The translations under genes and the position numbers were made by a program. The notes below the pieces were generated by a model. The model did no database searches. It saw only the letters and a list, made by a program, of their open reading frames with translations, and had not been told where the DNA came from. From NCBI GenBank assembly GCA_030425385.1, contig JAUIAH010000048.1:1-41251 (forward strand): DNA of 41,251 nucleotides, read 5' to 3'. This stretch comes from Verrucomicrobiia bacterium. Lineage in GTDB: Bacteria > Verrucomicrobiota > Verrucomicrobiia > Verrucomicrobiales > DEV007. Of this stretch, positions 1 to 41,251 are shown piece after piece (position 1 is the first letter of the stretch; every line of letters begins with the position of its first letter).

Positions 1-102
1 AGCATCAAACGATACTTCTCTCGAATTCTCTGGACTAATTCTTCATCTGCCACACTTTCACAGTAGCAAACTATTTAACCATTCCTAATTAAATTCGGTA
101 AG

Positions 103-936
103 TTATTTCTTTGCGCCGCCTAAGGTGCGGCGATTCCTCTGCTGCACAGTCACCCACTCCACCAAGGCGGGCTCGGCTTCATGCGCCAAACGCGCATATC
201 CCTTGCTGCGCACCAATTCCCGAACCTGGTCCAATCGAAGCTCCCAGGTATCGTCATACGCATGCCATTGGATTCGAATCTCATCTAACAAAGCCTTCCG
301 TTCGGGATCCAAAGTGCCCTCCCAATGGTAGCTCTTCTGTGCATAAATCCAGTTTTCCATGACGGGGTCGTCCGCCAACGCAGTCCTTGACCACATAGGC
401 CCCTCGCGTTCAAAGAGCTCGCGGGCACGTTTATAAGTCCGCATCCAGAGCGCCTCTCCTGTATCCCAACAGAAATCGATCTCCTCAAGCAGGCGCTCGC
501 GTTCAGGCTTCAGCGTGCCCGCGCGTCTCTCAACGCGCTGGGCATTCAACCAATGCGCAAAACTCGAATCCGTCGGCGGAATCGGCTCCCACCAGAAATA
601 CCCGTCACGCTCATAAAGCATGGCCGCCCGTTCATAAAACCGCATCCAACGGGCCTCGCGCAGATCCCAACAGAAATCAATCTCTTCAAGCATCGACTTG
701 CGGTCAGGCCGGAGTTTTCCAATCTTCTGATTGTAGCGTTGAGTTTGCAACCATTGGACAAATGACCCGTCTTGCTGGGGGATGACTTGCCACCAGGAGT
801 GACCATGTTGGTCGTACAACATTGCCGCCCGATTATAGTTCTCTAACCATTGGCGTTCAGTAGCCAGATGGCGTCCAGACGGCTCTCTGCGGCCAGCAAC
901 GAGTTTCCTCGTCTTCTTTGCGCGGGAACGTTTCAT
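103..936 (-). CDS. Stand-alone helicase-associated (HA) repeat protein
   Basis: 277 residues. After a basic N-terminus (many R/K in residues 1-20) the protein consists of tandem units of about 65 residues. Each has a Trp-rich helix (RAAMLYxxxG), a central WLxxQR motif, then G-x-L-x-P-x-R and a closing LLEEIDFCWD-like helix. Units start near residues 28, 94 and 160; a fourth, shorter unit lacks the closing helix. This matches the helicase-associated domain (PF03457 type), normally C-terminal to superfamily 2 helicases, but no helicase domain is attached or adjacent. HA domains are thought to bind nucleic acid, so a DNA-binding role is plausible but unproven. The basic ends fit this. The start ATG lies directly behind a short tetranucleotide repeat; no convincing ribosome binding site is visible. 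Confidence 0.75.
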   Translation of the reverse strand: MKRSRAKKTRKLVAGRREPSGRHLATERQWLENYNRAAMLYDQHGHSWWQVIPQQDGSFVQWLQTQRYNQKIGKLRPDRKSMLEEIDFCWDLREARWMRFYERAAMLYERDGYFWWEPIPPTDSSFAHWLNAQRVERRAGTLKPERERLLEEIDFCWDTGEALWMRTYKRARELFEREGPMWSRTALADDPVMENWIYAQKSYHWEGTLDPERKALLDEIRIQWHAYDDTWELRLDQVRELVRSKGYARLAHEAEPALVEWVTVQQRNRRTLGGAKK

Positions 937-937
937 C

Positions 938-952
938 TCTATCTATCTATCT
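938..952. repeat. Short ATCT tetranucleotide repeat in the leader of the HA-repeat gene
   Basis: About three and a half copies of ATCT (TAGA on the coding strand) lie immediately upstream of the minus-strand start codon at 936, where the ribosome binding site would be expected. The copy number is low, so slippage-based phase variation is only a remote possibility. Confidence 0.5.
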
Positions 953-968
953 GAAAACCCAACTTTCA

Positions 969-2363
969 CTATGGCGAATAGTAGTTGTGACAGTGTTTCA
1001 AACGACGGTAGTTCCGATCACTCCATCTTCGGGGCTCATCAGGACGTGGATTGACCGCCATATTCTCAAAAACCAAGAGCGAATTCCCCTGCAAGACGAT
1101 GACCTCCTCACGCCAATCCCCGTAAACGTCGGCCACATAGAGCCGGTCCGCTAGCACTGGGAAACGTTCCACAAATCGCCCTGACAAGGGCTCAAAGATG
1201 CCCACGTGCCCATTGGTATGCCGTTCTTTGGCACAAGCCAACTGCGTGCGCTCGCCTGTCCAATCGATGGTGTGAATCACTTCCACCCCGGAATCCGTCC
1301 ATCCTTCAGGTTTCACCGCATCCATGTCGTAGTGAAAGACCATCTCTCCATGAGCATCGAAGACAAATGGGGTTTGGTGCTTGGCATTCCGCGAACGACA
1401 CCAGATGAACATGGCGTCGTCACCTTCCTTAAATCGTCCAATCGCGGCATTCTGTGGCTCGCGGCCACGCCCCTCGGCTCCAAGATGAGCACGCCTCCAG
1501 ATCACTCCATCCTTTCCTAGCAATTGCACGTGATTGGATCCTTCTTCTAACAAGATCACTTCTACCCCAGGAATCTCCGGGCGCACATCATAGGCAAAGA
1601 CACTGTCCATGTGGCCGCGGAAACGCTCCGGTCGCGCCAAAAGCTTACCTTCCGAACTGAGTAGCACCTCTCCTAACACTTCATCGTGCCCGTCGCCATC
1701 AAGGTCCGCCAGGCGCGCGCCGTTGTGCGCACACGAAGAGAAGGCGTCGGTCGACCAGAGCGGCTTCCCTCCTTGCACGAGAACGTCGATCGCGTAAGCA
1801 ACAAGGTAACGCCCCGTTCGATACCCCTTGGCGTTGGTGGCTTGGAGCAAGAGATCGCGGTCACCGCCGGAGCCACGGAAATCCGCCAACATGGCCTGTT
1901 CCCAGCGCACCGCGCCCTCGGGAACGGGCGGCCTCGCCGTCGCCTCTTCCGTTCCCGTCAGGCCGTCCACCACATGGACGACCGAATCGCCTCGCGTGAG
2001 ATAGACAATCTCGGCCTTGCCATCGCCATCCACATCGCCAGCGGCCACACCTGGCCCATCATGGCCGGGCAGTCCCTGACTTTCACTCTGACCACCCACA
2101 CCGATATCAATCTCCTTCGCCCACAACTCTCTCCCGTCATTTCCAACCACTGCGAGATGCCCTGGCACAGTAACAAGGAAATCCATCTTCCCATCGTTCG
2201 TCACATCGGCCACGAGCAGTCCTCCCGCGGAGTCCTGGGGTCCTGGGATCGACAACGCAACCGTTCGACGCTTGACTGATAGCGCTCTCTGCTGAGCATC
2301 TGTCAGACAAACGAATGCTAGACTCAGGGCCACCACGGACCACTTCCGAAGATCACATAACAT
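969..2363 (-). CDS. Exported FG-GAP/VCBS-repeat beta-propeller protein
   Basis: 464 residues. Residues 1-23 form a signal peptide (basic start, hydrophobic core ending A-Q). The mature part carries calcium-binding-type FG-GAP loops: DVTNDGKMD, DVDGDGKAE and DLDGDGHDE, each followed by a short beta strand. This is typical of a seven-bladed propeller related to rhamnogalacturonan lyase-like and integrin-alpha-like folds. The C-terminus ends in a conserved-looking NYRRLKHCHNYYSP segment, which I associate with similar exported proteins of Planctomycetes/Verrucomicrobia. No catalytic residues can be assigned. It is probably a periplasmic or surface carbohydrate-binding or polysaccharide-degrading protein. 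It lies 47 bp downstream of the GlnD-like gene on the same strand and could be co-transcribed. Confidence 0.7.
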   Translation of the reverse strand: MLCDLRKWSVVALSLAFVCLTDAQQRALSVKRRTVALSIPGPQDSAGGLLVADVTNDGKMDFLVTVPGHLAVVGNDGRELWAKEIDIGVGGQSESQGLPGHDGPGVAAGDVDGDGKAEIVYLTRGDSVVHVVDGLTGTEEATARPPVPEGAVRWEQAMLADFRGSGGDRDLLLQATNAKGYRTGRYLVAYAIDVLVQGGKPLWSTDAFSSCAHNGARLADLDGDGHDEVLGEVLLSSEGKLLARPERFRGHMDSVFAYDVRPEIPGVEVILLEEGSNHVQLLGKDGVIWRRAHLGAEGRGREPQNAAIGRFKEGDDAMFIWCRSRNAKHQTPFVFDAHGEMVFHYDMDAVKPEGWTDSGVEVIHTIDWTGERTQLACAKERHTNGHVGIFEPLSGRFVERFPVLADRLYVADVYGDWREEVIVLQGNSLLVFENMAVNPRPDEPRRWSDRNYRRLKHCHNYYSP

Positions 2364-2410
2364 CCGATTCTTCTATGAAATCACACGAACAGCAGCAAGC
2401 GCGAAGCCGA

Positions 2411-5056
2411 TCAGGGAGCACAAGCACGCACGAGTTTCTCCGCAGCGATGGCTTTCGCCTCCTCAAGAGTCAGGGTCTCCGGGAGGTCATGATAGACTGC
2501 AATAAAGACCGTCCCCCGAACAGTGTATGCCGTGAGCCCTGAAATATTGGCGCCCAGATGTTGATGGAGGCGATACGTCAGGGCATGGATGGTTCCGTTC
2601 ACCTGGCCATCAGTCTCCACCATCAAGCGGTAGCGCCCCTCGTCGTCCCAAGGTTCAAGAGAGACTTTGCCACGCACCTCGACTAACTCGGCTTCATCGC
2701 CAGCATTGATGTAGCGCTTCTCTCGAATGACCTCATCTATCAACGCCACCATTTCAGGCCCCTTGGAGCGGTCTGGGAGGTCGACATGAAAGAAATCGAG
2801 CGCCAATCCGTAGCGTTTGGCCGAGAAGATGTGCACCTGCACGAGAGGAATCGCCATTTCCGCGAGCGCACCCGTGATCGACGCCGCCAGTCCACGGTAA
2901 TCCTTCGCAGCCACGCCGACGATGCTCGTGGGCCCGTCCCAAATCATCCGTACCAAGGGGCCTTTGTCAGGATTCTCCGTCAACTCGATCAAATGATAGA
3001 GAAAGCGATGGGACAATTCCCGATAGGCACCCGTGAAGATCCCTTTGAGATCTTCGAGAACGTCCAAATGATCTGGCGTGAACCCGGCCCGGACCATCTG
3101 CTCTTGCATCCCCGGGCGCGGATGATAGTGCTCAATACCCTTGATGTAGAGTTCGCTGACATTAAAGCCATCTGGAAGCAAAGCGGCGCTTGTATCGGGC
3201 GATTGCCACGCCCCTTGATCGGCATGATTGAAGACATAGAGCGCTCGCAACCATTCCTCACTCTGACAAAGATCGACAAAGCGTTCGACTTGTTCTTGTG
3301 ACGCCACCGAGATCTTTGCAAACTCACGGAACGCTCGTTGATTCTGAATCAGGAATTGCGTCAGGGCCAGGGTCGGCTCGGCAAACCCACCCTGTTCGGC
3401 ATAGCGCTCGTAGTATTCCTCCAAGGGAATTCCCGAAATCCCACTGGAAAGTCGTTCATAGATGGTCCGCGTCTCATCCTCACGCGCTTCGAGATCTGCC
3501 TCCGTGAGAGGGAGGCGCTTCGTCTTCAACGCCAGCCGAATGGCGGCGAGCTGATCAGCGTTCAACAGGGCCGCTTCGACCTGGACACTGAGGTTCTTGC
3601 CCACATCCGTGAGTTTGTACTCCGACACGGCTTGGGCCAAGCGCTGCTTCCCTTCCCTCACATACTCCTCAAGCAAACGCAATTTGTCCCGCTCCAGCGC
3701 TCCCCGCAGGAAGCGCTGTTCATGCATGACCCGCCCATCGAGAGACGACTCAAACTTGGCATACCCCGGGAACAAACGCTCCTCGGCGCCGTCCGTGCTC
3801 GCCAGAAAAGCGAAGACCTCTGCAAGACTGCCACGCTCTTCGTAAAAGAGTTCCGCCAACTGTGGTGTCAGGACAAGCCACTCTCCAATATTGAGAAATG
3901 TGTGATGAAGCTCGGAAGGATCCACCGGCAAGCCGTATCGCCGCGAAGCCACGAGCAAGGACAGGGCCGCCGCGCTCTTCTCCTCCTTCGAAGGGGAGTC
4001 AGCATCCAATGGGGCATGCGTGAGACCTCCTAACCCAAGCACGATGGGGCTCCCACGACGGATGGGACGCCCATCTCGCAATGCTCGCTGCATCACCCCC
4101 TGCGCAAAGCGTCCCACGCGACGCCGTGCCGAAAGCAATCGGGCACGCACCGCATTAGCGAAATTGTATTTCTCTAACTCATTGGCATCATTACCCAACA
4201 ACTCTCCAAATGAGACGAAGTCCTCAAAGGTGAGGATATCTTCTGGATGATTGCCAGGAGCCGCGCCAGGGGGAAGATTCGGATGCCGCAACTGTGCATA
4301 CCCACGGATACGCAGGAGGAAGGCGTAAGCCGCGAGGTCTTTCTCTGAACAGACGGGATGCTCGTAGATCTCCCAACTCGGTTGAAAGCGCTCGCCGGCC
4401 AGGAGCCAGATGCCGGCGAGAAAGACCCGCAGGCCCTGATTCTTAATATCAAAGCGGTCAAGACGTTCACACTCAAGCGCGGCTTCCTTCCACGTTTCCT
4501 CCCAATACGCCCGCAGGTGAAGGAAATGCTTGAACGGATCATAGACATCTCGAATCCGTTCCCGAAAGAGATCTGTGAACCCATCAGGATCATAGACCGG
4601 TCGCATATCGAGAAACGCATTGAGCTGTTTCCCGTCTAAGTTTGGGATGTCTGATAGAGTGAAAGGCAGTGACTCGCACTTGAAACCGTAGGCTTGCTTG
4701 AACGGGCCGTAGAGGATTTGTTCCTGCAAATGGAGGAGGAAGGCATTATCTTCTAACGCATCTTCAAAGAGAAACGCGAAGTCATTGTCAGAACAAGGTG
4801 TCATCTCCATCCGACCCGTACCCCCCAGGGCAACCACAGCAAAGGGTTTGTCATAGCCAAAGCTGGCATGCTGTTTCGCCGCCCATTCTCTAACCAAAGT
4901 CGTGTAGATGAGTGTCCGCTCACGAGCCAAGCGTCGACCATTGTCGAGCACTGGGCTGAGGAGTTCGCGATCATTGGCCGCCGTCAATTGACGAAACGCT
5001 TCGACGGGACCGATCTCGGCGATAAGGGCGATGACTTTAGCTTCGAAGGCGTCCAT
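2411..5056 (-). CDS. GlnD-like nucleotidyltransferase with C-terminal ACT domains
   Basis: 881 residues, close to the length of bacterial GlnD (about 850-950). The N-terminal third contains the nucleotidyltransferase signature GGTGRMEMTPCSDND (residues 78-92), equivalent to the GSxGRxE...SDxD motif of PII uridylyltransferase, with both metal-binding Asp kept. Two ACT-like modules lie at about residues 690-760 and 800-870. The central region is helical, but I cannot find the HD phosphohydrolase signature that gives GlnD its uridylyl-removing activity. The substrate could be PII or another protein. An AGGAAGG ribosome binding site 8 nt before the ATG at 5056 supports the start. I leave the symbol blank because of the missing HD motif. 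Confidence 0.7.
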   Translation of the reverse strand: MDAFEAKVIALIAEIGPVEAFRQLTAANDRELLSPVLDNGRRLARERTLIYTTLVREWAAKQHASFGYDKPFAVVALGGTGRMEMTPCSDNDFAFLFEDALEDNAFLLHLQEQILYGPFKQAYGFKCESLPFTLSDIPNLDGKQLNAFLDMRPVYDPDGFTDLFRERIRDVYDPFKHFLHLRAYWEETWKEAALECERLDRFDIKNQGLRVFLAGIWLLAGERFQPSWEIYEHPVCSEKDLAAYAFLLRIRGYAQLRHPNLPPGAAPGNHPEDILTFEDFVSFGELLGNDANELEKYNFANAVRARLLSARRRVGRFAQGVMQRALRDGRPIRRGSPIVLGLGGLTHAPLDADSPSKEEKSAAALSLLVASRRYGLPVDPSELHHTFLNIGEWLVLTPQLAELFYEERGSLAEVFAFLASTDGAEERLFPGYAKFESSLDGRVMHEQRFLRGALERDKLRLLEEYVREGKQRLAQAVSEYKLTDVGKNLSVQVEAALLNADQLAAIRLALKTKRLPLTEADLEAREDETRTIYERLSSGISGIPLEEYYERYAEQGGFAEPTLALTQFLIQNQRAFREFAKISVASQEQVERFVDLCQSEEWLRALYVFNHADQGAWQSPDTSAALLPDGFNVSELYIKGIEHYHPRPGMQEQMVRAGFTPDHLDVLEDLKGIFTGAYRELSHRFLYHLIELTENPDKGPLVRMIWDGPTSIVGVAAKDYRGLAASITGALAEMAIPLVQVHIFSAKRYGLALDFFHVDLPDRSKGPEMVALIDEVIREKRYINAGDEAELVEVRGKVSLEPWDDEGRYRLMVETDGQVNGTIHALTYRLHQHLGANISGLTAYTVRGTVFIAVYHDLPETLTLEEAKAIAAEKLVRACAP

Positions 5057-5104
5057 GACAGAACCTTCCTACCACCAACTCGGCGCATGCACACAAGTTG
5101 ATTC

Positions 5105-5141
5105 GCAAACAGAAACGCCCCACCGGAATCGGTGAGGCGTT
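5105..5141 (-). terminator. Rho-independent terminator of the LamG protein gene
   Basis: A stem of 11 bp with one internal C/A mismatch (AACGCC-c-CACCG at 5114-5125 pairing with CGGTG-a-GGCGTT at 5130-5141) encloses a GAAT loop. On the minus strand it is followed by TTTCTGTTTG. It sits 24 bp after the stop codon of the 1517-residue exported protein and before the GlnD-like gene. Confidence 0.85.
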
Positions 5142-5164
5142 CCTTGACGCTATGGGAACAAAGT

Positions 5165-8100
5165 CTACTCGGCTCGGCGAACCCGATAGAGCTGAACGGG
5201 CGCCGCTGGTTTGGCGACGCTCGCACTGGTCGCCGTGGCAAGACCAGTGACGGGATCACCCACGCTCGACCACGTTTCTGCGGTGGACGAGCTTTCGATG
5301 ATATACGAAGCGCCTTCCTCGGAAGTCCACGTGAGGTTCACCTCCTGACCACCCTCACTCAGTGACACAGCCGTGATCACGAGGCCGTCCGGCTCCATCA
5401 CGTCGGGCGAGAAGCTATCTGCAGGAGGTGTCGCGGCTTCCACGAGTGCAAACTGTTCGGGGTCGAAGACGATTTCCTCTACCGGCACGTCACTGAAGGC
5501 ATCCACCGTGGTGGATTGGAAAAGTTCCACCTGGGCACCGCCACCATTCTCATAGTAGTATAGTTCCAGCGCGTGTTTGCCCGCCGCCAATTGGACCGTT
5601 CCGAAAGTGTCAGAGGACCCTCGCGGTGCAGCGAATTCGGCCACGACGTTGCCATCGATGAGAAGACGGAATCCGTCATCAGAATTCACCCCAAAGGTCC
5701 AATTGCCAGCTTCGGGGATGGCGACGACCCCGCGGGCGTGGATGGCAAAATTGTCATGTTCCCCGGGAACGCCAAAGACCGGGAAGGGCTCTTCGCCATC
5801 CACGAAATTGCCACTCGCGTTGTCCGTGAAATTGATGGTGGCATGACCAGTCACCGAAGCATTGAGTGACGCCCCACCACTTCCGAGACGTTCCACCGCG
5901 TCATCGATGTCAGCGAAACCTCCGGCGTAGGCGACATTGCGCACGACGAAGACGGCGGGTGCCGTTTCCCCATCGACGGGATTGGTCGCTTGCTCCACTT
6001 CAATGCCATCCGGCACGGTATCACCATCGCTATCAGCTTCTAACGGATTCGTCCCCGTGTCGTTGACATCGACGAAAGTGCCAGTGTTCGTTTCCCGCCC
6101 GTCCAAGAGACCGTCCCCGTCGGTATCGGGATGCGTCGGGTCCGTGCCGAGGGTCACTTCTTGTTCATCGGTGAGGCCGTCTCCATCACTATCAAGCGCC
6201 CCAAAGGATGCCAGAGTCGTTCCTGGATTCTGTGTGAGGAAATCGCGTTCCTCCCCGTTGAGCACTTTCGTATAGAATTGGACATCGTCCATGGTGCCAT
6301 TGAATCCGAGGATGCCTCCGTAGGCACCGAAGTAGATGGGGAAACTGGGTTCCACATCCAAGGCGGCGAGACCATCAATCCGGTCTGTCTCTTCACCGTC
6401 GACATAGAGTGCGAGGAAATCCGCATCGGGACTCTCGGGATCGCCCTTCTGGTAGCACAGTACGACATGATGGGCTTCATCGGCGCCAAGACTGGCGCCC
6501 GATCCCGCTGGCGCACCTTCTAACAAGATCTGCAATTGCCCTTCGATGATGGCCAAGGCCCAAATGGGGGATTCACCGGGCTCAGGGGTGCCTTGTGCGG
6601 CGAGCACGGCCCCGATCTCCCCTCCTGCTTCTTGGACCCAGAAGGACAGGGTGAACTGATCGTAGGAGCCGAAGCGATCTACTTGGGCGAAAGCAACCCC
6701 TGATTCCCCCGCATCGTCGAAACGGACGGCCGTTCCAGAGGCGAGACCTTCCTGGCCTAACTGATAGGAGCCTCCTGCCGCCGTGACGTAGGTGCCTTGG
6801 CGATCTTTTCCTGACACATCGACGAGCTGCGTGCCCTCACGCTCATCCATCGGATAATGAGCGCCCAGAATGGGCAACGCATCCACGTTGAGTCGCAACT
6901 CAATCGTGCGTTCCGCCTGACTCTCATCATCTGACGCAATGGTGAGCTGACCCACGAAGGTACCGGGCTGTCCTTGCGGATCAAACGCTAGTTCAATGGA
7001 GGCAGCGGCTCCTGGTGCGATTGCCTCCGTGGGAAAACTCACGAGACTCAAGCGTCCGCCAGTGTCATCGGTGAGCGTCACGTTGCTCAATGTTAGAGGA
7101 TTTGTTAGGCCACTGTTGCGGAAACGCAGGGAAATGGTTTGGGAGGCTTTGCTAAGGCCATTGAGAATGACTTGAGATCCCAAGGCTAGGTTGGGATCGT
7201 CGAAGCGCGCCACCGTTCCAGGATTAGCGTACATGGAGGCTACTTCGTCCTCGGTCACCTCGAGATCGTATTTCTGAATGTCATCCCAGACGCCGCGATA
7301 GAGCCCTCCGCCTAACAACGAGACCCCCATCCACAAGGTATCGTTCGAGGGACCATTCTCCGGAAAGACGGGAAGTTCCGCCGTATCGGTGGCCTCCTCA
7401 CGGAGGACGCCGTTGATGTAGAGACGCGTCCGATCGGCAGTCCCGGTTCCAAAGCCGTCGTCATCGCGATGCGTGAGCACGAGGTGCGTCACTTCCCCAA
7501 TGGGTACCGTGTCCGCGTCCGTGAAGAAGATGGCCTTCTCATTGATGAACAAGGTGAGGCTGCCATCGCCGCCCAATTCCAAATCGATCATCGACTTGCT
7601 TCGCTGAGCCAAGTCGCGGGTCTGATGGAGCAAGACGCCTCCATTGTCTGGCTTCAGCCACATGGAGAAGGTGAAGCTCGCGGTGTGAGGAGGGGAGGCT
7701 ACCAAGTACGTCGACCCTTCTTCTCCACTCAGGACGGCCGTTCCCTCGGTGCCCGCAATGGGATCCTCACCAAATCCCCAAGCATTCCCATCGACATAAG
7801 TGCCAGTGAGCGCATTGCCAGAGAGATCCGTGGCCGCGCTCGGTGCTAATTCATCCAAAGGCCAATGGAGAGAAAGGCCATCTGGTCGCCATGCCTGTCC
7901 CTGTAACGCAACCACACTGTCAGGGTCGAGCGGATCGGGATCATTGCTCGTGATGCGAATCTCGGCACGTTGGATGCCATTGACGCCGCCAGGGGTGAAG
8001 GTGATCGGGATCCGCGCCACCTCCAAGCTCGGCAAGGTGATCGGCAAGGCCGGAGCCTCGGGAGAAATGGCAAAGGCCGCCATTTGCTCACCCGTCAACT

Positions 8101-9718
8101 CAAGAGCGTCCACGACAAGGTCGTCCGTACCCGTGTTTTGTAAGAGCAAGGTCGCCGTGGCCGTTTCGTCCACGCGAAGCAGAGGGAAACCTCCGAAGGT
8201 CGACTTGATATCTGATGGGCCAGAAGCTGGCAGGCCGCCATTCACGAGCAAGGTATTCGGATCAAAGGCGCCTTCAAACGTGAAGATCCGCACCTCGTCA
8301 AGGGACCCATTCCAATGCACGCCGCCGCCTGCGTTGACTCCTATGTGAATCCGTTGGGGATCGCCCGGAGGCACGGGCGCACCACCATCTAGGTGCTCGG
8401 CTGCCAGGGCACCATCCACAAAGAACTTCATGGTCCCATTGTCTGCCACGACCGCGAGGTGCACCCACTGATTCAAGGTAGCATCAGTGAGGGCATACTC
8501 GCCAAAGTCGCTCTCGGCGCCGGTGGACGTGTTGCGTGCCTGAATGACATCACCCTGTTGAATGAGACCCACCCCGTTGGGGCCGCCAAGTCCGTAGAGC
8601 CAAGCATTGGACTGAGTGTTGTTCTGCGGACGCACCCACATCTCGATGGCGTAATTGTCAGAGAGATCTACATCCGCCGTCGAGCCATCCTCCAGTAAGA
8701 TCTGAAGCGGATCGTCGCGCCATTGGCCACGGTTGCTCCAATCCACGGCGACGGAGCTGCCCGTCTTCCCTGCGGCGGCCTCCGCCACCTCTTCGATGTA
8801 AGTGCCACCGCCAGGAAAGGTTCCCGACCACCCATTGCCGTTCCCCGAAGAGTCCACCGGAGGTCCAGGAGAATTGCCCGCGGTGCCACCCTCATCTTCG
8901 CCCATGCGATAGAACGCGACCACATCCTTGATGTTGGATTCAGACTGGGCCTCATTCACTAACAAGTCTGTTGGATCAAAGGGTCCACTAAAGCGGAACA
9001 CCCTTACTTCGTCCAAGAAACCGTTCCAATGCACGCCGCCACCGGCATTCACCCCCATGTGAATCCGTTGAGCATCACCGGGAGGAACGGGAGAGCCACC
9101 ATCGAGGTGTTCGGCTGCCAATTCTCCATCCACGAATAATTTCACGGTCCCATTATCTGCCACCACCGCCAAATGCACCCACTGATTCAAGGTAGCATCT
9201 GTGAGGGTGTATTCACCAAAGTCACTCTCGGCACCGGTGGAGGTGTTACGCGCCTGAATGACATCGCCCTGCTGAATGAGGCCCACACCATTGGGTCCGC
9301 CGAGCCCGTAGATCCAGGCATTGTTCTGGGTGTTGTTCAAGGGCTTGACCCACATTTCAATCGCGTAGTTGTCTAACAATTCCACCGGATCGAAGGAATC
9401 ATCTTCCTGACGCAATTGCAGCGGGTCGTCTCGCCACTGCCCGCGATTGCTCCAGTCCACCGAAAGAAAGCTCCCGGCGAGAGAGGCCGCATTCTCCGCC
9501 ACATCCTCTTTGTATTTCCCACCACCGGGAAAGGTGCCCGACCAATTGTTCTCATTGCCACTGGAGTCGACGGGGGGGCCAGGGGTAGCCTCAGCGGCTC
9601 CTCCTTCCTCCTCGCCCATGCGGTAGTAAGCAATGACATCATCAATGGCGGCGCCCGCCATTCCAGTGAGAAGTGCGCTGCCCAAAAGAGTAAGGTAACC
9701 AAGTTGACGTATCTTCAT
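5165..9718 (-). CDS. Giant exported LamG / TSP3 / PA14 protein
   Basis: 1517 residues from the ATG at 9718. This start gives a good signal peptide (MKIRQLGYLTLLGSALLTG...AGA); the frame stays open further upstream, but that extension would run into the neighbouring gene. Domains in order: two near-duplicate LamG (concanavalin-like) units of about 240 residues each starting DVIAYYRMGE / DVVAFYRMGE, an ASH/HYDIN-like beta domain (SNDPDP), a third LamG, another ASH-like domain, and a fourth LamG. These are followed by thrombospondin type 3 calcium repeats (DSDGDGLTD, DTDGDGLLD, DSDGDTVPD), a PA14-like domain (SDDGFRLLIDG) and a C-terminal beta domain ending YRVRRAE. LamG and PA14 domains usually bind carbohydrates, so a surface glycan-binding or adhesive role is likely. 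No catalytic domain was seen. A strong terminator follows. Confidence 0.85.
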   Translation of the reverse strand: MKIRQLGYLTLLGSALLTGMAGAAIDDVIAYYRMGEEEGGAAEATPGPPVDSSGNENNWSGTFPGGGKYKEDVAENAASLAGSFLSVDWSNRGQWRDDPLQLRQEDDSFDPVELLDNYAIEMWVKPLNNTQNNAWIYGLGGPNGVGLIQQGDVIQARNTSTGAESDFGEYTLTDATLNQWVHLAVVADNGTVKLFVDGELAAEHLDGGSPVPPGDAQRIHMGVNAGGGVHWNGFLDEVRVFRFSGPFDPTDLLVNEAQSESNIKDVVAFYRMGEDEGGTAGNSPGPPVDSSGNGNGWSGTFPGGGTYIEEVAEAAAGKTGSSVAVDWSNRGQWRDDPLQILLEDGSTADVDLSDNYAIEMWVRPQNNTQSNAWLYGLGGPNGVGLIQQGDVIQARNTSTGAESDFGEYALTDATLNQWVHLAVVADNGTMKFFVDGALAAEHLDGGAPVPPGDPQRIHIGVNAGGGVHWNGSLDEVRIFTFEGAFDPNTLLVNGGLPASGPSDIKSTFGGFPLLRVDETATATLLLQNTGTDDLVVDALELTGEQMAAFAISPEAPALPITLPSLEVARIPITFTPGGVNGIQRAEIRITSNDPDPLDPDSVVALQGQAWRPDGLSLHWPLDELAPSAATDLSGNALTGTYVDGNAWGFGEDPIAGTEGTAVLSGEEGSTYLVASPPHTASFTFSMWLKPDNGGVLLHQTRDLAQRSKSMIDLELGGDGSLTLFINEKAIFFTDADTVPIGEVTHLVLTHRDDDGFGTGTADRTRLYINGVLREEATDTAELPVFPENGPSNDTLWMGVSLLGGGLYRGVWDDIQKYDLEVTEDEVASMYANPGTVARFDDPNLALGSQVILNGLSKASQTISLRFRNSGLTNPLTLSNVTLTDDTGGRLSLVSFPTEAIAPGAAASIELAFDPQGQPGTFVGQLTIASDDESQAERTIELRLNVDALPILGAHYPMDEREGTQLVDVSGKDRQGTYVTAAGGSYQLGQEGLASGTAVRFDDAGESGVAFAQVDRFGSYDQFTLSFWVQEAGGEIGAVLAAQGTPEPGESPIWALAIIEGQLQILLEGAPAGSGASLGADEAHHVVLCYQKGDPESPDADFLALYVDGEETDRIDGLAALDVEPSFPIYFGAYGGILGFNGTMDDVQFYTKVLNGEERDFLTQNPGTTLASFGALDSDGDGLTDEQEVTLGTDPTHPDTDGDGLLDGRETNTGTFVDVNDTGTNPLEADSDGDTVPDGIEVEQATNPVDGETAPAVFVVRNVAYAGGFADIDDAVERLGSGGASLNASVTGHATINFTDNASGNFVDGEEPFPVFGVPGEHDNFAIHARGVVAIPEAGNWTFGVNSDDGFRLLIDGNVVAEFAAPRGSSDTFGTVQLAAGKHALELYYYENGGGAQVELFQSTTVDAFSDVPVEEIVFDPEQFALVEAATPPADSFSPDVMEPDGLVITAVSLSEGGQEVNLTWTSEEGASYIIESSSTAETWSSVGDPVTGLATATSASVAKPAAPVQLYRVRRAE
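8210..9640 (-). repeat. Internal tandem duplication of about 0.72 kb (LamG units 1 and 2)
   Basis: The two N-terminal LamG units are recognisably duplicated at nucleotide level; for example, the stretches near 8320-8420 and 9035-9135 differ at scattered, mostly third-codon positions. By eye they are roughly 80 percent identical, an older duplication than the near-perfect one at the right edge of the window. The boundaries are approximate. Confidence 0.75.
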
Positions 9719-9773
9719 ACGTGGCTTTCGTAGAGGGCGCTGGCAGCATGGCAAGGAAATTTCGTGCTCGCCT

Positions 9774-11576
9774 TCAGATACCATCTTTGGACAGCGAAAG
9801 CCGCTGTACGGCCTTGAGGAATGCATGGCGCTCCTCGATAGCCTCAAGAATGTCCAGAGATACGTTTGCACGATTGTCAGGATCGCTGAGAAATGCGTCT
9901 ACCTCTTCAGGTGCCGCGTGGGCCCATCGGAGAACTGTCATGGAGATGATCTCCTGATTCCCTCGGGCACGTTGCACAAGGTCCGTCCACGAGTGCACCG
10001 TTCCAGAAGAGATCTCCTGATCGATCTCACTGGCCACCACGTCGATCTCAGCAGACGCGAGCACGGCTCCCCACGCTGGATCGTTCTGCGAGGCGATCCA
10101 CGATCGTGCTTCAGTTGGATGCCGATGGAGCCATATCCTCATCGCCGTGCGTGACCGCCTCTCATGAGCAGACAGGACTCCAAGGACCGCCTGAGGATCG
10201 GATTCAGCCCAGCGAACAAGCACTCCGTCACGCATCTCATCCCAAAGCTCACCACCCTGATCCTCACCAAAGGCGAATGCCTCTTTGTGAGGCATCGCTC
10301 GAAGCGCCTGTGACCATGCTTCACGATGACGCCATTGAGGAATCGCTCCTATCACCTTTGCCAAGTGCCCTTTGCCAAAGTCGGGTTGGTCCGCCAGCAC
10401 ACGCAGGGTATCGAGTTGTGTGTCATGATTTGACTCTGCCACGATCAGCTCCACGTAGGCTTCCACATCAATCGGTGCCAGGGGGAAATCGCGCTGCAGG
10501 GCGAGGCGCTCATAAGGATCGTCTATCTGCGTGATCCAATCCACCGCGACCGCGACACCCCGTTCTTCAACGAGCAGGTCGCGAATCTTCCACAGCAACG
10601 ACTGTCTCTCACCCGTAGACAGATGTGAGAGCAGCGCGAGCCCCTGATCACTCCGCGTGATCGTCCCACCGGCTACCAAGCCCTCCACGAAAGACTTCCG
10701 CATCCAACGATCTTCATCTGTCTCTCGGACCGCAGCGAGCGTCTCATCAAAGGCGTCGTCCTCTCCCCAATGACTTCCCAAACGCTCATAATAATAGGTG
10801 GGATCGGGATCGTCCGCAGGCAGGTCATGGCGATAGGCGAAGGCAGTTTGTGCGTCTTTCCGCATCCAGTCGTCGAACAATCGAAACGATACGCCGCGCC
10901 ATGGTGACAGTGAGAGAGAATCCCTTGCATAACACCACGCAGATACTGGATCGCGCCCGCACCACGCCTGGCAGATCAGTCCCACCCTTTCTTCCCGTGC
11001 TTCGGGATCGGCAATCAAGGCCGCCGCGGCGAGCGCCCGGTGAGGATCGGCAAACGCGCGCACTTCTGGATACAACGCCTCCAGCTGATGGGCCTCTGCT
11101 AGTCTCCACATTTCCACGGAGCCCCCACCACTAGCACGTTCAAGCCAAGCCTCCACTGTGACTCGCAACGCGTGTGGATGGTCGGACCCACAGATCACAC
11201 GCAGATGGCCCAAGCCCACTTGGGGCTGCGTGAGGAAAATCTCTGTGAGAAAGAGCCGCCGATCTTCGCCCGCAAGCGTGAGGGCATATGCCATGGCGCT
11301 CGCCGCATCAAACGCAACCCATTCGGAAATCAAGAGCCGCTTCAGGGTTCGGTCATCACCGTGTGTCTGCCAGGACTGTCGAAACGCGAGGATCGAGTCT
11401 GGCGTTTCCCACGATAGAAAGCCCATACTCGGTGACGATGAAGTGGCCCGACTGTCGGGAACGACTGAAATCGGCATCCATTGCTCCGGCATGGGATCGG
11501 GCTCACCAACCTCCTGCCAGCAACCCACTATCAATCCCACCAAGAAAGCAGCGATAACGACGATCCCAGCCTTCAT
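9774..11576 (-). CDS. Lipoprotein with helical repeats, family not recognised
   Basis: 600 residues from the ATG at 11576. This start gives a lipoprotein signal peptide with lipobox LIVGC (about residues 16-20) and overlaps the upstream gene's stop as ATGA, so translation is probably coupled. An upstream in-frame extension exists but would hide the signal. The mature protein is almost wholly alpha-helical, with loosely repeated WxxxDPxAAxAY-like units (for example GRDPVSAWCYARD, KDAQTAFAYR), reminiscent of HEAT/TPR-type scaffolds that are frequent in exported Verrucomicrobia proteins. No enzyme motif was found. The upstream neighbour has the same architecture, so the two may act together as periplasmic or outer-membrane-attached scaffolds. 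The function is unknown. Confidence 0.7.
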   Translation of the reverse strand: MKAGIVVIAAFLVGLIVGCWQEVGEPDPMPEQWMPISVVPDSRATSSSPSMGFLSWETPDSILAFRQSWQTHGDDRTLKRLLISEWVAFDAASAMAYALTLAGEDRRLFLTEIFLTQPQVGLGHLRVICGSDHPHALRVTVEAWLERASGGGSVEMWRLAEAHQLEALYPEVRAFADPHRALAAAALIADPEAREERVGLICQAWCGRDPVSAWCYARDSLSLSPWRGVSFRLFDDWMRKDAQTAFAYRHDLPADDPDPTYYYERLGSHWGEDDAFDETLAAVRETDEDRWMRKSFVEGLVAGGTITRSDQGLALLSHLSTGERQSLLWKIRDLLVEERGVAVAVDWITQIDDPYERLALQRDFPLAPIDVEAYVELIVAESNHDTQLDTLRVLADQPDFGKGHLAKVIGAIPQWRHREAWSQALRAMPHKEAFAFGEDQGGELWDEMRDGVLVRWAESDPQAVLGVLSAHERRSRTAMRIWLHRHPTEARSWIASQNDPAWGAVLASAEIDVVASEIDQEISSGTVHSWTDLVQRARGNQEIISMTVLRWAHAAPEEVDAFLSDPDNRANVSLDILEAIEERHAFLKAVQRLSLSKDGI

Positions 11577-12742
11577 GGTAGCACCCTTTCCGCATACGCT
11601 TGAGCGGCAACCGGGTCGTGTTTCGCCCAGCCCTCCACGAACTGACGCACCATTCGCTTCGTGACCACGCTTGGAGGCATCTTGAGGAGCCAATCCTGTG
11701 CTTCCGATAGATCATCTCCCGCCAGCTCCCCTAGCATCTTTCCAATGCCAGAAGGAAAGCTCCGAGGCCCTCCATCGGGGTGATGAACGCACCGTGACGA
11801 TGCCGCCAAAGCGAGAAAGAAGCGTTTGTCAGGCCAATCCCCAAGCCTCCAATACGGCTCCCTTGAGAAGAAGCCATCCGCCCTAGTGATTCTCACGCCT
11901 AACCAAGAACCCGCCGCGATGGGATCTTCCTTCGCCCAGCTCTTCAGAAAGGTGCGGGCACTCAACCAGCTCCCCTCTTGCCAACGCATGGCCACCTCTT
12001 TGGCGAAAGCGAGATGACCACTCGCTGTGAGAGCGTCGAGCAACGCGGGGAGCACCACGGCACGCATCGCAGGGTCCTTCAGACTCTCCGCCCAAGCCAC
12101 TGCTCCGTGAGGATCGCGCTCCACCCAGCCGTCGACCACGCCGCAAGCAGCCACTCGGCGTTGGTCTTCATCGCCGCCCATCTTCCCAACGGTTGCCTCA
12201 GGATCACGCCTCGCGAGTTCTCGGAAACGATGCCGAATCAGTCTCTCAGCCGACACCTTGCTACTTTGATAGGGAATCGCAAGCGCCGAGGACAGATCCT
12301 TCTCCGCCATTCGAAACGATACTTCTTTCAAGGGCGGCACATGGTTCTCGTAAGGCGTAAGTCGCGACGTGTGCTTCCGCACGAAGGCAAGGGCTCGATC
12401 TGGTGCCAATGCTAGCCACCGCTCCAACACCAAGTCCGCCGCCGCGGCAATCCCCACCTGCGACGCCTCCTCGAAAAGTGCCAGGGAGGCATAGAGGGAT
12501 TCGACCTCGGCAAGCGATGCGTTGGGCAATGCTAGGATAAGATGGGTCATGCGTTCGCCAACCGGAAGGGCCTTGATTTCCTCCATGCTCAACAGGGGAA
12601 CCGGCTCTGCATGGTCCCTTCCGACGGCCATCACGGGCGGCGGCTTATCTGGACCCACCGAAGGCGCAGCACTCGGTGCCGTCAGGTGATGCCCCACCCA
12701 TCCAGCCCCGAGCGCGAGAGCCACCGTGAGCATCCATTTCAT
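11573..12742 (-). CDS. Exported/membrane-anchored helical-repeat protein, family not recognised
   Basis: 389 residues from the ATG at 12742 (MKWMLTVALALGAGWVGHH), which places a hydrophobic signal/anchor segment at the N-terminus. An ATG 30 nt further upstream (12772) has GAGG only 4 nt away and cannot be excluded. The body is helical, with repeated A-W-A/DP motifs such as ERDPHGAVAWAESL, KEDPIAAGSWL and AKHDPVAAQAYAERVLP. The last codons overlap the next gene (ATGA), and the pair looks like an ancient duplication. It is divergent from the SGNH/DUF1080 lipoprotein gene, with about 74 bp between the chosen starts. No function can be assigned. Confidence 0.65.
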   Translation of the reverse strand: MKWMLTVALALGAGWVGHHLTAPSAAPSVGPDKPPPVMAVGRDHAEPVPLLSMEEIKALPVGERMTHLILALPNASLAEVESLYASLALFEEASQVGIAAAADLVLERWLALAPDRALAFVRKHTSRLTPYENHVPPLKEVSFRMAEKDLSSALAIPYQSSKVSAERLIRHRFRELARRDPEATVGKMGGDEDQRRVAACGVVDGWVERDPHGAVAWAESLKDPAMRAVVLPALLDALTASGHLAFAKEVAMRWQEGSWLSARTFLKSWAKEDPIAAGSWLGVRITRADGFFSREPYWRLGDWPDKRFFLALAASSRCVHHPDGGPRSFPSGIGKMLGELAGDDLSEAQDWLLKMPPSVVTKRMVRQFVEGWAKHDPVAAQAYAERVLP

Positions 12743-12816
12743 GACGTAGTTTCTCAATGATCGGACAATCATTCAACCTCGATTGCCGAGGCAGCCAATC
12801 AGCGTTATTGGAGGGG

Positions 12817-14139
12817 ATGATTCGATTTCTCAGTCTCACCATCATGGTTCTGGCCACGGCCTGTGGCGAACAGCCCCCCCTCGCCATTCCGGCCTCTGAT
12901 GAGGGACTGCCCGGTGCCGGGCCCCTTCGCCGCTACGATTGGTTTCAAGATCTGTGGTTAGAAAAGCGTGAGGCTTGGGCCAAATCCGTGGAGGCTGATC
13001 AAGGCGCGCTCGTCTTCTACGGCGATTCGATCACGCAACAATGGGGCGATATCGGCGAGGCGTTTCCTGGAGTCAAATGTGCCAACCGCGGGATCAGTGG
13101 CGACACCACGCGGGGGCTCTTGGTGCGTTTGCAAGAAGATGTGCTCGCTCTCAAGCCGCAAGGCATTGTCTTGCTCATCGGCACTAATGATTTGGAGGAG
13201 AATGCTGCTCCCGCGGTCATTGCCAGCAATGTGAAACTCCTCGTCGAACGCCTAAAGGCCCACAACGCGCACATGCCGATCGTCCTCTGTCAGGTCTTCC
13301 CTTCCTCAGCCTCCATGCGTCGCCCGGCCGATCAGATCCGTGAGATCAATCGTCTTTATCGCAAGGCGGTCCATGGCGATCCTCAGGTGACGGTGTTAGA
13401 CACATGGACCTTATTTGCTAATGAAAGGGGCGATGCCAAGAAAGAGGAATTTCCCGACCTCCTGCATCCCAACGGCAAGGGTTATGCCAAATGGGCCGCC
13501 GCGCTCCGGCCTATCCTGGCAACGTTAGGATTCGTCGAGACGGAACCTCACTCCTTCACTCCCGAGCCAGGCTTCACCGCGCTCTTCAATGGACACGACC
13601 TCACTGGGTGGGGCTATCGCAAGACGTCCGATGCGATGCGCGCTTCCGCCAAGCGCTGGCAGGAGAATGATCCTAACGCTCCGCCCTGGCCTTTTATCGA
13701 AGAAGATGTGGCCTTTGATGGACGCTCTGCCAGCCCTGACGGCCGCTATATCGCCAAGAATGGGCGCTTGGTAGTCACGACACCCCCGGAAGGCCGGAAG
13801 ATTCAACAGCTGTGGACCACCCAATCCTTCGACGCTCCTTTCACCTTAAAGCTAGAGTTCCGCGCCACGCCAAATGCAGATAGCGGTGTGTTTCTGCGAG
13901 GGAAACAACTGCAAGTGCGCGACTATCCGCTCGCAGGACCTTACACTGATCTCAAAGCATTCGATCCCATGGAATGGAATGCTCTCACGGTTCAAGTCAA
14001 CGGCAACCACGCCGTGTGCACGGTGAATCATGAAGTCATCGAGAACCGATTCGAACTCCCTGACGAAGGTCCCATTGGACTGGAAGGTGACCGCGGCCAG
14101 GTCGAATACCGCCACATTCAAATCAAGGTTGCCCCGTGA
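12817..14139 (+). CDS. Lipoprotein: SGNH/GDSL hydrolase fused to 3-keto-disaccharide hydrolase-type (DUF1080) domain
   Basis: 440 residues from the ATG at 12817, chosen because it begins a lipoprotein signal peptide (MIRFLSLTIMVLATAC, lipobox LATAC). GGAGG lies only 2 nt upstream, an unusually tight spacing. Residues about 60-240 form an SGNH esterase: nucleophile block YGDSIT (Ser71), RGISGDTT, the GTND block (122-125) and the catalytic D-x-x-H (Asp214, His217). Residues about 253-440 match DUF1080/3-keto-disaccharide hydrolase (FTALFNGHDLTGW near the start, FRATPNADSGVFLRG in the core), a jelly-roll family abundant in Planctomycetes/Verrucomicrobia. The combination suggests deacetylation plus glycan binding or cleavage at the outer membrane. 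Its 3' end overlaps the convergent CotH gene by 17 bp. Confidence 0.85.
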   Translation: MIRFLSLTIMVLATACGEQPPLAIPASDEGLPGAGPLRRYDWFQDLWLEKREAWAKSVEADQGALVFYGDSITQQWGDIGEAFPGVKCANRGISGDTTRGLLVRLQEDVLALKPQGIVLLIGTNDLEENAAPAVIASNVKLLVERLKAHNAHMPIVLCQVFPSSASMRRPADQIREINRLYRKAVHGDPQVTVLDTWTLFANERGDAKKEEFPDLLHPNGKGYAKWAAALRPILATLGFVETEPHSFTPEPGFTALFNGHDLTGWGYRKTSDAMRASAKRWQENDPNAPPWPFIEEDVAFDGRSASPDGRYIAKNGRLVVTTPPEGRKIQQLWTTQSFDAPFTLKLEFRATPNADSGVFLRGKQLQVRDYPLAGPYTDLKAFDPMEWNALTVQVNGNHAVCTVNHEVIENRFELPDEGPIGLEGDRGQVEYRHIQIKVAP

Positions 14140-17100
14140 CCCGCAGGCGCCAGTAGCGACCACCTACGGCGCTGGCTTCGTGGCGCACTCGCTCATGCGT
14201 GCCGTCCCCTTCTAACACGTCAATACTACTCTCCACCAGAGTCCACGTACGCAAGTCGTGGGAAGATTCCATTTCCCAGGTAAGATCTGTTCGACCGCCA
14301 CGCCGCGTGTAGTGAAGGATGACTCGGGCAGCATCCTCGGAGAGCCCTACCCCAATGGGAAACCCATCCTCCGGCGACTCTAACCCGAAGGCGAATCCCA
14401 ACAGCGCCGGCTCGCCCTGCGGCCCCCACGGCGCCTGCGCATCCGCCAATCCTTGACTTGCAAGCCACGCTTTGAGGGAAGCAACGGATCCACTCTCAGA
14501 ATCGTGTGCGGCTCCCGGACTGCCAGACGCAGACGCCACCCAGTTGCCAGGATGGGCGACGCTCGCCCCCGCTCCGCCGCGATAGGCGATCGATCCACCC
14601 TCGGTCAACTCAGGCCAGGGAGCTTTGTCATTGTAGCGGATGGTATGGAGCAGATGACCGCTTCGCGTCCGCAGCGTTAGCCGCTCCCCCGCATTGTCCA
14701 ATCGGGTATCATTGGCAAAGGTCGCCACCACCTGGGAGGCCTCCACTGCGGGATAGCGCTCCATAAAAGCAGCGCGATCCGAGACGATCAAGGCATGCCC
14801 CCCTGGTTCGAGCGTGGCCATGGCGGTATCGGCGACATACGCGTCGATTCCTCGGGTGATTTGCACACCCGAAAGGTCGAGCGTCTTATCAGAGCGATTA
14901 TGCAACTCCACGTATTCGACGACGTCCTCCCCTCCCATCGGGGCGTAATGAATCTCTGAGAAGATCAGGCTCTCCGTCGTCGGGACAGCCGCCATATGAA
15001 AGTCGGCCTCAGAGAGCGCTGTCCAATCACCCTTGGCGGCATCATAGACACGCGCCATGAGCGTCATGGTGTGATTCACCACAGGAGGCGCATGCTGATC
15101 ATAGCGCTTCGCCGACTCATTCAAGCTTCCGTCGGGAAGCCTCGGATCGGTTCCATTGGTGGTATAATAGATATCACCCTCGACCGGAAAGAAGATCGTA
15201 TTATTGAAGATCCGCATGCTCACCGCCATGCCAGGTGCCACCACACCACCGGAAGGCTCAAATTGAGGAAACGGGATCTTATTGGGAATAAATCCCTGAT
15301 TCTCTAACTGATCCAATAAGACATCCGTTCGCCCCGGAAACCAGGTCTCGTTCTCTTTATCAAGTTGCGTCTGCCAATTGCCTTCGCGAGTCTCTGGCCG
15401 CGCCACATGAAGATCGCCCCAACGCGCACTTTCACCAATCAGTGGCTCATAAACCGATTGCGCGAGATCATTCCATGATTTGGCAGCACCTTCAGGCGTC
15501 AATTCGCCATCATCAAAGAGATGACGCACCACACGATCCGAGAAACGCAGGTGATAGTCTGGGTTCTCGTGCATGTTCGCATTGAGCGTGGTGGGCCCAA
15601 GCGCTGTGCGCTTATTCGTGTTGTTCATGGTCAACGATTGCGATTGCAGTCCATTCAATCCAGCACGTTCCGAGTCCCAGGCAAAGTAGAGCCACCCACT
15701 TCCCACCGCTCCAGGTTCCGCGTTGCGTCGACGTCCGTAACGCATGTTCTTGTGATCCCAATCCTCATTGCCGCTGTAGAAATTAATCAATAAGTAATCG
15801 ATCAAATTATCCACATCCACGTACTCCAAGAGTGCATCGTAGTTCTCCTGAACCGTGAGATCAGCTTTGGATAGGTCATGCGTGAGGCGGAAATCATCAT
15901 CACTTCCGTTGACGACAATATCCTGAAAGGCAGGGGTATCCTGCAAGGCATCCCAATCGTCCTCATCTCCTCCGAAGTGTTCCGAAAGCAAGCTCGCTTC
16001 GAAACGTTCAAACACATGGTACATGCCCCAATAGAGTCCATTGATGTAGACGTGCGCGTAGATCTGCGATTGGCTCGGTTGCCCCATGAGGAATTGCACA
16101 TAGCGGTGCCACTGATCCCGTATATACTGAGCACGCACGCGCACGCCGGGATGGATCCAGGAATCTCCATTATTACTCCGAAGATTGATGCTATTGAAGG
16201 TCTCCACTTCAGAATCTTCAAAGAGGCGAAATTGGAGTTTTCCGGGTCCGTAGGCTTGGCGGAAGATGATCCGCATATTGTGTTTCATGCGGTTGGGACT
16301 GCGACTCGCATTGCCCTGCATGCGAATGCCCGCATTTGCTTGAATCGTCTGCCCATGAGGGAATCCAAAGAACTCTACCGAAACCGGGCGTTCCCAGAGA
16401 TCATCGATCCCGTCATTAACGAGATCTTTAGCCTGTGAATTCGTATAAATGCCATCCCTCGAAAAGAGGTTGTCGTTCTCGGTTACGAGAGAAATGCTAG
16501 GGGCGGCCAACAACGCCGCTTTGACCTCTTCCTCCGAATAGATCGGCCCGACCACTTCCGGATCCATCTCATAATCTGCTCGGCGAGAGCCCCAACTGGT
16601 AGGAAACCCTTCCGGCTCTTGCGGCTGATGGATCACGTCATCGAGAAAGAGATAGGTGCGCGTGCGAATCGCACTTGGAGCCATGCCTTCTTTCTTGGCA
16701 ATGGCGCGCACCACCGTCGTCTTCGTGATTTCAATCGGCCCATCATACACGTCGCCAATTGGCGATGTGAAGAGCGTGCCCTCACTCGGCTCCAAATCGC
16801 TGAGCGTGTAGCGGATTTCCGCACCTTCAGTTTCAGATAAAAGTGTGAGCATGAAGGGGTCTTCGTGAAAGCCATGCGAAACCGAGAACTGCACATCCTC
16901 GACGAAGCCGTCGACCCCAGCCCGATTGGGAGCACCAGGAGACGGCTGCGCCATGTAATGAAGCGTATCATTCAAGTATCCATAAGAGGCATCCTGACGC
17001 TGCTCCGGATAGGGTGAGAAATCGGTGAGGATCGTCGCACCGTCCGGAGCGATCAATGCGAGGCGTTCCCCATCGCGGTCCAGCCGAAAGTTGGCGTGCC

Positions 17101-17419
17101 ATTCTTCCTCAACACTCGCTTCCCGTGCCGAAGCAAAGACGATGAGATAGCCTTCACCCCCGATACTAGCCCCTTGAGGAAACTGCCAGAACGTCTCGCT
17201 ATTGGCAGGATCAAACGTTTCCGAATCGGTGAGGTAGTAGCCAGCAAGGTCGATCGGCACATCATTCGCATTGTAGAGTTCGATCCAATCTTCGTGCTGA
17301 TGATCCTTCGTCGTGAGATTGGTGACATTGGACGCCAAGAATTCATTGATGCGCACCTGAGCAGAGAGCGTCGTCAAGCCAAGGGAGAGCGCAAGGAGGA
17401 AGGGCAGGGAGACTTTCAT
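14123..17419 (-). CDS. Exported CotH-kinase / lamin-tail domain protein
   Basis: 1098 residues from the ATG at 17419, which starts a clear signal peptide (MKVSLPFLLALSLGLTTLSA). Order: lamin-tail domain (about residues 20-150, VRINEFLASN, WIELYN), a chitobiase-like beta segment (GAEIRYTLSD), a CotH-type atypical kinase region (about 330-650; GIRMQGNASR, YVHVYINGLYWGMY-like text, GNEDWDHKNMR, FAWDSERAG), a second beta segment (IYYTTNGTDPR), a second lamin-tail domain (IFSEIHYAP, EYVELHN) and a C-terminal LTWxxESSxD beta domain. CotH proteins phosphorylate spore-coat proteins in Bacillus; exported homologues like this are common in Verrucomicrobia with unknown targets. It starts 48 bp after the OmpR-like regulator gene with no terminator visible, so it may end the long operon. 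Confidence 0.85.
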   Translation of the reverse strand: MKVSLPFLLALSLGLTTLSAQVRINEFLASNVTNLTTKDHQHEDWIELYNANDVPIDLAGYYLTDSETFDPANSETFWQFPQGASIGGEGYLIVFASAREASVEEEWHANFRLDRDGERLALIAPDGATILTDFSPYPEQRQDASYGYLNDTLHYMAQPSPGAPNRAGVDGFVEDVQFSVSHGFHEDPFMLTLLSETEGAEIRYTLSDLEPSEGTLFTSPIGDVYDGPIEITKTTVVRAIAKKEGMAPSAIRTRTYLFLDDVIHQPQEPEGFPTSWGSRRADYEMDPEVVGPIYSEEEVKAALLAAPSISLVTENDNLFSRDGIYTNSQAKDLVNDGIDDLWERPVSVEFFGFPHGQTIQANAGIRMQGNASRSPNRMKHNMRIIFRQAYGPGKLQFRLFEDSEVETFNSINLRSNNGDSWIHPGVRVRAQYIRDQWHRYVQFLMGQPSQSQIYAHVYINGLYWGMYHVFERFEASLLSEHFGGDEDDWDALQDTPAFQDIVVNGSDDDFRLTHDLSKADLTVQENYDALLEYVDVDNLIDYLLINFYSGNEDWDHKNMRYGRRRNAEPGAVGSGWLYFAWDSERAGLNGLQSQSLTMNNTNKRTALGPTTLNANMHENPDYHLRFSDRVVRHLFDDGELTPEGAAKSWNDLAQSVYEPLIGESARWGDLHVARPETREGNWQTQLDKENETWFPGRTDVLLDQLENQGFIPNKIPFPQFEPSGGVVAPGMAVSMRIFNNTIFFPVEGDIYYTTNGTDPRLPDGSLNESAKRYDQHAPPVVNHTMTLMARVYDAAKGDWTALSEADFHMAAVPTTESLIFSEIHYAPMGGEDVVEYVELHNRSDKTLDLSGVQITRGIDAYVADTAMATLEPGGHALIVSDRAAFMERYPAVEASQVVATFANDTRLDNAGERLTLRTRSGHLLHTIRYNDKAPWPELTEGGSIAYRGGAGASVAHPGNWVASASGSPGAAHDSESGSVASLKAWLASQGLADAQAPWGPQGEPALLGFAFGLESPEDGFPIGVGLSEDAARVILHYTRRGGRTDLTWEMESSHDLRTWTLVESSIDVLEGDGTHERVRHEASAVGGRYWRLRVTGQP

Positions 17420-17467
17420 GGCGGGGCAATCGTACACCCGCCAGCTCAAAGAGAGAAGCGAATTCGC

Positions 17468-18142
17468 CTATGCTTTCGCCCGGAAACGATAACCGACACC
17501 TCGCAGCGTCTCAATCAATGGCGGATCGAATCCTTTATCAATCTTGTTGCGTAACCGGCGGATACAGACATCCACGAGATTCGTGCCCGGGTCGAAATGC
17601 ATGCCCCAGACATGTGTGTAGATTTGGGTCCGCGTGAATACGCGTCCAGGCGATCGCATGAGGTATTCCAATAACGCAAATTCCCGCTGCGTCAGCGTGA
17701 TCGATTGCCCAGCCCGCTCCACTTCTCGCGTCATGAGATCCACTTTGAGATCCGCCTCATGCAAGACGCTACTCGTCTGTCCCGAGGCTCGCCGAAGCAG
17801 CGATTGAAGGCGCACGACCAATTCCTCGACATAAAAGGGCTTCGTCAAATAATCATCGGCCCCGATATGAAAGCCCTCCACGCGTTCGTTCAATTCACTG
17901 CGAGCGGTGAGAAGCATGACAGGGACACCATTTCCACGCTCACGCAATCCTCGCAAGACGCTCAGCCCATCACGTCCTGGCAGCATGATATCCAAGACGA
18001 TAGCATCGAAGGGTTCCTCGCACGCCATCTCAAAACCCGAGTCCCCGTCTTTACAAACGTCGACGACAAACCCGTGCTCCTCCAAGCCTTTCTTCACAAA
18101 GCCCGCGATCTTTGGTTGGTCCTCAACAACAAGAATACGCAT
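17468..18142 (-). CDS. OmpR/PhoB-family response regulator
   Basis: 224 residues starting MRILVVEDQP at 18142; a longer in-frame extension upstream would overlap the preceding gene. The receiver domain has the acidic pair (Glu7/Asp8), phosphoacceptor Asp51 in LDIMLPGRDG, Thr in LLTARS and Lys in TKPF. A winged-helix DNA-binding domain follows (LTQREFALLEYLMRSPGRVFTR; C-terminal TLRGVGYRF), the CusR/CopR-like arrangement. No histidine kinase gene is directly next to it: the nearest is some 7.6 kb upstream in the same gene train. The gene starts 2 bp after the coiled-coil membrane protein gene, so the two are surely co-transcribed. It is an orphan in the sense of lacking a dedicated adjacent kinase. 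Confidence 0.9.
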   Translation of the reverse strand: MRILVVEDQPKIAGFVKKGLEEHGFVVDVCKDGDSGFEMACEEPFDAIVLDIMLPGRDGLSVLRGLRERGNGVPVMLLTARSELNERVEGFHIGADDYLTKPFYVEELVVRLQSLLRRASGQTSSVLHEADLKVDLMTREVERAGQSITLTQREFALLEYLMRSPGRVFTRTQIYTHVWGMHFDPGTNLVDVCIRRLRNKIDKGFDPPLIETLRGVGYRFRAKA

Positions 18143-18144
18143 GA

Positions 18145-19674
18145 TCAGATCCCGACGATCTTCGTCAATCCATTCCAAAGCTTGGCCCAGAAATGGCCCG
18201 CCTGCCGGTGGTGTTCCGCCCGCGAAATCTGCTGGCAAATGAAGATCCCCTGTCCCGAGAAGAGATCATCGAAGAGGGGATTCTGATCGCGCAAATAGGA
18301 AATGAATGTCTCCGAACGCCGACTGCGATAACTCAAAGAGGGCGTGAAGCCAATGGTCGCCAATTGATTCGTGCGCCGCTCATTCCCCTCGCGCACGTTC
18401 TCTTGCGAAAGACGCTCGGCGCGCACGCCGCGATAGGCCCAGAGCACTAGCTTTGCGGGTCCTCGAAATTCGAAATAGCGAAACTGCAAGGTGATCCACG
18501 CATGCAGCGAGAAGAAACGCCAATGCGAGCGGATGCGCGTTTCTTCCCCATCCCGTTGAATGATAGCGGCGAGAAAGCTTGGGCGACACACCAAAGCTCC
18601 TCCCTCTGGCACTTCCACGATCGCCATCTCGATCTCCGCTTCGCTCTGGCTGGAAAGAGTCAAGCGTCGCTTCGACTCGGGATCACGATTATTCACTCGC
18701 GTGAGGAGAAAGAGGCCACAGGCCAGGCAGGAGAAAGGATATTTCCAACTGAAGAGAAATTTGGTCTTCTTGGTGAGATCTTCATCCGAAGCTTGATAGA
18801 AACGGTGCTGGATGGTGGCCGTCTCGCCCGGCTCTAAGACAATTTCTTGCGCCACCGCGGTCTTGGTAACCCGCACGGGAGCGTGGGCTGGCGTTCTGAG
18901 AATCACCGGCCGCCCCCATGAAAGAAGCGGTGCCCAGAAATAATAGAGGGCAATCTTGGCCAAGATGGGGACGAAGAGAATCGATAAGCTGAGGACAATG
19001 AGAGGCTTGCCCATGCGATCATAAGCCCGCCGGAGCAGCGTCTGCCCTTTGTTCACTCGCCCCTCCCAGACTTCAGCTTCCGATTTCATTTGAGCGTGTT
19101 CCTCTTCCGCCTGTGCCAGGGCTGCCGTGGTCGATTCGTGCTGTTCCGTTAGCGATGATTTCTGCTCATCGGCGTTCGCCTGAATGGCCTCGCGCTCGGC
19201 ATCCATGCTGGTCACCCGCTTTCGCAGCATCGCCTCTTGCTGCCGACTCGACGCGATCTGTCGCTCGATCGTCCGGATCTCGAATTCGGTATCAATCCCC
19301 CTCAACCGGTTCCAAACCTCCACCACCTTGGCCTTCAATCCCTTCAAGGTATCGAGCTTGGCTTGCCAATCCCGCATCTGTTTCTGGCGACTCCGCAGAT
19401 CGGCCTGCAGATCCTTGCGCTTGGCATCAAGACTCGCGAGCTGCTCGCCTAACTCGCTCTCCAACGCTTGCATCCGGTCGTTCAATTGCCCCATGTCTTC
19501 CTTAAGCTTTGTCACCAAAGCTTCCTTCTCCGCCACCTGCTCGGGCAGTTTCTCCAAATACTTCTGACTGGCCAGGTAGAGGGCGAAACCGCCGAGCACC
19601 AAGACCCACACCATGAGGATCAGCGCCGCCTTGGAAAAGACCCACTTGAGGACAGTCGTCAGAATACCGAACAT
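18145..19674 (-). CDS. Coiled-coil membrane protein with C-terminal beta-rich domain, family not recognised
   Basis: 509 residues. A transmembrane helix (about 15-33) is followed by a long charged coiled coil (about 37-215, rich in E, K, Q, R), a second hydrophobic segment (about 226-255, LIVLSLSILFVPILAKIALYYFW) and a beta-rich C-terminal domain. That domain loosely recalls the AIM24 family (patterns such as GPAKLVLWAYRG), a weak, unverified resemblance. The topology would place the coil in the periplasm or cytoplasm between two membrane passes. Start at the ATG at 19674, 15 bp after the BtpA gene; it ends 2 bp before the response regulator gene. No function can be assigned from sequence. 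Confidence 0.7.
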   Translation of the reverse strand: MFGILTTVLKWVFSKAALILMVWVLVLGGFALYLASQKYLEKLPEQVAEKEALVTKLKEDMGQLNDRMQALESELGEQLASLDAKRKDLQADLRSRQKQMRDWQAKLDTLKGLKAKVVEVWNRLRGIDTEFEIRTIERQIASSRQQEAMLRKRVTSMDAEREAIQANADEQKSSLTEQHESTTAALAQAEEEHAQMKSEAEVWEGRVNKGQTLLRRAYDRMGKPLIVLSLSILFVPILAKIALYYFWAPLLSWGRPVILRTPAHAPVRVTKTAVAQEIVLEPGETATIQHRFYQASDEDLTKKTKFLFSWKYPFSCLACGLFLLTRVNNRDPESKRRLTLSSQSEAEIEMAIVEVPEGGALVCRPSFLAAIIQRDGEETRIRSHWRFFSLHAWITLQFRYFEFRGPAKLVLWAYRGVRAERLSQENVREGNERRTNQLATIGFTPSLSYRSRRSETFISYLRDQNPLFDDLFSGQGIFICQQISRAEHHRQAGHFWAKLWNGLTKIVGI

Positions 19675-19689
19675 GCCCGTTAACTTACG

Positions 19690-20505
19690 TCAGGAATCGG
19701 CGCTGTCCATGGCGGCACGTAGACCAGCGACTCGTTGAGGGTCAACTGGATGCGCAAGAACGCCGTCTCGCTTCACAGCGGTCCCCACGATGAGGCCATC
19801 GGCGAAGGCGAGCAGTCGTTTGGCCGTGCTTTCCGAGGCTCCCGATCCCACCAAGAGCATGGCGTCCGGGCAGGTCTGACGCGTGAGGCGGAGATCGTCC
19901 ACATCCACCGATTGCCCCGTGGCCGTTCCCGAGATGATGAGCGCATCGGCCAATCCGCGCTTGAGCGTGTCTTCGGCGGCATCCGCCAGGCGTCCTCCGC
20001 CGAGAGGTTGAGCGTGCTTCACGTGCACATCAGCCCAGACTGCCACTTCTGGGCAGAGGTGGTTCCGCGCGCGAATGGTCTCAAAAGCCTGTCCCTGAAT
20101 CACTCCCTGATCCGTCACCATGGCACCGGTGTGGACATTCACGCGGATGAACTCGCCTCCCGTAGCCGCTGCCAGACCCAAACCCGATCGGGCGTCATTC
20201 CGCAGAACATTGTATCCAAACGGAATCTCCAGCGCTGCCGCCTGCAGCACACTGCCCACCCGACTCATCGCCGCCACGGTCTCCGCGGGAACACGCGCCG
20301 CGGTAAAGGGGACATCCCCGAAATTCTCAATCACCAACGCATCCGCCCCTCCCCTCACAAACGCCTGCGCGTCGGCCACCGCGTGGTCGATGACCTCTCG
20401 CATGCATCCGCCCCATCGTGGGGACCCGGGCAAGGGCAACAAATGGACCACACCGATCAAGGCGGGACGTTTCAATGATAGTTTCGGCAACATGCTAGGA
20501 ATCAT
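19690..20505 (-). CDS. BtpA-family TIM-barrel protein
   Basis: 271 residues. Conserved blocks of the BtpA/SgcQ family are visible: ALIGVVHLLPLPGSP near the N-terminus, DALVIENFGDVPF, PFGYNVLRND, GEFIRVNVHTGAMVTDQG, DVHVKHA, ADALIISGTATG and the phosphate-loop-like GLIVGTAVKRDG. In cyanobacteria BtpA supports photosystem I stability; elsewhere the family is of unknown, probably metabolic, function. The start codon is uncertain: the ATG at 20505 overlaps the K+ channel gene by 11 bp and has GAGA upstream, while an ATG at 20493 would start 1 bp after the channel's stop. It sits within the operon-like gene train. Confidence 0.85.
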   Translation of the reverse strand: MIPSMLPKLSLKRPALIGVVHLLPLPGSPRWGGCMREVIDHAVADAQAFVRGGADALVIENFGDVPFTAARVPAETVAAMSRVGSVLQAAALEIPFGYNVLRNDARSGLGLAAATGGEFIRVNVHTGAMVTDQGVIQGQAFETIRARNHLCPEVAVWADVHVKHAQPLGGGRLADAAEDTLKRGLADALIISGTATGQSVDVDDLRLTRQTCPDAMLLVGSGASESTAKRLLAFADGLIVGTAVKRDGVLAHPVDPQRVAGLRAAMDSADS

Positions 20506-21343
20506 TCAATTTCTCGCCGCAGATTCGACAAAAGCGCGCATCGGAAGTGTGCACTTGAGCACTGCAGTTCTTGCACGACCGATTGCTATAATCTTGTGGG
20601 TGATTCATTTGTCGGCTGATCTCCGCACCCACAATTCCGGTAGGCACCGCAATGATGGCGTAGCCCGTGATCATGGAGATTGAGGCAATGAATTTCCCCA
20701 GTGGATCCAATGGAACAATATCACCATATCCCACCGTCGTGATCGTCACAATAGCCCAATATGTACTCTTGGGAATGCTAGAGAACGCTGGGTTATCTGC
20801 TTCCACGATAAACATGATGGTGCCCATGATGATCGTGAGCGTCGCCATGGCAAAGAGGAAGACGATGATCTTGGGACGACTGGCTCGCAGCGCCGAGATG
20901 AGCAAATTGGCCCCACCGATATAACGCGCCATCTTGAAGATTCGAAACAAACGCAACAACCGCAGCACACGAATCGTGATGAGATAATGGGCATCTCCCA
21001 CAAAGAACAGTGTCAGATAGGTGGGAATGATCGAAAGAAGATCGACAATGCCAAAGAACGAACACATGTAGTGGAGCGGCTTCTTCACGGCGAGGATGCG
21101 CAGGATGTATTCGATCGTGAAGAGGATCGTGAAGACCCATTCCACCGTCAGTAGGACCCGGCCATATTGCGCATTGAAGCTCTCCACCGTTTCTAACATC
21201 ACCGCAAGCACGCTGAGAAAGATCAGAATGAGGAGCACGACATCGAAGAACTTGCCCGCGAAGGTGTCCGCCTCGAAGATGATGTCATGAATGCGGCGAC
21301 GCCAGGGGCTGAGCTTTCGCGGCGGCGCGTTGGTGGGTTCCAT
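20495..21343 (-). CDS. Voltage-gated-type potassium channel with C-terminal zinc ribbon
   Basis: 282 residues. Six transmembrane segments, with an S4-like helix carrying repeated Arg (RVLRLLRLFRIFK, about residues 124-136), and a pore loop with the selectivity filter TTVGYGD before S6. This is the Kv/KvAP-like single-domain architecture of prokaryotic ion-transport family channels. Unusually, the short cytoplasmic tail ends in a two-pair cysteine motif (CKNC ... CRIC), a zinc-ribbon signature that could bind metal and aid tetramerisation or regulation. The gene begins 7 bp downstream of the BioF-family gene's stop and overlaps or abuts the BtpA gene, so membrane potential or K+ handling appears linked to the same transcript. 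Confidence 0.9.
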   Translation of the reverse strand: MEPTNAPPRKLSPWRRRIHDIIFEADTFAGKFFDVVLLILIFLSVLAVMLETVESFNAQYGRVLLTVEWVFTILFTIEYILRILAVKKPLHYMCSFFGIVDLLSIIPTYLTLFFVGDAHYLITIRVLRLLRLFRIFKMARYIGGANLLISALRASRPKIIVFLFAMATLTIIMGTIMFIVEADNPAFSSIPKSTYWAIVTITTVGYGDIVPLDPLGKFIASISMITGYAIIAVPTGIVGAEISRQMNHPQDYSNRSCKNCSAQVHTSDARFCRICGEKLNDS

Positions 21344-21350
21344 GCCGCTA

Positions 21351-22502
21351 TCATTGAGCGGAGAGCGCTCCGGTCAATGAATCAATCTCTTCAGCAGAGT
21401 GTGCGGCAGAAACGGCGATACGAAGCCTCGCTTGCCCTCGAGCCACGGTAGGATAGCGGATCGCGGGCACGTGAAATCCGGCCCGCTCTAGAGAAGCTGC
21501 TTTCGCGAGAGCGTCTTCTTCCTTGCCCAAGATCAGCGGAAGGATGGCTGCGGGAGGCAGCGGCTGCGCCAACGCCTCCGCCAGTTGTCTCATACGAGCC
21601 CTCACACGTTCCCGCCGCTCGTCGCCCTCGGCACCACGCACGATCGCCAATGACGCACGTGCCGCCTCAGCCAGGGCGGGCGGCGGCGCGGTCGAGTAGA
21701 TGAAACTACGGGCGCGGTTGATCAGCATATCGACCATCGCAGCGCTCCCTGCGAGATAGCCCCCACTCACGCCTATCGCTTTCCCTAACGTCCCCATATG
21801 AAAGTCGACGCGATCCGTCAGCCCGTGCGCGGCCGCCAATCCGCGCCCTTCTGGACCTAACACTCCCACCGCATGCGCCTCATCGAGCAGAACTTTAGCC
21901 CCGTAGCGCTCTTTGAGATTGACGATCTCCTCCAGTGGCGTCACATCGCCATCCATGCTAAACACGGATTCTGTCAGGATATAGACATCCCCATGCGGGG
22001 AACGCTTGCGCGCCCATGCTAACAAAGAAGCCAATTTCTCCATATCATGATGTCGAAAGACACGGATAGTCGCGGCAGAGGCACGGCAGGCATCAATGAG
22101 AGACGCATGGCACAATTTGTCTAACAAGACGATACTGGACCGATCGAGAAAGGCGCTGGCAAATCCCGCCGCAGTAGCAAATCCGGTGGCAAACGTGAGC
22201 ACCGCCTCCGTCTGTTTGAAGTCCGCTAGAGCATCTTCTAATTGCCGATGACAGGGATGATCACCGGAGATCAAGCGAGACGCCCCGCTCCCCACCCCAT
22301 GGCGCGCCAAGGCCTCTTGGGCCGCCTCTATCAGCCGAGGATGATGCGCCAGGCCGAGGTAATCATTCGATGAGAACGAGATGAAGACGTTCCCATCCAC
22401 ATCGCGCACCCGATGATGCTGATCCGCACTCGCAAACGTGCGCAAACGACGCCGCAGATGCTGCTCCTCAAGAGCAGCCAGCGTCTCTGCGTAAGTCGTC
22501 AA
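21351..22502 (-). CDS. BioF-family alpha-oxoamine synthase (8-amino-7-oxononanoate synthase-like)
   Basis: 383 residues, the usual BioF length. A PLP-dependent fold-type I enzyme with all expected residues: His132 (DKLCHAS, stacks on PLP), Asp207 and His210 in DEAHAVG, and the Schiff-base Lys241 in TLGKAIG; GSGASRLISG matches the substrate-side loop. The family condenses an acyl-thioester with an amino acid: BioF (biotin), KBL, SPT, HemA, and also the autoinducer synthases CqsA/LqsA. Sequence alone does not tell these apart, and no other biotin gene is nearby, so I give no symbol. The start is TTG (22500-22502), overlapping the stop of the NtrC-like gene as TTGA; no ATG lies near. It follows three signalling genes in a coupled operon. 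Confidence 0.85.
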   Translation of the reverse strand: MTTYAETLAALEEQHLRRRLRTFASADQHHRVRDVDGNVFISFSSNDYLGLAHHPRLIEAAQEALARHGVGSGASRLISGDHPCHRQLEDALADFKQTEAVLTFATGFATAAGFASAFLDRSSIVLLDKLCHASLIDACRASAATIRVFRHHDMEKLASLLAWARKRSPHGDVYILTESVFSMDGDVTPLEEIVNLKERYGAKVLLDEAHAVGVLGPEGRGLAAAHGLTDRVDFHMGTLGKAIGVSGGYLAGSAAMVDMLINRARSFIYSTAPPPALAEAARASLAIVRGAEGDERRERVRARMRQLAEALAQPLPPAAILPLILGKEEDALAKAASLERAGFHVPAIRYPTVARGQARLRIAVSAAHSAEEIDSLTGALSAQ

Positions 22503-23929
22503 GAGGCGGATGAGACCTTACTACTCTTACCGCGCGCGGCGCGGGCATGCCCTTTCGCCTCTCGCTGATCAATCTCTAACTGATCCATACGATAACTGAG
22601 AATACGCGGCGTGGTCCCTAACAAATCGGCTGCACGACTCTTAATGCCGCGCGCCTCGTTGAGCGCTTCGATGATCAATGAACGCTGAAAGGCATCGGTC
22701 CGCTCTTCCAAAGTTCCCAGCTCGAATCCATTGTGACTCTCTTCCGCGGCCACCTTGCGATTCCACTGAATCTCCTGCGGAATATGGACGAGCTTGATGA
22801 CTTCAATTTCAGGATGAACGAACAAGATCCCTTCGATCGTATTCTCTAATTCACTCACATTTCCCGGCCAATCATAGTTCCGCAGGGCTTCCATGGCGGA
22901 GGCATCGATATCCTTCACGGCGACCTGCATGCGACTGCGCAGCCGGTTGATAAGGGCATAGGCGAGCAACGGAATATCTTCCGGGCGCTCACGGAGAGAT
23001 GGAATCTTTAACGCACGCTCTTCCGCTAGGGCCTGAAGCCTTGGCACCGCTAGACCCGGCATTGCCTTGTCATTTCCCATGGTCAACGAGGCGACCACGC
23101 GACAGTTTGTCTTCACGTCGAGCTCGCCCTGCTCTCTCACAAAACAGCCTTCCTCAATGAGACGCAGGATTCTCTCCTGCGAACTGGCCGGGACCAGATG
23201 CAGATCCTCGATGTAGATTGTCCCACCTCCTGCCAAATCCAGCTTGCCGAGTTTCCCAAGATCGCCCCCATCAAGGACCGTCTCGGTTTCGTCTCCAAAG
23301 AACTCGCGATCGAAACTGTGCTCACGCCCAGGGAGACACTGCGCCTTGATGAACGGCAACTCCGATCGGAGACCAATCGAATGAATCAAACGGGCGACGG
23401 TGTCGGCTCCCGCACCGCGTTCGCACGTGATGAAGACGTGCCCATTGTTCATCGATTGCTGCCGCACATCGTGAAGGAAATTGCGATACACAATGGATTC
23501 CCCAGGCATCTCATGGAGGAAGCCATTCTCAATGGACTCTCTGCGCGTGGCTTCGACCTGCCGCTTCTGATCAGCGACCACCATGGCGCGCTCCGCAATC
23601 AACCGCACGTCTTTGACGTTGAATGGCTTGGTGATGAAATCGACCGCTCCTAAACGAATCGCTTCGGCGATGGTATTCGTGGATGAAATGGCGCTCAACA
23701 TGATCACCGGCGTGTTCGGATAGCGCTGGCGCAACTGCTTGAGAATCTCGATACCATCATCCTTAGGGAGAATGATATCCAAGACGAGCAACTCAATCCG
23801 ATTGGACGCGAGCACGTCAAAGACCTGACGAACATCGCTCGCAACAAGGACCTCATAGCGCTCGTGAAAGATCGCTTTGAGAGATTCCACGGTGCCTAAT
23901 TCGTCATCAACAACCAGGATCTTCTTCAT
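22499..23929 (-). CDS. NtrC-like response regulator with degenerate AAA+ domain
   Basis: 476 residues. The receiver is intact: Asp8/Asp9, phosphoacceptor Asp51 (VLDIILP), Ser79, Lys101 (TKPF). A C-terminal Fis-type helix-turn-helix is present (about 415-450, IIEALNEARGIKSRAADLLGTT). The central domain aligns with sigma-54 activators (SLRERPEDIPLLA near 311 and NYDWPGNVSELEN near 351), but the Walker A loop reads CERGAGADT (169-177) without GK[ST], the GAFTGA loop is absent (about 213-225), and Walker B reads TIYIEDL with the D-E order swapped. It is therefore unlikely to hydrolyse ATP or drive sigma-54 open-complex formation. It probably acts as a DNA-binding repressor or sigma-70-type regulator. 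It overlaps both neighbours by 4 bp. Confidence 0.85.
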   Translation of the reverse strand: MKKILVVDDELGTVESLKAIFHERYEVLVASDVRQVFDVLASNRIELLVLDIILPKDDGIEILKQLRQRYPNTPVIMLSAISSTNTIAEAIRLGAVDFITKPFNVKDVRLIAERAMVVADQKRQVEATRRESIENGFLHEMPGESIVYRNFLHDVRQQSMNNGHVFITCERGAGADTVARLIHSIGLRSELPFIKAQCLPGREHSFDREFFGDETETVLDGGDLGKLGKLDLAGGGTIYIEDLHLVPASSQERILRLIEEGCFVREQGELDVKTNCRVVASLTMGNDKAMPGLAVPRLQALAEERALKIPSLRERPEDIPLLAYALINRLRSRMQVAVKDIDASAMEALRNYDWPGNVSELENTIEGILFVHPEIEVIKLVHIPQEIQWNRKVAAEESHNGFELGTLEERTDAFQRSLIIEALNEARGIKSRAADLLGTTPRILSYRMDQLEIDQREAKGHARAARGKSSKVSSAS

Positions 23930-25782
23930 ACTATAACTTTGGGGAACGTGATATGGTAAGTGTCGTTGCTCTGTAATTCATTCATCTCCAAGCCCCCACC
24001 GAGATCCTCGATGAAGCGAGCAAGGTCGCTGGAGGCAGAACCAGCAACACGTCCCACCGCCACCGAGACACGGCGGCGAATTACTAAGCGCACTTCTTGC
24101 GATTGTCCAAGATCCTTCCACTCAATCATCAGACCATTCGCAATCCAATCCTCCGCACTCGCCAGATGCGCCAAGCGCTCCGTCAACCCGCGGCGTTGCC
24201 CCGGCGGCCACCGAAGGAAGACATCTCGGGTATTGTGAACGTGACGAGCATCTAAAGATTCACCAATTTCTAGAAAGACATCCTCCAACAGGTGCCGCAA
24301 GGCAAACTCGGGAGTCCTCTCCGGCTCATCGCCCGCACGTCCAATCTGACGATCCAACGACGCAGAGAGGTGCTCCAAGCGATCGACCGAATTGGATACA
24401 AGAGGAATGAATTCCTCGCAGAAAGCAGGATCCAGCCGCCGCTCGGGAAAGAGATCGATGAACGCTCGAATGGCCACGAGAGGATCGCGAATCTTCGTGC
24501 TCAAAGTCGAACGCGACAGGCCACCCGGTTGGCGACTCGATGCCAGGACCAGCTCCGGCGTCACGTCACGCAAGATCACCAAGAAGCGCTTCTTCGCTGC
24601 GTCCTGGGCATCCACACTGGTGACCGCGTATTGCCCATAGCCATCAATGGGTTTCCAATGATGGGGGCTCCGTCCGCCATCCGCCAACGAGGCTTGAATC
24701 ACCTCGAACAGGGTGGGTTCCGCATCTTTCAACGAGACGATCTTGGAGAAACGGTCTGGAAACCACTCCTTCGCATGAGAGTTCTGCCATTGCACGCACC
24801 CTTTCTCATCAAGCATCAAGACCGCCGTCGCCAATCGATCTAGCAGCCCGTCATTCAACTCATCACTGCTCGAATCGGCCACTCGAACCTCCGACCTTTC
24901 CAGAAAGATGGTGAGGCAACTGGTGATCATGCTCAACTCTCTCAAGTCATCGAGGCTCAATTCCTCAACAGAGCCATGACCAACGAACAACCACCCTAAC
25001 AGACCACCCTCACCCACCATCGGAATCATTGCCTGTGCCTGACATTCGGCGAGAATATTCTCACAAAGCGATCGCAACGCCTCCGGTTGTCGACTTGAGA
25101 GCGATTCATGAACGACTTGACGCCGTTGCTCCAGATATCGCACCAGGGCGTGATCGGAAGGGTAGGCATTCTGCAAGGATGCATGTCGCTTCCCCATCCA
25201 CAAATCGAACCCTCCTGAGGCACTCCTCCGATAGACACCAAGCTGTCCAATGTCATAATGCTGTTCCAACCAATCCATGAACCGCGTGATGAGTTCGGTG
25301 GGAGATTGAAACCCTGTGAGTGCTTGCAACAGTCCACAGATCACCTGCCCTGGTCTGGGAGTCGATTTCGTCTGCCACTGACGCTGCTGTTCCGCTTCCG
25401 CAAGCTGCGCTTGATAGGTCCGCACAGTCGAGAGAAAGCTCTGACAGACACTGAACTGCCGGAGAAATGCACGGTTAGTCGCCTCAGGCGAAACCATGGC
25501 GAAGGCAAATCGCTGATCGAGCGTCAGAATGGGCTCGCTTGCATCTTCCCCAATCACAATGATAGGGCAAAGGTGAGGTGTGTTGTGAAGGCTCTCGACC
25601 GCTTGATAGAGATCCTCATTCGTCGCATCGACAAACACCACGACCGGCCCATGGCGGGTCGCCAACTCTAGCAGTGCGGTGATATCATGAGTGGCCTTGC
25701 CAGTGGCGTGCCCGTGCAGGAGCCCGGTCACTCGTTGCCTCAAGTGAGGATCGCTGCTGTGAATCAAGCAAATGGGATTCAT
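23926..25782 (-). CDS. Soluble pseudo-histidine kinase (receiver-like, GAF, PAS, degenerate kinase core)
   Basis: 618 residues, no transmembrane segment. Residues 1-110 resemble a receiver fold (VVVFVDATNED near 47-57) without the full active site. A GAF-like region (about 145-295) and a PAS-like region (about 315-408, TAVLMLDEKGCVQW) follow. The DHp helix reads STKIRDPLVAIRAF (428-441), aligning with the neighbour's AHEIKNPLVAIRAF: the phosphoacceptor His is replaced by Thr429. The ATPase part keeps a final beta strand but lacks recognisable N, G1 and G2 boxes. It is apparently a paralogue of the upstream kinase that has lost catalysis and may act as a sensor subunit or allosteric partner. 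It overlaps its neighbours as ATGA on both sides. Confidence 0.85.
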   Translation of the reverse strand: MNPICLIHSSDPHLRQRVTGLLHGHATGKATHDITALLELATRHGPVVVFVDATNEDLYQAVESLHNTPHLCPIIVIGEDASEPILTLDQRFAFAMVSPEATNRAFLRQFSVCQSFLSTVRTYQAQLAEAEQQRQWQTKSTPRPGQVICGLLQALTGFQSPTELITRFMDWLEQHYDIGQLGVYRRSASGGFDLWMGKRHASLQNAYPSDHALVRYLEQRRQVVHESLSSRQPEALRSLCENILAECQAQAMIPMVGEGGLLGWLFVGHGSVEELSLDDLRELSMITSCLTIFLERSEVRVADSSSDELNDGLLDRLATAVLMLDEKGCVQWQNSHAKEWFPDRFSKIVSLKDAEPTLFEVIQASLADGGRSPHHWKPIDGYGQYAVTSVDAQDAAKKRFLVILRDVTPELVLASSRQPGGLSRSTLSTKIRDPLVAIRAFIDLFPERRLDPAFCEEFIPLVSNSVDRLEHLSASLDRQIGRAGDEPERTPEFALRHLLEDVFLEIGESLDARHVHNTRDVFLRWPPGQRRGLTERLAHLASAEDWIANGLMIEWKDLGQSQEVRLVIRRRVSVAVGRVAGSASSDLARFIEDLGGGLEMNELQSNDTYHITFPKVIV

Positions 25783-28232
25783 AATCCAGCTCGGCTCGTT
25801 TCTACCTGCCGAGGAGGTGTTTCGCTGGCTGTCGATTGGCGGATTGGGAATCGCACGATCGCAGTCGTCCCCTGGTTGGGTGTGCTTTCGAATTGCAGGG
25901 TTCCATGGTGTTGAGAGACAAGATTTGCGGTAAGCGATAGTCCGAGCCCTGTCCCCCCTGGCTTCGTGGTGTAGAAAGGCACAAGCACTTTGCGAATCTG
26001 TGAGGCGGTCATTCCCTTCCCATCATCCTGAATCTGAACCTCGATCACGTCGCCCAGCTCGGCATCACTCCCCACACATGTGGAGATCTTGAGATGCCCA
26101 TTCTCGTCCATGGCGTCGTTGGCATTCAATAACAGATTCACCACAATCTGTTTCCACTGTCCCGCATGCCCCATGATGTGATCTGGCGACGCTCGAAGGT
26201 CCAAATCCACTTCCAGCCGTTTCTTGCGAAACTCCGCAGCGAGCAATCGTACCGACTCTTCGATCCCTTCATGCAAACTGATGGGCCCAAGTGTGGTCTG
26301 CTCGTGGCGCGCGTAACTCAGCAGCCCACCGATGGAGCGGTTGATCCGTTCCACCTCCCCATCCAGAAGATTGGAGAAGGTTGATAGGAACTCTTTATCT
26401 TGAATTCGCTCTGGTAAGAGTTGTGCAAAGGCCCGAATCGCCACGAGCGGATTCTTGATCTCGTGAGCCACACTCGCGGAGACTTTGCCAATGGTGGCCA
26501 AGCGGTCTGACTGACGCACATGCTTCTCCAGTCGACGCTCTTCTGAGATATCGTGGATCACAATCAATGCTCCGAGATGCACCCCTTCTTGATCTCTCAG
26601 CGGCGCCCCACCCACGCGCACGGATCGCGAGATCTCAGGATCATCTGGATCCAGCAACTCCCACTCTTCATTTCGCGCCTCGCGTCCCTTCTCTAGAATA
26701 TCGCCTAACAAAGCCCTGAAGGCTTCCGGAAGAGTGTCCACTCCTTCTCCTTCTCCTTCTCCTCCAAGGAGGCGAATCGCTTCAGGATTCCGATGGGTGA
26801 TCCGCCCCTGCATGTCAAAAGCCACCACCCCACTGACAAGGTTGTCTAACAATGTCTGATAAACGATCTCTCGATTGGCGACTTCAGTCGAAAGCGATGC
26901 ATTCTCCAGCACATTGCCGAACCGCCTCACAAGATCGTCAAGTGCCGCCAAATCGCTTTCGGAATAGAGGCGCCCCGACAGCCGTTCTGCCAAATACACC
27001 ACGACTCGCAGACCTTCCTTTCCAGGGATCCCCAGGGCCACTTCCCATCCATTGGTCGCCAATTCGCGCATGATCGCATCATTCTCTTCGCCGCCTCGAC
27101 GGCGACTCAAGTGATGCGAAGAAAGCGGCGCCCGATCCCGTTGGAGCCTCGTCTCGATGAGCGAGCTATCCCCAGCTTCCATCACGACAGCCCTATCCGT
27201 CCCAGCGACTTCTCTGAGAATGGTCTCAAAAGCTTGGAAGAGCTCACCGCGATCCTTGGCGACTCTCGTCACGGCCGCCGCGCGTCGCCAACCTGCTAAG
27301 GAATCAATCCGGTCCTCTCTAGCAAAGGCACGACTCAGAAAGATCTTCAGACGGTGTTGCGCGCTTCCCATGGTCAGCACGACCACCAATGTCGCCAACA
27401 GGCTGGCCCAAGTGATGTCATGGAAGAAGGTCGCACCGCCTAACAAATGACTCGCCACCCAATAGGTAAGGGCATAGCAAGAGCTAAGATAGCAGGCAAG
27501 AGCAAGACCCGAAACTAGGCGGCGCACCACTGAGCGCACTTCCATGATCTGCTTCGTCGCGATTCCATAAGCGATGACCGCATCCATCAGCAGCACCCAG
27601 AGGGGTGCAAACATGACGGCTTGGCTATCCTCTGCCACAAGCGGAATCACCATCGACGGCAGAATGCCTAACACGACAAGGATCCCAATACTCGCGAGGA
27701 GAAACTGCAGTTCCAGTTGGCGCAATCCGCGCGCCTCTCTGAGTCCGCGGATCAGTTGATAGACTTCATTTCCTGTGATGATGAGAAACCACAGGGGAAA
27801 GAGAAAGACGAGCGCCCCCTCGGAAGGTTCAGGAATGCGACCGGGAAAGAAACGCACGCCTTCCATGTAGAGAGGGCTGATGCAGAACGGAATGAGAAAC
27901 AGGTAAGCCAGAAACTGCCAGCGACACTGCTTCAGCAGCGTCCAATGTGAAGATTCCCCTGACAGAACCGCCAACCGCACCATCCGAAATCCGATCGGCA
28001 CCAAGCATCCAATGATCGAAGCCGTGCGCACCCATGCAAGAAAGGTGGCTGGTTCCTTGGAGGCAAAGGAAGCGACCAGCGCTCCCAGCCACAGGCTACC
28101 AAAGAGGGTGAGGACAAGGTATTGGCGGTTTGCCAGCCGATGGGGATTTGCCCATAGCACTAAGACACCGAGAACCAGATTGAGCCCGAGGCTCACCAAA
28201 GCAATGAGCAGCGCTGCAGTGAGAGGCGTCAT
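25779..28232 (-). CDS. Membrane histidine kinase with 7TM-type N-terminus, GAF and PAS domains
   Basis: 817 residues. About seven to nine hydrophobic segments fill residues 5-290, resembling the 7TM histidine kinase sensor module seen in PrsK-like kinases. A GAF-like domain (about 325-445) and a PAS domain (about 460-565, LVSGVVAFDMQGRITHRNPEA) follow. The kinase core is complete: His590 in VAHEIKNP, N box NLLLNANDAM (699-708), G1 DDGKGM (736-741), F box PFYTT and G2 GGTGLGLSL (759-767). It is the only catalytically intact kinase in the operon, so it probably phosphorylates the NtrC-like receiver encoded two genes downstream. A small in-frame hexanucleotide repeat encodes GEGEGEG between residues 491 and 497. 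It overlaps the ketosynthase-like gene by 4 bp. Confidence 0.9.
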   Translation of the reverse strand: MTPLTAALLIALVSLGLNLVLGVLVLWANPHRLANRQYLVLTLFGSLWLGALVASFASKEPATFLAWVRTASIIGCLVPIGFRMVRLAVLSGESSHWTLLKQCRWQFLAYLFLIPFCISPLYMEGVRFFPGRIPEPSEGALVFLFPLWFLIITGNEVYQLIRGLREARGLRQLELQFLLASIGILVVLGILPSMVIPLVAEDSQAVMFAPLWVLLMDAVIAYGIATKQIMEVRSVVRRLVSGLALACYLSSCYALTYWVASHLLGGATFFHDITWASLLATLVVVLTMGSAQHRLKIFLSRAFAREDRIDSLAGWRRAAAVTRVAKDRGELFQAFETILREVAGTDRAVVMEAGDSSLIETRLQRDRAPLSSHHLSRRRGGEENDAIMRELATNGWEVALGIPGKEGLRVVVYLAERLSGRLYSESDLAALDDLVRRFGNVLENASLSTEVANREIVYQTLLDNLVSGVVAFDMQGRITHRNPEAIRLLGGEGEGEGVDTLPEAFRALLGDILEKGREARNEEWELLDPDDPEISRSVRVGGAPLRDQEGVHLGALIVIHDISEERRLEKHVRQSDRLATIGKVSASVAHEIKNPLVAIRAFAQLLPERIQDKEFLSTFSNLLDGEVERINRSIGGLLSYARHEQTTLGPISLHEGIEESVRLLAAEFRKKRLEVDLDLRASPDHIMGHAGQWKQIVVNLLLNANDAMDENGHLKISTCVGSDAELGDVIEVQIQDDGKGMTASQIRKVLVPFYTTKPGGTGLGLSLTANLVSQHHGTLQFESTPNQGTTAIVRFPIRQSTASETPPRQVETSRAGL

Positions 28233-29488
28233 GGATCAAAGGAACTCATCACGAGCGAACAGTTACCGCCGCCAACCCCGTGCGCATTGAGCAACACGCG
28301 AGAGACGGCCTGCACCCGACACGCTTTCGGAATGTAGTCAAGGTCACAATCGGGATCTGGATGGTCATGATTTGCCGTGGGAGGGAGGATGCCTTCACTC
28401 AGCGTGAGGGCGCTGGTCACCACCTGCATAGGACCCGCAGCGCTAAAGGGATTGCCCACGACGCCTTTGATAGAACAGATGGGAAGCGAATATGCATGAT
28501 GCTGAAACACCTCTTTGATGGCTTCCGTCTCTATACGGTCCATCACGGGATGCCCCGGCCCCCATGCATTGACGTGATCGACATCTTCTGGGCGACAACC
28601 GGCATTCCTCAGCGCTGCCCGCATGGAATGTACAAATCCCATTCCAGGATCGCTCTCAGGCGGATCAATCTGGTTGGCGTAGCCTAACAACTCGGCCTTG
28701 GGCGTGACCCCGCGACTAAGGGCATGGCCCAAGCTTTCCAGAACAACGACGCATGCCCCTTCCGAAATCACCCCAGAGTCGCGATCGCGATCAAAGGGGC
28801 GGCTAGCGCGTTCGGGCTCTTCATTCCGACACGAGGCCATGCCTGCTGCGACCAAGTTCGCGAATGGAACCGGCGACAATGGAGAATCTGCCCCACCCGC
28901 AATCACGAGTTCAGCCGCTCCTCTCCGGATGAGTTCGGCAGCTTGACCAATGGCATCCAACCCAGAGGCACACGCCGTCGAGACCGTCGTGACAAATTGC
29001 GCATCCCCTAACAAACCTGCGATTGCTGCCGCCGTCGCTTGCGGGGCGGCCGCCGTCACGAGGACTGGGCTCGCTCGCCGGTGCGACCGTTGCAGAGCAA
29101 CACTTGAGGCATGGACCACATCGAAGGCGCCAATACCGCCCCCCATCACCACGTGCACCGGCGCAAATCGTCCCCGCCCCTCCGGCAGGCGCGCCTCTAA
29201 CAAAGCCTCTTCCAAGGCAACCAACGCCATCTGCGTGTGCCGTGCGCATCGCTGAAACTTGATGGGTGATCGTTCCACCCAGTCGGATGCGGTGCAGGTA
29301 TCCGCCTCCCCCGCGATCCGCGACGCATAGGGTGACGCATCAAATAACGATATCTCGCGAATCGCACTCCGACCGTCTTTCACCATTTCCCAGAATTTCG
29401 GAACGCCATGTCCCGTGGGCCCAACAATGCCGTAACCGGTGATGACTGGTTTGATACGTCGAGAATGGAGGAGTGCGGCCACGACCAA
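28229..29488 (-). CDS. Beta-ketoacyl synthase-like (KAS II fold) protein lacking both catalytic His
   Basis: 419 residues from a TTG at 29488; a GTG at 29482 is an alternative, and there is no ATG in reach. Thiolase-fold KAS features: Cys173 in VSTACASG, PFDRDRDSGVISEGACVV (230-248), Lys341 in SIKG and a C-terminal NAHGVGGGN. In place of the NAHGTST block it reads NAWGPGHP (Trp309 for His), and the second GHxxGAAG block reads GNPFSAAG (Asn346 for His). With Cys kept and both His lost, decarboxylative condensation as in FabF is unlikely; acyl transfer, acyl binding or a chain-length-factor-like role are possible. It is the first gene of the coupled operon that also encodes two sensors, a regulator and an AONS enzyme, and is divergent from a flavoprotein gene. 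Confidence 0.85.
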   Translation of the reverse strand: MVVAALLHSRRIKPVITGYGIVGPTGHGVPKFWEMVKDGRSAIREISLFDASPYASRIAGEADTCTASDWVERSPIKFQRCARHTQMALVALEEALLEARLPEGRGRFAPVHVVMGGGIGAFDVVHASSVALQRSHRRASPVLVTAAAPQATAAAIAGLLGDAQFVTTVSTACASGLDAIGQAAELIRRGAAELVIAGGADSPLSPVPFANLVAAGMASCRNEEPERASRPFDRDRDSGVISEGACVVVLESLGHALSRGVTPKAELLGYANQIDPPESDPGMGFVHSMRAALRNAGCRPEDVDHVNAWGPGHPVMDRIETEAIKEVFQHHAYSLPICSIKGVVGNPFSAAGPMQVVTSALTLSEGILPPTANHDHPDPDCDLDYIPKACRVQAVSRVLLNAHGVGGGNCSLVMSSFDP

Positions 29489-29565
29489 TTACTTTACGGC
29501 GACTGATAGTTTAAGTAAAGTTGTCGCGGTTGCATCGTCAGGTGCTTTGCGACACCTAACAAATC
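29489..29565. promoter_or_regulatory. Divergent intergenic region, ketosynthase operon / flavoprotein
   Basis: This 77-bp gap must hold the promoters of the long minus-strand operon and of the plus-strand flavoprotein gene. It contains a perfect 5-bp inverted repeat AGGTG/CACCT (29540-29544 and 29553-29557) and a wider TGTCGC/GCGACA pair (29522-29527 and 29549-29554). Neither start codon has a clear ribosome binding site. No sigma-54 consensus (GG-N10-GC type) was recognised. The inverted repeats could be operator half sites, but this is inference. Confidence 0.4.
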
Positions 29566-31158
29566 ATGAATCCTGTTTCTGAGAGTTGGGAGGCCTGGGA
29601 ACGCTGCCTGGGGAAATCCTCTATCATTGTTGAGAAAGCAGCCTTGGCGAACTACGAGGCTAATGCCTCGGGCATCTCCCATACCGTGGCGGGCGTGCTG
29701 CGCCCGAGAGACACCGCCGAGGTGCAAGAAGTGGTTCGTATCGCGGCCGCCCACAGGCAGACTCTCCACCCCATCAGCCGCGGGCACAATTGGGGCTATG
29801 GCTCGCGCCTTCCCTGCGAGCGCACAGGCGCGGTGCTGCTCGATCTCAGTCGCATGGGCCGCATCCGCAACGCGGACGCCGTTTCCACTTCCTCACCCGT
29901 GGCCGAGATCGAACCGGGCGTGACCCAGGGACAGATGGCGGATTGGATACGCGACCGCGAGTTGCCCCTCTTTCTGAACGTCACCGGAGCCGGTCGCGCG
30001 ACCAGCCTTCTTGGCAACAGTCTGGAGCGCGGCGTCGGTTACTTCGGCCTGCGCACCAGTGACCTGACAGATCTCGAAGTCGTCCTGGGCACCGGGGAAC
30101 TCCTCCGCACCGGACCTGGTGCTCTCGCTCCTCAAGCCAAGAGCCAATTCCACTACCCCTATGCCCTGGGGCCCTCCCTGGATGGTCTCTTCTATCAGTC
30201 GAACCTCGGCGTCGTGACCGCGGCGGGATTCCGCCTTCGGCATCGCCGCCCCTGCCACGCCACCTTGCTGATTCGCCTGCGCGATACGAGCGCCTTCGCC
30301 GCCTACATCGATGCTCTCGGGGACCTGGGGCGCCAGGGATTGGTAGAGTGCGTGCTTCACGTGGGCAGTCCGAGCAGGATCCGAGCCACCCTCAGCCCAC
30401 TGGTTTATCGGACTCTCCTCACGCAGGGCCGTTCACCAGGGGCTGCCCTGCGGACCGAGGTCGAATCCTTGGTCGCTCGGGAATTTAGAGAGACCTGGAC
30501 AGCCGTGGGTCCGCTCTTCGGAACGGCCAAACAGGTGGCAGCCGCGCACGAGGCGATCCATGCCCGGATGCAAGCCCTCGCTGATGTCGAGTTGCTGCGA
30601 GACGACGCGGCCGCAGGCGCATCCGACCCCCTTACCAAAGCCATGCTTGATCCTTTGGTCGATCTTTGTCACGGGAATCCCACTGATGGGGCATTGGACA
30701 GCCCTCTTTGGTCGGTCGGCCTCGATCCTCTGAAAAATCCGGCAGAAATCGATCAGACTTCAGCAGGGATCCGATTCTGTTCCGCAGCCCTTCCCCTAGA
30801 TGGAGAGATCGTCGCCTGGGCCATTGCCAAGGAGGAATCGGTGCTCAAACCCTTCGGATTCGAGGCCAACATCACGCTCAATTTGATCGATGAGAAGAGC
30901 GCTTTACTCATCACCAACTTCGCCTTCGACAAGACACAACCCACCCAGGCTAGCCGCGCGCAGCATGCCGTGGAGGCCGTCTTCAGCGCCTGGGAGACGG
31001 AGAAAGTTTACCCCTATCGCTTGGGGGTGGGCGAGGCGGGCTGCTTTAAACCAACCCCCACCTTTTGTAGGTCCCTGGCCGATCTCAAGCAGTCCTTTGA
31101 CCCACACAACGTCTTCAGCGGCAACAAGTATGCCTTCTCCGACCGCAGCCATGCATGA
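29566..31158 (+). CDS. FAD-binding oxidoreductase of the VAO/p-cresol methylhydroxylase type
   Basis: 530 residues. An N-terminal FAD-binding type 4 domain with PISRGHNWGYGSR (about residues 66-78), ITRGAGRATSLLGNSL-like flavin contacts near 145-160, and the block GPSLDGLFYQSNLGVVTAAG (about 203-222). That block closely resembles the GPYxDGLFxQSNxGIVT signature of vanillyl-alcohol oxidase and p-cresol methylhydroxylase flavoproteins. The C-terminus (LKQSFDPHNVFSGNKY) is the usual closing motif. It probably oxidises a phenolic or other alcohol-type substrate; no cytochrome partner gene is adjacent. The ATG at 29566 has no obvious ribosome binding site. It is the only plus-strand gene in a 20-kb stretch and appears somewhat GC-richer than its neighbours. 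Confidence 0.8.
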   Translation: MNPVSESWEAWERCLGKSSIIVEKAALANYEANASGISHTVAGVLRPRDTAEVQEVVRIAAAHRQTLHPISRGHNWGYGSRLPCERTGAVLLDLSRMGRIRNADAVSTSSPVAEIEPGVTQGQMADWIRDRELPLFLNVTGAGRATSLLGNSLERGVGYFGLRTSDLTDLEVVLGTGELLRTGPGALAPQAKSQFHYPYALGPSLDGLFYQSNLGVVTAAGFRLRHRRPCHATLLIRLRDTSAFAAYIDALGDLGRQGLVECVLHVGSPSRIRATLSPLVYRTLLTQGRSPGAALRTEVESLVAREFRETWTAVGPLFGTAKQVAAAHEAIHARMQALADVELLRDDAAAGASDPLTKAMLDPLVDLCHGNPTDGALDSPLWSVGLDPLKNPAEIDQTSAGIRFCSAALPLDGEIVAWAIAKEESVLKPFGFEANITLNLIDEKSALLITNFAFDKTQPTQASRAQHAVEAVFSAWETEKVYPYRLGVGEAGCFKPTPTFCRSLADLKQSFDPHNVFSGNKYAFSDRSHA

Positions 31159-31171
31159 CCTAATTCTACAT

Positions 31172-31194
31172 TTGTGTGCCATAATATTACACAA
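31172..31194. other. Short inverted repeat after the flavoprotein gene
   Basis: TTGTGT and ACACAA, perfect 6-bp arms separated by 11 AT-rich bases, lie 13 bp after the stop codon. The hairpin is weak and has no T run, so it is either a poor terminator or a protein-binding palindrome. Confidence 0.3.
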
Positions 31195-31205
31195 CCGTAG
31201 ATAAA

Positions 31206-31493
31206 CTACTCGACAGAATATCGGAAATCTGCTAGATCCCGTGCCACATGCGCAGGTATGGGAAATCGCAGCAGCAGCACCACCTTCGGCTTTCTCTCAA
31301 AGAGATGGCTTCCAAGGAGTGTCGCGACCGCAGCCTGAAGGCACGTAAACTGACAGCCAACACGAAGTCCAACCCTCCCTGCAAACCTGAAGAAGACCCT
31401 GGCGGGGGCCCGTGGCGCAAGATATGGGATCGGCTCCGCGGGCCTCGCTAGGCGTCTCTCTTCAGGGAGATCTGCATTAGAAGGAGAGGCCAC
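31206..31493 (-). CDS. Doubtful small hypothetical ORF
   Basis: 95 residues from a GTG, overlapping the 3' end of the TonB-dependent receptor gene by 17 bp. It is rich in Arg, Pro and Ala and ends AHVARDLADFRYSVE; no domain or signal was recognised. The same 318-bp gap holds an equally plausible-looking plus-strand ORF at 31248-31451, so coding is not demonstrated for either. Otherwise the interval 31159-31476 would be a noncoding region with no recognisable RNA or mobile element. Confidence 0.2.
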   Translation of the reverse strand: MASPSNADLPEERRLARPAEPIPYLAPRAPARVFFRFAGRVGLRVGCQFTCLQAAVATLLGSHLFERKPKVVLLLRFPIPAHVARDLADFRYSVE

Positions 31494-33534
31494 AACGCAC
31501 GCCGAGCACTGTCGGTGCCCCCACCGTCCCCGCGTTCAGATCGGGAGACATGTTCTGATAATAGACGTCGTCGGTAAGATTCTGGCCAAAGAGGCTGAAC
31601 TCAAAGCCGTCATTCTCATAACCGACAGCGGCATTCAGCAAGGTGTAGCCCGACTCTCGAAAGCGTGACTCATTAAAGTCACTGAAATACGTTTCGCCCA
31701 CGTGCGTCACCTCCACACGCCCAAACCAACCAGAACGCGCGCGATAAGTCAGCGCGAGAGACGCATCCCACTCCGGCACGAAAGGAGCCTCATTGCCGGA
31801 AAGATCTCTGCCCGAAAGCGGATCGAGGAAACGGTCAAACCCAGTCTTCACATAGCCCACGGAACCCTCCAAAGACAGCCGGTCCGAAAGCTGAGCGAAC
31901 ACTTCTAACTCGGCTCCATAAGAATCGGCCTCCTGCGCATTCAAGACCGCGTAATCAGTCCCAACCAAGGAGCGCTCGACCTGATAGTCACGGATATCAT
32001 TGTAGAAGAGTGCTAGATTTGTGCGCACCCGGTCCTGCGCCCAGCGCTTCTTCCAACCCACTTCCGTCGTCCACGAACGTTCCTTGTCGTATTCGGCAAT
32101 GGTAGGATCATCGACAAACGCACTGTAGCCACCCGGCTTGTAAGCCAATCCCGTCGACACGTAGATCAACGAGGAATCATCCAGCTCATAGTCCATGCCC
32201 ACTCGCGGGCTCACAAAGAGATACGCCTCATCCTCACGAATCGTCGGCACCGGACCTAACAATCCAAAGGCATCGCGTTTGATCGATTTCTCCACGTAGT
32301 CCACCCGCAGCCCCAGATGAAAGCCCCACCGATCCAGGCCCTCGTACGACAGTTGGCCGAACACCGCATAACTATCCTCGTCCAAAGCGTAATCTGTCGT
32401 CGTCGATCCAGGGAAGACACTGCCATCAGGCAACGGCACGAGGAAGTCGCGGCGTGTCTCGCCTTCCACATCCGTCGACGACACATAGGCGCCCACCGTC
32501 CATTCCCATTCCCCCCCCTCAACGGAAGACCAACGGAACTCTTGGGAAAACAAATCCTGTTCTTGAATGATCAACGACTCGTTGCCCGGAAAGGGCCCTA
32601 GATCGAGATCAAAGTGATAGGGATCCAATTCCCACTCACGCCGTGAAGTCACGCTGAGGAAAGTGTAAGCGTCCCCTTCGTAAGCAATGCGCAAGGCCTG
32701 ACTGTTCGATCGCTGCTTGGACTCCCCATGCACGTCAGAGGCCACCTCGAAAGGATCATCCGCTCCTAACGGCGTCAGCCGCACATCGCCGTCGTCAAAC
32801 TGGTCCGCCGCGGCTGACAAACGCACCTCCCAACCCGGACCGGGACGCCAATACAAGGTTCCAGATCCGCTGGTGTGCTGCTGATCATCAGGATGCGTTC
32901 CTAACGTTGAATTATAAAGAAATCCATTCCGTTGCGAGTGGCTCCCGCCCAACTTCAGATACAACACATCCTCCACCAAAGGCCCCATCACCATCCCATC
33001 TCCCATGAAGGACTCGTAGCTTCCGTAACTTGCCGAGAAGCGGCTCTCCCAGGTGTTTGTCGGCGCCTTCGATACCACGTTAATCACACCACCATACGGA
33101 TTCCGCCCAAAGAGCCATCCCTGCGGCCCCCGGAATACCTCCACACGATCAACCGCATGCCACTGAGTCGAGTAGGCGAACACATTTCCCAATGGCACAT
33201 CGTCCACATACTGAACGACTGACGGCGGACCAAAAAAAGGCGTGTTTGTCAGACCACGCATGGAAGCCACATCACCGTAACTACGCAGCCCCGTGTCTGT
33301 CATCGACAGATTGGGAATCACCTCACTTAGTTCCCTGGCATCTTGGCGATTCCCCGTCACCAATTCCTCCCCACTCACCGCGCTCGCACTCAACGGCCAC
33401 GCCTGATAGTCGGTCACTTCACCAAACACCATCATTGGGTCCAGCATCGGCTGCTCGTCCACTTCCTGCGCGGCGAGCCAAGAGGGCAATGCTAGGGCGA
33501 ATAGGAAACAACGTGATCGTAGAGCGGAATTCAT
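31477..33534 (-). CDS. TonB-dependent outer membrane receptor
   Basis: 685 residues. Signal peptide (residues 1-22, ending WLAAQ), a TonB-box-like MMVFGE near residue 34, then a plug domain with ARELSEVIPNL, SMRGL and EVFRGPQGWLFGRNPYGGVINV (conserved RGPQ-x-x-x-x-GRN...GG-x-I-N-V pattern). A barrel of alternating strands follows, ending in a terminal Phe (VRCGLSF). Plug motifs such as SMRGLTNT and the overall form match ferric-siderophore/iron-complex or related small-molecule receptors, but the ligand cannot be read from sequence. It follows the exported RraA-like gene by 81 bp on the same strand, so the two probably form an operon for import or processing of an organic compound or metal complex. 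Confidence 0.92.
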   Translation of the reverse strand: MNSALRSRCFLFALALPSWLAAQEVDEQPMLDPMMVFGEVTDYQAWPLSASAVSGEELVTGNRQDARELSEVIPNLSMTDTGLRSYGDVASMRGLTNTPFFGPPSVVQYVDDVPLGNVFAYSTQWHAVDRVEVFRGPQGWLFGRNPYGGVINVVSKAPTNTWESRFSASYGSYESFMGDGMVMGPLVEDVLYLKLGGSHSQRNGFLYNSTLGTHPDDQQHTSGSGTLYWRPGPGWEVRLSAAADQFDDGDVRLTPLGADDPFEVASDVHGESKQRSNSQALRIAYEGDAYTFLSVTSRREWELDPYHFDLDLGPFPGNESLIIQEQDLFSQEFRWSSVEGGEWEWTVGAYVSSTDVEGETRRDFLVPLPDGSVFPGSTTTDYALDEDSYAVFGQLSYEGLDRWGFHLGLRVDYVEKSIKRDAFGLLGPVPTIREDEAYLFVSPRVGMDYELDDSSLIYVSTGLAYKPGGYSAFVDDPTIAEYDKERSWTTEVGWKKRWAQDRVRTNLALFYNDIRDYQVERSLVGTDYAVLNAQEADSYGAELEVFAQLSDRLSLEGSVGYVKTGFDRFLDPLSGRDLSGNEAPFVPEWDASLALTYRARSGWFGRVEVTHVGETYFSDFNESRFRESGYTLLNAAVGYENDGFEFSLFGQNLTDDVYYQNMSPDLNAGTVGAPTVLGVRCGLSF

Positions 33535-33615
33535 CCCGCGAAGCCTGGCAACTTGCGCGATCGAGTCAACGGCGAACTTGGAACCTTCTTCCCACCCGCA
33601 CCGCCTCTCGTCCCG

Positions 33616-34485
33616 CTATCGGACGGAGGCATCTGCGGGCTTCGCCAGCTGTTCATAAAGGCCACGCCGATTCTCCAAGTCCAACGCGCGGACCCGTTGT
33701 GCATAGCGTGCTACCTTCTCCGCATACACTCGTGGCACTAACGCCACGCCATCTCCGTCTGCCACGATCACATCCCCCGGCATCACACACACATCGCCCA
33801 CCACCACGGGACGATTGACCGATTCCAACTCCACCCTGCCCGCCCGCAGCCCACGACCTGGCTTCGAGAAATAGACCGGAGATTTCTGCAACATGATCTC
33901 GTCGGAATCGCGCGCCCCGCCATTGGTGACCACCCCCACACATCCGCGCGCCGTCCAGTTCAGCACACTGTTGGCATTCACCGTGCCCGAGTCCGTTCCC
34001 GAATCATCATCGATCACCATGACCGAACCCGGCCGCAAGATATGCAAGAAAGGGTCCCCGGCCCGGCTTTGATTCCAATCCAATGCCCAGTATTCAAACT
34101 CGCCCTCCGATTTCCGCGTCCGCGGTTCTTGTGAGGGCACAAAGCGCGCCGTCACCGCAATGCCAATGAAACAATGGGAGAACGTTTCTGTCCCCACCCA
34201 CATGGGAACGATGTCAGGATCCAGCAAACCCGTGTTGGGAAGCCCGATCGAATCCATCCCATCACTCACATCCGTCACTCGCAATCCACGGAAGAGCTCC
34301 AACACCCGTCTGTCATCCGCCTCTGAATAGGCTTTGGACGTCAGGAAATGATACCCCCCTCGCATCGACGCTATCGGAGGAATCTGACCTCCCAGATCCG
34401 TCACATCTTGAGCAATCATCATCCAAGTGCCACCCGCCATGCAAAGCGTCAGCACCCCAGTGAGCATCCAATTACGCGGTTTCAT
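33616..34485 (-). CDS. Exported RraA / HMG-aldolase-family protein
   Basis: 289 residues. The RraA-like fold is visible: LRVTDVSDGMDSIG (about residues 68-81), PGSVMVIDDDSG, NGGARDSDEI with the Arg-Asp pair that forms the active site/metal site in 4-hydroxy-4-methyl-2-oxoglutarate aldolases, PVVVGDVCVMPGDVIVADGDGVALVP, and a C-terminal helix. Unusually it begins with a basic, hydrophobic segment (MKPRNWMLTGVLTLCMAGGTWMM) that looks like a signal peptide or anchor, placing a normally cytoplasmic family outside the inner membrane. It may act as an exported aldolase or decarboxylase, or only as a binding protein. It is upstream of and co-oriented with the TonB-dependent receptor. Confidence 0.85.
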   Translation of the reverse strand: MKPRNWMLTGVLTLCMAGGTWMMIAQDVTDLGGQIPPIASMRGGYHFLTSKAYSEADDRRVLELFRGLRVTDVSDGMDSIGLPNTGLLDPDIVPMWVGTETFSHCFIGIAVTARFVPSQEPRTRKSEGEFEYWALDWNQSRAGDPFLHILRPGSVMVIDDDSGTDSGTVNANSVLNWTARGCVGVVTNGGARDSDEIMLQKSPVYFSKPGRGLRAGRVELESVNRPVVVGDVCVMPGDVIVADGDGVALVPRVYAEKVARYAQRVRALDLENRRGLYEQLAKPADASVR

Positions 34486-34763
34486 AAGAGTCAGGGCACC
34501 AGCCCAATAGCCCTTAAAGCGTTCCCTGAGAGAGCCTTTGTCTGAGAAAAGCTCCCCTCAAGAGTTGGCAAACCAACATTTCCCTTGCCGCCGACCTCCT
34601 GCAAGGCGACCTTCTAAATGGAGGGGGTTGCATGAAGCAACCTTCACACCCGACGCCCATCGCAAACCGTGTTCGCCATAAACGCTAAAATAATAACCAG
34701 AACACCTCTGCGAGACGGCGCCTCCACCATAACGACATACCATAACATAAACGCCATTATAAC
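34486..34763. promoter_or_regulatory. Divergent intergenic region, RraA-like / pilin-like genes
   Basis: 278 bp with no supportable gene; two minus-strand ORFs that enter it are shadows of the pilin gene. It must carry promoters for both flanking genes. It contains a hairpin at 34623-34645 (core GGTTGC / GCAACC around an ATGAA loop, extended by G-T pairs). An AT-rich, CATAAC-repeating stretch (about 34675-34760) sits just before the plus-strand ATG, where no ribosome binding site is evident. Confidence 0.4.
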
Positions 34764-35417
34764 ATGAACATCATCAAACCAAGAGGTCAGGGATTCACCC
34801 TGATCGAATTGCTCGTCGTCATCGCTATCATCGCCACACTCGCGACGGTATCGGTGCCCTTCATCCAAACAGCTCAAGTCAAGGCACGCATGACGCGGGC
34901 GGGCAGCGATGCCCGGAACATCCTCATCGCTCTCACCGCCTACGCGGCCGAGAACGGAGGGGTCTACCCTGAAGGCGATACTTACGCCAACGAGGCTCTC
35001 GGCAAACTCTTGCCACGACACCTCGACCAGGAAACGACCTTCTGGGTGCAAGGTGATCGCTACTTCTGCGATCCCGCCAAACAGCCAGACGAATCCTCAC
35101 CCTGGCTTGAGGCCGGGGAGAACCATTGGGCCTATGTGAGTGGACTCACCGATTCCCACCGGTCGAACACTCCCATCCTTGCCGATGGCTTCACCGACGG
35201 CCTCGGTCGCTACGACCAGTACCACACCTGGAGCAAGCTCCAGATGGCCCTCGTCGGTCATATGGACGGCTCCGTCCAGCCTCAACCCATCGCCGATGAT
35301 GGCGAGGTGAAAGGTCCCAACGGCAACGACAGCCTCTTCGCCTCACCTGCCATCGCCGAGGACGAGATGGTGAAGCTCCTCAATCCGGAGCGTCGCAAAC
35401 GCTCACGAGATCATTGA
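34764..35417 (+). CDS. Type IV pilin-like / GspG-type protein (prepilin)
   Basis: 217 residues. It has a classic class III signal: short basic leader MNIIKPRGQG, then FTLIELLVVIAIIATLATVS. Prepilin peptidase would cut after Gly10 and leave an N-terminal methylated Phe, with the Glu at +5 that aids assembly. The C-terminal part resembles the H-x-G-type domain of DUF1559/GspG-like pseudopilins that are abundant in Planctomycetes and Verrucomicrobia (VGHMDGSVQPQ near residue 170). It probably takes part in a pilus-like fibre or a type II secretion pseudopilus; no secretion genes are nearby, so it is a solitary minor pilin gene. A strong terminator follows. Confidence 0.85.
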   Translation: MNIIKPRGQGFTLIELLVVIAIIATLATVSVPFIQTAQVKARMTRAGSDARNILIALTAYAAENGGVYPEGDTYANEALGKLLPRHLDQETTFWVQGDRYFCDPAKQPDESSPWLEAGENHWAYVSGLTDSHRSNTPILADGFTDGLGRYDQYHTWSKLQMALVGHMDGSVQPQPIADDGEVKGPNGNDSLFASPAIAEDEMVKLLNPERRKRSRDH

Positions 35418-35448
35418 TTAATCAACTAACAGATCGTCACGAAAGTCA

Positions 35449-35477
35449 GGGCCGTGGTCTCAAGATCACGGCCCTTT
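35449..35477 (+). terminator. Rho-independent terminator after the pilin-like gene
   Basis: An 8-bp perfect stem GGGCCGTG/CACGGCCC (35449-35456 and 35467-35474), extendable by three more pairs (one G-T), encloses a TCAA loop and is followed by TTT. It lies between the convergent pilin-like and Fur-family genes. On the minus strand it lacks a T run, so it mainly serves the plus strand. Confidence 0.8.
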
Positions 35478-35484
35478 GCGTTGC

Positions 35485-35967
35485 TCACCGACACTCAGGA
35501 CAGATACCCGTGTACCAAAGTTCGGGCTTCACGTCTGTCCATGGCGCAAACCGACTAGCAGATTCGTCACGGCGTTCCACTGGCTGACTTGCTGTTTCTT
35601 CAAGGATTCCACAATTCTTGCAAACCAAGTAAGCATGCTGATGCCCCGGCATGACCATGAGATAGTAGGGAGCTTTGTAGCCGATTCCCAGGCGGGTGAC
35701 AATCCCTTCAGTCTCAAGTCTCTTGAGCAGGCGATAGGTGCTAGAGGGATCGCTTTCGCCGATATCTGGTAAGGTCATCAACTCGCTTATGGTCACCGGG
35801 GAATGATGGGCGGCCATCTCCCTGAGCACCGTTTGCAGGAGCGGTGTCCGTCGATACCCACGAGAAGACAGCCGAGCCAACGCTACCTGAATGGCGTCTT
35901 CGACCTCTTGCCGACTGGGTGTGCAACCCAGTCGAGGCTCTCTCAAGGCTCCTTCTTCCATCGGCAT
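35485..35967 (-). CDS. Fur-family transcriptional regulator (Zur-like)
   Basis: 160 residues. A winged-helix domain (about 25-95, RTPLLQTVLREMAAHHSPVTISEL, PSSTYRLLKRLETEGIV) is followed by the dimerisation domain with GHQHAYLVCKNCG (His109, His111, Cys116, Cys119) and a C-terminal CPEC (Cys156, Cys159). These form the structural zinc site of Fur/Zur proteins. Fur, Zur and PerR cannot be separated by eye; Zur is favoured only by context, because the co-oriented upstream genes encode a His-rich surface protein of a type linked to zinc uptake. The start at 35967 (MPMEEG) or 35961 is uncertain. It is 53 bp downstream of the PEP-CTERM gene and likely in the same transcript. Confidence 0.85.
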   Translation of the reverse strand: MPMEEGALREPRLGCTPSRQEVEDAIQVALARLSSRGYRRTPLLQTVLREMAAHHSPVTISELMTLPDIGESDPSSTYRLLKRLETEGIVTRLGIGYKAPYYLMVMPGHQHAYLVCKNCGILEETASQPVERRDESASRFAPWTDVKPELWYTGICPECR

Positions 35968-36020
35968 GCTTTAGCTCTCAAAGCGATGGTGGGTCAGATG
36001 ACATTGGAGACCGCGTCCCT

Positions 36021-36653
36021 TCAAGATGACCGACGCCGACGCTGGCATAGCCCTATTCCTAACAAAAGCAATAGGCTGGTGGAAGGTTCGGGTATCACGT
36101 CGACGGCCGCCCCGGAATCATCATATTGCCAGCCGTGGATCATGCCACCATCCATATTCGGCGTGAAGGTCACCTCTATCACCCCGTAAGCCGTGGTGCC
36201 GCTGTCCAGGTCGACTGAGAAACCAAGAAACCCACGCTCACCCGACTCAAACTGGCCGAGATCCGTTCCTAGATGACCGTTAGGACTACCAGAGGCGCCA
36301 AAGCCCATGGAGAAGTCTGCCATGCTGACGGAGAAGACAGAAGGCTCGGGGCCAATCGTGGATCCCACCGGGACATTCAGGGCCATGTCGAGAAATCCTG
36401 TGCCCGAACGTACGAACTGTGAAGTGGCTACCACCCCACCTGCGTCGTTGCTGATCCCCGCGCCTCCAAAGAAGAAGTTGAGATCCGCAGCCGAGAAGGG
36501 TGCCGTATCGGTCGTGCCTGTTTCCAGGTCCACGAAGACGCCATCAAAGGTGTTCGGTATTGGGATGTCCTGGTCTGCGAAGACGGCAATGGCTCCCTGG
36601 GCAAACGGTGTGCATGCTAGGGCGATGAGCGTGACCGCGAGAAGTGCTTTCAT
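36021..36653 (-). CDS. PEP-CTERM sorting-signal protein
   Basis: 210 residues. An N-terminal signal peptide (MKALLAVTLIALACTPFAQGA), a beta-rich middle of unknown function containing VTFTPNMDGGMIHGWQYDDSG, and a textbook C-terminal tripartite signal: VIPEPST, a hydrophobic helix and RRRRSS. Such proteins are processed by an exosortase and linked to exopolysaccharide or outer-surface material; no exosortase gene lies in this window. It is between the His-rich giant (24 bp upstream) and the Fur-family regulator (53 bp downstream), all on the same strand. Confidence 0.9.
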   Translation of the reverse strand: MKALLAVTLIALACTPFAQGAIAVFADQDIPIPNTFDGVFVDLETGTTDTAPFSAADLNFFFGGAGISNDAGGVVATSQFVRSGTGFLDMALNVPVGSTIGPEPSVFSVSMADFSMGFGASGSPNGHLGTDLGQFESGERGFLGFSVDLDSGTTAYGVIEVTFTPNMDGGMIHGWQYDDSGAAVDVIPEPSTSLLLLLGIGLCQRRRRSS

Positions 36654-36677
36654 AGGGGTGTGATTCAGGACAGTGGT

Positions 36678-39600
36678 TTAGTTAGAGAGTTCAGCAAGGA
36701 CCCGGAAGTAGTGAGGCTTGCGCCCGTCGGACAAGGCGAAGGGGTAATCGACTTCCACCACTTCGTATTCGCCTTGAGTCGCGACCACGGTGGGCACTTG
36801 TGCGGAAGCTTCCCACGCAACCATGTCGCGACTGAATTGAGCCGTGTAGGCGAGACCCGCGGACTCGGCGTCCTTGCGGCGCACAAAGCGCACGGTGAAT
36901 TGCACGTCGTCACCCATCGTTACGACCGATAGCGTTGGTGTCCCGGTCGTCAGCGTCTGATCATCGATGACCACCAGTTCCGTGCTGTCGGCCATGTTCG
37001 GATCGGTTCCGAAGGCGAATTCGAGCACATTGTCAAGATCGTCCATGTCAGGGTTGCCTTCGGCTCCAGCTTCGTCGCCCGGTGTCGCACCGAAATTGTC
37101 GAGAATCCACTGGTCAAAAGGCACGTCTGCTAGGCTGGGTTCCACCTCAAACACGAAGGTGGTTGGATCGCTTTGAACGGCGCCTCCATCGATCAGGGTG
37201 CCGGAGGCTCGCAGGGTGACCTCATAGATGCCAGGGGCCGTGAAGGCCCAATTCACATGGGCGTGACTACCGACGCCAACCTCGTAGCGATCAGATTCCG
37301 TTAGGCCATCTCCGCTGTTGAAATAGACAACCGGCGTTCCAAACCCGTCGACGACATACATCGACATGTCGCCCGGTCCTGACAGTCCGACGAAGGTGAG
37401 TTCAACCTTGTTATCTTGAAAGAGACCGTCCTCGATCTCTTCGCCTGCGACACCCAAATAGGGAAGCAAAGGATTCTCGCGCTGTGGCAGGATCCACACC
37501 GTCTGATTGGGCATGCCAAGGAAACTGAAGTTGGCATCTTCAGGCACGGTTGATCGGGCAACGTCCGAGGCAAACACCCGCGCTTCATCAGCTTCGTATT
37601 CGATATCGGCAGCGTGGTCATGCAGGTGGAGGTCAAAGGCACCGTCTTCAAAGGCCACTCCCAAATCGACCTCTCCTTGGCGCACACGAACGATGTCTCC
37701 ATCGGGATCCGGCTCCGGCTGGGTGCGTAGCGCGTCGGGGACGGTGAAGGTGACGAACATGGTCTCGCTCGTAACCTCGCCACCTGCTTGCAAGGCCCCC
37801 GTGACGCGGAAGCCGATGCGGTAGGTGCCAGACGCATTGAACGCCCAGTTCAGGTGTTGATGGCTTCCCACAGCCGCTGGGATCTTGTCCTGCCCCGGGT
37901 CGATGCCGTTCGCGCTATCCATCATCACGGTGACGTTTCCAAAGCCATCCGTGGTGTAGGCAAAGAAGTCCCCACTAGCGTCCACACTCACGAGTTCAAG
38001 GGTGACCAAGTCATCCACGAACATTCCTGCAGGCACTTCTTCGGCAGCCAATCCCAGGAAGGGCAGGTGCTCGTCAAAGCTCTGCGGAAGAATCCACACC
38101 GAGTAGTCAGGATCGCCCAAGAAGCCGAAGCCCGGTGTTTCGGGAATCGCTTGCTCGGCGTCGGGATTAAGACGAATAACGATAGCGCTAGGCGCGTATT
38201 CTGTGTCCGTTTCCTCATCGTGGATGTGAAGTTCCAACTCGCTTCCAGCTGGAACGGCGCTGAAGCCTCCAAAGCTGCCGTCCGGTTTCTGGTAATAGCC
38301 TAGGACGGAGCCATCATCGCGAAGGTCATACCCGTAGGTTTCGACAGCTCCTGGAACGTTCAGCTGAGAAAGTGTTCCCTCAGACGCGTCATAAAAGAAA
38401 CTGCTGACGTCGGCGAAGTTCAGCTCGGCGCTGGCTAAGCCAAAGACAATGGCGTCACCAGATTCGTTGACACTACTGACGACGTAGTTGTCGTCCGGGG
38501 TCGGTTTCGGCAATGGCGTGAATGCCTCGGTCGTGATGTCATAAAGGAACGGTGAGGCCACCCCTGCAGAATCCCAGGACGCACCGCCGACAAGCCCAAG
38601 ATCGTTGAGAGCATAGAGCTGAGTTTCTGCAGCATCGGGGAACTCGACAGTCCGAGAAAGGGTTTCCGAAAGATTGCGGACAAAACCTTTCCGCCCCTCG
38701 GGAGTGATGTAGAATCCGCTGACGACATCGTCATTGTTGATGCCGAATGGGATGGTGCCAATCGCCTCTGGGAAGTTGTAAGAGGTTTCGATCCCTTCTG
38801 AAGACCGGATGAACCCCTGGGGCGGCCCCTCAGCAAGCGGGATGTTAGTGCCGACAATCGTTCCAGCGTTGTTGATTGCAGTGGGGTAGGCCAAGAAGTT
38901 TGGCGTCATCCAGAAGGAAGTCGATCCATCGGCAGATCGTTTGAATCCATCGAGGCTACCAGCCGGCTCGCTAGGAACACTGCCGACCATGTCGCCCTGG
39001 TCATTGGAGTCGAGCAGATAACGCATCGGCCTACCATCGGCGGTGAGCTTCTCATAATCGTAGTCACCATGCCCATCCTCGTAGGCAATACCAATGTCAG
39101 CATGGCCCTGCGCGAGCGAAGCGGCCGGGTGGGCGATGAAGCCTAGTGCCTTGCCACTAGCATCCGCATACTCACCGACAATATAACCGTTGTCATTGAG
39201 CCCAAACACTTCCACACTGGTCGCCCCCGGTGGATTAAAGACCGTGATTTCACCATCGGCGTTCCGGAAGAAACCGGCATTGCGCGTGAAACTAGCGTCG
39301 TTCACAGTACCTGCGATCTCACCCTTGTCATTGATGTCGCCAGGCAAGGTATGCGCCCAATCGTCCACGGTGAATGGCTCACTGAAGGTTCCGCCATCCC
39401 AAGTGATGCCTTGCAAGCTGAAGTCCTCGGTCCATTTCCAACCGACCTGCACGCCTGCGTTGTTCAACCCGCGTGTCACGGTACCCGTGGGCGAGCCTTC
39501 GAAGACGAAATCATTGATGGTGCCATCGGTGGCGCGTTGGAAGCTGCGAATGAAGAAGGGATCATCCTCAAACCAATAGCCATTGACCTGGCCACTATCA

Positions 39601-41251
39601 TTGATACGCCAAGCATAGGTGAATGTTTGCCCCTCGGGTTCGATGGAGGTGATCGTGCCGTCCGGTTCACGAATGAACCCGTATTGGATCTCAGGGTCTG
39701 CGGCGTCCCGGTAGAATCCGGCGATCTGTCCCGCACTATTCATGCCGCCGGGAAAGGTGTTGGTAATTCCCGTGATGTTGAACGTTGTTAGTTCGCCGTT
39801 CTGAATGAAACCTTGGCTGATTCCGGCACTATCAATGTAGCGACCGATCAACGTGCCATCGTTCTGGATATCACTGATGGTCGTGGCGGTGGCGCCTGGA
39901 ACTTCAAAGGTCTCGAAGGTGAAGGCCAAGCCACCTTCCTCGTGGTGATGGCCGACTTCAAAGCTGAGAGCCGTCGGATCGCTCTGGATCGGCGTGCCAT
40001 CGGCTAGCACTGCCTTCACGATAAACGTGACGCCATAATCTCCCTCCGCAGTAAAGGCCCAATCGACGTGGAAATGCGCGCCCGCGGGAACCGTAAGGCG
40101 ATCTTCGCTCGTGATCCCGTCGGCGGCATTGATCATCACGTTCGGCACCCCAAAGCCATCCGTGTTATAGACAAAGAAATTTCCCGGGCCCTCCACGGAA
40201 ACCAGTTCCACATACATAACGTCATCCATTAATACGCCAGCTTCCATTTCCCCAGCCTCCACGCCCAAGAAAAGCACATCGGATTGCGCATTCTGCGGAA
40301 GAATCCATAAAGGATCACCCACATTGCCCAAGAATGCGAAGTCCGCATTGTCCGGAACCGTGGATTCAGCTTCCTCAGGAACCGCCAAGACCGTCTCGCT
40401 GGGGTCCCATTCCCCCTCCGTCTCGTGGTCATAAAGATGCAAGTGAAGCTCGCCATCCTCAAAAGCCACAATCACACCTGCATGACCTGCCTCAAGATCA
40501 CCGTGACCATGACCATGGTCATCCTCATGCTCATCCTCATGATGACCCACTTCAAAGGCGAGCGTGGTGGGCGCACTTTCAATGGGCGTGCCATCGGCTA
40601 GCATTGCCTTCACGATAAACGTGACGCCATAATCTCCCTCCGCAGTAAAGGCCCAATCGACGTGGAAATGCGCGCCCGCGGGAACCGTAAGGCGATCTTC
40701 GCTCGTGATCCCGTCGGCGGCATTGATCATCACGTTCGGCACCCCAAAGCCATCCGTGTTATAGACAAAGAAATTTCCCGGGCCCTCCACGGAAACCAGT
40801 TCCACATACATAACGTCATCCATTAATACGCCAGCTTCCATTTCCCCAGCCTCCACGCCCAAGAAAAGCACATCGGATTGCGCATTCTGCGGAAGAATCC
40901 ATAAAGGATCACCCACATTGCCCAAGAATGCGAAGTCCGCATTGTCCGGAACCGTGGATTCAGCTTCCTCAGGAACCGCCAAGACCGTCTCGCTGGGGTC
41001 CCATTCCCCCTCCGTCTCGTGATCATAAAGATGCAAGTGAAGCTCGCTATCCTCAAAAGCCACAATCACACCTGCATGACCTGCCGCAAGATCACCGTGA
41101 CCATGACCATGGTCATGGTCATGATCATCCTCATGATGACCCACTTCAAAGGCGAGCGTGGTGGGCGCACTTTCAATGGGCGTGCCATCGGCTAGCATTG
41201 CCTTCACGATAAACGTGACGCCATAATCTCCTTCCGCAGTAAAGGCCCAAT
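36678..41251 (-). CDS. Giant exported His-rich choice-of-anchor M / HAF-repeat protein (5' end outside window)
   Basis: The frame is open to the right edge, so the N-terminus and signal peptide lie beyond 41251; at least 1524 residues are visible. Near the N-terminal side are consecutive choice-of-anchor M domains (TIGR03769 type; HLHLYDHETEGEWDPSE, FLGNVGDPLWILPQ, GPGNFFVYNTDGFG, AHFHVDWAFTAEGDYG) joined by His/Asp/Glu-rich linkers such as GHHEDDHDHDHGHGHG. Then come HAF-like repeats (GxxxGxxxDxxGxxxGFI patterns), two more diverged M domains, one of them apparently interrupted by HAF repeats, and a C-terminal FAFGTDPN / YFRVLAELSN region. M-domain proteins in Actinobacteria accompany zinc/manganese ABC transporters. 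Together with the linkers this suggests surface metal binding. The PEP-CTERM and Fur/Zur genes follow directly. Confidence 0.85.
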   Translation of the reverse strand, partial: WAFTAEGDYGVTFIVKAMLADGTPIESAPTTLAFEVGHHEDDHDHDHGHGHGDLAAGHAGVIVAFEDSELHLHLYDHETEGEWDPSETVLAVPEEAESTVPDNADFAFLGNVGDPLWILPQNAQSDVLFLGVEAGEMEAGVLMDDVMYVELVSVEGPGNFFVYNTDGFGVPNVMINAADGITSEDRLTVPAGAHFHVDWAFTAEGDYGVTFIVKAMLADGTPIESAPTTLAFEVGHHEDEHEDDHGHGHGDLEAGHAGVIVAFEDGELHLHLYDHETEGEWDPSETVLAVPEEAESTVPDNADFAFLGNVGDPLWILPQNAQSDVLFLGVEAGEMEAGVLMDDVMYVELVSVEGPGNFFVYNTDGFGVPNVMINAADGITSEDRLTVPAGAHFHVDWAFTAEGDYGVTFIVKAVLADGTPIQSDPTALSFEVGHHHEEGGLAFTFETFEVPGATATTISDIQNDGTLIGRYIDSAGISQGFIQNGELTTFNITGITNTFPGGMNSAGQIAGFYRDAADPEIQYGFIREPDGTITSIEPEGQTFTYAWRINDSGQVNGYWFEDDPFFIRSFQRATDGTINDFVFEGSPTGTVTRGLNNAGVQVGWKWTEDFSLQGITWDGGTFSEPFTVDDWAHTLPGDINDKGEIAGTVNDASFTRNAGFFRNADGEITVFNPPGATSVEVFGLNDNGYIVGEYADASGKALGFIAHPAASLAQGHADIGIAYEDGHGDYDYEKLTADGRPMRYLLDSNDQGDMVGSVPSEPAGSLDGFKRSADGSTSFWMTPNFLAYPTAINNAGTIVGTNIPLAEGPPQGFIRSSEGIETSYNFPEAIGTIPFGINNDDVVSGFYITPEGRKGFVRNLSETLSRTVEFPDAAETQLYALNDLGLVGGASWDSAGVASPFLYDITTEAFTPLPKPTPDDNYVVSSVNESGDAIVFGLASAELNFADVSSFFYDASEGTLSQLNVPGAVETYGYDLRDDGSVLGYYQKPDGSFGGFSAVPAGSELELHIHDEETDTEYAPSAIVIRLNPDAEQAIPETPGFGFLGDPDYSVWILPQSFDEHLPFLGLAAEEVPAGMFVDDLVTLELVSVDASGDFFAYTTDGFGNVTVMMDSANGIDPGQDKIPAAVGSHQHLNWAFNASGTYRIGFRVTGALQAGGEVTSETMFVTFTVPDALRTQPEPDPDGDIVRVRQGEVDLGVAFEDGAFDLHLHDHAADIEYEADEARVFASDVARSTVPEDANFSFLGMPNQTVWILPQRENPLLPYLGVAGEEIEDGLFQDNKVELTFVGLSGPGDMSMYVVDGFGTPVVYFNSGDGLTESDRYEVGVGSHAHVNWAFTAPGIYEVTLRASGTLIDGGAVQSDPTTFVFEVEPSLADVPFDQWILDNFGATPGDEAGAEGNPDMDDLDNVLEFAFGTDPNMADSTELVVIDDQTLTTGTPTLSVVTMGDDVQFTVRFVRRKDAESAGLAYTAQFSRDMVAWEASAQVPTVVATQGEYEVVEVDYPFALSDGRKPHYFRVLAELSN
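38245..39072 (-). other. HAF-repeat block inserted within a choice-of-anchor M domain
   Basis: The diverged M domain begins with GHADIGIAYEDG (about 39072-39110). It does not continue with the usual LxLHxHDEE strand; roughly 275 residues of HAF-like repeats (SNDQGDMVGS, NNAGTIVGTN, NNDDVVSGFY) come first. SELELHIHDEETDTEYAPS, the expected continuation, follows at about 38245. The intact M domain further on (VDLGVAFEDG directly followed by AFDLHLHDH) shows the normal order. Confidence 0.65.
40007..41251 (-). repeat. Near-perfect 594-bp tandem repeats inside the His-rich protein gene
   Basis: The same sequence returns at offsets 40007, 40601 and 41195 (period 594 bp, 198 codons), the third copy being cut by the window edge. 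Copies 1 and 2 are identical for about 430 bp. Differences cluster in the His-rich linker near 40500-40560 versus 41095-41150; a few single-base changes lie close by, and there is one at 41227. This is a recent in-frame duplication that keeps the reading frame. Confidence 0.95.

Follow-up and report, generated by a model that had tools for sequence, protein, structure and literature searches.

Gene content of the locus

The window, by which we mean the whole stretch of 41,251 nucleotides analyzed here (contig JAUIAH010000048.1 of a Verrucomicrobiia bacterium), contains five consecutive minus-strand genes and the neighbors listed after them:

28229..29488, minus strand: KS, a FabF-type ketosynthase of the operon family; Cys kept, Trp at the H303 position, Asn at the H340 position, TTG start
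25779..28232, minus strand: HK1, a kinase with an N-terminal membrane region, PAS, HisKA with its His, and HATPase; motifs intact
23926..25782, minus strand: PHK, by its sequence a degraded HK2; receiver-like, GAF, and PAS regions, a HisKA in which Thr replaces His, ATPase motifs missing
22499..23929, minus strand: NtrC-type regulator with an intact receiver Asp and Fis HTH; Walker A/B of the AAA+ domain and GAFTGA missing
21351..22502, minus strand: bioF (AONS, alpha-oxoamine synthase family); adjoins a module KS only here (1/63 loci), most likely outside the module
29566..31158, plus strand: VAO/p-cresol-methylhydroxylase-type FAD oxidase, divergent from KS
31477..33534, minus strand: TonB-dependent receptor; homologue within 9 kb of KS in 2/63 loci (the window and G453)
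20495..21343, minus strand: K+-channel-type protein downstream of bioF, a neighbor only

The open reading frames of the window bore out the five genes, their coordinates, and the 4-bp overlap at each junction (28229-28232, 25779-25782, 23926-23929, and 22499-22502) given in an earlier, sequence-only reading of this DNA. All frames are intact with coupled junctions; the KS and bioF frames open with TTG, so their exact N termini are uncertain. Overlaps of 4 bp are common in bacterial operons. Here they suggest translational coupling, while the fixed protein ratio that had also been read from them goes too far. Profile and domain matches agreed with the proposed identities (ketosynthase, 7TM-type kinase, pseudokinase, NtrC-like regulator, and BioF-family protein), and the idea of coupled genes that bring together an acyl-chain enzyme and signaling by membrane kinases was upheld.

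The ketosynthase belongs to a family with an altered active site

The window KS matched the FabF model TIGR03150 along its full length with 331 bits, under the equivalog cut-off of 493.75. Its active site reads Cys-Trp-Asn: the Cys is kept, while the positions of H303 and H340, numbered as in E. coli FabF, carry Trp and Asn, in agreement with the earlier description of a His-less ketosynthase. We found that the Cys was kept in 63/63 operon KSs and that none of the 63 had Cys-His-His, the set present in all 52 other (non-operon) FabF-type proteins examined. Cys-His-Asn, the FabH set, occurred in 32/63, and thus many operon KSs may still condense. The Trp at the first His position is common to the window KS and 11/11 Opitutaceae-type KSs and is therefore not a private decay; an aromatic residue at 303 was found in the window KS and 21 other module KSs. 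The dN/dS of KS was 0.03-0.19 across five close pairs, among them some that carry Tyr and some that carry Trp at 303.

With the catalytic columns removed, a tree separated the operon KSs (46) from the FabF-type proteins (52) on one branch with SH-aLRT 100. The window KS bears the marks of the operon family, lying directly upstream of HK1, carrying altered residues, and grouping with the operon KSs where these part from FabF; its branch is long and its placement weak, with nearest-kin figures of 88 and 70 in two trees. Both trees put the L183 KS (Cys-His-Ile) near the FabF set. Operon KSs share full-length homology and the catalytic Cys with FabF (KAS II) but differ from it in missing Cys-His-His, in forming a separate branch, and in having kinase neighbors. 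PqsC of the FabH-type PqsBC is likewise a condensing enzyme with a non-canonical residue set; it is not known to share an operon with such kinases. In contrast to the operon KSs, which are of the KAS II family, it belongs to the KAS III family and its product is known. Acylation of PqsC is reported to be independent of its His (PMC4807248).

One intact kinase, a pseudokinase, and a regulator with a degenerate ATPase

HK1 is a PAS/HisKA/HATPase kinase, and a simple count from hydropathy gave seven hydrophobic segments in its N-terminal part; the Pfam 7TM model itself scored only 6.5 bits (E 9.2). The phospho-acceptor His was kept in 37/37 HK1s. AtoS was the best NCBIfam kinase match of HK1, spanning the PAS and kinase part only, and the second-best match of the regulator also lay in the AtoS/AtoC system; however, both scores were far under the cut-offs (258.8 versus 646 and 221.6 versus 714, respectively).

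The second kinase gene gave no Pfam match at 1e-3. With Thr at the phospho-acceptor position and the N/G ATPase boxes lost, PHK lacks the features of a functional kinase, as its earlier naming as a pseudo-histidine kinase had implied. Among HK2s, from which the apparent HK2 of L159 was left out as a REC-kinase gene, the phospho-acceptor His was kept in 52/54, and a second deep lineage also lost it. A single-sequence structure prediction of PHK was unusable (mean pLDDT 36).

The regulator has Ala for the Walker-A Lys, an altered Walker B, and no GAFTGA, losses that leave it without the hallmarks of sigma-54 activators (bEBPs) and confirm the reading of an NtrC-like protein with a dead ATPase. 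The receiver Asp was kept in 22/22 regulators; in relatives the whole AAA+ domain is missing, and some lack the receiver too. Receiver-containing NtrC proteins of Caulobacter and Rhodobacter have similarly lost the sigma-54 loop GAFTGA and are reported to act at sigma-70 promoters (PMC10274813), but relatives in the KS operon differ from them in lacking the entire AAA+ domain.

The window carries a divergent branch of a widespread operon

Within the order of the window, KS, HK1, and PHK were seen in the window genome only (the PHK query is diverged and could miss ordinary HK2s). The listed KS matches in the order, besides the window's own, were 35-38% identical, and the 29 examined were Cys-His-His. 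Family and order searches, which scored only some candidates per genome, found PHK in 1/386 and HK1 in 1/74. These searches suggested a lineage-specific oddity, a view overturned by the phylum search, in which the operon turned up across numerous families of the phylum as well as in named Opitutia. Of 60 phylum KS matches fetched (drawn from 84 besides the window's), 42 had HK1 as the next gene downstream. The KS-HK1 pair was also found in 17/20 fetched class HK1 loci, with 15/39 class HK1 places outside the sample, and in three Opitutia MAGs. The scan outside the phylum used six octapeptides on contigs and was insensitive.

The module loci number 63 including the window, and related loci among them are not independent events. 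HK2 followed HK1 in 59/63, with three of the four misses at contig ends. A regulator (NtrC, REC-Fis, or Fis-only) stood directly after HK2 in 28/63 loci, window included; no regulator match was found in this position in 35/63, and in at least 28 of these the sequence ran on for several kb. The module is thus not a fixed operon of four genes with NtrC as the last. In three f102 loci, HK1-NtrC occurs with neither KS nor HK2, and therefore KS is not indispensable.

The comparison showed KS-HK1-PHK-NtrC to be, at the level of sequence, a divergent branch of a wider operon with the core KS > HK1 > HK2, where HK1 is a 7TM-PAS kinase and HK2 a soluble kinase with receiver-like, GAF, and PAS parts. 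Of the five-gene order, KS-HK1-HK2 is kept far beyond the family, while the AONS gene is most likely not part of the module. No title or abstract describing such a KS-kinase operon was found in the literature searched, mostly non-subscription papers, and the operon is apparently undescribed so far.

A probable bioF at the end of the operon

Against the bioF equivalog TIGR00858, the best of 11 models matched, the AONS gene scored 403.7 bits, under the cut-off of 426.45; the alpha-hydroxyketone synthase model gave 170.8 bits (cut-off 428), far under the bioF score. BioF was also the best PDB match (272 bits), with CqsA, at about 91, the last of 54 PDB sequences at 1e-20. In the window genome, which is 95.5% complete, bioA, bioB, and bioD were each over cut-off. 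With the AONS gene they complete the bioF-bioA-bioD-bioB part of the biotin pathway, and there was no second bioF candidate. A separate bioF beside bioA/B/D, as the sequence-only reading had envisaged, was thus not found: the sole other AONS homologue found is preceded by a threonine-dehydrogenase-like gene and was taken to be kbl. In a tree with E. coli references, E. coli BioF and the kbl pair had long branches and the grouping was uninformative.

Because of the bioF and PDB scores, the presence of bioA, bioB, and bioD, the reading of the other homologue as kbl, and the finding of such a gene beside only 1/63 module KSs, the AONS gene is most likely an ordinary bioF and not a CqsA/LqsA-type signal synthase. 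In CqsA/CqsS and LqsA/LqsS an acyl-chain enzyme lies beside a membrane kinase; there the enzyme is of the AONS family, whereas the module here has a KS and several kinases. The earlier parallel with these systems, in which the alpha-oxoamine synthase would make an alpha-hydroxyketone-type signal sensed by HK1, could draw on the translational coupling of an AONS-family gene to the operon. It now appears hardly credible: bioF was present in 41/41 good-quality family genomes versus HK1 and PHK in 1/74, and the scores, the biotin gene set, and the 1/63 co-occurrence led us to reject alpha-hydroxyketone quorum sensing by this gene. What had been named as evidence against a dedicated system, namely a true and sole bioF and a gene order not conserved in relatives, was largely found for the AONS gene and not for the other genes.

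Neighboring genes and sister genomes

Neighbor counts score cut contigs as absence. A REC-kinase was nearby in 55/63 module loci and a FadL-type outer-membrane channel, with FadL/TodX homology, in 32/63; there was no FadL match within 9 kb of KS in any of 10 f10 and 11 Opitutaceae-type loci. In the window, the TonB-dependent receptor possibly stands in place of FadL. A homologue of the FAD oxidase lay within 9 kb of KS in 16/63 loci, window included, and a PlsY-type cluster occurred in 4/41. The K+-channel-type gene is beside bioF in all three sister genomes (G050, G051, and G052).

KS, HK1, and PHK were not found in these sisters. G050 and G052 have an HK2 remnant, for which the shuffles were mononucleotide, upstream of an NtrC-bioF pair that is under selection. 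Together with the long KS branch, this would fit a window copy that is itself a decaying remnant, in which relaxed selection has cost KS, HK2, and the NtrC ATPase their catalysis as a stage before the loss seen in the sisters. We consider this unlikely, given the intact frames with coupled junctions, the intact HK1 motifs, the aromatic residue at KS 303 in 21 other module KSs with purifying selection in the close pairs carrying it, and the distant G453, which also combines a pseudo-HK2 with a degenerate NtrC.

A proposed role for the KS-kinase module

We propose, at about even chances, that a KS which has ceased to function as FabF does lets the kinase module read an acyl-derived cue. KS would load an acyl chain on its Cys; at least where Trp or Tyr occupies the first His position, FabF-type decarboxylative condensation would be lost. 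The role of KS would be that of an acyl transferase, or of a sensor of acyl status, for a hydrophobic cue entering via FadL (or a TonB receptor). HK1 and its partner kinases would then phosphorylate the regulator, where present. In the window branch, HK2 would have turned into a pseudokinase serving as a scaffold or HK1 modulator, and the regulator would work independently of sigma-54, via its receiver and Fis domain. Capture of bioF downstream would have taken place in the window genus, and the regulator may control this gene. Several observations weigh against the proposal: the window stands alone in its order, its KS is long-branched and weakly placed, and KS and HK1 were not found in its sisters, which also fits decay. 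The same holds for the FabH-like residue set of 32/63 operon KSs, the 35/63 loci with no regulator match after HK2, the f102 loci, and the placement of the L183 KS.

Two other functions can be drawn from the same genes. In a system resembling CqsA/CqsS but built on KS, this protein might make a diffusible acyl-derived signal by acyl transfer, which FadL or a TonB receptor would pass through the outer membrane to HK1 as the 7TM receptor. The layout is that of a synthase adjoining a 7TM kinase, and FadL is frequent in the loci; moreover, a quorum signal is reported to be the product of PqsBC, itself a condensing enzyme whose active site is altered (PMC4807248), and in Sinorhizobium long-chain AHLs are reported to be taken up with the help of FadL (PMC9938287). 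We doubt this reading, since KS variants differ in residues needed for the chemistry and FadL had no match near KS in the f10 and Opitutaceae-type loci. Alternatively, the module might serve not communication but the regulation of envelope-lipid or aromatic/fatty-acid metabolism, with FadL importing a hydrophobic nutrient, the VAO-type oxidase processing it, the kinases controlling the pathway, and KS as the output enzyme. The FadL/TodX and VAO/p-cresol methylhydroxylase homologies and the PlsY-type gene in a few loci point this way, but the oxidase and PlsY-type cluster are infrequent, and it is the kinases, not the oxidase, that accompany KS, making this rather unlikely.

Returning to the acyl-cue proposal, we suggest tentatively, and with some doubt, that many members of the phylum use an undescribed signaling class. 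In it, a Cys-keeping KS fold without the FabF set would serve a circuit of several kinases as its own maker of an acyl signal or as its acyl sensor, and the pseudo-ketosynthase, the pseudokinase, and the NtrC lacking its ATPase would be stable working states. A conserved link between a fatty-acid-synthase-type protein and several kinases would represent a new accessory or signal source for two-component systems in a poorly studied phylum. One operon also provides a natural loss series (condensing residues, kinase, and sigma-54 ATPase) for work on how pseudoenzymes retain a function.

A KS-HK1 arrangement of the same kind occurs in MAGs named as Opitutus and Lacunisphaera, and cultured relatives may therefore offer a model.

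Gene order of the operon

We re-examined the five minus-strand genes at 21351-29488 in the window sequence. The sequence-only reading had described them as a coupled operon that could make and sense an acyl-derived signal or regulate a special envelope lipid; their order and 4-bp overlaps are as it described.

28229-29488 (-): KS, FabF-type ketosynthase; ketoacyl-synt N and C domains (Pfam)
25779-28232 (-): HK1, histidine kinase; seven hydrophobic segments, then PAS-HisKA-HATPase
23926-25782 (-): PHK, a degraded HK2 (pseudokinase); weak PhoR/PnpS similarity at ~304-516 and weak GAF similarity, with no match in a Pfam search at a threshold of 1e-3
22499-23929 (-): NtrC, regulator; Response_reg, Sigma54_activat and HTH_8
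21351-22502 (-): AONS, BioF-family α-oxoamine synthase; class I/II aminotransferase fold; best-scoring model, bioF

What the window carries is a strongly diverged branch of an operon that is widespread; gene order and residue patterns are observed directly. When KS was searched against the phylum, 84 of 387 genomes gave a match at E ≤ 1e-75. Besides the window's own, we fetched 60 of these 84 places, namely 40 of the top 41 and 20 lower-scoring ones; HK1 lies immediately downstream of KS in 37 of the former and 5 of the latter, and the KSs followed by HK1 are 37-47% identical to that of the window. HK1 is followed by HK2, and 28 of 36 such pairs (window excluded) overlap by 4 bp. An HK1 N-terminal profile, searched against the class, found matches in 35 of 384 genomes, and 17 of the 20 places fetched carry KS-HK1-HK2. 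The remaining three, all from family f102 (L238, L239, and L240), have HK1 followed by NtrC without KS or HK2, which is a reduced form of the module; their NtrC matches that of the window more closely than that of locus L140. One scan of named genomes gave ten loci. Three of these belong to Opitutia MAGs (Opitutus sp. GAS368 isolate, Lacunisphaera sp., and Opitutia bacterium) and show KS and HK1 preceded by a REC-kinase; in the Opitutus sp. locus, the REC-kinase and KS share a 4-bp overlap, and an HK2-like gene comes next.

Among the 63 KS-HK1 loci, window included, HK2 was matched in 59, and three of the four misses are contig ends. In 28 loci, the gene directly after HK2 is a regulator of the NtrC, REC-Fis, or Fis type (32 matches minus L139, L230, L244, and L248, where other genes were matched through the receiver only). 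A regulator is lacking in at least 28 loci that have enough sequence to reveal one. Thus, the core is KS-HK1-HK2 and the regulator is optional. This recount narrowed the regulator claim to 28 of 63 loci; it leaves the odds of the main reading unchanged, because that reading rests on KS, HK1, and HK2.

Neighbors were counted within 9 kb of KS, with cut contigs scored as absent. A REC-HisKA-HATPase protein occurs at 55 of the 63 loci, a FadL/TodX-type channel at 32, a VAO/PCMH-type FAD oxidase at 16, and a homolog of the window's TonB receptor at 2. The window retains the oxidase and the TonB receptor; neither FadL nor the REC-kinase was seen near its KS. At 14123-18238, a large secreted-looking protein, lamin-tail/CotH-like by eye, adjoins an apparent OmpR-type response regulator. 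In genome G453, an AMP-dependent CoA-ligase-like gene (L158:4288-5556) follows NtrC, where the window has bioF.

Altered active sites and signaling motifs

The catalytic Cys is kept in all 63 operon KSs. Their residue sets are Cys-His-Asn (32), Cys-Tyr-Asn (10), Cys-Trp-Asn (5, window included), Cys-Trp-Thr (5), Cys-Trp-Ser (2), Cys-His-Cys (4), Cys-Asn-His (4), and Cys-His-Ile (1), whereas non-operon FabF-type KSs carry Cys-His-His in 52 of 52. Trp occupies the first-His position in the window KS and all 11 Opitutaceae-type KSs, and Tyr does so in all 10 KSs of family f10; the rows are related, so these counts are not independent events. In the KSs of L160, L164, L168, and L174, the usual change is inverted: the second-position His is kept, the first position is Asn, and the nearby Lys is replaced by Arg. 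In a tree built without the catalytic columns, 46 operon KSs and 52 others part on one branch (SH-aLRT 100), and a second tree of 75 rows separates 12 FabF-type rows likewise (support 99). Cys-His-Asn, found in 32 of 63 operon KSs, is also the set of FabH (PMC4807248); many operon KSs may therefore still catalyze something.

The phospho-acceptor His of HK1 is present in 37 of 37 sequences. That of HK2 is kept in 52 of 54, the exceptions being the window (Thr) and G453 (Phe). The ATPase domain was not recognized in the G453 HK2; the Opitutus HK2 keeps its His, yet its ATPase domain was unrecognized by Pfam at 0.05. The 25 aligned regulators, that of the window among them, comprise 17 with an AAA+ domain, 5 REC-Fis proteins, and 3 Fis-only proteins. 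Of the 17, 6 carry exact GAFTGA and 16, all but the window's, keep the Walker-A Lys; the receiver Asp is present in 22 of 22. In L149, L163, and L173, the regulator is a Fis-type HTH protein of 69 or 70 residues that retains the HK2 overlap.

The cue, chemistry, and regulon of the module we infer. Most likely, a Cys-acylated KS, no longer FabF-like in its working, would pass an acyl-derived cue to the kinase circuit. Output in the window would then come from a receiver-Fis regulator acting without sigma-54, and HK2 would have become a pseudokinase in the window and G453 through two losses or one shared loss.

Maintenance or decay

A serious rival is that the module is decaying in the window's lineage. 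Pairwise dN/dS of KS is 0.03-0.19 over five pairs with estimable dS (0.40-1.76); a Tyr pair gives 0.033 and two Trp pairs sharing one member give 0.10 and 0.12. Such low values, Tyr and Trp pairs included, indicate that altered KSs are maintained in relatives. The same five pairs give 0.055-0.25 for HK1 and 0.04-0.14 for HK2; KS and HK1 of a sixth pair were saturated. As the analysis turned up no close relative for the window's own KS, this selection evidence comes from the relatives' pairs.

Loss is visible within the genus. In its three other genomes (G050, G051, and G052; fragmented, 470-740 contigs), we found no KS beyond a FabF-level match, no HK1, and no PHK. G050 and G052 share the order NtrC, bioF, K channel, BtpA, SMC-like, and RR. 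In G050, a TonB receptor, an FAD oxidase remnant, and a stretch matching the PHK C terminus precede NtrC; a similar stretch was seen in G052, where the contig ends ~770 bp upstream of NtrC. These remnants score 41.6 and 34.7 bits versus shuffle maxima of 26.6 and 25.8 (200 shuffles each). Thus, the joined arrangement is older than these species, at least two of which have lost it. NtrC and bioF are under purifying selection in the G050/G052 pair (dN/dS 0.10 and 0.12). In G051 (L036:4646-7554), a different hybrid kinase takes the place of NtrC, its ORF overlapping bioF, with the K channel next; bioF therefore stands behind signaling genes in two ways within one genus.

The AONS gene as a probable bioF

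The most likely identity of the window AONS gene is bioF. The bioF model gives it 403.7 bits, under the cut-off of 426.45, and the alpha-hydroxyketone synthase model 170.8 bits; among PDB entries, its matches range from BioF (272 bits) down to CqsA (~91 bits). When E. coli BioF and Kbl served as tree references, E. coli BioF and the kbl pair had long branches. The window genome (8.0 Mb, 95.5% complete) holds two AONS homologs, the window's and C6:512504; the latter is taken as kbl because it directly follows a gene read as threonine 3-dehydrogenase. bioB, bioD, and bioA are also present and exceed the cut-off, on contigs other than that of AONS.

The AONS gene is present in 66 of 74 family genomes and in 41 of 41 of good quality. 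Across 20 fetched family neighborhoods, it has neither a KS nor a PHK match nearby; NtrC adjoins it in two (G050 and G052), and kinase matches occur in two, the adjoining hybrid kinase of G051 and one ~7.5 kb away in L054. Other neighbors examined include thiD-like, S41-peptidase-like, dacA-like, and pilT-like genes. Among the 63 module loci, AONS lies within 9 kb of KS in the window alone.
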